DNA of 48,764 bases from an uncultured Planctomycetia bacterium (GTDB taxonomy: Bacteria > Planctomycetota > Phycisphaerae > FEN-1346 > JAACEH01), in NCBI GenBank assembly GCA_903929765.1, contig CAIYVX010000062.1, positions 1 to 48,764 on the forward strand, in the 5' to 3' direction. Every line of letters starts with the position of its first letter. Positions within the stretch are counted from its first letter, which is position 1. Both the position numbers and the translations under genes were made by a program. The notes under the pieces are model-generated. The model ran no database searches. It was given only the letters and a program-made list of their open reading frames with translations, and was not told where the DNA came from. Of the stretch, positions 1 through 48,764 are shown piece by piece.

Positions 1-66
1 ATGCCACCCGTGCAGTACGGGAATCACAGCAAACCATAACCGCCGCCTTCTTTCAAGGGTTTCCAA

Positions 67-840
67 ATGCGTATTCTGCTCACCAACGACGACGGTATCC
101 TCGCTCCCGGCCTCCTGGCCATGTACCGCGAACTCACGCGCCTCGGCGACGTTACCATCGTCGCCCCCACCACGCCCCAGAGCGCCGTCGGCCACGCCAT
201 CAGCGTCGCCCAGCCCCTCTTCTGCCAGGAAATCGACGTCGCCGAAGGTGTGCGCGGCCACAGTGTTGACGGCCGCCCCGCCGATTGCGTCAAGCTCGCC
301 CTCCTCGAACTTCTCAAATCTCACCCGCCTGACCTCGTCGTCTCCGGCATCAACAACGGCGAGAACATCGGCATCAACCTCCTCTATTCCGGCACCGTCG
401 CCGCCGCCATCGAAGGCGCCTTCTACGGCCTGCCCGCCATCGCCGTCAGCCTCGCTTACAGCACCCGCATGGACTTCCACGCCGCCGCCCGCCTGGCCCG
501 CGGCCTCATCCAGCAGATTCTCGCCGCCGCCGGGCGCGACCGCTTTCTCCTCAATCTCAATATCCCCGACCTCGCCGCCGGTCCGCCCAAGGGCCTCCGC
601 GTTTGCCGCATGGGCGTCAACTCCACCGAAGAAGCTCTCCTGCGCCGCTCCGACCCGCGCGGCCGGCCCTATTTCTGGATAACCGGCGGCCTCGTCCCCA
701 CCGGACGCCGCGACACCCAGGTCGACCAATTCGCCCTCGCCGACGGCTACGTCACCCTCACCCCGCTCCAGTTCGACCTCACCGACTCCGCCCGCCTCCC
801 CGCCCTCGCCGCCTGGCCGCTCCGCCTACCCGAAATGTAA
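67..840 (+). CDS. surE: 5'/3'-nucleotidase SurE
   Basis: SurE is a metal-dependent phosphatase that dephosphorylates nucleoside 5'- and 3'-monophosphates in the cytoplasm and is linked to stationary-phase survival. The 257-residue protein has the usual family length. It opens with MRILLTNDDG, whose Asp-Asp pair binds the divalent metal. It also has the S-G-I-N-N-G-E-N loop near residue 94 and a G-T-V-A-A-A-I-E-G segment near residue 109, both conserved in the family. The chosen ATG has a CAAGGG sequence about 8 nt upstream and begins exactly at the conserved N-terminus. The gene stands alone; the downstream gap is full of palindromic repeats. Codons are strongly biased to C in third positions, like the other + strand genes in the first 20 kb. 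Confidence 0.95.
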   Translation: MRILLTNDDGILAPGLLAMYRELTRLGDVTIVAPTTPQSAVGHAISVAQPLFCQEIDVAEGVRGHSVDGRPADCVKLALLELLKSHPPDLVVSGINNGENIGINLLYSGTVAAAIEGAFYGLPAIAVSLAYSTRMDFHAAARLARGLIQQILAAAGRDRFLLNLNIPDLAAGPPKGLRVCRMGVNSTEEALLRRSDPRGRPYFWITGGLVPTGRRDTQVDQFALADGYVTLTPLQFDLTDSARLPALAAWPLRLPEM

Positions 841-1113
841 TTGTTTTGTACCGTTTCTTCTTCACCCCTCTCCCTTGACGGGAGAGGGTAGGGTGAGGGT
901 GCACCGGTTGTCCACAAATCACCCGGGGCCGTTGTTGCCGTTCTCTACTCTCTACTGTTCTCCTGTTCTACTGCTCTCGGCCGCTTCACGGCCGTCACCC
1001 CTCTCCCTCGGGAGAAAATGGTCCTTCAGGGCCGGGTGAGGGGTTGAGGCTCATAACCTTTCATCCCGCTCCTCTTCGTCGTTTCTTATTAATTTTTAAC
1101 TTTTAACTTTTAA
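841..1113. repeat. Intergenic repeat block (families A, N and AT-rich)
   Basis: No gene is seen. The gap holds two copies of a palindromic family called A here (core CCCTCTCCC-TTGA-GGGAGAGGG followed by TAGGGTGAGGGTG), at 861-902 and in a longer variant at 996-1048. A tract of short CTCT/CTGTT units ending in CGGCCG-N-CGGCCG lies at about 945-995 (family N), and an AT-rich tract at about 1088-1118. All are in the orientation used by copies left of 20.6 kb. Confidence 0.8.
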
Positions 1114-1665
1114 TTATCTCATCGCATCTCTCAACATAATCCCATCCGGCTGAACGCACGTCGCCTCCGTCATCCGCCACACCCCGTCTGCCTCCGGCCC
1201 GAACTTCAATTCCCAGACCATCCGCAGCGGCGCCGCCTGCACGATGACCACCGTCTCCGCCGTCGCCGTCCGATCACGTACTTCCTTGATCTCGAACGAC
1301 ACAAACGTCAGCGCCTCGCCCTTATATTGCGGCAACACATGCGGCGCCATCAGCGTCAGATAGGGCTTGGTTATCCGCCCGCTCGTAAAATTCTCCGCGA
1401 TCCCCTCCAGCACCTTCTTCGAGTCATTCTGCTTTATCGCCGCCACCATTCCCTCCCACGTCCGCGTTACCTTCTTCGTCGGCGTATCCACCGCCCAGGC
1501 CAGCACCCCCACCCCCACCGCCACCGCCACCGCCGGCCACACCGCCAGCATCCACGCTGCGCGCCGCGTGCGCCGCACTCGCCACACCAGCAGCGTAATC
1601 ACCTCCGCCAGCCCCAGCAGAAATAATACCAGCCACGGCTCTTCCAGAAACAATCGTGACAGCAT
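1114..1665 (-). CDS. Small membrane-anchored protein with C-terminal SnoaL/NTF2-like region
   Basis: This is a 183-residue protein of unknown function. Two hydrophobic segments lie near residues 9-25 and 38-60, separated by an Arg-rich turn, so it should be a two-span membrane protein. The remaining 120 residues are soluble. They begin with a helix (KVTRTWEGMVAAIKQNDSKK) and continue as alternating strands, a pattern resembling SnoaL/NTF2-like or lipoprotein 'DUF4878' folds; that similarity is inference. The start was placed at the second ATG because GGAGG sits 8 nt before it; the ATG 6 nt upstream would sit almost on top of that site. It is transcribed against its neighbours and bounded by repeat blocks, so it is probably a single-gene unit. 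Confidence 0.7.
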   Translation of the reverse strand: MLSRLFLEEPWLVLFLLGLAEVITLLVWRVRRTRRAAWMLAVWPAVAVAVGVGVLAWAVDTPTKKVTRTWEGMVAAIKQNDSKKVLEGIAENFTSGRITKPYLTLMAPHVLPQYKGEALTFVSFEIKEVRDRTATAETVVIVQAAPLRMVWELKFGPEADGVWRMTEATCVQPDGIMLRDAMR

Positions 1666-2086
1666 GGTCATGCCCTCCGTTGCCGTTATGTAGGGCGGAT
1701 GCGTTGTTTTGCAGCCGCCACTGTCAATGCCGTTTTCCGCTTGATGTTGCCGTTGTTGTTTATAATGACCCTTGCCCCGGCCGCCTCCCGCCCTTCCAAA
1801 TCATCCACGCAAAGCCCCGAAGGGGCAAAAGTTTTTAGCCGGGGGCGTTAGCCCCCGGTGCTAGACCACGAAAAAATTTTCTTCTTCTTCACCCCTCTCC
1901 CTTGAGGGAGAGGGTAGGGTGAGGGGGTACCTGTTTCACCCAGTTCACCCTGTGCTGTTGTTGCCGTTCCTTCAGCCTTAAGTCTTCAGTTTTTAGCCTT
2001 CTTTCCTTGCCACTGCCGTTTCACCACGGTACCATTGTACCCGTTGCCCTGACCTCCGTCCGCTCCATCCGCCAGGAATTTTCGCC
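1666..2086. repeat. Intergenic repeat block (families D, E, A)
   Basis: No gene is seen in 420 bases. A family D copy (TGTAGGGCGG ... GTTTTCCGCTTG) lies at 1689-1745. A family E copy is at 1807-1866, with two consecutive hairpins GCCCC-GAAG-GGGC and GCCGGGGGC-GTTA-GCCCCCGG. A family A copy is at 1889-1927. The spaces between are pyrimidine-rich TTG/TTC tracts. The GTAG foot of family D resembles the foot of RAYT-mobilised REP elements. Confidence 0.8.
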
Positions 2087-3097
2087 GTGGACATCTTCAC
2101 CCACATGTTGGCCGGCGCCCTCATCGGCGAGGCCGTTTTCCGTCCCCGCCTCGGCCGCCTCGCACCCATTGCCGGGGCCATCGCCGCCGCCGTCCCAGAC
2201 CTCGACGTCCTCTCCGGCTGTTTTTCCGCCGACCCCTTCTTCAACCTCGAATTTCATCGCGGCCCCACCCACTCACTTATCATGCTCCCGCTCCTCTCTG
2301 CCGCCCTCGCCGTCATAATCTCCGCCCTCACGCGCCGCTGGGAAATTCGCCGCTGCCTCTGGCTCTTCCTCGCCGGCCTCCTCCCCATGCTCTCCCATTC
2401 GCTCATCGACTGGCTCACCAATTACGGCACCCAACTCCTCTGGCCCTTCGACTCCGCCCGCTACGCCCTCGACTGGATCTTCATCATCGACCCCTGGTTC
2501 GACCTCATCCTCGCCGGCGCCCTCATCCTCACCTGGCGTCAACTCCGCCGCGGCAAACCCGCCCGTGGCATCGCCGCCCGCGGCGTCGCCTTCGCCCTCC
2601 TCTACGTCTTCTTCCTGGGCGCCCTCCACCACATGGCCCTCGACCGCCTCCGCGACGATCTCAAAGCCCGCGACCTCCCGCCCGCCGCCGTTCACTCCTA
2701 CGCCTGCCTCCCCGTCCCGCTCTCGCCCTTCGCCTGGAACGCCATCTACACCACCGGCGAATCGCCCGACGCCACCGCCACCCACACCGCCGTCTTCTGG
2801 GTACTCAACAAATCCACCCCGCGATTCGACACTCTCCTGAGCGCTCCGCCCAGCCCCGCCACGAGCGCCGCCCTGGCCACTCCCCACGGCCAGGTCTTCA
2901 TCTGGTTCGCCCGCTTCCCTGTCATCGAACAAAAATCCCTCCCCAACGGCGACGCCGAAGTCACCGTCTTCGACGCCCGCTTCCAATCCCAACTTCCGTT
3001 TTTCCAGCGGAAACTCGTCCGCAAGCCCTTCCTCTTCCGCGCCATCGTCGCCCCCGACGGCGCCGTCCGCTCCACCGCCTTCGCTCATTGGGAATAA
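2087..3097 (+). CDS. YdjM/DUF457-type membrane-bound metal-dependent hydrolase
   Basis: This 336-residue membrane protein belongs to the YdjM/LexA-binding (DUF457) group annotated as inner-membrane metal-dependent hydrolases; the physiological substrate is unknown. The N-terminus D-I-F-T-H-M-L-A-G-A-L-I-G has the typical early His. It is followed by V-P-D-L-D near residue 38 and H-R-G-P-T-H-S near residue 60, the conserved Asp/His metal-ligand pattern. A further His at H-S-L-I-D-W completes the set. Hydrophobic spans lie around residues 64-80, 91-110, 133-150 and 168-188, with a 130-residue soluble tail. Translation starts with GTG; no in-frame ATG lies close by, and the Asp-rich start matches the family. 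The gene is isolated, with a tRNA gene on the opposite strand just downstream. Confidence 0.8.
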   Translation: MDIFTHMLAGALIGEAVFRPRLGRLAPIAGAIAAAVPDLDVLSGCFSADPFFNLEFHRGPTHSLIMLPLLSAALAVIISALTRRWEIRRCLWLFLAGLLPMLSHSLIDWLTNYGTQLLWPFDSARYALDWIFIIDPWFDLILAGALILTWRQLRRGKPARGIAARGVAFALLYVFFLGALHHMALDRLRDDLKARDLPPAAVHSYACLPVPLSPFAWNAIYTTGESPDATATHTAVFWVLNKSTPRFDTLLSAPPSPATSAALATPHGQVFIWFARFPVIEQKSLPNGDAEVTVFDARFQSQLPFFQRKLVRKPFLFRAIVAPDGAVRSTAFAHWE

Positions 3098-3138
3098 GTT
3101 GTTGTGTTGTTTTTGTTGCTTCTCGCCAAACCTTGCCG

Positions 3139-3175
3139 CTGGGTGGCATGGTCCGGCGAAGACGGGCCATGAAAG
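3139..3175 (+). repeat. Family M palindrome (GGTGGCATGGTCC type)
   Basis: A GGGTGGCATGGTCC left arm and GGGCCATG right arm form an imperfect hairpin. Related copies occur at 11447-11492, 12330-12370 and 17158-17200, inverted at 36060-36098, and at 33483-33514. Confidence 0.65.
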
Positions 3176-3221
3176 AAGGGCGTGTGGACTGGAGGCTGTT
3201 GCTGGTCTTCCGGGAAAAAAC

Positions 3222-3296
3222 TGGAGCCGCCTGAGGGATTTGAACCCTCAACCCCGGCTTTACGAAAGCCGTGCTCTACCGTTGAGCTAAGGCGGC
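3222..3296 (-). tRNA. tRNA-Thr (anticodon CGU)
   Basis: On the - strand the sequence folds into a complete cloverleaf. The 7-bp acceptor stem is GCCGCCT/AGGCGGC, the D-arm stem GCTC/GAGC, the anticodon stem CGGCT/AGCCG with loop TTCGTAA, and the T-arm stem GAGGG/CCCTC with loop TTCAAAT. The discriminator is T and the 3' CCA is encoded. The anticodon CGT reads ACG codons (Thr). Confidence 0.96.
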
Positions 3297-3536
3297 CCAG
3301 CAACTGATGTATCGCCGCAGATTATAGAGTCTCGACGCCGCTTTTCAAGAACTATGTCTGCCGCGTCTGCCGTTGCCGTTTCACCGTGGCACGGGCATCT
3401 TGCCCGTGAGTCGCAGGGGCATCTTGCCCCTGTCTGCTTTTGTTGTTGCCGTTGCCGTTAATTTTTCATTTTTCATTTTTAATTTTGCATTCTCTTCTCG
3501 TCTTTTCTCCCGCCCCCGATTCGCTACAATACCCTT
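3297..3536. repeat. Intergenic repeat block (family B, AT-rich tract) upstream of pdxA
   Basis: A family B copy lies at 3378-3434: GTTTCACCGTGG, a hairpin ACGGGCATCTTGCCCGT, a second hairpin AGGGGCATCTTGCCCCT. An AT-rich TTTTTCATTTTT tract follows at about 3458-3491. A TACAAT box at 3525-3530 sits only 7 nt before the pdxA ATG; no good -35 is visible. Confidence 0.75.
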
Positions 3537-4547
3537 ATGAAAGCCAAACCACGCCTCGCTCTCACCGTCGGCGACCCCGCCGGCATCGGACCGGAAGTTG
3601 CCGCCAAAGCTCTGGCCGACCCCGAGATTCTTTCCCTGGCCGACTTCGTCGTCTTCGGCGACCGCCGCCTCTGGCTTTTGCCCTCCGGCGAATCCCTCGC
3701 CCGCTTTCCGTTCTGCCACACCACTATCGACCATTTCCGCGCCGCCACTGCAACTCCGTCCGGCGTCACCCTCGTCGAATTCCCCGCCCTCGACTATGCC
3801 GCCATGCCCCTGGGCCGCATCACTCCCGCCGCCGGCGAAGCCTCCATCCAATATCTCCTCGCCGCCATTGCCGCCGTCCAGGCCGGCCGCCTCGACGGCG
3901 TCGTCACCGGACCCATCTCCAAGGAAGCCATCCACCTGGCCGGCTATCCCTGGCCCGGCCACACCGAACTCTTCGCCGAAAAATTCGCCGCCCCCGATGT
4001 CGCCATGATGTTCGCCGGCGGCCCGTTCCGCGTCGTCCTCGTCACCATCCACATGTCCCTCGCCGACGTTTTGCGAACCCTTTCCACCGAAGGCATCCTC
4101 CGCACCATCCGCCTCGCCGACGCGGCGCTGAAAAAATTCTTCGCCATCAAACTTCCCCGCCTCGGCGTCTGCGGCCTCAATCCCCACGCCGGCGAGGGCG
4201 GCCGTTTCGGCTTCGAGGAACGCGAAATCATCGACCCCGCCCTGGCCCAGGCCCGCGAAGAAGGTTTGGCCGTCTTCGGCCCGCTCCCCGCCGACACCAT
4301 TTTCCGCGCCGCCCTCCAGGGCAAGTTCGACCTCGTCGTCGCCATGTACCACGACCAGGGCCTCATCCCGATCAAGACCCTCGCCTTCGAGGAGAGCGTC
4401 AACATCACCATCGGCCTCCCCACGATCCGCACCAGCGTCGACCACGGCACCGCCTTCGACCTCGCCGGCCAGGGCCAAGCCAACCCCGCCAGCATGAAAT
4501 CCGCCATCCGCATGGCCGTCCGTATGGTCGAGGCTGGCCGCTCGTAA
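3537..4547 (+). CDS. pdxA: 4-hydroxythreonine-4-phosphate dehydrogenase
   Basis: PdxA oxidises 4-phospho-hydroxy-L-threonine with NAD(P), giving the amino ketone that PdxJ condenses to pyridoxine 5'-phosphate (DXP-dependent vitamin B6 pathway, cytoplasm). The 336-residue length is normal. Visible motifs are G-D-P-A-G-I-G-P-E near residue 12, T-G-P-I-S-K-E near residue 123, the metal-ligand G-H-T-E-L region, G-L-N-P-H-A-G-E-G-G with its metal-binding His, Y-H-D-Q-G-L-I-P-I-K, and R-T-S-V-D-H-G-T-A-F-D near the C-terminus. All catalytic and metal positions look intact. The start at MKAKPRLALTVGDPAG matches the family. The downstream lipoprotein gene begins 32 nt later with its own ribosome-binding site and may be co-transcribed. 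Confidence 0.95.
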   Translation: MKAKPRLALTVGDPAGIGPEVAAKALADPEILSLADFVVFGDRRLWLLPSGESLARFPFCHTTIDHFRAATATPSGVTLVEFPALDYAAMPLGRITPAAGEASIQYLLAAIAAVQAGRLDGVVTGPISKEAIHLAGYPWPGHTELFAEKFAAPDVAMMFAGGPFRVVLVTIHMSLADVLRTLSTEGILRTIRLADAALKKFFAIKLPRLGVCGLNPHAGEGGRFGFEEREIIDPALAQAREEGLAVFGPLPADTIFRAALQGKFDLVVAMYHDQGLIPIKTLAFEESVNITIGLPTIRTSVDHGTAFDLAGQGQANPASMKSAIRMAVRMVEAGRS

Positions 4548-4579
4548 CTGCCATCGTCATTTTTCAGAAAGGACTGCTC

Positions 4580-5932
4580 ATGCGAACCAGCTCAATTGTT
4601 CTCTCCTCCATCATCCTCGGCCTCGCTCTCACCGGCTGCGCCGCTCCGTCCGCCGCCCCAGCGCCGCCGATCATCTCCGACTCCAAGGACCAGATCATCC
4701 TCCAGAAGTTCCTTGCCCACGCCCGCGCCTACGCCCGGGCTACCACGGTCGAACATTGCCGCAAAATGGAAACCCCGGAAATGTTCTGCTGGCTCGATTT
4801 GCCTCAACTCGACCTCTCCCTCACCGCCTACGAACTGACCGGCGACCCCGCCCGTGTGGCCGACTTCGTCGCCGGCTTTGAGAACCTGCGCTCCTGCCTG
4901 TCGCCCGGCCCCGACGGCCTCCTCGGCTGGCGCGGCAAGGCGATCGAAGACTCGCGCGATCCCGCCAGGCCCAATGTCGTCATCGACGAAGTCCAGGTCG
5001 ATTTTCGCGCCGTCATCGTCCTAGCCCATTTCGTCGATCTCGTCGACCGCGACCCCGCCCTCCGCCAGAAGTACGCCGCCCTGCGCGACCAGTATCTCGA
5101 TCTCGCCGAAAATCATTTCGCCAAAAAATGGGACGTGCGCGGCTATTACATCAAACTCGGTGACCGTGGCGCCATCTGCCACAGCAACCCCGACAACATA
5201 CCCACCGCGGCCAACAGCACCCTCTCCCACCAAGACCACGACCCCTTGATCGAAGCCCTCCTCGACCTCTACTGCATTACCGGCCGCGACGAATACGCCA
5301 TCAAAGCCGTCCGGCTCGGCACCTGGCTCAAAAAGTGCCTCTCCCTGACCAACGACCATTACGTCTGGAACTTCTGGGATCCCGCCGGCCCCTGGGACGT
5401 CCACCCGACTGACCCGGCCAAGTGGAAATGTTGGCTCGGCCGCGAGCCAAAGGGCGGCTTTTACACCATGACCGTCAACTCTGCCCTGAACCTCTACCAG
5501 CACGGCCTGGTCTTCGACCGTACCGACGTCGACCGCTTCCTCCGCACCCAGATGGAAGTCTGCTGGAACGGCGACCTGGTCCACCCGGTCTTCGCCAACA
5601 CCGACGGCAAGGTTCTCCCCAAGGAACGCATGGTCGCCCCGAGTCTGGCCCCGTTCAACGCCAAACTGGCCGAGCTTCTCTACGGCCCCGCCGCACAGGA
5701 CGAGCGCGTGGCCAAGGCCGACAACGATTGGCAGGGCGGCATGATCAACGGCCAGTATCTCCGCGAAAAATATCTCTTCCTCCCGCAAGCTCTCGCCGGT
5801 CGTCCCCTCTATGAAGAGTGTGCCAATAAATTCCTGGCCAAGCCCGCCAATCGTGCCCTTGTCGAAAAGCTGAAGTTCGAAGTCGTCGCCCCCGGCTACC
5901 AGACGCCCTTCACGCCGGCCCAGATGAAGTAA
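4580..5932 (+). CDS. Secreted lipoprotein, probable (alpha/alpha) barrel, unknown function
   Basis: This 450-residue protein begins with a lipoprotein signal peptide: MRTSS, a hydrophobic stretch, then a lipobox L-T-G-C with the acylated Cys at about residue 20. It should therefore sit in the periplasm, anchored to a membrane. The rest is mostly helical and rich in Trp, Tyr and Asp, including paired helices such as D-P-L-I-E-A-L-L-D-L-Y-C-I-T-G-R-D-E-Y-A-I-K-A-V. That pattern fits the (alpha/alpha)6-barrel proteins used by polysaccharide lyases, epimerases and glycosidases, but no family signature was recognised. AGAAAGGA lies about 7 nt before the ATG. It follows pdxA at 32 nt; no functional link to vitamin B6 is apparent. 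Confidence 0.7.
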   Translation: MRTSSIVLSSIILGLALTGCAAPSAAPAPPIISDSKDQIILQKFLAHARAYARATTVEHCRKMETPEMFCWLDLPQLDLSLTAYELTGDPARVADFVAGFENLRSCLSPGPDGLLGWRGKAIEDSRDPARPNVVIDEVQVDFRAVIVLAHFVDLVDRDPALRQKYAALRDQYLDLAENHFAKKWDVRGYYIKLGDRGAICHSNPDNIPTAANSTLSHQDHDPLIEALLDLYCITGRDEYAIKAVRLGTWLKKCLSLTNDHYVWNFWDPAGPWDVHPTDPAKWKCWLGREPKGGFYTMTVNSALNLYQHGLVFDRTDVDRFLRTQMEVCWNGDLVHPVFANTDGKVLPKERMVAPSLAPFNAKLAELLYGPAAQDERVAKADNDWQGGMINGQYLREKYLFLPQALAGRPLYEECANKFLAKPANRALVEKLKFEVVAPGYQTPFTPAQMK

Positions 5933-6125
5933 TGGCGGGTGCGTGCTTGCACGCACCCTGTAGGTCGGGCCCTGGCTCGACCTTATATAATGCCGTTTTC
6001 CGTTGGCCTTTGCCGTTGTTGCTGTTGTCGTTGCCGTTGATTCTGGCATACGCCGTCCGCGAACTTTTTGTACAATAATCAGCAACGAGCCGCACCGTTC
6101 CGTTCAATCTTCCGAGGGCCTGCCC
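5933..6125. promoter_or_regulatory. Gap with family F hairpin and possible -10 box
   Basis: A family F copy (TGTAGGTCGGG-N-CTCGACCT) lies at 5958-5988. It can fold as a hairpin at the end of the lipoprotein transcript. TACAAT at 6070-6075 is a plausible -10 box for the next gene, with a leader of about 44 nt; the -35 is not clear. Confidence 0.4.
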
Positions 6126-8513
6126 ATGATTCGCCAACTGCTGTTCGCTTTGTTCGTCGGTCTTTCCCTGGTGGTTGCCGCTCACGCTCAGGGCGTCGAT
6201 GCGCCCGAGCCGTCCATCTCGGCCGAGCAGGTCCAGGCGGCCATCAAGAAATCCGTCGCCTTCCTCTATACCATGCAGAACGACAAGGGCACCTGGGAGA
6301 CCGGCGCCACGCCCGAAGAGGCCGCCCAGAAACCTGGACCCAGCGTCGATGCCGTGCAAGCCAAACGCGATTTCGGCGGCCACACCGCTCTGGCGGTCCT
6401 GGCCTTGCTCTACGCCGGCGAATCGCCCAAGGATCCCAAAATCCAGAAAGCCATCAAATTTCTCGAAGAGGCCGAACTCTCCGGCACCTACGCCTCCGGC
6501 ATCCGCGCCAGCGTCTGGTCCAAGCTCAATGACCACAGGTTTAAGCCGCGCCTGAGCGCCGACGCCAAATGGCTGCTCAGCGCCATCCACAAGGCCGACG
6601 GCACCCTCATGGGTTGTTTCAGCTACACCAGTCCATACCCCGGCTATGACGACTATTCTAACACCCAGTACGGCGTCCTCGGCCTGCGCGACGCCGCCAT
6701 CCGCGGCGTCGAGATTCCCACCAACGTCTGGGAAGCCATTGAGAACAACATGATCACCGGCCAGTGTTCCAACGGCGGCTGGGGCTACCATTTCGTCGAC
6801 GCCCCCACTCCCGAGAAGTCCTATGGCTCTATGACCGTCGGCTGTCTGGCCAATCTCTACATCACCCAGGAAATGCTCCAGGTCAAGTTCGAAGGCCCCT
6901 TCAACGGCCGCGACGCCAAGGACTGCGGACACCGCAAGCCTCCCGAGGCCATCGACAAAGCCCTGGCCTGGATGGATCGCAACATTCCCGTCGACTTCGG
7001 CCTGAAACAGGGCGGCGACACCCAAGTCGTCCTCAACCAGGGCCACGGCGTCGGCCGCTATTACCTCTATGCCATGGAACGTTGCGCCGACGCCTGCGGC
7101 CGAAAAATGTTCGGCGGCGTCAACTGGTTCCAGGAAGGGGCCAAGTACCTGATGGCCCACCAGGATCCCGATGGCGGGAGCAAGGCCAACTACTTCGGCA
7201 ACGACATCCACACCGACTGGACCACCCTCTTCCTCTCCAAGGGCCAGGCCCCCGTCTTCTACAACAAGCTCGACACCAAGGCCGATTGGAACAACGATCC
7301 GCGAGACATCGCCAACCTCTCCGAGTACATCGGCGACGAACTCGAACAACGCGTCAACTGGCAAGTCATCGACATCCGCGACCCCGTCGAAACCTGGCTC
7401 GATGCCCCGTGCCTCTTCTTCAACGGCCACGAATTCCCCAAGTTCACCGACGAGCAGAAGAAAAAGCTCCGTCTCTACACCGACTCCGGCGGCACCCTCG
7501 TCGCCGAGGCCTGCTGCTCCAACGGCGCCTTCATCCGCGGCTTCCGACAACTCACCGTCGAACTCTGGCCCGAGTGGGAACTTCAGAACCTCGACCGCAA
7601 ACACCCGATCTTCGAGGTCCAACACAAAGTTGTCGGGAAAGTCCCGCAGATCATGCACATGAACGACGGTTGCCGCAGCCGAGTCTTTCTCTTTCTCACC
7701 GACGCCTCCTGTCCTTGGAACCAGAACGCCAGGCAAAGCTATCCCGGTTATTTCCAGCTCGGCATGAACCTGGCCCGCTACGCCTCCGACAAACGCACCA
7801 CCCGCAGCCGCCTCTTCTTCACCCCCAACCTGTTCAAGGAACTCGCCGCCCAGGGCAAGACCGCCCCGACCGCCTCCGCCGGCGAAGTCGCCCTCACTCT
7901 CGCCGACTGGCCCACCGACGGCAAACGCCTCACCGACTCCCGCGGCCTGCGCCACCTCGCTGAAACCCTCATGACCGCCGCCAACGTCAAGCTCGAAGTC
8001 GTCACCCTCGCCGACCAGAAGCTCGACGGCCTCGATAAAGCCCAGGTTCTCCATATGAGCGGCCACCAGTCCTTCGTCGTCAGTCCCGAAAATCTGGCCC
8101 TCGTCCAGGCCTTCGTCAAGCGCGGCGGAATTATCTGGACCGATCCCCAGTGCGGCCGCGACGCCTTCAAGACTTCCTGCGACGCCTTCCTGAAAAAATT
8201 GGCGCCCCCGGCCGCCCGCACCCGCATCGCCCCCAACGATGCCCTCATCACCGGCAAAGGCTTGCCGCGACCGGGCTTCGACGCCGCCAAGATCCGCTAC
8301 AAGCAGGCCGTCCCCTTCGCCGAGAACGCCCCGGTCCTCGACGAACTCAGGATCGACGACCGCCGCGCCGTCATCTACTCCGCCTACGACCTGACCTGCG
8401 GCCTGGACGGCCACGACTGTTTCAACTGCCTCGGCCCGGAACGCAACGACGCCCTCAAAATCGCCGTCAACATCATCCTGTCCGCCCTCCCGACCGCCCC
8501 CAAGACCCCGTAG
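6126..8513 (+). CDS. Secreted terpenoid-cyclase-like/DUF4159 protein
   Basis: This is a 795-residue exported protein. Residues 1-22 form a signal peptide (MIRQLLFALFVGLSLVVAAHA). Residues 25-365 contain the repeats of the squalene-cyclase/prenyltransferase alpha/alpha barrel fold: Q-N-D-K-G-T-W-E, G-G-H-T-A-L-A-V-L-A-L-L-Y-A-G, Y-S-N-T-Q-Y-G-V-L-G-L and C-S-N-G-G-W-G-Y. Next is a DUF4159 domain from about residue 375 (A-D-W-N-N-D-P-R-D then G-G-T-L-V-A-E-A). A further DUF4159-like segment near residues 600-795 contains G-H-Q-S-F-V and R-G-G-I-I-W-T-D-P-Q. This combination is, to my knowledge, common in planctomycetes and of unknown role. The barrel need not be a cyclase, and no canonical D-x-D-D-T-A motif was seen. 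An upstream in-frame start was rejected because it would bury the signal peptide. Confidence 0.8.
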   Translation: MIRQLLFALFVGLSLVVAAHAQGVDAPEPSISAEQVQAAIKKSVAFLYTMQNDKGTWETGATPEEAAQKPGPSVDAVQAKRDFGGHTALAVLALLYAGESPKDPKIQKAIKFLEEAELSGTYASGIRASVWSKLNDHRFKPRLSADAKWLLSAIHKADGTLMGCFSYTSPYPGYDDYSNTQYGVLGLRDAAIRGVEIPTNVWEAIENNMITGQCSNGGWGYHFVDAPTPEKSYGSMTVGCLANLYITQEMLQVKFEGPFNGRDAKDCGHRKPPEAIDKALAWMDRNIPVDFGLKQGGDTQVVLNQGHGVGRYYLYAMERCADACGRKMFGGVNWFQEGAKYLMAHQDPDGGSKANYFGNDIHTDWTTLFLSKGQAPVFYNKLDTKADWNNDPRDIANLSEYIGDELEQRVNWQVIDIRDPVETWLDAPCLFFNGHEFPKFTDEQKKKLRLYTDSGGTLVAEACCSNGAFIRGFRQLTVELWPEWELQNLDRKHPIFEVQHKVVGKVPQIMHMNDGCRSRVFLFLTDASCPWNQNARQSYPGYFQLGMNLARYASDKRTTRSRLFFTPNLFKELAAQGKTAPTASAGEVALTLADWPTDGKRLTDSRGLRHLAETLMTAANVKLEVVTLADQKLDGLDKAQVLHMSGHQSFVVSPENLALVQAFVKRGGIIWTDPQCGRDAFKTSCDAFLKKLAPPAARTRIAPNDALITGKGLPRPGFDAAKIRYKQAVPFAENAPVLDELRIDDRRAVIYSAYDLTCGLDGHDCFNCLGPERNDALKIAVNIILSALPTAPKTP

Positions 8514-8753
8514 CGCCGCTGCTGTTGTTTCTTCTTCTGTTTTTGAAGCCCCCAGCACTGCTGGGGGACGCTGTTTTTGCCGTTTCACCGTGGCACGGGC
8601 ATCTTGCCCGTGAGTCGCAGGGGCATCTTGCCCCTGTGCCGTTTCTGTTGTTTTTGCTTCTGCTTATGAAGCCCCCAGCATTCCCGGGGGATGCCGTTGT
8701 TTTTTCTGTCGTTAATTTTTAATTTTGCATTTTTAATTTTTCATTGGTGTCCC
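8514..8753. repeat. Intergenic repeat block (families H, B, H, AT-rich)
   Basis: Two family H copies (GAAGCCCCCAGCA then TGGGGG) at 8545-8571 and 8667-8694 bracket a family B copy at 8580-8638. An AT-rich tract (TTAATTTTTAATTTTGCATT type) at 8711-8745 runs almost to the rsmA start. No gene is seen. Confidence 0.75.
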
Positions 8754-9716
8754 ATGCACCCCCAAACCGTCGTCGAAATCCAGCGTCACCTCACCCAGCA
8801 CGGCCTCGAACCCCAGCGCGCCCTCGGCCAGAACTTCCTCATCGACGGCAACCTCATGCGCCTGATCGTCGACTCGGCCGAACTCGACCCCGCCCGCGAC
8901 GTCGTTCTCGAAATCGGCCCCGGCACCGGCAGCCTCACCTCCCTCCTCGCCGAGCGCGCCGCCCGACTCGTCACCGTCGAAACCGACAAAAAACTCACCC
9001 CCATCCTCGCCGAAGTCCTCGCCCCGTTCTCCAATGTCACGCTCCTGGTGCGTGACGCCCTCTCATCCAAACACGAAATTGCCCCCGAAGTTCTCGACGC
9101 CCTGCGCCGCGATCTCGCCGCCGTCTCCGCCGCCCTCGCCTCCGCCACCAGCGCCGCCATCCCCACCGCCGACGCCTCCACCATTTCCTTTGCCGTCCCG
9201 CCCGCCCGCCTCAAACTCGTCGCCAACTTGCCCTACCATGCCGCCACGCCCATCCTCATGAACCTCCTCCTCGGCCAACCCCGCCCCGACCTGATGGTCT
9301 TCACCGTCCAGAAGGAAGTCGCCGACCGCCTCGCCGCCCGCGTCGACGACGGCGCCTATGGCCCCATCAGCGTCCTCGTCCGCGCCTTGGCCGAAGTCGA
9401 AACCCTCCGCGACTTCTCCCCAACCGTTTTCTGGCCCCGCCCCAACGTCCACTCCACGCTCGTCCGCATCCGCCCCGACGCCGCCCGCTACGCCCGCCTC
9501 GGCGACCTCGACCTCTTCCACCGCGTCGCCGCCGGCCTCTTCGCCCATCGCCGCAAAACCTGCCTCAAGAGCCTCGAACACGCCCCCGGTCTCGAATCCT
9601 TCCGCGGCCGTTGGCCCGCCCTCCTCGCCGCCGCCGCCATCCCCCCCGACACGCGCGGCGAGCACCTCGACCTCGACCGCATCATCGCCCTCGCCCATGC
9701 CGCCGCTAAAATGTAG
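8754..9716 (+). CDS. rsmA: 16S rRNA (adenine1518/1519-N6)-dimethyltransferase
   Basis: RsmA (KsgA) dimethylates two adjacent adenines in helix 45 of 16S rRNA late in 30S assembly, using S-adenosylmethionine. The 320-residue protein has Q-N-F-L-I-D near residue 25, SAM-binding motif I E-I-G-P-G-T-G-S-L-T near residue 53, and the catalytic motif N-L-P-Y near residue 161. The C-terminal R-R-K-T-C-L-K segment is also conserved. It is longer than the usual 270 residues because of an Ala/Ser-rich insert of about 40 residues (about 121-155) between the SAM pocket and N-L-P-Y. The start was placed at MHPQTVVEIQ; earlier in-frame codons are encoded by an AT-rich repeat and are unlikely. The ribosome-binding site is weak. 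Confidence 0.93.
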   Translation: MHPQTVVEIQRHLTQHGLEPQRALGQNFLIDGNLMRLIVDSAELDPARDVVLEIGPGTGSLTSLLAERAARLVTVETDKKLTPILAEVLAPFSNVTLLVRDALSSKHEIAPEVLDALRRDLAAVSAALASATSAAIPTADASTISFAVPPARLKLVANLPYHAATPILMNLLLGQPRPDLMVFTVQKEVADRLAARVDDGAYGPISVLVRALAEVETLRDFSPTVFWPRPNVHSTLVRIRPDAARYARLGDLDLFHRVAAGLFAHRRKTCLKSLEHAPGLESFRGRWPALLAAAAIPPDTRGEHLDLDRIIALAHAAAKM

Positions 9717-9792
9717 GTTGGGCCTTGGCCCGACAGGTTAATTCCGGGTGCCACACTTTGAAGCCCCGGCTTCATCGGGGCCAAAGTGTGTT
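9714..9792 (+). repeat. Family F and family C hairpins after rsmA
   Basis: TGTAGGTTGGGCC-TTGGCCCGACA (family F, 9714-9742) is followed by GGGTGCCACACTTTG-AAGCCCCGG-N-CGGGGCCAAAGTGTG (family C, 9743-9792). The first overlaps the rsmA stop. As strong hairpins at a convergent gene end they could act as transcript ends, but there is no U-tract. The remaining 9793-9835 holds nothing recognisable. Confidence 0.7.
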
Positions 9793-9835
9793 CTTCTTCT
9801 TGTTTCTTATTTGCATCGTCTGGGCGTCTGAAATG

Positions 9836-11596
9836 TCATCCGAACCGTTTCTTCTCATCATGCCGCGCTATCCGCCCCGCCTTCGCCGCCACGCTTCTCA
9901 CCAATTCCTTCGCCGCCCCATCCAACTTCTTCACCCCCAGATATTCCCGCACAAATCTCATCCGATCCGTCCGCGTCACTATCCCCGCCGGCGCCGAATA
10001 CGCCAGCGCCGCCAGATCCTTTACCAGCCACCGCCGCCCCACCCGCCCCGGCCGTTTCTGCCGCACCCGCTGCAAATCAATCAGGTACAGCGAAAATCTT
10101 CTCCGCTCTTCCCGCACAAAAATATGACACAAATACAAATCCCGATGATAGAACCCCGCCCGATGAAACCGCCGCACCAATCTCGCCACCTGCCGCACCA
10201 ACTCCCGTTTCCGAGCATCATTCCGGGTGCCACACTTTGAAGCCCCGGCTTTGCCGGGGCCAAAGTGTGTTCTTTGCTTCGCTGGTTGCTCACAAATTTG
10301 AGTGGCCTGGCCTGCGAACTCCCTTTTCAAATAATCATCCGCCGGCATCGCCCCGGCCAACTCTTCCGTAATCACAAACGACCGCGACTTCAATCCCCGC
10401 CCGCGCTCATACCCCACCGCCACCGGCGTCGGCGCCGCCAACCCCGCCAGCGCCAGCCGAAAAATATTCTCAAACTCGACTTCCCCCGGCGACCGCGCCG
10501 CTCGCCCCCGCACCAGGCCCGCCAGCCACTCGCCCGTCTCCAGCCGCTCGTGCCGCTTCAGATAAATCGCCGACGCCCGTCCGTCCGGCCCCGTCACCGC
10601 AATCCGCACCGTCCGCCGTCCCGGCGCCTCGCGATAATTCTTCCCCCCCGCATAATTCATGATCGCTTCAAACGACCCGAGGCCCAGCCGCCCCAACTCC
10701 GGCAGAAACCGTTCCGCCGCCATCGCCCGCTGTCCCGCTCCCGCCGCCAGCGCCACCATCCGCGGCGGCAACCGTTCCAATCCCAAGAGCGGTTCCAGAC
10801 CCCGGCTTCGCATCCGCGCCGCCCGGCCCACCACCCGCCGAATCAGCACCTTCAAATCCGCGCTCAGCCGCGACTGCCGACCATAAGCCAGGATCAGCCG
10901 CAACCGATCCGCCGCCGTGCACGCCGGATAGTTGGTCGTCACCAGCAGCGTCGCCAGATCGTGCCACCGGAAGTGCGGCGCCAGGTTCGGAAACCGGTAG
11001 GCCCGCTGCGCGTTCACCAGCGTTGCCCCGAACACTCCATCTTTCTTGTCTGGACTGATAAGAATATGTCGGGCATAAAGATCGCGGTACGCCAGACCCC
11101 CGTCGTGCATCCGCCGGATCATCCCGCCCAACTCCCGGGCCAACTCGCGCCGTTCCCCGGCCCCCGGCCCGCGCTGCAAATACTCCGCCACGCTCACCGT
11201 CCCCGCCGGCTCGCGCACCAGGATAAACGCCTGCCGGGCCACGCCCCAGCGCCGCCGTTCCCCCATCGCCACCGGTTCCGCCGCCGCAATGCCCCGATCA
11301 TGCAGCGCCACCAGGTTTCGCCATTCTTTCCTACTCCGCGAGCGCGGCCGTCGCCCCAGCCCCGGCCGCGTTTCCCGTTTCAGCACGAACGTCCGTTCCA
11401 CGCCCGCCGCATCGCGCAGCGTCAACCGCGTCACCACCACCCCAGAGGTTTGGGTGGCATGGTCCACGCTTGCGTGGCCATGCTGAACGCTCTCTTTCCC
11501 CGTTCCATAATTAAACACCGCCTCAAACGAGCCGAGCCCGTGCGCGGCCAGCAACTCGCGGTACCCCGGCGAAGTATGGAATCGTGTCGAATTCAT
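9836..11596 (-). CDS. Tandem WaaP-like LPS core kinase (two kinase domains)
   Basis: This 586-residue protein has two successive domains of the lipopolysaccharide kinase (Kdo/WaaP) family, which phosphorylates core heptose or Kdo in the cytoplasm. The second (about residues 320-570) looks complete: I-Y-L-K-R-H with the ATP-binding Lys, F-Y-H-R-D-L-Y-L-C-H catalytic loop, and L-I-D-L-Q-R metal-binding Asp. The first (about 35-270) keeps V-L-K-R-E and A-Y-R-D-L-Y-A-R-H, but has V-N-A-Q-R where the metal-binding Asp belongs, so it may be inactive. Two palindromic repeats (10220-10272 and 11447-11492) are read through in frame as extra peptides. The ATG overlaps the upstream glycosyltransferase stop as ATGA, implying coupled translation. 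It is the last gene of the heptose operon. Confidence 0.82.
   Translation of the reverse strand: MNSTRFHTSPGYRELLAAHGLGSFEAVFNYGTGKESVQHGHASVDHATQTSGVVVTRLTLRDAAGVERTFVLKRETRPGLGRRPRSRSRKEWRNLVALHDRGIAAAEPVAMGERRRWGVARQAFILVREPAGTVSVAEYLQRGPGAGERRELARELGGMIRRMHDGGLAYRDLYARHILISPDKKDGVFGATLVNAQRAYRFPNLAPHFRWHDLATLLVTTNYPACTAADRLRLILAYGRQSRLSADLKVLIRRVVGRAARMRSRGLEPLLGLERLPPRMVALAAGAGQRAMAAERFLPELGRLGLGSFEAIMNYAGGKNYREAPGRRTVRIAVTGPDGRASAIYLKRHERLETGEWLAGLVRGRAARSPGEVEFENIFRLALAGLAAPTPVAVGYERGRGLKSRSFVITEELAGAMPADDYLKREFAGQATQICEQPAKQRTHFGPGKAGASKCGTRNDARKRELVRQVARLVRRFHRAGFYHRDLYLCHIFVREERRRFSLYLIDLQRVRQKRPGRVGRRWLVKDLAALAYSAPAGIVTRTDRMRFVREYLGVKKLDGAAKELVRSVAAKAGRIARHDEKKRFG
10220..10272 (+). 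repeat. Family C palindrome inside the tandem kinase gene
   Basis: Almost identical to the copy at 9743-9792, it lies in frame inside the second kinase domain. On the - strand it encodes Q-R-T-H-F-G-P-G-K-A-G-A-S-K-C-G-T-R-N, between the regulatory helix region and the catalytic loop, with no stop codon. Confidence 0.85.
11447..11492 (+). repeat. Family M palindrome inside the tandem kinase gene
   Basis: The arms GGGTGGCATGGTCCACG and CGTGGCCATG form the hairpin. On the - strand it encodes V-Q-H-G-H-A-S-V-D-H-A-T-Q-T within the N-terminal part of the first kinase domain. The reading frame is kept. Confidence 0.8.
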
Positions 11597-12471
11597 AGCC
11601 GATCCAGTCCGTCGTCCTCCGCGAGCGCTCGAATCCACGGCTCGCTCATCAGCCGTTCCATCCGCCCCCGCGTCCGCCGCCGCACGATCCGCCGGTTGAT
11701 CTTCCGCCGTTCGCTCACCAGAGCCGTCGCGTGCGACACGTGCACCACCAGTTCCCGCATCTGTGCCCTCGCCAGCAACCGCACATGATAACCCCGCGCC
11801 GCCAGCCCGTGATAAATCTCTTCGCCCGCCGTCGTCCGCCCGCGCGGCACAAAATCCAGCCCTTCCTTCACCAGCGCCGCCCGCCGATAAAGGGCGCAAA
11901 AACTCCGCGCATGCGGCCGCCGCTCGCGCAACTCTTCCGGCAACTCCCGCCCCGTCACCCGATACGCCGCCCGCCGCCAGGTCTTGCGGTCCACCATCTT
12001 TTTCACCAGCGACCACGCCGCCCCGGACTCATCCGTCTTGTCCGACCCCACCACCGCCAAGAGCGGATCCGCTCGCATCGGCGAAATCAATTCTTCCAAC
12101 CACCCCGCGCGCCGCGGAATCGTGTCCGTGTGCATTGCCAGCACAAACTCACCCTTCGCCTCACGCAACCCCACGTTCAGCGCCGTCGCATGAGCCGCCG
12201 CCCCGCCCAGCGCCGCCGCCTCCGGCCCGCGCTCGATTAGCCGAATCCACTCGACCTGCCGCAAATACTCTAGCGACTCCCCGTCGCCCGACCCGTTGTC
12301 GATCACCAGAACTTCAATCTCGGGTGACTTGCTGGGTGCCATGGTTCTGCTTGCAGAACCATGCTCTTTCGCCGAAAAGGTAAATTTCCGAATCGCCCGC
12401 AGGCATAACTTCGCCAGCTCCGGTGTTTCAAAGTGCGGCAGGATAATGGTCACCAGCGGCGCGTCGGCCAT
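11593..12471 (-). CDS. Family-2 glycosyltransferase
   Basis: This is a 292-residue GT-A fold glycosyltransferase of the GT2 type. The N-terminus A-P-L-V-T-I-I-L-P-H-F-E-T-P begins the nucleotide-binding strand. E-V-L-V-I-D-N-G-S-G-D-G-E-S is the classic second motif, and M-H-T-D-T-I-P fills the place of the D-x-D metal motif. Its place between waaF and the core kinase suggests it adds a sugar to the LPS core; the donor and acceptor are unknown. A repeat at 12330-12370 inserts H-G-S-A-S-R-T-M-A-P-S-K-S just before V-L-V-I-D-N. I chose the ATG giving MADAPLVTII; longer starts extend into a repeat. The stop overlaps the kinase start by 4 bp. Confidence 0.87.
   Translation of the reverse strand: MADAPLVTIILPHFETPELAKLCLRAIRKFTFSAKEHGSASRTMAPSKSPEIEVLVIDNGSGDGESLEYLRQVEWIRLIERGPEAAALGGAAAHATALNVGLREAKGEFVLAMHTDTIPRRAGWLEELISPMRADPLLAVVGSDKTDESGAAWSLVKKMVDRKTWRRAAYRVTGRELPEELRERRPHARSFCALYRRAALVKEGLDFVPRGRTTAGEEIYHGLAARGYHVRLLARAQMRELVVHVSHATALVSERRKINRRIVRRRTRGRMERLMSEPWIRALAEDDGLDRL
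12330..12370 (+). repeat. Family M palindrome inside the glycosyltransferase gene
   Basis: GGGTGCCATGGTTCTGC-TTGCAGAACCATG is a near-perfect hairpin inside the coding region. It is read in frame on the - strand and lies between the first helix and the V-L-V-I-D-N strand. Confidence 0.82.
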
Positions 12472-12509
12472 AGAATGTTGCCAGGTTGTTTCTTTTGCCG
12501 TTGTTACTT

Positions 12510-12540
12510 TCGTAGGGGCAGAGTTTATCTCTGCCCTGCC
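12510..12540 (+). repeat. Family G palindrome
   Basis: CGTAGGGGCAGAG-TTTAT-CTCTGCCCTG lies in the 86-bp gap between waaF and the glycosyltransferase. The same element occurs inverted at 28295-28324. It carries a GTAG foot. Confidence 0.8.
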
Positions 12541-12557
12541 GTTGCTGTTCCTGAAGT

Positions 12558-13631
12558 CTATTTTCCTGCCGTCGCCACCGGCCCGCTCGCCGCGTAAGAA
12601 TGCTTCTCCACCAGCGCCGTCAGCGCCATAAAAACCTGCTCCGGCGTCACCAGATTCATGCACTGGAGATGTCCCTCCGGGCAGACCCGTTGCTGGCACG
12701 GTCCGCATTCCACGCTAGCCTGGAGCTTCGTTTCCTTCGCAAACCACGTCTCCGTCCAGTTGATATGTGTCGGTCCGAAAATCGTCACCACCGGAATGTC
12801 CCACGCCGCCGCGAAGTGCCGCAACCCCGAGTCGTTCGTCACCATCGCCCGCGCCCGCCGCACCACCGCCTTCACCGTCGCCAGACCCGGCAACTCCGCC
12901 GGCACGACCGCCGCCCCGTCCGCCGCCGCCACAATCGTCTGCGCCACCGCCATTTCCTTCGGCGCACACAAGATCAGCGTCTTGAGGCCCAGCTTCGCCC
13001 GCGCCTCCCGGGCCACCTGCGCAAACCGTTCCGCCGGCCAGCACTTCGCCAGTCCGAACGCCGCCCCCGGCGCCAGCACCAGCGTTTGCGCCGCTACAAG
13101 TCCCAGCGCCGCATAAAGCCGGTCCGCCGCCGCCTCGTCTGCCGTCGTCGTGTATAGCCGCAGGGCGAGCGTCTGTTCGTGTGCCCCCAACCGCCGCACC
13201 AGGTCGAAGTAATAAGTCAGCGCCGGCGTCGGCACGTACCGCCCGTTTTCCTTCAGCGGCTTCAGCCGGTCCGTCAGCAGCCAGCCGCGCCACTCGCGGT
13301 CATACCCGATGCGTTGCCGCACGCGCCCCAGAAAAAAGAGCAGGGCCGAGCGGAACGAGTTCGTCATCAGGACGCCGGCCTCGTAGCCCGCGGCGTCACC
13401 CGGCGTGTGCCGCAACCGTTCCGCCAGCCGCAACAGGTTTTCCCCCTGCCCGCGCGGACCCCACAGCATGATTTCATCCGCATACGGCGCCGCCTCGAAC
13501 ACCGGCGCCACGTACGGCCGCGCGATCAGCGTCAGATGGCTCTCTGGATGTGCCGCCTTCAGCGCCGCCAGGGCCGGCGTGGCCATGACCGCATCGCCGA
13601 TCCAGTTCGGGCAGGCGACTACTATTCGCAT
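12558..13631 (-). CDS. waaF: ADP-heptose--LPS heptosyltransferase (WaaF/RfaF-type, GT9)
   Basis: A GT9-family heptosyltransferase of 357 residues that transfers heptose from ADP-heptose to the LPS inner core on the cytoplasmic face of the inner membrane. The N-terminus R-I-V-V-A-C-P-N-W-I-G-D-A-V-M-A-T-P-A-L is typical of the WaaC/WaaF group. The C-terminal donor-binding domain has T-N-D-S-G-L-R-H-F-A-A-A and V-T-I-F-G-P-T. The later C-G-P-C-Q-Q-R-V-C-P motif is frequent in WaaF-type proteins. The start was set at the ATG 7 nt after GGAGG; another ATG 6 nt upstream lies too close to that site. It follows gmhB by 15 nt in the operon. Heptosyltransferase II is the best match but the exact acceptor is not shown. 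Confidence 0.92.
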   Translation of the reverse strand: MRIVVACPNWIGDAVMATPALAALKAAHPESHLTLIARPYVAPVFEAAPYADEIMLWGPRGQGENLLRLAERLRHTPGDAAGYEAGVLMTNSFRSALLFFLGRVRQRIGYDREWRGWLLTDRLKPLKENGRYVPTPALTYYFDLVRRLGAHEQTLALRLYTTTADEAAADRLYAALGLVAAQTLVLAPGAAFGLAKCWPAERFAQVAREARAKLGLKTLILCAPKEMAVAQTIVAAADGAAVVPAELPGLATVKAVVRRARAMVTNDSGLRHFAAAWDIPVVTIFGPTHINWTETWFAKETKLQASVECGPCQQRVCPEGHLQCMNLVTPEQVFMALTALVEKHSYAASGPVATAGK

Positions 13632-13646
13632 CACCATGCCTCCACT

Positions 13647-13937
13647 TCACCCGGATTTCCGCGAAATCAAAAACATCGTCAGCGCCACCAACTGGGCGAA
13701 GATCGCCGCCACAAACAGGGTTATCGCCGGGACAGGATTGTTGCTCAGGAGTACCGAAAGCGTGCCTCCGATGCCCAGGCACAGGGCCAACCCTTGCGCC
13801 AGGTACCCGAACATCCGCGACACGCCGAACGACTCGTCGTTCTGCCGCCGCAACATTCGCCGCACATCTGTCAGCACCGTTTCCACCGACTCCGCACTCG
13901 CCCCCGCCGGTCGGGTGGTCTGGTCGCGTGTCGTCAT
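13647..13937 (-). CDS. Small two-span membrane protein (possible separate gene within the gmhB frame)
   Basis: The last 96 codons of the gmhB frame begin with their own ATG (MTTRDQTTRPAGAS). They encode a soluble helix with R-R-M-L-R-R-Q-N-D-E-S-F-G-V-S-R, then two hydrophobic spans near residues 46-64 and 68-88 ending R-K-S-G. This looks like an originally independent small membrane protein. No clear Shine-Dalgarno precedes the ATG, because the family D repeat occupies that position. Function is unknown, and whether it is made alone or only as a GmhB fusion cannot be decided from sequence. Confidence 0.45.
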   Translation of the reverse strand: MTTRDQTTRPAGASAESVETVLTDVRRMLRRQNDESFGVSRMFGYLAQGLALCLGIGGTLSVLLSNNPVPAITLFVAAIFAQLVALTMFLISRKSG

Positions 13938-14741
13938 GTAGGGCGGTTGCTTGACAACCGCCGCATTAAAAGGTTGTTTTCCGCTTGGCGTTGCCGTTGC
14001 TTTTTCTTCACCCCTCTCCCTTGAGGGGAGAGGGTAGGGTGAGGGTGCTGCTTCTTCACCCCTCTCCCTTGGGAGAGGGTGGCCGGAACGGCCGGGCGAG
14101 GGGTTGAGGCCGGGAGCCATACGAGTTCCGGTTTTTTCTCCCGCTTGCGCCCACCCCGCTATTCTTTGCCGCGCGTCTTCCGCCGTCGTCCCCAGAATAA
14201 TATCCGCCGCCTCGTCCAGATCGCGGGCCTCGCCCAGGATCGGCAGGTCCGGCCGCGCCGCCTCCTCGCGCCCCTTCGGCCGCGCCAGTTTCACGCTCGG
14301 CACACCCACCGCCAGCGCCGCCTCCACGTCCCGCCAGGCGTCTCCGATGGCGAACGATTGACTCAGGTCCACACCCAACTCGTCCCGCGCCCGCAGAAAC
14401 AGTCCCGGCCTGGGCTTGCGGCACCGGCAATCCACCGCATATTTCCCCACCGTCCCCTCCGGCAGGTGCGGGCAATACAGCACCGCGTCCAGCCGACCGC
14501 CCAGCATTTCCACCTGTTCCACCAGCCGCTCGTGAATCTGCCCCAGTTGCTCTTCGCTCACCAGACCCCGCGCCACCGCGGACTGATTCGTCGCCACCAC
14601 CACCAGATAACCCGCCGCCCGAAACCGTTCGATCCCCGCGATGGCTCGCGGCAGAATCCGAATCTGTTCCGGCGAACTCAGGTAGTCCGCGTCCTCGATC
14701 AGCGTTCCGTCGCGGTCCAAAAATATCGCAGGTTGGCTCAT
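13647..14741 (-). CDS. gmhB: D-glycero-D-manno-heptose 1,7-bisphosphate 7-phosphatase (GmhB) fused in frame to a small membrane module
   Basis: GmhB removes the 7-phosphate of heptose bisphosphate between the two HldE steps of ADP-heptose synthesis. Residues 1-195 are a complete HAD phosphatase: F-L-D-R-D-G-T-L nucleophile motif, A-T-N-Q-S, the zinc loop C-P-H-L ... C-R-C-R-K-P with four ligands, and I-G-D-A-W-R-D. The family normally ends near residue 190. Here the frame continues without a stop through three palindromic repeats (13937-14110), then through a 96-residue segment with two hydrophobic spans. The open frame of 364 residues therefore either encodes a repeat-linked fusion or hides a second gene starting at 13937. 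It lies between gmhA (120 bp upstream, repeat-filled) and waaF. Confidence 0.85.
   Translation of the reverse strand: MSQPAIFLDRDGTLIEDADYLSSPEQIRILPRAIAGIERFRAAGYLVVVATNQSAVARGLVSEEQLGQIHERLVEQVEMLGGRLDAVLYCPHLPEGTVGKYAVDCRCRKPRPGLFLRARDELGVDLSQSFAIGDAWRDVEAALAVGVPSVKLARPKGREEAARPDLPILGEARDLDEAADIILGTTAEDARQRIAGWAQAGEKTGTRMAPGLNPSPGRSGHPLPRERGEEAAPSPYPLPSRERGEEKATATPSGKQPFNAAVVKQPPYMTTRDQTTRPAGASAESVETVLTDVRRMLRRQNDESFGVSRMFGYLAQGLALCLGIGGTLSVLLSNNPVPAITLFVAAIFAQLVALTMFLISRKSG
13937..14110 (+). repeat. Family D plus two family A repeats bridging gmhB and the membrane module
   Basis: Family D lies at 13937-13990, family A at 14008-14047, and a longer family A variant at 14055-14110. On the - strand the three are translated in frame as linker, including [13 protein letters not shown], with no stop codon. 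Confidence 0.8.
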
Positions 14742-14758
14742 GGTTTTCGTTTCTTTTT

Positions 14759-14810
14759 CACCCCTCCCCCTTGAGGGGGGAGGGTGGCCCTTCAGGGCCG
14801 GGTGAGGGTG
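14759..14810 (+). repeat. Family A palindrome between gmhA and gmhB
   Basis: ACCCCTCCCCCTTGAGGGGGGAGGG continues into a second hairpin, GGCCC-TTCA-GGGCC, and GGTGAGGGTG. It occupies most of the 120-bp gap between gmhA and gmhB. Confidence 0.75.
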
Positions 14811-14861
14811 CGCCTGTTGCGCCAAAATCGCTGGTTGCTGCTGTTTCTTCTTTACCCCGTC

Positions 14862-15434
14862 TCACGACTGGAACATCGTCTTCTCGATCAGCCCGCAAAT
14901 AATGTGCAGCAGCGTGATGTGCACCTCCTGAATGCGCGGCGTCTGATCGCTCGGCGCCGCGACCAGGCAATCCGCCAACTCCTTCAACTGACCGCCCGTC
15001 TCTCCCGTAAATGCAATCACCGTGCACTTCGACTTCCGCGCCACCGCCGCCGCCTTCAGCACGTTCGTCGCGTTGCCGCTCGTCGATAGCGCGATCAGGC
15101 AATCCCCCGGATGCGCAAACGCCGAAACCTGCCGGGCGAAAACTTCCTCAAAATCAAAATCGTTCGCCACCGCCGTCATAATCGAACTGTCCGTCGTCAG
15201 CGCCAGGCACGGCAACGCCTGCCGGTTGATCCGAAACCGCCCCACCAGTTCCCCCGCCACGTGTTGCGCGTCCGCCGCCGACCCGCCGTTGCCGCAAATG
15301 TACACCGTCCCCCCGCGCTGGAAACAGTCGATCAGCAGCCGCGCCGCCTTCTCCACGCTCTCCACGCACCGCTCCAGCGCCCGCGTCTTGATGTCGATTG
15401 ATTGCAGCAGTTGCCCGCGAATGTCGTCTTTCAT
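14862..15434 (-). CDS. gmhA: Sedoheptulose-7-phosphate isomerase
   Basis: GmhA converts sedoheptulose 7-phosphate to D-glycero-D-manno-heptose 7-phosphate, the first step to ADP-heptose, in the cytoplasm. The 190-residue protein is a SIS-domain enzyme of normal length. It has I-C-G-N-G-G-S-A-A-D-A-Q-H near residue 46, the phosphate-binding A-L-S-T-S-G-N-A-T-N near residue 113, and the active-site E-V-H-I-T-L-L-H-I-I-C helix near residue 169. C-G-N-G-G-S-A-A-D-A-Q-H and the late H-x-x-x-x-x-H positions favour GmhA over the related DiaA. Its ATG overlaps the hldE stop by 4 bp, so translation of the two is probably coupled. Confidence 0.93.
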   Translation of the reverse strand: MKDDIRGQLLQSIDIKTRALERCVESVEKAARLLIDCFQRGGTVYICGNGGSAADAQHVAGELVGRFRINRQALPCLALTTDSSIMTAVANDFDFEEVFARQVSAFAHPGDCLIALSTSGNATNVLKAAAVARKSKCTVIAFTGETGGQLKELADCLVAAPSDQTPRIQEVHITLLHIICGLIEKTMFQS

Positions 15435-17053
15435 CCCTTCTTCCTCCCTTTGACCGCCGCCTTGTTGCCCGTTGAAAAAGGCCGTTTCACAGTGGCACGG
15501 GCATCTTGCCCGTGAGTGCCAGGGGCATCCTGCCCCTGGTTTTGCCTTTTTTCAACGGGCTGTTTGCTGGTAAGCGTCCGCCCCGCCGACTTCGCCCGCC
15601 GAGCCTTCTCGATCAGCGCCGTCGACGAAGCCCGGCCCACCAGCGGCGCCAGCACCACCTTGCCCCCGTACCCCGCCACAAACTCGCTCCCCACCACGCC
15701 CTGGCCGCGCCAGTCCTCGCCCTTGACCAGCACGTCCGGTCGCACCGTCCGTATCAATTTATCTGGTGTATCCTCGTCAAATATTACCACATAATCCACC
15801 GCCGCCAGACCCGCCAGCACCCGGGCCCGCTGTTCCGCCGGCACCAGCGGTCGCGGCTCGCCCTTCAGCCGACGCACCGACGCGTCCGAATTCAGCCCCA
15901 CCACCAGCCGATCCCCCTGGCTCCGCGCAAATTCCAAATACTGCACATGCCCGTGGTGCAGCAGGTCGAAGCACCCGTTCGTAAACACCACCCGCGCCCG
16001 GTTCGCCCGGTCCCGGACCACGCTTTCCTCGATCTGTTTCCGCGTCCGAATCTTGCTCGAGGTCGCCATCAGGTCCGTCGCCATCTCCTCCCGCGACACC
16101 GTCTGCACCCCGAACTTCTCCACCTCGATCCCGCCCGCCACGTTCGCCAGAGCCACCGCGTCCTCCAGCCCCGCCCCCGAAGCAATTGCCAGCGACAGCA
16201 CCGAAATGAACATGTCACCCGCTCCCGCGTTGTCGAACACGTTCCGCGGCCGCGTCGGAATCATCCGCCCGCGCTCCCCGCGCCTCGCCACGTACGCCCC
16301 TTCCTTGTCCAGCGTGATCGCCAGGGCCTCCAGCTTCAAATCCCCCATCAGCCGCTCCGCAATCCGCCGCAAGCTCGCCTCGCCCGCAATCTTCAGCCCC
16401 GACGCCTCCTCCGTCTCCACCCGGTTCGGCGTCAACAGCGTCGCCCCGCGATACTTCGCATAATCCGTAAATTTCGTCGGATCAATCAGCACCGGCGCCT
16501 TCCGCCGCCGCGCCGCCCGGATCGCCATCTGGCACAAGCGCGGCGTCACCACGCCCTTCGCATAATCCGATATCAGCAGCACCGCCGACCGCCCCAACGC
16601 CTTCTCCAGCGCCTGCGCCAGCGCCGCCTCAGTCGCCGCATCAATCGCCCGCGTGTCCTCATGGTCGACGCGCAGCACCTGTTGCGGAATCCGCTGCTGC
16701 GCCCGGCCCACGAACCGCGTCTTCACCGTCGTCGGCCGATCGCCCACGCGCCGCACCGCCGCCGTCCCCACCCCGATTTTCTTCAAATGACTCAACACCT
16801 TGGCCCCGTCGCCGTCTCGCCCCACAATCGACACCACCTCTACCGAAGCCCCCAGCGCCGCCAGGTTGTTCGCCACCGCACCCGCGCCGCCCAGACGTTC
16901 TTCCTCGAACGCCACGCGCAGTACCTGGATCGGCGCCTCCTGGCTGATCCGTTCCGCGTCCCCGTGCACATAGCGATCAATCATCAAATCGCCCAGCACC
17001 ACAATGCGCGGCCGTCCCAGCTTTTCGAGAATCTCCCGCAATCGTTCATTCAT
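15431..17053 (-). CDS. hldE: Bifunctional D-heptose-7-phosphate kinase / heptose-1-phosphate adenylyltransferase
   Basis: HldE phosphorylates heptose 7-phosphate at C1 and, after GmhB acts, adenylylates heptose 1-phosphate to ADP-D-glycero-D-manno-heptose. Residues 1-320 are a PfkB/ribokinase-type kinase: V-L-G-D-L-M-I-D-R-Y, G-G-A-G-A-V-A-N-N-L, and the catalytic N-A-G-A-G-D-M-F. Residues 345-480 are a cytidylyltransferase-like domain with F-T-N-G-C-F-D-L-L-H-H-G-H and V-K-G-E-D-W. The family normally ends near 480 residues; here about 55 extra basic residues follow, encoded in part by a family B repeat (15482-15540). MNERLREILEKLG was chosen as start. It is the first gene of the LPS heptose operon. 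The pathway's last enzyme, the HldD epimerase, is not in this window. Confidence 0.95.
   Translation of the reverse strand: MNERLREILEKLGRPRIVVLGDLMIDRYVHGDAERISQEAPIQVLRVAFEEERLGGAGAVANNLAALGASVEVVSIVGRDGDGAKVLSHLKKIGVGTAAVRRVGDRPTTVKTRFVGRAQQRIPQQVLRVDHEDTRAIDAATEAALAQALEKALGRSAVLLISDYAKGVVTPRLCQMAIRAARRRKAPVLIDPTKFTDYAKYRGATLLTPNRVETEEASGLKIAGEASLRRIAERLMGDLKLEALAITLDKEGAYVARRGERGRMIPTRPRNVFDNAGAGDMFISVLSLAIASGAGLEDAVALANVAGGIEVEKFGVQTVSREEMATDLMATSSKIRTRKQIEESVVRDRANRARVVFTNGCFDLLHHGHVQYLEFARSQGDRLVVGLNSDASVRRLKGEPRPLVPAEQRARVLAGLAAVDYVVIFDEDTPDKLIRTVRPDVLVKGEDWRGQGVVGSEFVAGYGGKVVLAPLVGRASSTALIEKARRAKSAGRTLTSKQPVEKRQNQGQDAPGTHGQDARATVKRPFSTGNKAAVKGRKKG
15467..15560 (+). repeat. Family B element with flanking 16-nt inverted repeats in the hldE tail
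   Basis: The family B core lies at 15482-15540. GCCCGTTGAAAAAGGC (15467-15482) and GCCTTTTTTCAACGGGC (15544-15560) flank it as nearly exact inverted repeats, so the whole element can form one long hairpin. It is translated in frame as the hldE C-terminal tail (G-T-H-G-Q-D-A-R-A-T-V). Confidence 0.85.
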
Positions 17054-17109
17054 GAAGGCCAACCTCCGAGCCTCAACGGGCAATTCCACCATCTTACCAC
17101 ACCCGGCAT

Positions 17110-17138
17110 ATAATACCGGGCCGCCCAAACCCCCACAA
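17110..17138 (-). promoter_or_regulatory. Candidate promoter of the hldE-gmhA-gmhB-waaF operon
   Basis: On the - strand TTGTGG (17133-17138) is followed after 17 nt by TATTAT (17110-17115). That would give a leader of about 50 nt before the hldE ATG. The -35 is only a partial match to the sigma-70 consensus, but the same -35 hexamer and spacing precede the HTH gene at 39.8 kb. Confidence 0.45.
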
Positions 17139-17157
17139 CCGAATTTCGCCGAGACTT

Positions 17158-17434
17158 TGGGTGGCATGGCGGCCGCTGTTTGCCGCCATGTTCAGGGGCC
17201 TGTCGTCTTGAATGAGAATTCTGTTGCTGTTGCTTTTGTTGTTCTTCGTCCCGGCTGCCTCACGCCCATCCATTATCGCCCCCGACCAGCCGCAAAGCGG
17301 CGAAAGTATTTAGCCGGCGGCGTAAGCCGCCGGTCCTGACAAATATCAATTCTTCTTCTTTTTCTTCTTCTGCTGTTGCTGTTGTTTCTTCGCTGTTGCC
17401 GTTAATTTTTAATTTTTCATTTTTAATTTTGAAT
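17158..17434. repeat. Divergent intergenic repeat block (families M, E, AT-rich)
   Basis: The divergent gap between hldE and argB contains a family M copy at 17158-17200. A family E copy at 17281-17340 has two adjacent hairpins, GCCGC-AAA-GCGGC and CCGGCGGCG-TAAG-CCGCCGG. An AT-rich tract lies at 17399-17434. No gene is seen. Confidence 0.75.
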
Positions 17435-17505
17435 TCGAACTTCCCCAGCATCGCCCGCAATTTTTCTTTTGTATTCCCCGCCGAAAAAGGTAACTTTTAC
17501 CGTTT

Positions 17506-18381
17506 ATGGAACCTGCCACCGAAAAAGCCGCCACGCTGATCGAAGCCCTGAGTTACATTCAGCGCTTCCGCGACAAGGTCGTCGTCGTCAAAATGGGCGG
17601 CAGCTTCTTCGACGACGAGGCCTCGCGCCGCAGCGTCCTCACCGACCTCGTCTTCATGTGGGCCGTCGGCATCCACCCTGTCCTCGTCCACGGCGGCGGC
17701 CCCGCCATCAGCCGCGCCATGAAAGACGCCAATCTCCAGCCCAAATGGGCTTCCGGCCTCCGCTTCACCGACGCTGTCACCCTTTCCATCGTCCAGGACG
17801 TCCTGATCAACACCATCAACAAGCAACTCGTCGAAGAGGTCCGCGAACTCGGCGGCCTGGTCGAACCGATTCATCCCCGCAACCGTCCCGTCCTCCGCGC
17901 CATCCAGAAATTCGGCCAGGACGAACAGGGCGAGCCGGTCGATCTTGGCTACGTCGGCGACGTCACCGACGTCGATCTCTGGATTCTCTCGCGCCTGGTC
18001 CAGGAAGATGTCATTCCCGTCATCGCCCCGCTCGGCCTGGGGGCCGACGGCCAGGTTTACAACGTCAATGCCGACACCGCCGCCGCCAAAGTCGCCGTCG
18101 CCATGCACGCCGAAAAGCTCGTCAACATGTCCGACACCCACGGCATTCGCACCCGCGCCAACGATGCCGCCAGCACCGCCGAATCCCTCAACGCCGCCGA
18201 AATCGACCGCCTCGTCGCCGCCGGCCAGATCACCGGCGGCATGATTCCCAAGGTCGAATGTTGCCTCACCGCCGTGCGCGGCGGAGTCAAAAAGAGCCAC
18301 ATCATCGACGGTCGCATCAAGCATTCGCTCCTCCTCGAAATCTACACCGACCAGGGCGTCGGCACCGAAATCGTCGCGTAG
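17506..18381 (+). CDS. argB: Acetylglutamate kinase
   Basis: ArgB phosphorylates N-acetyl-L-glutamate, the second step of arginine biosynthesis, in the cytoplasm. The 291-residue protein is an amino-acid-kinase fold of standard length. It has V-V-V-K-M-G-G-S near residue 25, V-L-V-H-G-G-G-P near residue 62, and the substrate loop G-L-R-F-T-D. Also present are N-V-N-A-D-T-A-A-A near residue 186 and the late G-G-M-I-P-K ATP-binding motif. An N-terminal helix (A-T-L-I-E-A-L-S-Y-I-Q-R-F-R) precedes the fold; in other ArgB proteins such a helix goes with arginine-inhibited hexamers, so feedback control is plausible. AAAGGTAAC lies about 10 nt before the ATG. The other arginine genes are not nearby. 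Confidence 0.95.
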   Translation: MEPATEKAATLIEALSYIQRFRDKVVVVKMGGSFFDDEASRRSVLTDLVFMWAVGIHPVLVHGGGPAISRAMKDANLQPKWASGLRFTDAVTLSIVQDVLINTINKQLVEEVRELGGLVEPIHPRNRPVLRAIQKFGQDEQGEPVDLGYVGDVTDVDLWILSRLVQEDVIPVIAPLGLGADGQVYNVNADTAAAKVAVAMHAEKLVNMSDTHGIRTRANDAASTAESLNAAEIDRLVAAGQITGGMIPKVECCLTAVRGGVKKSHIIDGRIKHSLLLEIYTDQGVGTEIVA

Positions 18382-18394
18382 AGCAGGGGGGGCT

Positions 18395-18714
18395 GTTATG
18401 TAGGGCGGATGCGCTGTTTGCAGCCGCCACAATTAAAGCCGTTTTCCGATTGGTGTTGCTGTTTTTGTTGCTGCCGTCCGCCCTGAAAGGGCGCGTGGTT
18501 CCTAGCCTGGGGTGAAACCCCCGGTAGGCGAACCAATGAAATATGTTTTTCTTTTTCTTCTTTTTTGCTGTTTCACCCCTCTCCCTTGAGGGGAGAGGGT
18601 AGGGTGAGGGTGCACCTGTTGCGCCCAATTCGCTCTGTGCCGCAGTTGTTGTTTCTGTTACTGTTGTTTCTTCTTCACCCCTCTCCCTTGAGGGGAGAGG
18701 GTAGGGTGAGGGTG
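18395..18714. repeat. Intergenic repeat block (families D, E, A, A)
   Basis: In the 361-bp gap between argB and cysE there are family D at 18395-18455, an E-like element with two hairpins at 18471-18538, and family A at 18573-18612 and 18675-18714. The last two are near-identical 40-bp copies. No gene is seen. Confidence 0.8.
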
Positions 18715-18742
18715 TTGCTGTTTTTGTGAGGAATTTTTATTT

Positions 18743-19771
18743 ATGGCCACTCGAAAAAAAAATCCTAAATCTTCCGCCTCCCAACCGGAGGCCGTCGTCT
18801 GCTCCGCCCGCGAACTTTCTCTCACCCCCGACCAGCTCGCCGCCCTGTCCCAGCGTCAGGAACGCTACAGCGCCCTGCCCGAAATCGTCCGCGCCATCGT
18901 CGCCTCCTGCGACTCCCTCCCCGAAATCAACCATCTCGACGGCACCTCCCTGCCCGAAACCGAGATCGTCGTCCGCATCGTCGCCGTCACCCAGGAAATC
19001 TTCTTCCCCGGCTACTACGGCGACAAATCCTGCGCCGCCGACAATCTCGCCTACCATGTCGGCGACCGACTCCACGAGCTTTATCTCATGCTCGCCGAAC
19101 AGATTTACCGCTCCGTCCGCCACGATTGCCGCCGCTCCGGGCCCGAGTGCCGCCATTGCCGCGGCCTGGCCGAGGTCAACGCCCAGGACGTCCTCCGCCG
19201 CATCCCCGAAATCCGCCGCCTTCTCACCCTCGACGTCAAGGCCGCCTTTGACGGCGACCCGGCCGCGCGCGGCTACCACGAAATCATCCTCTCTTACCCC
19301 GGCCTCCTCGCCGTCTCCGTCTACCGCCTCGCCCACGAACTCTGGGTTCTTGGCATCCCGCTCCTCGCCCGCATGATCGGCGAATACGCCCACACCCGCA
19401 CCGGCATCGACATTCATCCCGGCGCCGCCATCGGCGAATCCTTCTTCATCGACCACGGCACCGGCGTCGTCATCGGCGAAACCACCGTCATCGGCTCGCG
19501 CGTCAAACTCTACCAGGGCGTCACCCTCGGCGCCCTCAGCTTCCCCAAAGACGCCTGCGGCAACCTCATCCGCGGCCAGAAACGCCATCCCACCATCGAG
19601 GACGATGTCACCCTCTACGCTCACGCCACCGTCCTCGGCGGCACCACCGTCGTCGGTCGCGGCAGCACCATCGGCGGCAACGTCTGGCTCACCGATTCCG
19701 TCGAGCCCCACACCTTCGTCTCCGCCGAACGTCCTGCCCTCATCGTCCGCACCAGCAAATCCCGCAAGTAG
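18743..19771 (+). CDS. cysE: Serine O-acetyltransferase
   Basis: CysE transfers acetyl from acetyl-CoA to L-serine to give O-acetylserine for cysteine synthesis. The 342-residue protein has an N-terminal helical domain of about 200 residues with a Cys cluster ([12 protein letters not shown]). A left-handed beta-helix follows with hexapeptide repeats: [21 protein letters not shown] and L-Y-Q-G-V-T-L-G-A. The active-site Asp-His pair in I-D-H-G-T-G is present. The length and extended N-terminus resemble EpsC/plant-like forms rather than the 270-residue enterobacterial enzyme. GTGAGGA lies 10-11 nt before the start. The Cys cluster in the helical domain is unusual and could bind metal. Confidence 0.9.
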
Positions 19772-19790
19772 GGGGTCGGGTGTACCGAAA

Positions 19791-19837
19791 TCCGGGTGCC
19801 ACACTTTGAAGGCCCGACAAGTCGGGACCAAAGTGTG
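19791..19837 (+). repeat. Family C palindrome after cysE
   Basis: CCGGGTGCCACACTTTG-AAGGCCCGACAAGTCGGGACC-AAAGTGTG is a nested hairpin just past the cysE stop, in the left-side orientation. It may serve as a transcript end. From 19838 to 19990 I see no gene or clear signal. Confidence 0.75.
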
Positions 19838-19990
19838 TGTTGTGTCCATCATGGATTTCCATCCGCCTCATCCGCCACAATCTGTCTAACCACTTATCCC
19901 ACCTGGACTTACGTCAACTCCACCACCGCTGCCCGTCGCCCTCCCGCCTCGCCATGCCTCCAACCGTTATCTCTTCACCATCTTGCCAAT

Positions 19991-20019
19991 TTGACTTTGG
20001 CCCGTTTCTAACTTATAAT
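19991..20019 (+). promoter_or_regulatory. Sigma-70 promoter
   Basis: TTGACT (19991-19996), a 17-nt spacer, then TATAAT (20014-20019) is the best sigma-70 promoter in the window. It would give a leader of about 145 nt before the lipoprotein gene at 20170. Confidence 0.75.
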
Positions 20020-20032
20020 GTTATAAGGAGTT

Positions 20033-20080
20033 ATGAGAAAACAAAATGTCCATCAAGTCAAATGTAGTGCAGCGGAATGA
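20033..20080 (+). CDS. Possible 15-residue leader peptide
   Basis: Immediately downstream of the promoter, AAGGAG (20025-20030) is followed at short spacing by ATG and a 15-codon frame (M-R-K-Q-N-V-H-Q-V-K-C-S-A-A-E) ending in TGA. It could be a translated leader controlling the lipoprotein gene, or a chance frame. The site lies in an AT-rich stretch close to the GC-skew switch. The spacing between AAGGAG and ATG is only 2 nt, shorter than ideal. Confidence 0.3.
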   Translation: MRKQNVHQVKCSAAE

Positions 20081-20169
20081 GATTTGCACTTGACATTGTC
20101 GGCGGTCGTGCCGCTTCGCCCTCGGGCGTTGCTCCTCGACCGCAGTTTCGCCGTGTTGAGGTATTTGAG

Positions 20170-20523
20170 ATGAAAACCAAATGCGCGATTGCCGCCGCAA
20201 TTGTGGCTCTGGCCTTAGCCCTGCTCTTCCTGTCCGGCTGTGGCCAGCCGAATCAGAAAGCCCAGGCTCTGCCTCCGCCTACGCCCGCCCAGAAAATCAG
20301 TGCCACCCTCTTCGGCCCGAACCCCTTGGCCCTCGGCCAGGAAGATCGCGGCTACTTCGCCACCACGCTGCTCGCCGCCGAAGCGCCGCTCCTGCTCTTC
20401 GAAGACCGCCGCCGCAGCTACGTCCGCACCGAAATCTGGGATAACGAGAACAACTTCGCCCCATTCTCGAGCCAGTACCAGATGTGGCGCCACTCGGTCG
20501 ACGAAGGCCCGGCTCAGCGTTAG
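20170..20523 (+). CDS. Small lipoprotein, unknown function
   Basis: This is a 117-residue protein with a lipoprotein signal: M-K-T-K, an Ala/Leu-rich hydrophobic core, and lipobox L-S-G-C with Cys at about residue 24. The mature part of about 94 residues starts with a Pro-rich linker (A-L-P-P-P-T-P-A-Q-K) and continues as a short mixed region with R-R-R-S-Y-V-R-T-E-I-W-D. No family was recognised. I chose the ATG that starts the signal peptide over one 93 nt upstream that lacks it. It is served by the promoter at 19991-20019 and stands alone, followed by a palindromic repeat. Confidence 0.6.
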   Translation: MKTKCAIAAAIVALALALLFLSGCGQPNQKAQALPPPTPAQKISATLFGPNPLALGQEDRGYFATTLLAAEAPLLLFEDRRRSYVRTEIWDNENNFAPFSSQYQMWRHSVDEGPAQR

Positions 20524-20549
20524 AGCAGTTAACGATTGAATGGTTACTT

Positions 20550-20600
20550 CCAGGGTGCCACACCTTGGCCCCCTGGCTGTTTGGGGGCAAGGTGTGAGGA
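20550..20600 (+). repeat. Family C palindrome (rightmost left-oriented copy)
   Basis: CCAGGGTGCCACACCTTG-GCCCCC-N-GGGGGC-AAGGTGTG. This is the last repeat with the left-side orientation. A short orphan piece GCGCCACTTTGAAGGCCCGGCC lies at about 20680-20702. Confidence 0.7.
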
Positions 20601-20772
20601 TGGCCGGCAAACATTCCCATAGAGTACAACCAATCGTTATATGTTATAGATATCTGCATCTACTCAAAATGAGGAGTCGTGGCGCCACTTTGAAGGCCCG
20701 GCCAAACAGTTCATGTTGGTGTGGCTTTTCCATTCCCGCGGGCGTTATCACAAAAAATTCCCCTTGAAAAAA

Positions 20773-20802
20773 TTGAACGTTTTCTTCTACTGATCGTATA
20801 TT
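20773..20802 (+). promoter_or_regulatory. Candidate promoter for the zinc-ribbon membrane protein
   Basis: TTGAAC (20773-20778), an 18-nt spacer and TATATT (20797-20802) lie in an AT-rich stretch and give a leader of about 37 nt. AGGCGAGG (20833-20840) is the ribosome-binding site. Confidence 0.5.
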
Positions 20803-20845
20803 ATGGTGCGGTTAGTGGCGGGGGAACCCTTTAGGCGAGGTGCGT

Positions 20846-22027
20846 ATGCCGACGATTAAGGCCGGTTGCACGAAATGCGGCAAGGCGTTTGGCGTGCTCG
20901 AACAGCAATTGGGCACGGAGGTGCAATGTCCGCACTGCAAAGCGCGGATGAAGATTCCCAAGCTGAATCGCCCCACGAAGGCCTCCTCCGGTGCGGCGAG
21001 CGCCCTCGACGACGCCGCGGCGCAGCTTGGCCTGCCGGGTAAACCGAAGCCGCCCGGCGACGGGCTGGACGATCTCCTGGCGGCGACGCAGCAGAAACCG
21101 GCCGCCAGACACGAGCAGGTCGAGTCCCGCCCGGCCCACGGCCACACGGCGGGCCACAGCCATCTGGACTCCTCGGAGGATGAGCTTCCGGCGCGGCCCC
21201 CCACCGGATTGATGAAGAACCCAGGCGTGGTCTTTACGTTGGCCGGCGTTCTGCTCCTGATCATCGTGGTGTTCTTCTATGTCATCATGACGAACAAGAA
21301 CGGAGTGTCGGATCAGACCATAGGCGACGGCCAAACGCAAGCCGACGGTCCGATGACGGCCGCCAAGAGCGCGGCTATGGCCGCGGTCCTCAACAAGGTG
21401 GGGCCGGGCGCCAGGGGGCCGGCGCCTACGTCCGAGTCCGCCACGCCGCTGACCATGGACGACTCGGATAAAGGCAAGCCCGATGAGTACTTCGAACTCA
21501 GAAAACAGTTGCCGATGGTCCACTTCGCCATGTTTCAGAATACGACCAACGACTTGGTCGAACGCGCCGCCGCGACGATCAGCGTTTGGGACGGCAAAAA
21601 AATGCTGGTCGAAAAGACCTTTATCTTCCGCGACGTGCAGCCCGGGCAGAAGGTGCCGGCGATTATCGCCTATCCTTACACCGACGCGAAACTGAAATTC
21701 GAGACCAAGTGGCGGCATTGGGCGCCGGGCAAACCGGTCTATAAAATTGCCGCCACCTTCCTGGGCGTCCGTGGGCACGGCGATTCCGGCGGCACCGTGA
21801 CCGTCGAGGTCCGCAATGACAACGAAGTGGCCGCCCCGATGGTCGATGTCACCGTGATTCTGATGGACACTAAATCTCTGCAGCGGTCCGGCTACGTTAC
21901 GGCCACGGTCCGGGATCTCAAGCCACACGAAGGCCGCAATGTCGAGATTCCCTGGGAAGGCTTCGAGTCGGACTCGATCAGCGGCGGGGATGCTTACGCC
22001 CAGATCGGCGGAGCCGAAACCGAGTAA
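20846..22027 (+). CDS. Zinc-ribbon, single-span membrane protein with C-terminal beta domain
   Basis: This is a 393-residue protein of unknown function. Residues 5-35 form a zinc ribbon, C-x2-C ... C-x2-C (A-G-C-T-K-C-G-K-A-F ... V-Q-C-P-H-C-K-A-R-M), of the MJ0042-like type often found at the N-terminus of planctomycete membrane proteins. A charged, His-rich linker follows. One hydrophobic span lies near residues 129-151, then a flexible Ala/Pro region. The last 180 residues are soluble and strand-rich, with F-E-T-K-W-R-H-W-A-P-G-K-P and G-T-V-T-V-E-V-R-N-D-N-E-V-A-A-P, resembling FxLYD/DUF3426-type or CARDB-like beta sandwiches. ATG at 20846 is preferred over GTG 6 nt earlier because of spacing from AGGCGAGG. 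It converges on the GT-C gene with a 7-bp gap. Confidence 0.7.
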   Translation: MPTIKAGCTKCGKAFGVLEQQLGTEVQCPHCKARMKIPKLNRPTKASSGAASALDDAAAQLGLPGKPKPPGDGLDDLLAATQQKPAARHEQVESRPAHGHTAGHSHLDSSEDELPARPPTGLMKNPGVVFTLAGVLLLIIVVFFYVIMTNKNGVSDQTIGDGQTQADGPMTAAKSAAMAAVLNKVGPGARGPAPTSESATPLTMDDSDKGKPDEYFELRKQLPMVHFAMFQNTTNDLVERAAATISVWDGKKMLVEKTFIFRDVQPGQKVPAIIAYPYTDAKLKFETKWRHWAPGKPVYKIAATFLGVRGHGDSGGTVTVEVRNDNEVAAPMVDVTVILMDTKSLQRSGYVTATVRDLKPHEGRNVEIPWEGFESDSISGGDAYAQIGGAETE

Positions 22028-22034
22028 AGGCCGG

Positions 22035-23723
22035 CTACTTCTTCGTGGCCGACACGCACAAGTCGATGAATATCGTCCGGTCGGCGAACGTGACCGGAGC
22101 ACGGAACCACGGTGAGCCGTTGCCCAGCGAGAAGACCGCCCGCCGCTGCCCCGAGCGATCCGGCGGCGGGGTCTGGGAACCCACAGAAGTCGAGACGGCA
22201 AAGTAGGACCGGGCGGGGTCCGGGGCATAAAGAATTTCCCGATGCAGATAATCCAGCGGCGGCGCGCGGTACGGCGCGGGTGGGTAGTCCATGAGGACGG
22301 CCTGGCCGGCGGCCGCGTTTTGGTTGAGCCACCGCCCCGCCTCCAGCCGGACGCTAACCCCGTGACTGCTTTGCCACTGGGCGTAAACGGTCGGCAGGGC
22401 CAGGGCCAGCGCGACGGTCAGCACGCCGGTCACCATCGCCGCCGAAAGTCGCGGCAAAAGCGTCGCCGCCCAGCCGATAACCACGGCCAGCAACGCTATC
22501 ACCGGCAGGGCGAAGCGGACCATCTGCGGATCGCTCGCCCAGCGGCCCAGGCCGAGCGGCATCAGCGCCAGAACCAGAACAATCGGCACGAGCACGAGCG
22601 CCGCCTTGCGGCGATCATGGGAAATCAGCAGGATCGCCCCGGCCACGGCGGCCAGGATGAACGGCAGGCCGAAACCCTCGCGCAGCGGATGAGCGAGGTA
22701 ATCAAGCGGGGCCAGGGCGGAAATCGGCCCGGCGTAAAAGCGGCGAATCTGCTCCATTTCCGCCAGCCGATCGTGCAGGGAAAGCAGCGAATAGGGGTTG
22801 GTCAGGAGAAACGCCGCCGCGGCCACGGCCACGGCCAGAACGGTTCGTCCGAGCCGCGCTTGAGGAACCAGCCAGACGCCCAGCAGAACCACCAGCAGGG
22901 CGGGGGCGGCCGTGGTCGTCATGCCCAGGGCCAGCCCGGCGGCCAGGGCGGCCGCCAGGAGCAGGCGGCGAGACGGCGAGTCGAAATATTTAAATGTCCA
23001 GTAAACCGCCAGCATGGCCGGCAGGAGCGCGGCCGCGTGAGGCTTCAGGACGACGCTCTCGGCCAGGACGGCCGGGGAGAAGGCCACGAGCCCTGCGGCC
23101 AGCGCCGCGGCAGCCGGGCCACCGAGCCGCAGTCCGATCAGGTAAACCACGACGATGGCCGCCGCAACGCAGAGCGCAACGAAGAGCCGCCCGGCGACGT
23201 AAAGCGCCGCCATCTCGGCCGGGTGGCGGACGTAGAAACCGAGGTCGCCCTGGCGGACCAGGCCGGTGGCGGCCGCCGTCTTGAGCCAGACGCCGAGCGG
23301 ATAGAGAAACGCGCCGCCATACTGTCCGATGCCGGGATCGAAGCGGCCCTCGGCCGGTTTCAGACGCGAAAGGGCCGAGAGGGTCATCATCTCGTCCGGG
23401 TTGTCGGAATAGAGCAGGAAGCGGCGGCAGGCGTCGAGGGCTTCGTCGCGCGACCAGCGGGGCGCCGCCGGGCGCTGGCCCTGAAGGACAATAGGCACGT
23501 CCGATTCGGCGGCGGATTTGGCGGCGGCGCGGGCGGAAATTTCCGCGAGCGTCGTTTCATCCACTCCGCCTGGAAAAAGCAACTTGACCCGCTCCGGGCC
23601 GGGTAAGCCCCAGTTGACGCTCAGGCCGACCGCCGCTGCGTAAACGACCATGATGGCCGCCAGCGGAAGAAACCGACCGGCGCGGCTCTGGATTCGCCTG
23701 GGGCTGGAAATGTTGGTGGTCAT
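22035..23723 (-). CDS. Multi-span membrane protein, GT-C (glycosyltransferase 39-like)
   Basis: This 562-residue integral membrane protein resembles the dolichyl-phosphate-mannose/ArnT-like GT-C transferases that use polyprenyl-phosphate sugars on the outer face of the membrane. The N-terminus has a hydrophobic span (residues 18-36). A periplasmic loop of about 130 residues follows, containing R-F-D-P-G-I-G-Q-Y-G-G-A-F-L-Y-P-L-G. About ten more spans run to residue 450, and a short soluble tail completes it. The catalytic acidic pair usual after the first span is not clear; E-R-V-K and D-E-T-T-L-A are possible. Substrate is unknown. The gene is monocistronic and converges on the zinc-ribbon gene. 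Confidence 0.65.
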   Translation of the reverse strand: MTTNISSPRRIQSRAGRFLPLAAIMVVYAAAVGLSVNWGLPGPERVKLLFPGGVDETTLAEISARAAAKSAAESDVPIVLQGQRPAAPRWSRDEALDACRRFLLYSDNPDEMMTLSALSRLKPAEGRFDPGIGQYGGAFLYPLGVWLKTAAATGLVRQGDLGFYVRHPAEMAALYVAGRLFVALCVAAAIVVVYLIGLRLGGPAAAALAAGLVAFSPAVLAESVVLKPHAAALLPAMLAVYWTFKYFDSPSRRLLLAAALAAGLALGMTTTAAPALLVVLLGVWLVPQARLGRTVLAVAVAAAAFLLTNPYSLLSLHDRLAEMEQIRRFYAGPISALAPLDYLAHPLREGFGLPFILAAVAGAILLISHDRRKAALVLVPIVLVLALMPLGLGRWASDPQMVRFALPVIALLAVVIGWAATLLPRLSAAMVTGVLTVALALALPTVYAQWQSSHGVSVRLEAGRWLNQNAAAGQAVLMDYPPAPYRAPPLDYLHREILYAPDPARSYFAVSTSVGSQTPPPDRSGQRRAVFSLGNGSPWFRAPVTFADRTIFIDLCVSATKK

Positions 23724-23996
23724 TGGTTCCTCGGTATCCGGCGGATGCTGCCGGGGAACCGAGTCTAGGAACGGCGAGGGCGAATGTCAACGCAGAGTTG
23801 GATCGACAAAAAATAACCCCACATAGGGAGGGGTCAGACAGAGAGGGCAATTATAATTTTATACTGTCACCAGATTCACCAGATAAGTGGAACGGTAACA
23901 ACAACGGCCATGCCTTTGGGGCAGTCAGGGTACCGGTCTTGCCGAAAGTCGGAAATCTTCTAGCCACGCAAGGCAAGGCTTGGCATAATTGAGCGG
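23724..23996. other. Gap upstream of the methyltransferase pair
   Basis: No gene is seen. The left part is the divergent upstream region of the GT-C gene. A TATAAT-like box at about 23850-23860 and CATAAT at 23984-23989 are possible -10 elements for the methyltransferase, without clear -35 boxes. No palindromic repeat of the dispersed families is present, unlike most other gaps. Confidence 0.4.
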
Positions 23997-25259
23997 ATGA
24001 GCCGACAGATACAGAGCAAGCCGCTGAATCGAAGCCTCGGTGCCGCGAAGGCCGCCAAGCAGGACGAGTTCTACACCCAGTACGTGGACATTCAGAAAGA
24101 GGTCGAGGCATACCTTGAGTTCGACCCAGACACTTTCCGCGGCAAGGTCGTCTATTGCAACTGCGACGACCCCTTCGAGAGCAATTTCTTCAAATATTTC
24201 GCCGCCAACTTCAACAAGCTCGCCCTCAAGAAGCTCATCGCCACCAGCTACGACGGCTCCCCTATCGCCGGCCAGGGCAGCTTGTTCCCGGAATACAACG
24301 AGGGGAATGGCAAGCGCCAGAAGCCAAAGGCGATCGCCGTTATCCTCGACTATGTGAAGGACGAGGACGGAGACGGCGCGGCGAACATCGAGGACGTGAA
24401 ACTCTTCCTTAAGCGCAACAAGGCCGCACGGATAGCCTTGAAAGGAGACGACAAGTTCCCCGGAGGTGATTTCCGGAGCGCCGATTGCGTCGCTTTCCTG
24501 AAAGAGGCCGACATCGTCGTCACCAACCCACCCTTCTCTCTCTTCCGCGTGTACGTCGCCCAGATTATGGAGTACAAAAAGAAGTTGCTCATCATCGGCA
24601 ATCTCAACGCGATCACCTACAAGGAGATCTTCCCGCTGATCAAGGACAACAAGTTATGGATGGGCGTCAGCATCCACAGCGGTGACCGCGAGTTCCGCGT
24701 CCCAGACCACTATCCGCTGAACGCTGCGGGATGGCGTATCGACGAAAACGGCGTCAAGTACATCCGCGTTAAGGGCGTTCGCTGGTACACAAACCTGGAC
24801 CATGGCCGTCGCCACCAGCGGTTAGAGGGCATGACCTTGGCCGAAAACTTGAGATTCAGCAAGCACAAGGAGATCAAGGGCAAGGCCGCGTACGACCGGT
24901 ACGACAACTATGACGCTATCGAAGTGCCGTTCACCGACGCCATCCCCGGCGACTACGACGGAATGATGGGCGTCCCCATCACTTTCCTCGATAAATACAA
25001 CCCCGAACAGTACGAGATTTTGGGGATCACGAAGACTTGGGATGGCGGCGCATGCAAGACGTATTCCATGCAGACTCAGGTCAGTAAAGACGGCAGTAAA
25101 TCGCTCGTGTCGAAGCTCAATGATGGCCCTGCCATTAAGGTTAGCGAGTGTCCGACCGGCAAGACATACTACAGGGTCGGCACTGAGAACTTCATACAGC
25201 TATATGCGAGAGTCCTCATCCGAGTCCTTACTCGACCCGCAAGAGGGAGGAAAAAGTGA
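23997..25259 (+). CDS. EcoRI-type adenine-specific DNA methyltransferase
   Basis: This 420-residue protein belongs to the EcoRI methylase family, which transfers methyl from S-adenosylmethionine to adenine N6 within a specific DNA site. Characteristic segments are D-E-F-Y-T-Q near residue 23, [11 protein letters not shown] near residue 49, K-K-L-I-A-T-S-Y near residue 78 and the catalytic motif IV N-P-P-F at residues 177-180. E-N-L-R-F and T-F-L-D-K-Y-N-P follow downstream. The family lacks the usual F-x-G-x-G motif I, so its absence is expected. The next gene, a DUF262-HNH protein, starts with GTG overlapping this stop as GTGA. This coupling suggests a modification-plus-nuclease unit. Base use is less G-rich than the surroundings, which fits acquisition by transfer. 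Confidence 0.9.
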
Positions 25260-26422
25260 ATACCACTCTGAGACCTGACATCACTGTCGCCGACATCTGC
25301 GACGGGTTTGTGTACAACGAACTCGAAGGCAAAGGTCTTTTTGGATTGGGAGGAAAGCTCACCATCCAGCCGGAGTACCAACGCAACTACATCTATGCGG
25401 ATGGTGGTGGCAAGAAGGAGGGGGCGGTCATCGAATCGCTGCTCAAGGGGTATCCGCTGGGGTTAATCTATTTCAACAAGGTCGCAGAGGACAAGTTCGA
25501 AGTGTTGGACGGCCAGCAGAGGATCACGAGTATCGGGCGATTCGTTACGAACAAGTTCGCAATCATGGACAGCGGCAATCCGAAGAACTTCGATAGCCTG
25601 CCCGCCGACCAACAAGCCAAGATTCGGGACTCGAAATTGCTGATCTACGAGTGCGAGGGCACGGAGAGCGAGATCAAGCAGTGGTTTGAGACTATCAACA
25701 TCGCAGGCGTGCCGCTCAACCCTCAGGAACTCTTGAATGCCATCTACTCCGGGCCGTTCGTGACCCTAGCTAAGGCCGAGTTCAGCAACAGCCAGAACGC
25801 GAACATCCAGAAGTGGGGCGCGTACATCAAAGGCAGCGCCAACCGGCAGGATTTCCTGGAGCGGGCGCTGGACTGGGTGAGCAAAGGCGATATCGGCGGC
25901 TACATGAGTGCTAATCGATACGCCAACAACATCAATGAAATGAAAACATACTTCAACAGCGTAATCGACTGGGTTTCTACCTTGTTCCGGGATGTTGAGA
26001 AGGAGATGCAGGGGTTGGAGTGGGGACGGCTCTACGAGGAATATCATTCCAAATCATATGACCCGGCCAAGGTTTCTGCCGAGGTCAAGCGGCTTCTTGG
26101 CGATCCCTACGTTAAGAACCGTCGCGGCATCTTCGAGTACATTCTCGGCGGCCAGATGGACAAGAGACTGTTGGACGTGCGGGTTTTCGACGACGCCACG
26201 AAGAGGTCGGTATTCGATAGGCAAACGAGCGCTGCCAAAGCGAAGGGCAAATCCAACTGCCCGCACTGCGCCGCTGGGCCGGAAGCAAACAAGCGAAAGA
26301 TCTACGAATTGAGGGAAATGGACGCCGACCACGTTACCGCCTGGAGCAAGGGCGGCGGTAGCACGGCCAAAAACTGCCAGATGCTCTGCATTACCCATAA
26401 TCGGGCCAAAGGTAATCGATGA
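25256..26422 (+). CDS. DUF262 and HNH nuclease domain protein (GmrSD-like)
   Basis: This 388-residue protein combines an N-terminal DUF262 domain with a C-terminal HNH nuclease. DUF262 motifs are I-Q-P-E-Y-Q-R near residue 37 and [10 protein letters not shown] at residues 83-92. In GmrS and related ParB-like proteins these bind or hydrolyse nucleotides. The HNH part (residues about 330-388) has C-P-H-C and later L-C-x2-H zinc positions plus D-A-D-H-V, N-C-Q-M and H-N-R-A-K. Such pairs cut foreign or modified DNA in type IV and related defence systems. Here the partner is an EcoRI-type methyltransferase whose stop overlaps the GTG start. Whether it cuts unmethylated or methylated DNA cannot be told. 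Confidence 0.88.
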
Positions 26423-26793
26423 TATGGACGTGATACAGCCCGGCGCGTGGTGCAAGGGCTGGAAGTTCCATCAGGCGTAAAACATCTGGCCTGTACCCCG
26501 GCGGCGCCGGGGCAAAGCTCGCTGAAGCGGGCTGAACGACAACAGCAGGGCACCCACGATTGGTGCCCATAAGAACTGCTACGGCAAACGGAAAACGGCC
26601 TTTGACTGCGGCGGCCTCAAAAAAACACCGGAACACAAATGATCAGGTCCGGCGTGGAGCGGGGAAAAAAATATGGGCGCCACATAATGGCGCCCACGGG
26701 GGAAAAATATTTGTTCACTCGCGCGCGACCCCAGCGCGAACGGAGTTCGGACCAACTGCCTCCGCGTATTAACCAACAGCCCGCGAATTTAGT
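26423..26793. repeat. Gap after the defence pair with hairpins and a family D remnant
   Basis: No gene is seen in 371 bases. Hairpins occur at 26496-26513 (CCCCGG-CGGCG-CCGGGG), about 26550-26573 (GGGCACCCACG-ATTGGTGCCCA) and about 26673-26697 (GGGCGCCA-N-TGGCGCCC). An inverted partial family D copy lies at 26582-26620. This is the leftmost right-oriented repeat. The final AT-rich part abuts the PEP-CTERM gene end. Confidence 0.55.
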
Positions 26794-27018
26794 TTAGACG
26801 AGCTTCAGCTTCTGGGCCAGTTTCCACAGTCCCAGGGCCACTGCACCGGCCAGAATGAAGACGGTGCTGATCGGTTCCGGGAAAGTCGTCCCGACCACCA
26901 GCGGCAGGTCGGGCGAATCCGCGACCGTGGGAACAGCCACAGGTTGCGGACCAGCGTTCAACTGGCTCCCCAGAATGACCAAGGCAACCACGCACAGCAC
27001 TAAAACCATGATTCTCAT
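26794..27018 (-). CDS. Small secreted PEP-CTERM-like protein
   Basis: This is a 74-residue peptide. Residues 1-22 are a signal peptide (M-R-I-M-V-L-V-L-C-V-V-A-L-V-I-L-G-S). A short Pro/Val-rich mature part follows, then F-P-E-P-I-S-T-V-F-I-L-A-G-A-V-A-L-G-L-W-K and a basic tail. The Pro-Glu-Pro motif, hydrophobic helix and basic end are the plan of PEP-CTERM sorting signals handled by EpsH/exosortase, although basic residues are sparse. The mature portion is only about 30 residues, so it may be a minimal sorted peptide or the leftover of a larger protein. GGGGAGGAG lies just before the ATG. No exosortase gene is in the window. Confidence 0.65.
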   Translation of the reverse strand: MRIMVLVLCVVALVILGSQLNAGPQPVAVPTVADSPDLPLVVGTTFPEPISTVFILAGAVALGLWKLAQKLKLV

Positions 27019-27282
27019 CGTACTCCTCCCCGTTACTAAAACACTGGAACCGAGCATATCTGTAGAGTGATAAAGCAAGTCCCGTGCCGAAGTCAAAATG
27101 CCTGGGCCATGATTTGACAAAATTTGACGCTAACTACCTATCCTACAACAGGTTAACGCCATATCGACCGAGAGTGTTAGGCTACGAGAGTGGTATGGTC
27201 TGTGCGGGCGTGTTGCGTCAGGACAACGCACGTGGCGAAATATCAACCTTGAAAGGCGGGGCGGCAGTGGCCCGAGTGTTAA

Positions 27283-27311
27283 TTGACATTGCCGCCGGGA
27301 CGGCGTAGGAT
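27283..27311 (+). promoter_or_regulatory. Sigma-70 promoter giving a possibly leaderless transcript
   Basis: TTGACA (27283-27288), a 17-nt spacer and TAGGAT (27306-27311). The expected transcription start falls at or next to the ATG at 27319, so the mRNA may lack a leader. Confidence 0.5.
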
Positions 27312-27318
27312 GGTGCCC

Positions 27319-28164
27319 ATGAGCGTTTCCCTGGCATTTTCGACCAACGCCTACACGCGATTTTCCCTGGCTGCGGCGGTGCGGCGCATCGCCGCGTGCG
27401 GCTATCGCGGCGTGGAAATCCTGGGCGACCGGCCACACGCCTATCCGCCGGAATTTTCGCCGCAGGAGGTGAAGGAACTGAAGGCGCTGCTGGACGAGTT
27501 GGGCCTCGCGGTCTCGAATTTCAATGCTAATACGATGTTCGGTTACTGGACCGACGCGCCGGCGGAACCGTTTTTCGAGCCGAGCCTGGTGTCGGAATCG
27601 AAGAAGCACAGGACGGCGCGGCGAAAGATGATTCTGCGGTCGCTGGAGATTGCCGCGGGGCTTGGGGCCGGGTCGATTTCCATCACCAGTGGCCGGCCCC
27701 TGGGCGGGATGACGCCGGAACGGTGCGCCGAGGCGTTCGGCGAGGAGTGCGGGATTATATTGCAGCGCGCCGAGCGGCTGGGCGTGAACGTCGGCATCGA
27801 GTGCGAACCGGGCCTGCTGATCGAGCGCAGCGACGAGCTTCTCTCCTGGATCGCCCGTCTCGACTCGCCGCGCGTGGGGGCGAACCTCGACGTCGGCCAC
27901 GCCGTCGTCGCCGGAGAGGATCCGGCGGCAGCCATCGAGCGCCTGGCCGGGCGAATCTGGAATCTACACCTGGAGGACATTTGCGCGCGGAAACACTATC
28001 ACCGGATACCGGGCGAGGGCGAGATTGATTTTGCAGCCATCGCCGCAGCGCTGGAGCGCACTGGTTACGACGGTTTCGCCACGGTCGAGCTTTATACGCA
28101 AACCGCCGATCCGGACGCGGCAGCGCGGCGAAGCCTGGAAGTGCTGGGACCGGTTTTCGAGTAG
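27319..28164 (+). CDS. Sugar phosphate isomerase/epimerase-family TIM barrel protein
   Basis: This 281-residue protein has the xylose-isomerase-like TIM barrel shared by sugar isomerases, epimerases and endonuclease IV. It begins S-L-A-F-S-T-N-A-Y-T-R-F and has G-Y-R-G-V-E-I-L-G-D with the first strand Glu. Other barrel strands are V-G-I-E-C-E-P-G (metal Glu), G-A-N-L-D-V-G-H (metal Asp/His) and H-L-E-D-I-C-A-R-K-H-Y-H-R-I-P-G-E-G with late His and Glu. Metal ligands therefore look intact. The substrate is unknown. ATG at 27319 is used; another ATG 9 nt upstream is possible but lies on the -10 box. The gene stands between two methyltransferase loci without evident linkage. Confidence 0.82.
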   Translation: MSVSLAFSTNAYTRFSLAAAVRRIAACGYRGVEILGDRPHAYPPEFSPQEVKELKALLDELGLAVSNFNANTMFGYWTDAPAEPFFEPSLVSESKKHRTARRKMILRSLEIAAGLGAGSISITSGRPLGGMTPERCAEAFGEECGIILQRAERLGVNVGIECEPGLLIERSDELLSWIARLDSPRVGANLDVGHAVVAGEDPAAAIERLAGRIWNLHLEDICARKHYHRIPGEGEIDFAAIAAALERTGYDGFATVELYTQTADPDAAARRSLEVLGPVFE

Positions 28165-28974
28165 GTCGGGTCAACAGACCCGACACTTTGTTCTGAAGAT
28201 AATGTCGGGTCTGTTGCCTCGACCTACATGCTGAAATTCACGGGCGAGACGCCCGTGTCACTGTAAAAAATGGGAGCCGGCTCCCGCCGGTACGTCAGGG
28301 CAGAGATAAACTCTGCCCCTACGAATGCGAAAACAACAAACGTCACGGCCGGGCCAGGGCACCCACAACCCCGCTTACGTCGATGGTCAGCACGGAAGAC
28401 ATTGCGCCGCTCCCGTCCCTCATTCCACCCGTCGGCTGTAATGCTGCGGGGCGATTGTCGCTCGCCCCGGAAGCCCTCGGGCGCTAGCCGACCCGGGGCT
28501 TGTGCGCTGGAAGACGTGGCGAAGAAGCTTGGCCTAACCTTTTCGCCACCCAGCTCGATTGGAGGGTCTTAATCAGCCATAAGGCCCTTCATAATAACGC
28601 GTACTTGTCTCAGGGGGTGGCGCGATTTCAGACGAAAAATGAGGGTGCGGCAAAAGGCGAAAAAAGATTTTTTTTGACGCACACGCAAGAAGGATAAGGA
28701 GTTAGAAAAATTTTCATAATTTTGAAAGAATTTTTGTTAGGGTGTACGGGGTGAGACACGGCCGTGTAGCGGCCGAGAGCAGGAGAGCAGGGGAGCAGGA
28801 GAGCAGGAGAGCAGGAGAACTGGAGGAACGGCAACGGCGGAAGAGTGGTCAGTGGTCAGTGGACAGTAACGGCAACAACAGCACCCTCACACTACGTTCA
28901 CGAAGGACTTGAGTGGTAAGTCTTTGACAAATACTACGATGCTTGGGAAAATGGCCTTACCAGTCGGAGGCCTT
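28161..28974. repeat. Long repeat-rich gap (families F, B, G, N)
   Basis: No gene is seen in 810 bases. Family F forms two facing hairpins at 28161-28230 (GTCGGGTCAACAGACCCGAC and GTCGGGTCTGTTGCCTCGAC). A family B half-copy lies at 28239-28266 and inverted family G at 28295-28324. A mixed region follows with GGGGCGATTGTCGCTCGCCCC. Inverted family N at 28750-28822 consists of about five short GAGAGCAGG-type units after CGGCCGTGTAGCGGCCG. The ribosome-binding site CGGAGG (28965-28970) serves the next gene. Confidence 0.75.
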
Positions 28975-30453
28975 ATGTCGAACAAACTTTACTACGGCGA
29001 TAATCTCGACATCCTGCCCCGCTATGTCGCGGATGAGTCAGTCGACCTGATTTACCTCGATCCTCCGTTCAATTCCAACGCGGACTACAACATTTTATTC
29101 GCCGAACATGACGGCACGGGGGCGGCCGCGCAAATCAAAGCGTTTGTGGATACATGGCAATGGGATGAAACGGCGGCGCGGACCTATGAAGTCGTGGTCG
29201 AGCAGGGCGGGCCGGTGTCCCAGGCGATGCAGGCGTTTCGCATGCTGCTGGGCGGAAGTGACCTCCTGGCCTATCTGACGATGATGGCCCCGCGTCTGGT
29301 GGAGTTGCGCCGGGTGCTGAAGCGGACGGGTTCGCTTTATCTGCATTGCGACGCCACGGCCGGTCATTACCTCAAGATTTTGATGGACGCCGTGTTCGGC
29401 CCCAAAAACTTTCGTAACGAGATCATCTGGTACTATTACAATAAGATGCACGACCGGCGGAAGGGACTCTTTCCCAACGCGAACGACACGATTTTGTTTT
29501 ATGTCAAAGATGTCGATTCTGAATTTACGTTCCATCAGTTAAAAGAGATGCGCGAGCAGCCCGTCAAGCAATTGGCCCGCAAGAAGTTCCAGGGGCGGAT
29601 GGTCAACGTCAAGGACGCCGAAGGGCACGTGGTCTACCGGATGAAGGAAGACCGCACCATCGACAACGTGTGGCGGCTGCCCTGCCTCCAGCCTGCGGCA
29701 GCCGAGTGGCTAGGATATCCAACGCAAAAGCCGGAGAGCGTTTTGGAGAGGATCATCCTGGCGAGTAGCAATGAGGGTGATCTATTATTGGATCCGTTCT
29801 GTGGATGCGGGACGGCGGTGGCCGTGTCCCAGCGGCTGAATCGCCGATGGATCGGGATCGACATCACGCACTTGGCCATCAACTTGATAAAGAACCGCAT
29901 GCAAGACGCCTTTGGGGCGAAGGGCAAGTACGAGGTCATCGGCGAGCCGGTGTCGGTGGCCGATGCCGAGGAGTTGGCCGGTACCAAGCCGTACCAATTC
30001 CAGTATTGGGCGCTCGGCCTCGTGCCCGGAGCCAGGCCGGCGGAGATCAAAAAGGGGGCCGACAAAGGTATCGACGGTCGTCTCTATTTCCACGACGAAG
30101 GCGAGTCGGGCCAGACCAAGCAAGTCATCTTTTCGGTCAAGGCGGGGCAACTTCACGCGCCCTACATTCGGGATTTGCGTGGCGTGATTGACCGTGAGAA
30201 AGCGGAAATCGGCGTCCTTATTTCGATGCAGCCGCCGACTCAACCGATGCGGGCGGAAGCAGCCAGCGCCGGATTTTACGATTCGCCCTGGGGCACCCGC
30301 CATCCGCGCCTGCAACTTCTGACCGTGGAGGAGTTGTTGACCGGGAAGAAAGTAGATATGCCGCCGACCGGCGACCTGCGAACTTTCAAGAAAGCCCGCA
30401 AAGCTGGGACGAAGCCGGCAGCTACGCGGAAACTGTTCGACAAAAAATCATAG
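28975..30453 (+). CDS. Site-specific DNA methyltransferase fused to a Mrr-like nuclease domain
   Basis: This 492-residue protein has two parts. Residues 1-310 are an amino-methyltransferase of the beta-like order. Motif IV D-P-P-F is at residues 29-32, a recognition region is in the middle, and SAM motif I D-P-F-C-G-C-G-T-A near residue 272 is followed by W-I-G-I-D-I. Residues about 355-450 resemble a PD-(D/E)XK/Mrr-like nuclease: K-G-A-D-K-G-I-D-G, then Q-V-I-F-S-V-K-A-G, with Ser where Asp/Glu/Gln is usual. An I-R-D-L segment follows. A basic tail ends the protein. This could be a single-chain restriction-modification enzyme or a solitary methyltransferase with a degenerate nuclease. MSNKLYYGDN was chosen as start because CGGAGG lies 4 nt upstream of it. 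It stands alone, 2.5 kb from the EcoRI-type pair. Confidence 0.87.
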   Translation: MSNKLYYGDNLDILPRYVADESVDLIYLDPPFNSNADYNILFAEHDGTGAAAQIKAFVDTWQWDETAARTYEVVVEQGGPVSQAMQAFRMLLGGSDLLAYLTMMAPRLVELRRVLKRTGSLYLHCDATAGHYLKILMDAVFGPKNFRNEIIWYYYNKMHDRRKGLFPNANDTILFYVKDVDSEFTFHQLKEMREQPVKQLARKKFQGRMVNVKDAEGHVVYRMKEDRTIDNVWRLPCLQPAAAEWLGYPTQKPESVLERIILASSNEGDLLLDPFCGCGTAVAVSQRLNRRWIGIDITHLAINLIKNRMQDAFGAKGKYEVIGEPVSVADAEELAGTKPYQFQYWALGLVPGARPAEIKKGADKGIDGRLYFHDEGESGQTKQVIFSVKAGQLHAPYIRDLRGVIDREKAEIGVLISMQPPTQPMRAEAASAGFYDSPWGTRHPRLQLLTVEELLTGKKVDMPPTGDLRTFKKARKAGTKPAATRKLFDKKS

Positions 30454-30481
30454 AGCTTGTCTGCCAGATTGGCAGTCTGCG

Positions 30482-30516
30482 GCCTTGCCAAGCCCCATTT
30501 TTGGCAAGGTTTGCTT
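30482..30516 (+). terminator. Candidate terminator after the methyltransferase
   Basis: GCCTTGCCAA ... TTGGCAAGGT forms a 10-bp hairpin followed by a weak T-rich run (TTGCTT). A second small hairpin (CTGCCA-GAT-TGGCAG) precedes it at about 30460-30475. Confidence 0.45.
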
Positions 30517-30617
30517 CGATTTATCCACGCCGAAAGTTTGATCTGACAGAATATAACTCACTAATGGTCAAGAGGTTACACGCATAACGACGGCAAGTGT
30601 TCTTGGTTTTTATATCT

Positions 30618-30632
30618 TGGCACGGGCTTTGC
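30618..30632 (+). promoter_or_regulatory. Sigma-54 (RpoN) promoter
   Basis: TGGCAC-GGGCT-TTGC matches the sigma-54 -24/-12 consensus TGGCAC-N5-TTGC exactly, with the usual T before TGG and the G after CAC. It lies 44 nt before the response regulator start. Confidence 0.7.
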
Positions 30633-30676
30633 GATTATGTGGTATGAGGGCTTGCGCCGTGGTTTGAGGTGTTGCA

Positions 30677-31078
30677 ATGGTGGTAACAGAGGAAAGAACG
30701 GCACGCGGGGTGCGGATTCTTGTAACCGACGATGACCGGCGGTGGCGGGAAGGGCTGCGCGAGGCGTTTGAGCCGCAGGGCTACGAGACGCTGGAGGCCG
30801 AGAGCGGCGAAGAGGCCATCGAGTTGGTGCATGAGGTCCGGCTGAGCCTGGTGATTCTCGACATTCAGTTGCCGCACCTGAACGGGATCGAGACGCTGCG
30901 GATTATCCGCCAGGAAATGGGCGAAGGTTTGCCGGCGATCGTGGTTTCGAGCGAAGTGACCGACCGGGCTTTGGCCGAGGCGTTGGCCCTGCACGCTTAT
31001 ACGGTGATGAATAAGATGGTGGGGCTGCACCAGATGCTGTATACTGTATCACGCGCTTTGGCGAGAGCGGGGAAGTAG
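30677..31078 (+). CDS. Orphan single-domain response regulator
   Basis: This is a stand-alone receiver domain of 133 residues, without an output domain. Expected receiver residues are present: acidic pair D-D-D near residues 19-21, phosphoacceptor Asp in V-I-L-D-I-Q-L-P near residue 61, and Ser in V-V-S-S-E near residue 89. The conserved Lys is in V-M-N-K-M-V near residue 113, where K is preceded by M-N rather than the usual K-P context. Such proteins act as phosphorelay intermediates or bind a target protein directly. The partner kinase is not nearby. A sigma-54 promoter precedes it, so expression probably needs an enhancer-binding activator. Confidence 0.85.
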   Translation: MVVTEERTARGVRILVTDDDRRWREGLREAFEPQGYETLEAESGEEAIELVHEVRLSLVILDIQLPHLNGIETLRIIRQEMGEGLPAIVVSSEVTDRALAEALALHAYTVMNKMVGLHQMLYTVSRALARAGK

Positions 31079-31292
31079 ACGAATTAAAAATTAAAAATGC
31101 AAAATTAAAAATTAACGGCAAAAGAAGAAGAATCACCCTCACCCTACCCTCTCCCCTCAAGGGAGAGGGGTGAAGAAGCAAAAGAAGCAACAAAAGAAAC
31201 GGCAACGCCAAAAGGAAAACGGCATTTACTGCGGCGGCTGCAAACGGCGCAACCGCCCTACATAACGGCAAATTTGAAAGGAGAAGTGTGGC
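31079..31292. repeat. Repeat block before groES (AT-rich, A, D; all inverted)
   Basis: An inverted AT-rich tract (AATTAAAAATTAAAAATG) at 31082-31115, inverted family A at 31134-31176 and inverted family D at 31205-31266 fill the gap. AAAGGAG lies just upstream of the groES ATG. No CIRCE (TTAGCACTC-N9-GAGTGCTAA) element is visible. Confidence 0.75.
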
Positions 31293-31580
31293 ATGAAGAT
31301 CAAACCCCTGGGCGACAAGATTGTCGTCAAGCGGCTCGAGGCGGAAACGAAGACGGCGGGCGGGATTGTGCTGCCGGACTCGGCCAAAGAGAAACCCAAA
31401 CGCGGCAAAGTCGTCGCCGTCGGCGATGGCAAGATTCTGGAAAACGGCAAGCGGGCGGCGCTGTCGGTCAAAAAGGGCGACGAGGTGGTCTTCACGTCCT
31501 ATGCCGGGACCGAAGTCAAGGTCAGCGGCGATGAACTGATTATCATGAGCGAAAGCGATGTTCTGGCGATTGTGGAATAA
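31293..31580 (+). CDS. groES: Co-chaperonin GroES
   Basis: This 95-residue co-chaperonin caps the GroEL ring during ATP-driven protein folding. It has the standard length, with [10 protein letters not shown] at the start. The mobile loop [14 protein letters not shown] near residues 19-32 carries the GroEL-binding I-V-L tripeptide. [14 protein letters not shown] follows near residue 67. AAAGGAG gives a strong ribosome-binding site. groEL follows 272 bp later, a gap much longer than usual and filled with repeats. Confidence 0.97.
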
Positions 31581-31852
31581 CGGAAGGCTTAAGAATTAAG
31601 GCTTAAGGCTTAAGACCTAAGGCTTAGGGCGCAGCAACAAAAGAAGAAGAAACAGCAGCACCCTCACCCTACCCTCCCCCCTCAAGGGGGAGGGGTGAAG
31701 AAGAAAAAGAAGCAGCAACAACTGCACGGGGTGAATTGAGAGAAACAGGTGCACCCTCACCCGGCGGCTAAAGCCGCCACCCTCCCCCCTCAAGGGGGTG
31801 GGGTGAAGACGAAGAAACGGCAACGACCAAAGTATAACGGAGAGAAAAGAAA
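31581..31852. repeat. Repeat block separating groES and groEL
   Basis: A short tandem tract of TTAAGGC/TTAAG units lies at 31588-31627. Inverted family A copies are at 31659-31702 and 31752-31809; the second is extended by a hairpin GGCGGCTAAAGCCGCC. A weak purine-rich ribosome-binding region (GGAGAGAAAAG) precedes groEL. The hairpins may alter groES/groEL mRNA processing. Confidence 0.75.
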
Positions 31853-33475
31853 ATGGGCGCAAAGAAGATAGCCTTTGATCAGGAAGCACGCGAGGCCATT
31901 CGCCGGGGCGTGCATCAGTTGGCCCGAGCCGTCAAGGTGACGCTCGGACCGTGCGGTCGCAACGTCGTCCTCGAAAAATCATTCGGGGCGCCGCTCGTGA
32001 CCAAGGACGGCGTGACCGTGGCCAAGGAAATCGAACTGGAAGATCCTTACGAGAACATGGGCGCCCAGATGGTCCGCGAAGTGGCCTCGAAGACGAGCGA
32101 CATCGCCGGCGATGGGACCACCACGGCCACGATTCTGGCCGAGGCCATTTTTGAGGAAGGCCTGAAGAACGTCACCGCCGGGGCCAACGCCATGGCCCTG
32201 AAGCGCGGCATCGATCTGGCCGTCGAGGCCATCATGGCCGAGTACAAGAAGCAGTCCAAGGCCATCGAATCGTCGAAGGAAATCGCCCAGGTCGGCACCT
32301 GCGCCGCCAACGGCGACGACGAGATCGGCAAGATGATCGCCCAGGCCATGGACAAGGTCGGCAAGGACGGCGTCATCACGGTCGAGGAAGGCAAGAGCCT
32401 GGAAACCACGGTCGAGTTGGTCGAAGGCATGCAGTTCGACAAGGGCTACATCTCGCCGCACTTCGTCAACAATTTCGAGGCGATGGAAGTGGTGCTGGAC
32501 AAGCCCTACATCCTGATTCACGAAAAGAAAATTTCGACGGTCAAGGACCTCGTGCCGGTGCTGGAGAAGGTGGTCCAGAGCGGGCGGCCGCTGTTGATCG
32601 TGGCCGAAGACGTTGACGGCGAGGCCCTGGCCACGTTGGTCGTGAACAAGCTGCGCGGGACGATTCAGGTCGCGGCGGTGAAGGCCCCCGGCTTCGGCGA
32701 CCGCCGCAAATCGATGATGGAAGACATGGCCATCCTGACCGGCGGCAAAGCGATTTTCGACGATCTCGGCATGAAGCTGGAGACCTTGACGCTGAAGGAC
32801 CTCGGCCAGGCCAAGAAGGTGACGGTCGATAAGGAAAACACGACGATCATCGAAGGCGCCGGCGAGACCTCGGCCATCAAGGGCCGCATCGAAGCGATCA
32901 AGCGCGAGATCGAAGCGACCACCAGCGATTACGACCGCGAGAAGCTTCAGGAACGCCTGGCCAAGCTGGCCGGCGGCGTGGCCCAGATCAATGTCGGGGC
33001 GGCGACCGAAGTGGCGATGAAGGAAAAGAAGGCCCGCGTCGAGGACGCCCTGCACGCCTGCCGCGCTGCGGTGGAGGAAGGGATTCTTCCGGGCGGCGGC
33101 GTGTCGAACATCCGGGCCCTGCCGGCGCTGGACAAGGTCAAGTGCACCGGCGACCAGAAGGTCGGCGTGGACATCGTGCGGCGGGCGCTCGAGGCCCCCA
33201 TCAAGCAGATCGCCGACAACGGCGGCCTGGACGGCTCGGTGATTTGCCAGAAGGTCAAGGAAGGCTCCGGCAACTTCGGCTATAACGCCCTGACGCACAA
33301 GTACGAAGACCTGGTCGCCGCGGGTGTCATCGTCCCGACGAAGGTCGAGCGTTCGGCCCTCCAGAACGCGGCCAGCATCGCCGGCCTTTTGCTGACGACC
33401 GAAGCCATTGTCAGTGAGATCCCGGAGAAGAAGAAGGGTCCGGCCATGCCTCCGGGCGGCGGCATGGACTACTAG
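31853..33475 (+). CDS. groEL: Chaperonin GroEL (60 kDa)
   Basis: This 540-residue chaperonin forms the double-ring folding chamber. Conserved segments are [12 protein letters not shown] near residue 28 (with Cys where Lys is usual), [11 protein letters not shown] near residue 50 and the ATP-site A-G-D-G-T-T-T-A-T near residue 86 with the catalytic Asp. G-F-G-D-R-R-K is in the apical domain and L-P-G-G-G-V is near residue 410. The C-terminus [12 protein letters not shown] has a shortened Gly-Met tail. [10 protein letters not shown] is the natural start. A hairpin terminator follows 50 bp after the stop. Confidence 0.97.
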
Positions 33476-33482
33476 AAAACGG

Positions 33483-33514
33483 TGTCATGGCGGCGGTGTT
33501 TGCCGCCAGGAATG
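33483..33514 (+). repeat. Family M-like palindrome after groEL
   Basis: GTCATGGCGGCGG-TGTT-TGCCGCCAGG resembles the copy at 17158-17200. It is the only repeat right of 20.6 kb that appears to keep the left-side orientation. Confidence 0.5.
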
Positions 33515-33524
33515 AAGATTAAAA

Positions 33525-33562
33525 GGCGAGCCGGGTCCATGCGGGCCTGGCTCGCTTGTTTT
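33525..33562 (+). terminator. Rho-independent terminator of groEL
   Basis: The stem GCGAGCC (33526-33532) / GGCTCGC (33549-33555) has a partly paired loop and is followed by TTGTTTT. The rest of the gap to 33723 has no gene; GGAGG at 33711-33715 serves the next gene. Confidence 0.7.
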
Positions 33563-33723
33563 ACGAAGAAATAACTTGCCGAGATCAGCCATTATTGACA
33601 TCATATGTTGTCGGCAGGGATGATATGCACCTGCCTGGTGGGCATTTCTGGATTCTCTGGCGACGCCGCCCGTGCCATCCGCGAACTCTCTCGGCGGGCA
33701 CGACCTTTTGGGAGGTTGGTGTG

Positions 33724-35064
33724 ATGAAAACTCGGCTCGGTCTGGCGGTTCTTGTGGCGGCGGTGACACTGCTGGCGTCCGGTTTGGCGCCGGCTTCTGC
33801 CGCACCGGCGGCGGAACCAGCTTCGTCAACGGCGGCCATGGCGAGCGGTTCGTGCGCTGCCTTGTACGCTGAACTGCCCATCACCGGCGCTATCGGCAAG
33901 GACGTGACCGCCGACCAGGTGAGCGCTGCACTTAAACAGGCGGCGGGCTTCAAGACCCTCAAGAACATCGTGGTCAAAATCAAGTCGCCGGGCGGCCAGC
34001 CGGCGGCAGCGAAAGAAATCAGCGACCTGATCAAGTCCTATGACGGACGCTTTACGTTTCACGCCAGCGTGGAGCAAGCCGCCGGGTCGAGCCTTCTCGT
34101 CGCTCTGTCCTGCCAGACCATTCACCTGTCGGATAGCGCCACTCTGGGCGGCGCTGCCGCCGAACTGGAGCCGCCCGCGGTCCCGGCGCCGGCCGCGCCG
34201 GCCTCGGACGACAAAGCCCAGCCGGCGATGGGTTTTGAGAAGACCGAGACGGCCCCTGCGGCGAAATCGTCTGTGGCCGCCAAAGCGGTTGTGGCGGCGC
34301 CGGTGAACCTGGAGGCCGAGGTGGTCGCCGTGGCCGAAGCGCACGGGCGGTCCGGTGTGCTGGCCCGAGGGCTGGTCGGTGCGGGGAGCGGGGTCTTTGC
34401 CTGGAAGGACGCGGCGGGCAAAGTTCAGATCGCCGACCAGACGCCTGAAGGAATTGCTGTCGAGCATATGATCGTCACCGGCGCTGCCAAAACGGTGCTG
34501 TCATTGACCCAGGCGCAGGCCGTGGCTCTGGGGCAGGCCCAGGCGCAGCACGGCGGCAGCGACACGCTGGGCGAGGATCTGGGCTTGGCCGGATGGAAAG
34601 CGGCCAGTTTCAACCTGACCAACGTTATGCGCCAGGTTAAGGAACAAGAGGCTCAGAAGGGGGCGAGTCTGGCAGCCCAGGAAAAGAAGAAGGCCGAGAA
34701 CACCGAAAAGCGGAAAAAGATCAAGGACGTGCTCGACAAGACCGAGAAGGAGGCCGAGAAGAACGACCCCAAGGCGGGCAGCTATTCGTATTGGAAAGAA
34801 ACAAGTGGTTCTGGATTTCATTACAACCTCCGTTTCGACATGGCATCAGGGAACCTGTGGAAGAGCCGGACGGACAAGTGCCTGGCGGACTGGAACAATA
34901 TCCTGGCCGGTATCAAGACCATGCGCCAGCTCGAAATTGAGGCCGACGCCTTCGGTCTGATCCGCATCATGGATGATAAGGCGCTTGGCGATTTATATGA
35001 TAAAGCGCAGGGCGAGATCAAACGTCTGACCGCCGAGCGCAACAACAACAAGCCGCCGAAGTAA
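33724..35064 (+). CDS. Exported ClpP/NfeD-like protein
   Basis: This 446-residue secreted protein has a signal peptide of 27 residues ending in A-P-A-S-A-A. Residues 45-145 resemble the membrane-bound ClpP-class (NfeD/SppA-like) serine proteases: I-V-V-K-I-K-S-P-G-G near residue 88, then the nucleophile region Q-A-A-G-S-S-L-L-V-A-L near residue 118. Family members have A-A-S-A-G-A there, so Ser122 or Ser123 would be the candidate nucleophile. A-T-L-G-G-A-A follows. An Ala/Pro linker precedes S-L-T-Q-A-Q-A-V-A-L-G and L-G-L-A-G-W. The last 150 residues are highly charged and coiled-coil-like. GGAGG lies 8 nt before the ATG. Its target is unknown and activity is uncertain. Confidence 0.65.
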   Translation: MKTRLGLAVLVAAVTLLASGLAPASAAPAAEPASSTAAMASGSCAALYAELPITGAIGKDVTADQVSAALKQAAGFKTLKNIVVKIKSPGGQPAAAKEISDLIKSYDGRFTFHASVEQAAGSSLLVALSCQTIHLSDSATLGGAAAELEPPAVPAPAAPASDDKAQPAMGFEKTETAPAAKSSVAAKAVVAAPVNLEAEVVAVAEAHGRSGVLARGLVGAGSGVFAWKDAAGKVQIADQTPEGIAVEHMIVTGAAKTVLSLTQAQAVALGQAQAQHGGSDTLGEDLGLAGWKAASFNLTNVMRQVKEQEAQKGASLAAQEKKKAENTEKRKKIKDVLDKTEKEAEKNDPKAGSYSYWKETSGSGFHYNLRFDMASGNLWKSRTDKCLADWNNILAGIKTMRQLEIEADAFGLIRIMDDKALGDLYDKAQGEIKRLTAERNNNKPPK

Positions 35065-35741
35065 CCCTGTGCGTCAGAACACTTCCCAGATTTGAATCGT
35101 CGCCGCGGGGATGGCCAGTTCCAGCGGCTTGCCCGGCGCGGTTTCTTCGCCGGTCTCCACGTTGCGCAGATGGCTGAAAGGTTCGCCGGAGACGGCGGTC
35201 GGCAGGGGCACGGCCATCGGGTTGGCGATGAAGAGCAGCCGGCGGCGACCGAGGCGGAGGAGGGTGGAGTCCATGTGTTCCGAATCGGCGGCCAGGCCGC
35301 GGGCCAGGCCGGACTCGAAGCCGAGGAAGTCGATCGTGCCGGGCGTGACGAAATTCGGCATGGTGATGAAGCAGCCGTCCTCGTAAGGGAGCATGGTCAG
35401 GGACAACTCGCTGCGGTTGCCCTTGATGTGGCGGGCCAGGCAGTCGTCGCTGCGGCCGCGCTCGTCGCAGACGGGAATGCGCGGGCCCAGCGCGAGGTAG
35501 CCGCCGTGGGCGACGTAGGCGTCGAGCGTGGCGATGGTCGCGGCGTCGAGGAGTTCCAGCGTCGGGCAGATCACCAGCGGCCAGCGTCGCAACTCCTCCG
35601 GCGGCAGCCGCGTGTCGGTGATGGCGAAAGCGTATTTCGATTTGGCGGCCAGTTCGGCGAGCATGGCCAAGAGGGCAGGGCCTTCGGTCTGAATCGGCCG
35701 GTCGAAGCCGAATTTTATTTCACGGGGAGAAGAAACGGCAG

Positions 35742-35798
35742 CCACGGGCGGGACGCCCGTGGGACTCATGGGCGAGACGCCCATGCCACTGTGAAACA
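35742..35798 (-). repeat. Inverted family B palindrome inside the GH42-like gene
   Basis: Two hairpins (ACGGGCGGGACGCCCGT and ATGGGCGAGACGCCCAT) end in CACTGTGAAAC, the inverse of copies at 3.4, 8.6 and 15.5 kb. Translated in frame as G-M-G-V-S-P-M-S-P-T-G-V-P-P-V. Confidence 0.85.
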
Positions 35799-35928
35799 GT
35801 GCCGCCAGGCGGGCGATGCGGGCGTAGATTTCGGGATAGAGAATGAGAACCTTGCGGTCGGCTTCCCAGGGTTCGCGGAGCAGGGGGGAGAGGCTGGGGC
35901 CGAGGACATCTTCTCCAGAAACAGCAGA

Positions 35929-36098
35929 CACCCTCACCCTACCCTCTCCCCTCAAGGGAGAGGGGTGAAGAAGCAATCCCTCCCCCGGCCCTGACGGGCC
36001 ACCCTCTCCCAAGGGAGAGGGGTGAAGAAACGAAGATACCTCATCGGGCGTCTGGGATTCATGGCGGCAAACGGCGGCCGCCAGGCCACCCGGCCCGG
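35929..36098 (-). repeat. Inverted family A (two copies) and family M inside the GH42-like gene
   Basis: Family A lies at 35929-35974 and, as a longer variant, at 35976-36029. Family M lies at 36060-36098. They are read in frame, giving [12 protein letters not shown] and P-S-P-L-G-E-G-G-P-S-G-P-G-E-G. Confidence 0.82.
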
Positions 36099-36570
36099 GA
36101 GAGGGGTTAGAAACAAGAGCGGCGCGGAGATGGCCGGCGGGGTCGTGCATGGCGGCGGCGCGGAGGGCGAAGGATAAAAGGTGCGGCGAAGTTTCGTCGC
36201 GGATTCGGCGGCAGAAGGCGGCGGCCTGGCGGCCGGGATCGAGGAGTGTGAACTCGCGGGCCTGGGTGCGGAGGCGCTGGTAGAACTGCCGCACGGGATC
36301 GACTTCCGAATCCTCGCTGTAGCGCGGCAAGTGGTCGGTCAGACGTTGGGGCAGGGCAGGGACGTGCGATTCGGTGAAGTCGAGCCAATCGAGGCCGGCG
36401 GCGAGGTCGGCATTGTGTTCGGCGGGGCGGGTCAGGGGATCGTCCACGGCGTCGAACGAGGCGATGGGCCTTCGCCAGGCGCGGCTCAGTTCGGCGGGCG
36501 TCTCATACTTTGCGGCCAGCCAGAGGCGGAAGTTTTCGAGCGTAGCCTGTGGCGATGGCCGGCTCTCGTT

Positions 36571-36616
36571 CGACACACTTTGCCCCAAACAGCCGGGGAC
36601 AAAGTGTGGCACCCCC
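36571..36616 (-). repeat. Inverted family C palindrome at the truncation point
   Basis: CACACTTTG-CCCC-N-GGGG-ACAAAGTGTGGCACCCC lies at the 5' edge of the GH42-like frame and supplies its only candidate start codon. Confidence 0.8.
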
Positions 36617-36637
36617 TCTCGGTTGTTATGGTTATTC

Positions 36638-37516
36638 TCATTCGGCAACGCGCAGCCCAAGCCTTTCCGCGTGGACCCGGACGGCGAGGATTTCCTCCTC
36701 GGTCGGCGGGCGATTGATTTCGGGGAATTCGGCGGCGCGGTGCATGGGGCGATATTGGCCACAGACGCTGACGAAGGTGCGGGGGCTGATTTCATGGGCG
36801 AGGAAATCGCAAATGGCTTTTCCGTCGTCGAGGCCGCCGGGCATGACGAGGTGGCGAACGAGCAGGCCGCGGCGGGCGATTTCGTCGCGGATTTCCAGGT
36901 CGCCGACCTGGCGGTGCATTTCGCGCACGGCGTCGCAAGCCCGGGCGGCATAGTCCGGGGCGTTGGCGTAGCGCTCGCCGGCGGCCTCGGACCAGAACTT
37001 GAAGTCGGGCATGTAGATGTCGACCAGGCCGTCGAGCAGGCGGAGCGTTTCGACCGTTTCATACCCACCGCAGTTCCAGACCACGGGCAGCGTGAGGCCC
37101 TGTCCCCGCGCCGCGACGATGGCTTCGGCCAGTTGCGGGGCGAAATGGGTGGGCGTGACGAAGTTGATGTTCTCGCAGCCGGCGTCGGCCAGGCGGCGCA
37201 TGGCGTAGACCAGGTCGTCGTGGAGCCAGCGCGGGCCGCGAGCGTCGCAACTGAGGTCGTGATTCTGGCAGAAGACGCAATGCAGGTTGCAGCCGGCGAG
37301 AAAAATGGCCCCGGAGCCGCCGGTGCCGACCAGACAGCGCTCCTCGCCGAAATGGGGATGCCAGGCGGCGACGGCGAGTTGGACGGTGGAGCGGCAATAG
37401 CCGGTTTCGCCGTGATCGCGGGCCACGAAGCAGTTTCGCGGGCAGAGGCGGCAGGGGGACTCTCGGGCGCGAAGCTCGGCCAGGCGAGCGGCGAGGGCGG
37501 GGTCGGAGTTGGTCAT
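36638..37516 (-). CDS. PflX-type radical SAM protein (pyruvate formate-lyase activase-like)
   Basis: This 292-residue radical SAM enzyme belongs to the group related to PflX/pyruvate formate-lyase activases, whose substrate is unknown. The N-terminal C-R-L-C-P-R-N-C motif (residues 22-29) resembles an extra cluster site. The radical SAM cluster motif C-N-L-H-C-V-F-C is near residue 75, with the standard C-x3-C-x2-C spacing. N-F-V-T-P-T-H and V-V-W-N-C-G-G-Y line the barrel, and D-I-Y-M-P-D-F-K-F-W is typical of the subgroup. A longer start exists, but MTNSDPAL was preferred because upstream codons are AT-rich repeat. It lies directly upstream of the GH42-like remnant on the same strand. Confidence 0.88.
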   Translation of the reverse strand: MTNSDPALAARLAELRARESPCRLCPRNCFVARDHGETGYCRSTVQLAVAAWHPHFGEERCLVGTGGSGAIFLAGCNLHCVFCQNHDLSCDARGPRWLHDDLVYAMRRLADAGCENINFVTPTHFAPQLAEAIVAARGQGLTLPVVWNCGGYETVETLRLLDGLVDIYMPDFKFWSEAAGERYANAPDYAARACDAVREMHRQVGDLEIRDEIARRGLLVRHLVMPGGLDDGKAICDFLAHEISPRTFVSVCGQYRPMHRAAEFPEINRPPTEEEILAVRVHAERLGLRVAE

Positions 37517-37537
37517 GCGGAGATTATACCGGAAGGC

Positions 37538-37703
37538 AAAATGAAAAATTAAAAATGAAAAATTAAAAATGAAAAAAAGAAGAACCGGCCGCGGTGAATC
37601 CCAAGTGAGAGGGGTGAAGAAGCAAGGGGCGAAAGGCCGATAACCACTGACAGTCTGTTGCCTTGGACACAAAAAGGATGTCGGGTCTGTTGACCCGACC
37701 TCC
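37538..37703. repeat. Divergent gap with inverted AT-rich repeat and family F
   Basis: GAAAAATTAAAAATG-type repeats at 37538-37575 are the inverse of the left-side AT-rich tract. A partial family A tail lies at about 37600-37625. Family F is at 37650-37703 (GACAGTCTGTTGCC ... GTCGGGTCTGTTGACCCGAC). No palindromic repeat of these families is seen to the right of this point. Confidence 0.7.
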
Positions 37704-37726
37704 CCGTTTTACTAGAAAGTGTGACG

Positions 37727-39247
37727 ATGAGCTTTCGCCTGGTTTCCAACGACGCGGCGCTGGTGGAAAATTTTCGGCGGGTCTGCGCGCAGGAACTGGT
37801 GGAGTTGGTGATCGAGCCGGGGTGGCCGCTGGAGAAGTGCGGGCCGCAGGACGTGGTCTTTCTGGACCTGGAGCGGCTGGGCGGGCCGGGCGAGGTCGAT
37901 CCTCGCGAGGTCGAGCGGCTGGGTAACGTGGTGCTGATCGCCCGGGCCGAGGCGGCGGACGAGGTGGATGCGGCGCTCTTGGCGGCGGGGCGGGATTTGC
38001 TGCTGAAGCCGGAGCGGGAGAGCGTGCTGCGGTACCGGCTGCGGAGTTGGGAGGCGATCGGCCGGCTGCAGAGCGACCTGGAAATTCTGGGCCGGCGGGT
38101 GGACGAGTTGGCCTCGTCGGCGGACCGGCGGGCGGCAGCGGTGCAGGACAGTCTGACCCGCGAGCGGCGCGTGGCGGGGCAGCAATCGCGGCTGGAACAG
38201 GTGGTGGCCAAGATGCAGATGGTCACGCGGCTGAGCCGGCTGATTAATTGCCTGGATTTGCAAACCATTATCGAAGCGTGCATCGAGCGGGTGCCGCTCC
38301 TGGTGAACGCGCGGTTCGCGTCCCTCTATTTTCTCGACCAGAAGAGCGGGCACCTGATTCTGGAGCGGCACAACCACCCCCGGAAAATCGCCGAGCGGAT
38401 CGACCTGGCCGACGCGGTCAATTCACCGATGAGCCTGGCCGTCCAGCGGAAGAAACTGGTGCTGATCCGCGATTTCAAGGAATTCGAGAACCGCGAGCGG
38501 GTTTCGGTGGACCGCAATTACGTCGAGCAGTACACGACCAGCAGTTGCATCATTACTCCGCTGATGAGCGGCCCGCGGATCATCGGGGTGCTGAACCTGG
38601 CGGACAAGAAGTCGGCCGAGCCGTTCGACGAGGAGATCGACCTGCCGCCGATTGAGCAACTGTGCGAGCTGATCGGGGCGAGCATTTACAATATCGAACT
38701 GTACCGCGAGGTGGAGCGGCAGGCCAAGACCGACGGCCTGACGTCCCTGGCCAACCATCGGACGTTCATCGAGGGTCTGACCAAGGAATTTGAGCGGGCC
38801 CATCGTTACGGCTCGGCGCTGAGTCTGCTGATGGTGGACGTTGATCATCTGAAAGAGGTCAACGACAAGCTGGGCCACCAGGCGGGCGACGCGGCCCTGG
38901 GGCATGTGGCCCGGATTCTGGAAAAGACGGTTCGCGCGGCGGACTTGCCGGCGCGGTACGGCGGCGACGAATTCGCCATCATTCTGACGGAAACCGGACT
39001 GGGCCAGGCCCGGATTCTGGCCTCGCGTCTTATGGAACGGATGCGGACGCAGGAATTGCAGTTCGACGGCCAGGCGGTGCCGGTGACGCTGAGCATCGGC
39101 GTGGGGCAGTTCGAAGGCGATCAGACGCCGGAACATTTCATCAAGCGCATCGACGACGCCCTCTATCAGGCCAAGGAACACGGTCGCAACCGCGTCATCA
39201 CGGCGCCGGCCGGACCGGGCACGGCGGGTGACAGAAGAACGACATAA
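37727..39247 (+). CDS. Diguanylate cyclase with degenerate receiver and GAF domains
   Basis: This 506-residue protein should synthesise cyclic di-GMP. Residues 1-108 have a receiver-like fold (V-V-F-L-D-L-E near residue 43, L-L-L-K-P near residue 91) but lack the N-terminal acidic pair, so phosphorylation is doubtful. A helical linker (about 110-165) leads to a GAF domain (about 165-325), which should bind a small ligand. The GGDEF domain (about 335-495) has the intact active site R-Y-G-G-D-E-F near residue 410. An inhibitory R-A-A-D I-site sits five residues before it, so product inhibition is expected. ATG at 37727 is used, with GTG 6 nt upstream as an alternative. Possible targets include the Flp/Tad pilus genes further right, but that is inference. 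Confidence 0.9.
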   Translation: MSFRLVSNDAALVENFRRVCAQELVELVIEPGWPLEKCGPQDVVFLDLERLGGPGEVDPREVERLGNVVLIARAEAADEVDAALLAAGRDLLLKPERESVLRYRLRSWEAIGRLQSDLEILGRRVDELASSADRRAAAVQDSLTRERRVAGQQSRLEQVVAKMQMVTRLSRLINCLDLQTIIEACIERVPLLVNARFASLYFLDQKSGHLILERHNHPRKIAERIDLADAVNSPMSLAVQRKKLVLIRDFKEFENRERVSVDRNYVEQYTTSSCIITPLMSGPRIIGVLNLADKKSAEPFDEEIDLPPIEQLCELIGASIYNIELYREVERQAKTDGLTSLANHRTFIEGLTKEFERAHRYGSALSLLMVDVDHLKEVNDKLGHQAGDAALGHVARILEKTVRAADLPARYGGDEFAIILTETGLGQARILASRLMERMRTQELQFDGQAVPVTLSIGVGQFEGDQTPEHFIKRIDDALYQAKEHGRNRVITAPAGPGTAGDRRTT

Positions 39248-39349
39248 GGTAAAAGCTTTTCGCTAATCGCTAAACTCATTTCGGCTTTCCGGCCGATAAG
39301 CGAAGGTAAGATTAAATTCGTAATCCGGGGGTCTGGGAAGGGGACTTAG

Positions 39350-39691
39350 ATGGTCGATTTCGGCAAGACGGGCAAAGTGACGTTTACCTTCCGCTGCAAC
39401 ACGCCGCGCCAAGTTTATCTGGCGGGCGATTTCAACAACTGGGACGCTTCGGCGACGCCCATGCACCAGACCAAAGACGGGGTCTGGCATGTGACGCTGA
39501 AACTGGCGCCCGGTCGGCATGAGTTCCGCTACCGCGAGGACGGCGGGGCGTGGCACACCGATTATGCGGCCTGCGGCGTGGTAAGAAATACGATGGGGGC
39601 GTTCAACAGCATCGTCGAAGTGACGCCGCCGATCCGGCTCCAGGCCCTGAGCGACAGCTACGCTTTCAGCGGCGCCGCGCGGCGGCAATAG
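39350..39691 (+). CDS. Small AMPK/CBM48-type glycogen-binding module protein
   Basis: This 113-residue protein consists almost entirely of one early-set beta-sandwich module like those of AMPK beta subunits and isoamylase N-terminal domains (CBM48). Key features are V-T-F-T-F-R-C, V-Y-L-A-G-D-F-N-N-W-D with its carbohydrate-stacking Trp near residue 37, G-V-W-H-V-T-L-K-L-A-P-G-R-H-E-F-R-Y, and the late D-G-G-A-W-H-T-D. There is no signal peptide, so it should be cytoplasmic and may bind glycogen or another alpha-glucan, or serve as a protein-binding module. A strong terminator follows, so the unit ends here. It may be co-transcribed with the diguanylate cyclase 102 bp upstream. Confidence 0.85.
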   Translation: MVDFGKTGKVTFTFRCNTPRQVYLAGDFNNWDASATPMHQTKDGVWHVTLKLAPGRHEFRYREDGGAWHTDYAACGVVRNTMGAFNSIVEVTPPIRLQALSDSYAFSGAARRQ

Positions 39692-39732
39692 CGGCGGAAG
39701 ATCCCGCGAAGCTGATGTTCGTGAATCTTAAG

Positions 39733-39765
39733 AAGCCCTCAAGGGATAACCTTGAGGGCTTTTCT
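39733..39765 (+). terminator. Rho-independent terminator after the CBM48 gene
   Basis: AAGCCCTCAAGG (39733-39744), loop GATAA, CCTTGAGGGCTT (39750-39761), then TTCT. The stem is a perfect 12 bp. Confidence 0.85.
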
Positions 39766-39767
39766 AT

Positions 39768-39796
39768 TTGTGGCCTCATCGGGCGTCCGGTATACT
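39768..39796 (+). promoter_or_regulatory. Candidate promoter of the HTH gene
   Basis: TTGTGG (39768-39773), 17 nt, TATACT (39791-39796). CAGGAG (39815-39820) precedes the ATG at 39827. Confidence 0.55.
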
Positions 39797-39826
39797 TATC
39801 CCGGACCTTTTATCCAGGAGGCACAC

Positions 39827-40252
39827 ATGGGCAAGATCGAGACCGTACTGAAGGCCGAAATCGTTCGGCTGTCGCGTCGCGGAACGCGCCAACTCATCTC
39901 GAAGGCCGGCACCGAACTTCGCCGGCTCCGCCAGAGGGTCTCCGCCCTCGAACGGGAACTCAAGGCGGTCAAAGCCGCCCGGGCCGGCGAACGGGCCACG
40001 ATGAAGATCCGGGCGGCGACCGAGACGGTCTCCGGCGAGCAGGGCGTGCGTATGTCGCCCCGGCTCCTGCGGACGCTCCGCCATCGCCTGGGCATCAGTC
40101 AAGCCGAGTTGGCCAAGCTGGTGGGCGTCACCCCCGGCGCGGTGGCCGTCTGGGAGGCGGGCCGGTCCAAGCCTCGGGCGGCGACCAAGACCCGCATCGC
40201 GGCCCTGCGGAAACTGGGGCGGCGCGAGGTCGGGCGGTTGCTGGCGGAATAA
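39827..40252 (+). CDS. XRE-family helix-turn-helix DNA-binding protein
   Basis: This is a 141-residue regulator. Residues 1-70 are basic and helical, with a likely coiled coil (E-L-R-R-L-R-Q-R-V-S-A-L-E-R-E-L-K). Residues about 76-130 are an XRE-type HTH: L-R-T-L-R-H-R-L-G-I-S-Q-A-E-L-A-K-L-V-G-V-T-P-G-A-V-A-V-W-E-A-G. The five-helix pattern and the W-E-x-G signature match Cro/CI-like regulators. The target genes are unknown; the protein could regulate itself from the nearby promoter. Its last 40 bp reappear fused to an RHS fragment at 42.9 kb. A transposase tail follows 18 bp after the stop. Confidence 0.85.
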   Translation: MGKIETVLKAEIVRLSRRGTRQLISKAGTELRRLRQRVSALERELKAVKAARAGERATMKIRAATETVSGEQGVRMSPRLLRTLRHRLGISQAELAKLVGVTPGAVAVWEAGRSKPRAATKTRIAALRKLGRREVGRLLAE

Positions 40253-40269
40253 TTCCAGAGTGACCGCAG

Positions 40270-40464
40270 TTGGCGGTGGTTGGAGACTGGCGGCGGTATC
40301 TGCGGGACGAGAATGACGCGGCGGGGGCGTTTCTGCGGGAGCGGTCACGGACGGGGTGGCCATGCGGGTCGGTCGCTTACATGGGCGACCTGGAGAAGCG
40401 GCTCGTGCGGCAACTGGTTCCCGGCAAACGTGGGCGAAAAACAAAGAAGAAAGATTCATTATGA
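40270..40464 (+). pseudogene. C-terminal remnant of a REP-associated tyrosine transposase (RAYT, Y1-type)
   Basis: The 64-codon frame carries the typical RAYT tail: D-W-R-R-Y-L, then L-R-E-R-S-R-T-G-W-P-C-G-S, then L-E-K-R-L-V-R-Q-L-V-P-G-K-R-G-R-K-T-K-K-K. In family members this region reads T-R-T-G-R-P-L-G-S ... L-E-x-x-L-x-R-x-L-x-P-x-K-x-G-R-K. The catalytic part with the HUH motif and Tyr is missing, so it is a decayed fragment. RAYT enzymes move REP palindromes by cutting at a GTAG/GTGG foot. The identification rests on pattern memory and needs a profile search. Confidence 0.55.
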
Positions 40465-40603
40465 AGTTTAATTAGTGCTCCGTCCCTTTTTTACAGGGGG
40501 ATATAAGAGCCGAAATTCGGTCCAGCATGGATCTTGTATTTCCTTCGGGATAGTCTCAAATTGGCGACTTGATAGTCTAGCGGCGCTGACGACGGAAACT
40601 ATT

Positions 40604-42397
40604 ATGTCCACAGGTGCGACAAACGAAGCACCTCCGCGATGGGGCCTTGTTCGCGGATCTTCCGATCTGCATATCCAGCGGGAGTATTGCCCGCACATCG
40701 ACGGCATCCGCGCCCTGGCGGTATTGCCGGTCGTTATGTTCCACCTCCTGGCCGCTCTCTGCCCGGGCGGATTTGCCGGAGTCGATGTGTTCTTTGTCAT
40801 CTCCGGGTATCTGATCACCGGGGGCATTCTGCGCGATCTCGAAAACGGCCATTTCACGGTCCGCGGCTTCTATCACCGCCGCATCCGCCGGATCATTCCG
40901 GCGTATTTCGGTCTGGTGGCCGGCGTGTTTATTATTGGCTGCGCCGTTTACTATTGCGTACCCCTGAGAGAGTTGGCTGACGCGTCTGTCGCGGGCACGC
41001 TGTTTTCGGCCAATCTTTATTCCTGGGTCCAGAACGGCGACTATTTTGCGCCAAATGCCCACGAAAAGCCGTTGATGCACCTGTGGTCCTTGAGCGTCGA
41101 AGAGCAATTCTATCTGCTCATCCCACTGCTCTGCGCCACGCTCTGGAAATTCCGCCGGCACTGGGTCGCCCCGGTACTGGCCACCATCGCCGTATTGTCC
41201 TTCTCGAGCGCCGTCCACGCTATCGCCACCGGTCGGCAAAACAGTGCCTACTTCCTGACACAGTATCGCGCCTGGGAACTCCTGGCCGGTTCGCTGCTGG
41301 CCCTGCTGCCGGTGTGGCGAGAACCACGGGCCGCCTTCGCTGCGGCAGGCTCGCCGGCCAAGCGGAACGGGGCCTTTCAGCCCGGCTGGACGTCCCGCCA
41401 GGCGCTGCTGGCCGCGGCAGGGTTGTTGATGGTTTTGAGCCCCTACGCCTGGCTTTCCTCAACGACACCCTTCCCCGGGGTGGCGGCGCTGTCATCGGTC
41501 TTGGGAGCCGCTCTGCTCCTCCGCTACGGCCAGACCGGCTGGATCAACCATCTCCTTTCCTGGCGGCCGTTTGTTTTCACCGGCAAGATCTCCTATTCGC
41601 TCTATCTCTGGCACTGGCCGGTCATGGTCTTCTGGCGATACGTCGCCTACGACCAGTTGTCGGTCTGGGACTACGTCGGCATGCTCCTGCTCTCTTTTCT
41701 CCTCGCCTACCTTTCCTGGCGCTTTGTTGAGAAGCCCGTGCGCACCTCTCCGGCTTGGACCAGGCGCAGATCCTTCGCCTTCGCCGCCGCCGGCATCGCG
41801 CTTCTCGTCTCGATCGGCCTGGCCTGCTCGCTGACCGGAGGCTGGCCTGGGACACTGCATCCCCAGGCCAATGCGTTGGACGCAGAGATTAACACCAGCG
41901 CTCCGTCATTCATGAAGTCCCTGGTCAGGCAGACCTGCCGAAAATTCCGCCTCCTGCCGGCCGGCGACGCCTATACCGTCGAAGTTTACGATTGGGCCTT
42001 TAGATGCGGCAACGATGGGCCATATCACATTGGGGCGCCGGAAGAGCCGGAAATACTGATCGTGGGCGATAGCCATTCGGGGTCGCTCCGGCCCGGATTA
42101 GACCTCTCCTTACGCGAGCGCCACCGGGCCGGGTATGCCATTAGTCGCTCCGGGGCGCGCATGTACGATTTGTCGAGCGCCGAGTGCCAGGAAAGCCTGG
42201 CGGCAATGCGCAAGTACGCCTCCATATCAAAAGTTGTTCTGGTCGAGTACTGGACGACCCATGCCGACCGTGAGAGTCTGGGAAATCAGAAGCTCTTTGG
42301 CCTCCTCGCCGACTACGCCGCTCTTGTCCAGTCCATGGGCAAAACCCTTTTCGTTGTCACGGACGTTCCGCATTATCTTTCCCCCCCGGAGACATAA
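40604..42397 (+). CDS. OafA/YrhL-type acyltransferase, truncated by frameshift
   Basis: An integral membrane acyltransferase-3 protein of 597 residues before a premature stop. Such proteins O-acetylate surface polysaccharides. The N-terminus has H-I-D-G-I-R-A-L-A-V-L-P-V-V-M-F-H near residue 31, G-V-D-V-F-F-V-I-S-G-Y-L-I-T near residue 57, and R-R-I-R-R-I-I-P-A-Y near residue 88. L-W-S-L-S-V-E-E-Q-F-Y follows. About ten membrane spans lead to a periplasmic SGNH-esterase domain starting I-V-G-D-S-H-S near residue 486. The frame ends at TAA just after a run of seven Cs (42381-42387). The missing end of the SGNH domain is found in another frame to 42711. Position 40253-40603 otherwise holds only the RAYT fragment. 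Confidence 0.85.
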   Translation: MSTGATNEAPPRWGLVRGSSDLHIQREYCPHIDGIRALAVLPVVMFHLLAALCPGGFAGVDVFFVISGYLITGGILRDLENGHFTVRGFYHRRIRRIIPAYFGLVAGVFIIGCAVYYCVPLRELADASVAGTLFSANLYSWVQNGDYFAPNAHEKPLMHLWSLSVEEQFYLLIPLLCATLWKFRRHWVAPVLATIAVLSFSSAVHAIATGRQNSAYFLTQYRAWELLAGSLLALLPVWREPRAAFAAAGSPAKRNGAFQPGWTSRQALLAAAGLLMVLSPYAWLSSTTPFPGVAALSSVLGAALLLRYGQTGWINHLLSWRPFVFTGKISYSLYLWHWPVMVFWRYVAYDQLSVWDYVGMLLLSFLLAYLSWRFVEKPVRTSPAWTRRRSFAFAAAGIALLVSIGLACSLTGGWPGTLHPQANALDAEINTSAPSFMKSLVRQTCRKFRLLPAGDAYTVEVYDWAFRCGNDGPYHIGAPEEPEILIVGDSHSGSLRPGLDLSLRERHRAGYAISRSGARMYDLSSAECQESLAAMRKYASISKVVLVEYWTTHADRESLGNQKLFGLLADYAALVQSMGKTLFVVTDVPHYLSPPET

Positions 42398-42711
42398 GCG
42401 CACGAATGGCGATTATAACCCCCCGCAGGACGGAATCCGGGTGGAACGGATTTCAACCCGCGATGCAATACGATCAGGAACAACGAAAAATCAACGAGCA
42501 GTTGGAGGCGGTTTGCCTCAAGTCAGGCGCCATACTCGTGCCCATGCACCTGGCCTTCAAACAGGGCGATGCTTACCACGCGTTTGGAACTGAATACGGC
42601 AACCGTGTCCCCTTATATCGTGACCAAAATCATCTTTCTCCCGCCGGATCCCTCCGGGCCGCGGAGTTCATTATGCCCTACCTCTTTCCTGAAAAGGGGA
42701 CGGAGCCCTAA
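42391..42711 (+). pseudogene. Displaced 3' end of the acyltransferase SGNH domain
   Basis: Reading one base back relative to the main frame continues the SGNH domain for about 105 residues: I-N-E-Q-L-E-A-V-C, then D-Q-N-H-L-S-P-A-G, the D-x-x-H block V with catalytic Asp and His. Adding one C to the C7 run would join the frames into a protein of about 702 residues. Whether this is phase variation, decay or a sequencing error is open. The ATG at 42406 lacks a good ribosome-binding site. Confidence 0.7.
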
Positions 42712-42768
42712 TTGGCCTGAAAAGTAGCAGCAGTAGCAGTAGCCGAAAATGCTTGTTCTTTGAAAAGT

Positions 42769-42966
42769 GATCTCTACGGCCAACAGGCCACACCGTACGA
42801 AGAGCGCGGCCAGGTTTACCAAACGACCGTCTATAGCGTCTCCAATGGCGCCGTCGGCGACCGCCTGACCGCCAACTAAAGGTACGACGTCCTGGGGCGG
42901 CGGGAGGTCGGGCGGTTGCTGGCGGAAGAGTCGGCTCTGGACTTTCACAAAAATAATCGAACCTGA
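42769..42966 (+). pseudogene. RHS-repeat fragment fused to the tail of the HTH gene
   Basis: A frame of 36 codons (E-E-R-G-Q-V-Y-Q-T-T-V-Y-S-V) resembles RHS/YD-repeat sequence and stops at 42877-42879. It resumes with R-Y-D-V-L-G-R-R-E-V-G-R-L-L-A-E. The last part repeats the end of the HTH gene (40215-40250) almost exactly, so this is a chimeric scar. No start codon or intact gene exists. The stretch 42712-42768 shows only CAG/TAG triplet-like sequence. Confidence 0.55.
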
Positions 42967-42974
42967 ACTTGCGT

Positions 42975-43003
42975 TTGACCGATAGACGCTGTATTCTTAC
43001 TGT
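42975..43003 (+). promoter_or_regulatory. Candidate promoter of the G1 peptidase gene
   Basis: TTGACC (42975-42980), 17 nt, TACTGT (42998-43003). GGAGG follows just before the GTG start. Confidence 0.45.
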
Positions 43004-43061
43004 GGCCGTGTTGGCCACGGAATGAAGTGCCGCAAGGAAGCGTGTTTCAGGAGGTCCGATA

Positions 43062-43862
43062 GTGAAAACCATCATTCGCGCCGTCGCGGTTTTGCTCGTG
43101 GTCGCGCTCAGCGCGGCGTGCCTGACGTCCGGCAATAACGGCCTGCCGACCGGTCGGATTACGCTGCAAGCGCTGCCGGTTTCGGCGGGGCATCACGTCC
43201 GCAACGCCAACGGCGCCTCGACGAACTGGAGCGGCTATATCGCGGCGTCAACACTGGTCGCCCCGCCGGTCGGTTCGGTCAGCGACGTCAAGGGGACGTG
43301 GGTCGTGCCGACGGTCACCGGCGTCGGCAACGCGGCGGCCTATTCTGCGGCGTGGGTGGGCATTGACGGCTTCTCCGATACCACGGTGGAACAGATCGGC
43401 ACCGCTTCGGATTGGACCAAACGCGGGCCGTCCTATTATGCATGGATTGAGATGTATCCGCAAGGGTCGTACCTGATCAACGGGTTTCCGGTGAGACCCG
43501 GCGACACGATCTCGGCCGAAGTGCAATACGCGGGCAACAACGTGTTCACCCTGAACATGACCAACGTGACCCGGAGAATCAGGTTCTCGATGAACATGCA
43601 TTCGCCGTCCGCCAAGCGGGAGTCGGCGGAATGGATCATGGAAGCGCCCTCGTCTAAAACCGTTCTGCCTCTGGCGGACTTCCACGCCATTAACTTCTCC
43701 GGCTGCACGGCCACCGTGTCCGGCCAGACCGGCGGAATCAACGATCCGCTGTGGGAGAACGACGTGATTAACATGGAGACGGCCTCGGGCGTGATGAAAG
43801 CCCAGACCTCGGTCCTGTCGGCCAATGGCGAGAACTTCTCGGTCTCCTGGGAACACCAGTAG
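43062..43862 (+). CDS. Secreted glutamic peptidase, family G1 (eqolisin-like)
   Basis: This 266-residue exported protein has a signal peptide with a possible lipobox (L-S-A-A-C, Cys near residue 20). The mature part matches the G1 glutamic peptidases. These are beta-sandwich enzymes using a Gln-Glu pair, best known from fungi but also found in bacteria. Motifs in order are N-W-S-G-Y near residue 55, G-T-W-V-V-P near residue 78, S-A-A-W-V-G-I-D-G-F near residue 93 and V-E-Q-I-G-T with the catalytic Gln near residue 109. Y-Y-A-W-I-E-M-Y-P, V-R-P-G-D-T-I-S-A and A-E-W-I-M-E-A-P with the catalytic Glu near residue 192 complete the set. Start is GTG with CAGGAGG upstream. It leads a run of three small exported proteins. 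Confidence 0.85.
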   Translation: MKTIIRAVAVLLVVALSAACLTSGNNGLPTGRITLQALPVSAGHHVRNANGASTNWSGYIAASTLVAPPVGSVSDVKGTWVVPTVTGVGNAAAYSAAWVGIDGFSDTTVEQIGTASDWTKRGPSYYAWIEMYPQGSYLINGFPVRPGDTISAEVQYAGNNVFTLNMTNVTRRIRFSMNMHSPSAKRESAEWIMEAPSSKTVLPLADFHAINFSGCTATVSGQTGGINDPLWENDVINMETASGVMKAQTSVLSANGENFSVSWEHQ

Positions 43863-43897
43863 GCGGCGGTCGGGTTTCAACTGTTGAAAGGGATACG

Positions 43898-44176
43898 ATG
43901 AACGCTTGGCGTTGCGGCGGGCTTGTTCTGCTGGTGCTGGCCGGGGGGTGTGCCTCCTCCGGCGCCGGCGACCAGGCGATGTGTAACCCCTTCAATGCCC
44001 TGGGCCGGGACTGCAAAGCCTTCGGCCGGGCGGCCATCGACACGACCGATCTTCAGCACGACGTCCCCTGCATCGCCCAGGATCTGGCCGAAAGCGGCCC
44101 GCGGCTTCGGGTTGATCTCCTCCGGATGAAAGATGTCCTGTTTGAAGAAGATTGCCGGTCGGACGACGACCGCTGA
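43898..44176 (+). CDS. Small lipoprotein, unknown function
   Basis: This 92-residue protein has a lipoprotein signal (M-N-A-W-R, a hydrophobic core, L-A-G-G-C with Cys near residue 18). The mature part is about 75 residues, acidic at the end, with two more Cys (C-N-P-F-N-A-L-G-R-D-C) that could form a disulphide and a third in D-V-P-C. No family was recognised. It begins 35 nt after the G1 peptidase stop with GAAAGGG about 7 nt upstream, so the two are probably co-transcribed. Confidence 0.6.
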   Translation: MNAWRCGGLVLLVLAGGCASSGAGDQAMCNPFNALGRDCKAFGRAAIDTTDLQHDVPCIAQDLAESGPRLRVDLLRMKDVLFEEDCRSDDDR

Positions 44177-44269
44177 GAGATACGAGCCTTCTCCCGGAAC
44201 GGCCGGAAGGCTTCGACGCAGAACCCCGCCGCCGCAATTCGTCTAAAAAAATACGAGGAGAATCCGCCC

Positions 44270-45277
44270 ATGTGGCCACGCCGTGTTCTTTCGACCGCCG
44301 TGGTCGCAGTGCTGACCGTCGCCGGTTTTACGGCGACCGAGGCCTGGTCGGCCACCAGCAGCGCCGTAGCAGTCGAAGCGACGTCGGCCGAGCCGGCGCG
44401 GATTCCCGTTCCTGATCCGGCGACCCTCAAGAACGCCCAGAAGCTGGTCAACGAGTTGTACGACCAGGACATCGCCCAGGCCAAAACGACCGACGACAAA
44501 GTTCTCCTGGCGCGGAAGTTGGTTCAGACGGCCGTCGAAACCAAAAACGATCCGGCCGGTCGGTACGCCCTGCTGTGCCGGGCCCGCGATCTGGCCGCGA
44601 GTGTGGGCGACGACGAGACGGCTTTCGCGGCGATAAAGCAGTTGGAAAAATATGACCTCGCCGACGCCCTGAGCATGAAGCTGGAGGCGCTGACGACCAT
44701 CGCCAAGGCCCTCAGCGGCACCGATGAGGTCGAGAGCTTCATTAAGCGCGTCAACCCGCTGATCGACGAGGCCGTGGCGGCAGATCGTTATACCGTGGCG
44801 GCTCAATTGTCAAAACTGTCCGTAACGGCGGCTCGGGCCGCCCGAGATGTGGAGGCGCTTAAGGCCGCTATGGCGCGGGTCCAGGAAGTGAAAGAGATAC
44901 AGGAAGCCTATGGCCCGGCCAAAAAGGCGCTCGACCTGCTGGCCGCCAAGCCCCAGGACCCGGAGGCCAATCTGGCAGCCGGCAAGTTTCTCTGCCTGAT
45001 GAAGGGCGACTGGCGGAAAGGGTTGCCGCTGCTGGCCCGGGGCAGTGACGCGGCGCTACGGTCCCTGGCGGAAAAGGCGGCGAACAAACCGGACCAGGCC
45101 GAACAGCAAGCCGAACTGGCCGATGCCTGTTGGGATCTGTCGGATAAGGAGCAAGGCGTGGCCCGGCAGCACTTCCGCCAATACGCTGCCGGGTGGTATG
45201 CGAAGGCGGCGCCACACCTGACCGGATTGGCGAAGGCCAAGGCGGAGAAGCGTGCCGCCGAGGGGCAGGGCAAGTGA
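44270..45277 (+). CDS. Exported helical protein, planctomycete-type
   Basis: This 335-residue protein has a signal peptide of about 28 residues (ending E-A-W-S-A). The mature region is almost entirely alpha-helical and Ala-rich. Helix pairs such as A-Q-K-L-V-N-E-L-Y-D-Q-D and L-L-A-R-K-L-V-Q-T-A suggest a TPR-like solenoid. The C-terminal part W-R-K-G-L-P-L-L-A-R-G-S-D-A-A-L-R ... L-A-D-A-C-W-D-L resembles a segment I associate with exported planctomycete proteins, where it often precedes catalytic or NPCBM modules. Here it stands alone. Function is unknown. It follows the small lipoprotein by 93 nt and converges on the TadG-like gene at a 7-bp gap. Confidence 0.65.
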   Translation: MWPRRVLSTAVVAVLTVAGFTATEAWSATSSAVAVEATSAEPARIPVPDPATLKNAQKLVNELYDQDIAQAKTTDDKVLLARKLVQTAVETKNDPAGRYALLCRARDLAASVGDDETAFAAIKQLEKYDLADALSMKLEALTTIAKALSGTDEVESFIKRVNPLIDEAVAADRYTVAAQLSKLSVTAARAARDVEALKAAMARVQEVKEIQEAYGPAKKALDLLAAKPQDPEANLAAGKFLCLMKGDWRKGLPLLARGSDAALRSLAEKAANKPDQAEQQAELADACWDLSDKEQGVARQHFRQYAAGWYAKAAPHLTGLAKAKAEKRAAEGQGK

Positions 45278-45284
45278 AGCGCCT

Positions 45285-46562
45285 TCACTGCACCAGGTAG
45301 GTACTGCCGGCCGTGGGCGGCTTGGTGCCGCCGGCGTAGTTGATGTTGATTCCGCCGTTGCCGGTGAGTCTGGCTGTGTAGGCAATCAGTTCCGAACCGA
45401 GAGTGTCGCCGTTGCCGGTAAGACTGACCGCCGCCGCCGGCAGGTAGATCACGCCGTCAATGTGAAGGCTGCCGTTGCCGGTCAGCGAGTCGGCCGTGGA
45501 ATTGGAGCGATCCTGGTAAATCGCCATGGCGTTGTAGGTGCCGCTGGTCGGGGGCGTGATGTTAACCGTGCCGTTGCCGGTCAAGCTGATACCTGCCGTT
45601 CCGGACAGGTAAAGCATGACGCCGTTGGCGGTCACCGAGCCGTTGCCGGTGATCCTGAGTCCAGGGCCGCCCAGGTTATAAATGCCCGGATTCAGAGTCA
45701 GGCTGCCATTGCCGGTGAGTGAAATGCCTCCGGGATAATAGCCCGGGTTGAGCGTCGCGGACTGGTTGCCGGTGAGCGAAACCGTGCCGAGATTGTTGGT
45801 AACAGTCGGGGGCGGCAGACTGGCCTGAGGATCGGACTGGGCCGGTGCTCCGGTGTCAATCGAGCCGTTGATCGTGCCATTGCCGACGGTCTTGTAGCTG
45901 CCCACGACATCGAGCGAGGTGGCTGTGATGTTCCCATTGCCGGTCAGGGTGACGGCTTGGGTCGCACTGGAATCCACGACAATGTTGCCGCCCTGCACGG
46001 TGATGTTGCCGTTTCCGGTCAGGGAGAGCGCGGGGCTGCCGTTGGGGCTCAAAAGCAAGAATCCTGCGCCGCCGCCGGCACCGGCCTGGGTGATGGCAAT
46101 GGCCGTGCGCGAAATGTTGACGTTGTTGACGCCGAAGGCCGGGCCGAAGAACAATCCCAGCGGGCCGTTGGGCGTGCCGGTGGCGAAGGCGGCCACGACC
46201 TTGACGGCGTTAGGCCCCGTCGTGGTTGGCGTGAACACTCTGGTGGTGGTGTTGAAAGTTCCCAGGACGATGTCGCCGGCGGCGCTATTGTTATTGTTGG
46301 CGGTCAGGATTACCGCCTGGCCGGCGGCCTTGTTAAAGCCGGCGATGAGGATGGCCTCGGCACCGACCCCGGCCTGATTCTGAGCCAGGGTCTGGGCCCC
46401 GGCCAGGGCGGCGGCATCGGCCGCCGTCTGGAGTTGCCCGGCCACCAACAGGGAGTAGCCTATATCGGTGGACAGCCCAACAAAGCCGATAAAAACGGTC
46501 AGGAATATCGCGGTCCAGATCAGCGCGATTCCCCGTTCATGGCGGCGTGTCTTAGTTTTCAT
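45285..46562 (-). CDS. TadG-like pilus-associated protein with S-L-T-G-N-G repeats
   Basis: This is a 425-residue protein. The N-terminus R-R-H-E-R-G-I-A-L-I-W-T-A-I-F-L is a single-span anchor of the TadE/TadG type used by Flp (Tad) pili. S-T-D-I-G-Y-S and A-A-D-A-A-A-L-A-G-A follow, typical of TadG-like proteins. From residue 180 to about 410, some ten units with the core S/T/R-L/I-T-G-N-G/Q recur, separated by variable 8-40 residue stretches of beta character. This could build an extracellular beta-solenoid or adhesive stalk. The Flp pilin genes lie 1.3-2 kb away on the other strand. The upstream gap (46563-46796) is AT-rich on its right side and shows no other gene. Confidence 0.8.
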   Translation of the reverse strand: MKTKTRRHERGIALIWTAIFLTVFIGFVGLSTDIGYSLLVAGQLQTAADAAALAGAQTLAQNQAGVGAEAILIAGFNKAAGQAVILTANNNNSAAGDIVLGTFNTTTRVFTPTTTGPNAVKVVAAFATGTPNGPLGLFFGPAFGVNNVNISRTAIAITQAGAGGGAGFLLLSPNGSPALSLTGNGNITVQGGNIVVDSSATQAVTLTGNGNITATSLDVVGSYKTVGNGTINGSIDTGAPAQSDPQASLPPPTVTNNLGTVSLTGNQSATLNPGYYPGGISLTGNGSLTLNPGIYNLGGPGLRITGNGSVTANGVMLYLSGTAGISLTGNGTVNITPPTSGTYNAMAIYQDRSNSTADSLTGNGSLHIDGVIYLPAAAVSLTGNGDTLGSELIAYTARLTGNGGININYAGGTKPPTAGSTYLVQ

Positions 46563-46796
46563 GGCTTGGCCCCCTTAATAACCAGCAACCTTCATCGCCA
46601 TTTTCCCCTGTTGGCCTTTGTGAATTATACCAGTAACGTGGGATAGTAAAGGCCTATTGGCGGGGGACTTGTTCGAGGGAACCGGAAGATCCCTGGCGAC
46701 GCTATGGTGTTGTAGTCGGGAGACACTTGAGGCGCCGCAAAAAAATTTTATTTTTTGCGATTTTTTTCTTGCCAACCAGCCCGCGCCGGGTTAGAT

Positions 46797-46919
46797 TTCC
46801 GGTTGTTCAGCCGACGCAGGCGAACGACATAGCCGGGCGACGAAGCTCGGACCAAGGCGCAAACAGGCGACGAAGCCTCTCCGATCACCAGATCGGCGGA
46901 GGCTTCGTCTTTTTTTTTG
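46797..46919 (+). ncRNA. Candidate structured leader RNA ending in a terminator
   Basis: No gene lies upstream on this strand, yet a strong intrinsic terminator (46869-46919) is present. Its 3' arm GCTTCGTC can pair with GACGAAGC at 46869-46876 (terminator) or with an earlier GACGAAGC at 46839-46846. Two mutually exclusive pairings of this kind are typical of attenuators and riboswitches. G-G-C-G-A-C-G-A-A-G-C occurs twice. A distant resemblance to cyclic-di-GMP riboswitch sequence (GCAAAC ... GACGAAGCC) was noted but conserved positions do not all match. The downstream gene is a small zinc-ribbon protein. Confidence 0.35.
46869..46919 (+). terminator. Intrinsic terminator upstream of the zinc-ribbon gene
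   Basis: GACGAAGCCTC (46869-46879) pairs with GAGGCTTCGTC (46899-46909), with a second inner stem CCGATC/GATCGG. Nine Ts follow. Confidence 0.85.
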
Positions 46920-46953
46920 TTTCAGGTCTCGGAATGAGAAAGTGAGGCGGATC

Positions 46954-47139
46954 ATGGTAACGGAAACTGATATCAGCAAGTGCCCGGATTGTGGCGAAGC
47001 GATGGAGCCGCAGGCCATGGTCGCTAATAACCAGCGCTTCTCTCGCTGGTGGCGCTGCTCGAACGGCAAGTGTCGGGCCCAATGGCTGCTGCCGATGTTC
47101 AGTTCCGAGACGGCTGTGAGTGAAACGTGGACGTTCTGA
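46954..47139 (+). CDS. Small zinc-ribbon protein
   Basis: This 61-residue protein has S-K-C-P-D-C-G-E-A near residue 10 and W-R-C-S-N-G-K-C-R-A-Q-W near residue 39. The C-x2-C and C-x4-C pairs make a four-Cys zinc ribbon. There is no signal peptide, so it is cytoplasmic, perhaps binding nucleic acid or protein; the family is not recognised. ATG at 46954 follows GAGGCGG. It lies 34 nt downstream of the terminator and 72 nt before another small zinc-binding protein. Confidence 0.6.
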   Translation: MVTETDISKCPDCGEAMEPQAMVANNQRFSRWWRCSNGKCRAQWLLPMFSSETAVSETWTF

Positions 47140-47211
47140 GCCGTGGCTCCGACCCGGAACGGGGCGGAGACGGCTGGACAAGGGAAGTTCAAGCGAACCA
47201 GGAGGTGTACG

Positions 47212-47394
47212 ATGCGATTGAGACTGCGACCGCTGGAAAAGAAGTATCTGCCGTGCCTGCGTTGCAGTCGGCAAATGTGGACCGATGCGGCGCACCGGCT
47301 CTGCCGCAAGTGCCGGCGGCACAACTCCGAGGTCTACGACGTCCAGGCCTATAGCGCCGGCAGCGAGGCCGGCGATGCCGGCCAGTGGGCCTAG
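47212..47394 (+). CDS. Small zinc-ribbon protein
   Basis: This 60-residue basic protein has L-P-C-L-R-C near residue 14 and R-L-C-R-K-C near residue 30. The two C-x2-C pairs form a compact zinc ribbon, similar in plan to the previous gene. GGAGGT lies 5 nt before the ATG. The acidic/Gly end (S-A-G-S-E-A-G-D-A-G-Q-W-A) is probably flexible. It is likely co-transcribed with the upstream zinc-ribbon gene. Function is unknown. Confidence 0.6.
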   Translation: MRLRLRPLEKKYLPCLRCSRQMWTDAAHRLCRKCRRHNSEVYDVQAYSAGSEAGDAGQWA

Positions 47395-47547
47395 GGCCTA
47401 GAGACCCAGGAAAATTATTTATATAAATTTATCGGTAGATAATTCCCTTGCTACGGAACGGTTCCGGGGGCATAAGGGACGATAGAGCATTTGGTAGGCC
47501 TTGCAAAGGTCCTATGCGACCTGAAGGAAACCAGAAGGAGTTGACTT

Positions 47548-47727
47548 GTGGTCGAACTTATTTCGGACGAGACACTTGTGGTAACTCAGCGAGCCTTTGC
47601 CGCCGGCCAGGACGCCTCGCCGCGGTCCAGGCCGCAGAAGGCCGGAGAAGCGGGCCGTTCGGACGGGCCTCCTCTGGCGGTGAACCGTGTTCGCCGCATA
47701 AGTCATCCGCGCCGTTCCTGGAGATAA
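47548..47727 (+). CDS. Possible small ORF in the 494-bp gap before the Flp genes
   Basis: A GTG start with AAGGAG about 9 nt upstream opens a 59-codon frame (V-V-E-L-I-S-D-E-T-L-V-V-T-Q-R-A-F). The start is weak and the composition is only partly gene-like. Nothing else is clear in the gap (47395-47888) except an AT-rich stretch at 47413-47442 and TATAAT at 47763-47768, a possible -10 box for the pilin genes. Confidence 0.25.
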   Translation: MVELISDETLVVTQRAFAAGQDASPRSRPQKAGEAGRSDGPPLAVNRVRRISHPRRSWR

Positions 47728-47888
47728 ATACGAGGCTGAATTCGCCGGTTTGCCTGAGGGCCTATAATGCCAGGAGAGGAAAGGACCGTGGCGGTGCTGA
47801 CGCAGAAAGGAACTGTGCCTCGGGCTGCATGGGTAGACTTAATTAAGCTTTTGCGGGCCTTTGGCCGATAACTAAGGGAGGACAAGCC

Positions 47889-48068
47889 ATGAGGGCGACA
47901 CTAAGGCTGGTTAATGGGTTTCTTCTGGCGGAAGAGGGCTTGGAGACAGTGGAGTACGCGATCATCTCCGGCATCATTGTGGTTGCGGTGATCGCCACCG
48001 TGGTCAGCATCGGGACGTGGGTTTCCGGGAAGTTTACAACGCTGAATACGGGTCTGGCGGGACATTGA
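47889..48068 (+). CDS. Flp-type (type IVb) pilin, copy 1
   Basis: This 59-residue prepilin has a short basic leader, then A-E-E-G-L-E-T-V-E-Y-A-I-I-S-G-I-I-V-V. The prepilin peptidase should cut after the Gly, leaving L-E-T-V-E-Y; the Glu at position 5 of the mature form and the neighbouring Tyr are the Flp hallmarks. A hydrophobic helix and a short tail (T-G-L-A-G-H) follow. It should assemble into Tad pili used for attachment. AGGGAGG is the ribosome-binding site. No tadA, tadV or rcpA gene is in the window, but a TadG-like gene lies nearby. Confidence 0.9.
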   Translation: MRATLRLVNGFLLAEEGLETVEYAIISGIIVVAVIATVVSIGTWVSGKFTTLNTGLAGH

Positions 48069-48096
48069 CGCCGTTTCGCCGACCCCATCGAGTAAA

Positions 48097-48143
48097 TGTG
48101 AAGCAGAGTTCCTGCGGCAGAAACGGTCTGCATGACAGGGGGG
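48097..48143 (+). repeat. Conserved leader of Flp copy 2
   Basis: GTGAAGCAGAGTTCCTGCGG, then CAGAAACGGTCTGCATGACAGG. About 80-85% identical by eye to 48376-48423; both can form a small CAGA/TCTG hairpin. Confidence 0.6.
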
Positions 48144-48178
48144 AACGAGGTTGTTTCTTTGATGGAAGGAGCACTGTT

Positions 48179-48349
48179 ATGAAGGCGATCGTCACGAGGT
48201 TTCTGGTAGCGGAAGAGGGTTTGGAGACGGTGGAATACGCCATCATTGCCGGTCTGATCGTGGTCGGCGTGATCGCCACCGTAGTCAGCATCGGAACCTG
48301 GGTCTCGGCCAAATTCACAGCGCTGAACGCGGGCTTGGCGGGACACTAA
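48179..48349 (+). CDS. Flp-type (type IVb) pilin, copy 2
   Basis: This 56-residue prepilin is nearly identical to copies 1 and 3 from A-E-E-G to the C-terminal G-L-A-G-H. The leader M-K-A-I-V-T-R-F-L-V-A-E-E-G ends at the predicted cleavage Gly. The start was chosen at the ATG aligned with the other copies, with GGAAGGAG upstream; a longer frame from 48017 is a shadow of copy 1's tail. It differs from copy 1 by A-G-L in place of S-G-I and A-K-F in place of G-K-F. Confidence 0.9.
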   Translation: MKAIVTRFLVAEEGLETVEYAIIAGLIVVGVIATVVSIGTWVSAKFTALNAGLAGH

Positions 48350-48375
48350 GCCGTTTCGCCGGCAACGGCGACCTA

Positions 48376-48423
48376 TGTGAAGCACTGTTCCTGCGGCAGA
48401 GACGGTCTGCACGACAGGGTGGT
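48376..48423 (+). repeat. Conserved leader of Flp copy 3
   Basis: GTGAAGCACTGTTCCTGCGG, then CAGAGACGGTCTGCACGACAGG; it matches the leader before copy 2. It shows that the duplication unit is the gene plus its leader. Confidence 0.6.
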
Positions 48424-48459
48424 AACGTGGGTAGCGCTATGGAATGGAGGACTGCTTTG

Positions 48460-48627
48460 ATGGTTATGGTCAAGAGATTTTTAATAGCGGAAGAGGGTTT
48501 GGAGACGGTGGAGTATGCCATCATTGCCGGCCTGATCGTGGTTGGTGTGATCGCCACCGTGGTCAGCATCGGGACCTGGGTCTCGGGCAAGTTCACGGCG
48601 ATAAACGCGGGTCTGGCGGGCCACTAG
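48460..48627 (+). CDS. Flp-type (type IVb) pilin, copy 3
   Basis: This 55-residue prepilin has leader M-V-M-V-K-R-F-L-I-A-E-E-G and mature L-E-T-V-E-Y-A-I-I-A-G-L-I-V-V-G-V-I-A-T-V-V-S-I-G-T-W. Upstream in-frame starts at 48427 and 48439 exist, but GGAGG about 9-10 nt before 48460 and alignment with copies 1 and 2 favour 48460. The spacing between copies is 290 and 281 bp, so they are tandem duplicates kept almost unchanged. Confidence 0.9.
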   Translation: MVMVKRFLIAEEGLETVEYAIIAGLIVVGVIATVVSIGTWVSGKFTAINAGLAGH

Positions 48628-48764
48628 TGTAGTGCATCATAATTAATGCAATTTATAATGCCGCCTTGCGTTTTACTCTCAGGAAAGAGAGGATAACGCC
48701 AATGCGGATTGCTCCCAAGGTCATCGTGACCGATCAACAGCGACAAACTCTGCAACGCTGGGCG
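48628..48764 (+). mobile_element. Left part of an IS630-family insertion (runs off the window)
   Basis: Downstream of the third pilin, an AT-rich stretch with GCATCATAATTAATGC leads into a transposase start at 48702. The element boundary and TA target duplication cannot be fixed, because the other end lies outside the window. Confidence 0.5.
48702..48764 (+). CDS. IS630-family transposase, N-terminal fragment (cut by window end)
   Basis: Only 21 codons are visible: M-R-I-A-P-K-V-I-V-T-D-Q-Q-R-Q-T-L-Q-R-W-A. This is the typical opening of IS630-type transposases (M-R-x-A-P-x-I-x-L-T-x-x-Q-R-x-x-L), ahead of the HTH region; the DDE domain would lie outside the window. AGAGAGGA precedes the ATG by about 8 nt. 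No catalytic residue is visible, so intactness is unknown. Confidence 0.6.
   Translation, partial: MRIAPKVIVTDQQRQTLQRWA

Follow-up and report, generated by a model that had tools for sequence, protein, structure and literature searches.

An abrupt GC-skew switch in a planctomycete draft genome: a probable rearrangement junction exposed by unusually strong strand bias

Is the abrupt change of GC skew near 20.5 kb of this DNA a replication origin, an inversion boundary, as a preliminary description had proposed, or something else? The window, by which we mean the whole stretch of 48,764 nucleotides, is the entire contig C62 of a draft genome (G000) of 3.83 Mb in 116 contigs. A two-segment fit to its GC skew placed the best breakpoint at 20,478, with means of -0.252 on the left and +0.079 on the right, and the minimum of the cumulative skew fell at 20,479. 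The abrupt switch described near 20.5 kb was confirmed by permutation of 4-kb blocks of the window, where the split exceeded the shuffles (p ~0.003). All 20 of the 1-kb bins between positions 1 and 20,000 were negative (-0.13 to -0.41), and the bins past 21 kb were mostly between ~0 and +0.22, apart from lower values at 24-25 and 41-43 kb.

Genes were called with a simple dicodon model, and the skew was split by gene direction and codon position. At the fourfold-degenerate sites left of the switch, the + strand skew was -0.79 in + genes and -0.68 in - genes, in agreement with the earlier observation that this side is C-rich on the + strand whatever the gene direction. This polarised block (1..20519) has a raw skew of -0.25 and fourfold values of about -0.7 to -0.9 in most genes, which include surE, pdxA, the gene of a DUF4159 protein, ksgA, heptose/glycosyltransferase genes, gmhA/rfaE-like genes, argB, cysE, and a lipoprotein gene. 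Most of them have homologs in the relatives G001 and/or G003. The cysE-like serine acetyltransferase gene (18743..19771, + strand) reaches -0.90, while the small lipoprotein gene that ends the block (20170..20523, + strand) is the sole gene there with a clearly intermediate fourfold skew (-0.36). Two matches to the Acido-Lenti-1 RNA above the gathering score were also found in this block, at 1813-1858 and 17288-17333 of the - strand.

The right-hand side had been described as mostly G-rich. This holds for the raw skew, which is slightly positive, but not for the fourfold sites at 20.8-35.1 kb, where the strand bias is absent (-0.02 in + genes and -0.01 in - genes). The raw G excess of this region is found mainly at the first codon positions of genes mostly running in the + direction and, since the fourfold skew is zero in both gene directions, the G-rich appearance is mainly a first-codon-position effect. 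Positive fourfold polarity right of the switch was detected only at 35-40 kb (+0.28, +0.54) and in a gene at 45.3-46.6 kb (+0.34). The positive-polarity genes at 36638..39247 comprise a - gene with +0.54 and a + GGDEF gene with +0.44, the latter having an ortholog on contig C27 of G001.

The skew survey was extended to sampled stretches covering 1.68 Mb of the 3.83-Mb draft (44% of the genome), the first contigs being chosen for carrying the repeat discussed below, so that the sampling was not fully random. This part contains 43 skew change-points, with seven minus-to-plus and nine plus-to-minus sign changes, or, when a strict fourfold criterion is applied, four each way, the window's own included. 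Strong blocks of both signs (skew size ~0.17 to 0.3) are interspersed with nearly unskewed ones; on one contig a strong block extends over most of 150 kb, and flat unskewed blocks reach 128 kb. The bias follows the strand and not the direction of the genes, and blocks of either sign show it repeatedly, the + strand fourfold skew being common to neighbouring genes of opposite direction (r = 0.76). The GC of fourfold sites is ~0.85-0.90 in every gene class (about 87% for the genome), whereas the C:G split is 44:42 in weak genes but 77:13 in the strong C-rich class; within strong blocks, C versus G at these sites ranges from about 5:1 to 19:1 at nearly constant GC. That the bias ignores gene direction and peaks at synonymous sites is characteristic of the replication type. 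GC skew is known to be tied to replication direction, from which we infer that replication direction is the cause of the bias. A single stretch of E. coli (300-345 kb), used as a yardstick and not as a benchmark, gave fourfold skews of 0.15 and 0.06. It is the strength of the bias that deserves attention, rather than the switch, in a comparison that covers this one E. coli stretch and published remarks on the Borreliaceae.

A locus that is a replication origin, or lies beside one whose right replichore was overwritten by acquired DNA, would show a minus-to-plus change, which is the polarity seen here, and the positive polarity at 35-40 kb also speaks for it. The change is, however, one of seven of its kind in 44% of the genome (four by the strict criterion) where a unique one was expected, and the strong opposite polarity expected immediately on both sides gives way on the right, at 20.8-35.1 kb, to a fourfold skew of ~0. 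The preliminary description had seen no perfect DnaA box at the switch, and our search agrees: 19.5-21.5 kb holds no box with up to two mismatches to TTATCCACA, the 12 one-mismatch sites of the window (10 expected) all lie away from the switch, and no cluster of boxes was found at the switch or elsewhere in the sampled genome. The dnaA gene is located on another contig (C94, 5.6 kb), inside a uniform block of +0.21. Some origins lack DnaA-box clusters recognisable by a simple pattern, and dnaA need not adjoin the origin. The genes flanking the break also have one polarity in the gene order of G001 (see below), and an origin at this locus must be considered very improbable. Several fixed origins per chromosome, of which the switch would be one, would explain why minus-to-plus switches recur, but a sharp-up/gradual-down pattern would then be expected; the skew jumps above 0.2 in the sampled part were 8 up and 10 down, and flat unskewed blocks as long as 128 kb would be unexpected, making this explanation scarcely credible.

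For comparison of gene order, orthologs were placed in the order of G001, which belongs to another genus of the same family and has a weaker skew; that this order is ancestral is an assumption. Genes now found on several G000 contigs form, in G001 order, runs of constant polarity with few flipped exceptions. The sign of polarity agrees between the two genomes in 20 of the 25 orthologs measurable in both, these genes being clustered and not independent events. A constant sign along replichores, absent in the present contig order, is largely restored in that of G001, both genomes being drafts. Orthologs that keep their polarity in the order of the relative are what a strong replication-type bias scrambled by rearrangement predicts.

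The switch coincides with a break in this order. On contig C67 of G001, the succession is cysE (70% for the cysE-like gene of the window), lipoprotein, X, and Y. In G000, the cysE-lipoprotein pair, adjoining in G001 as well, ends the left block, and X and Y are found at the end of contig C40; the conserved order therefore breaks at 20.52 kb, right at the switch, as judged from one relative, G001. The junction (20478..20840) is thus both the skew breakpoint and the end of conserved gene order. X and Y retain the left-block polarity on C40 (fourfold skew of X, -0.74), so that polarity in G001 order is unchanged past the lipoprotein gene and the switch arises from other DNA joined there. Since the displaced X and Y kept the left polarity, a simple local inversion is a poorer fit than an insertion or a translocation. 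Of the inversion boundary first suggested, the rearrangement boundary is supported, as the gene order of G001 breaks there, and the simple local inversion is less so. A right-hand segment flipped in place, with its skew relaxing to the new direction, would agree with the positive polarity at 36-39 and 45.3-46.6 kb and with orthologs elsewhere that look flipped (genes of C43, C33, and C1), but the orphan and restriction-modification genes at 20.8-26.4 kb are absent from most relatives searched and, together with the polarity of X and Y, make such an inversion quite improbable.

The genes right of the switch indeed start with orphans and restriction-modification genes. Two genes without family matches, at 20840-22027 (+) and 22035-23723 (-), have fourfold skews of ~0, and the first found matches in just 2 of the 12 relatives searched, weak in both. 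An EcoRI-type adenine methyltransferase gene (23997-25259, +) is followed directly by the gene of a GmrSD_N/HNH protein (25256-26422, +), for which a 77% identical relative was found in G008 and none in G001 or G003; the two (23997-26422, + strand) are a possible restriction-modification pair. As a counterpoint to an insertion, part of the right side is conserved in the family: xylose-isomerase-like, response-regulator-like, and Cpn60 genes (27283..33475, +) are in the same order as on contig C34 of G001, in a run interrupted by a DNA methyltransferase/Mrr-like gene (28909-30453). No integrase was detected among the window proteins scanned with Pfam, and the only tRNA of the window (3222-3296) is not at the boundary. 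The switch accordingly lacks the integrase, tRNA, or attachment repeats that would delimit a genomic island.

Exactly at the junction lies a MITE-like repeat (20520..20649, +) of ~130 bp that has a hairpin core and ends in imperfect inverted repeats of 19 bp (TTAGAGCAGTTAACGATTG / CAATCGTTATATGTTATAG). Its first bases supply the stop codon of the lipoprotein gene, and it makes up part of the second of the two AT-rich patches previously noted at the switch. The sampled part of the genome contains 21 copies, on many contigs (e.g., L002-L008). Short, with terminal inverted repeats and in multiple copies, the element has the features of MITEs and, being non-coding too, those of REP-like repeats; the MITE-like label is given on form and copy number, not on a parent transposase or a target duplication. 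The hairpin core (GGTGCCACACCTTGG...) is also found on its own, at 20553-20598, at 19798-19842, and in many places in G000 and G001. In translation, a copy of the core seems to make up the C-terminal end of the RfaE-like protein (residues ~530-568), and the translated core seems to turn up again in different reading frames in the two genomes.

Two tandem copies of the repeat are found near the corresponding break on C40, and the copy at the junction may be a sign of insertion or recombination. Repeats as a general cause of skew breaks were rejected: the repeat seed lies within 500 bp of 7.7% of the breakpoints and of 6.8% of random points. Because breakpoints in general show no enrichment, we do not lean on the junction repeat as a cause. 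The same element bears on a possible chimera of assembly or binning, in which stretches of one or two related genomes would have been wrongly joined at a repeat. The draft is short-read-like, in 116 contigs, the dispersed repeat sits exactly at the join, and published work treats breaks in skew as an indication of misassembly (PMC7717575; PMC7111523). The nearest other copy of the 20520-20649 repeat is, however, 92% identical and so a poor bridge, and as the other breakpoints are not at repeats, chimeras would have to be many. The low contamination estimate (1.4%) and the occurrence of the pattern inside contigs disfavour two mixed genomes, and we consider a chimera unlikely.

Part of the unskewed DNA of this genome is plainly mobile, with an IS21 pair lying within a strong block, phage-type genes (C94), and tandem integrases (C47). 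In a random comparison of 18 strong-block with 18 weak-block genes, for which the queries were concatenated gene pieces and the rows were scored by eye, conservation was higher in the strong blocks: G001 matches reaching at least 50% identity were found for 13/18 strong vs 7/18 weak genes (p = 0.09), and matches in G003 for 9/18 vs 2/18 (p = 0.03). Strong and weak genes did not differ, however, in how often they had reciprocal best hits with the part of G001 that was sampled. The genes for ribosomal proteins, rpoBC, rpoD, PPDK, and GroEL are weakly skewed yet conserved, and the rule that weak skew always denotes acquired DNA was rejected, as clusters that are conserved and probably highly expressed show weak skew as well. 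Because both mobile DNA and conserved genes show it, weak skew has at least two causes, the second being, at a guess, selection on the codons of highly expressed genes. Over the length of the ribosomal protein/rpoBC cluster (C82 ~6-42 kb; G001 C27 ~21-59 kb), the fourfold skew drifts from ~+0.5 to -0.4, in parallel in the two genera.

Our preferred explanation, to which we give about two chances in three, is that the switch is a junction produced by insertion or translocation, at which long-resident, strongly biased chromosome was joined to little-biased DNA. The left side would be the resident chromosome, whose extreme compositional asymmetry between strands most likely arose from mutation during replication; the right side would combine acquired-looking restriction-modification and orphan genes with family genes brought from elsewhere, some of opposite polarity. 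We also infer that the bias was already established when the right-hand DNA came in and that the cell itself, not just the assembly, has this junction. Dozens of joins of this sort are present in the genome. The switch is real and of a familiar kind, probably a rearrangement junction made visible by an unusually strong strand bias, and a skew switch on a single contig of a draft genome is not safely read as an origin. Tentatively, and with some doubt, this lineage could have evolved a replication-strand bias that ranks with the strongest known from GC-rich bacteria, through changed replication or repair recent enough that the skew of a segment records its time in the present direction. If the strong bias holds in a closed genome, fourfold skew would be a natural clock of that time and, if true, would date the arrival of acquired or rearranged DNA.

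The Borreliaceae, with their extreme replication-strand bias and third codon positions whose composition differs very strongly between strands (PMC6042203), resemble this genome by description, not by numbers, and are low in GC, in contrast to the ~87% fourfold GC found here. Skew shifts that are not at origins, as here, were reviewed as GC-skew pseudo-shift points arising from inversions and horizontal transfer (PMC3269016); the review names them for weakly biased sequences, whereas the resident bias here is strong. In Sodalis SOPE, skew is disrupted by rearrangements whose breaks are, in the passages considered, tied to IS elements (PMC3914690), while the breakpoints of the present genome are not enriched for the repeats tested. 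For Wolbachia, GC skew scrambled by rearrangement has been described, with reordering into a relative's gene order used as a test (PMC4703054). Skew polarity has been broken up by rearrangements in both as it has here (PMC4703054, PMC3914690); both are host-associated, and the resident bias of the present genome is much stronger.
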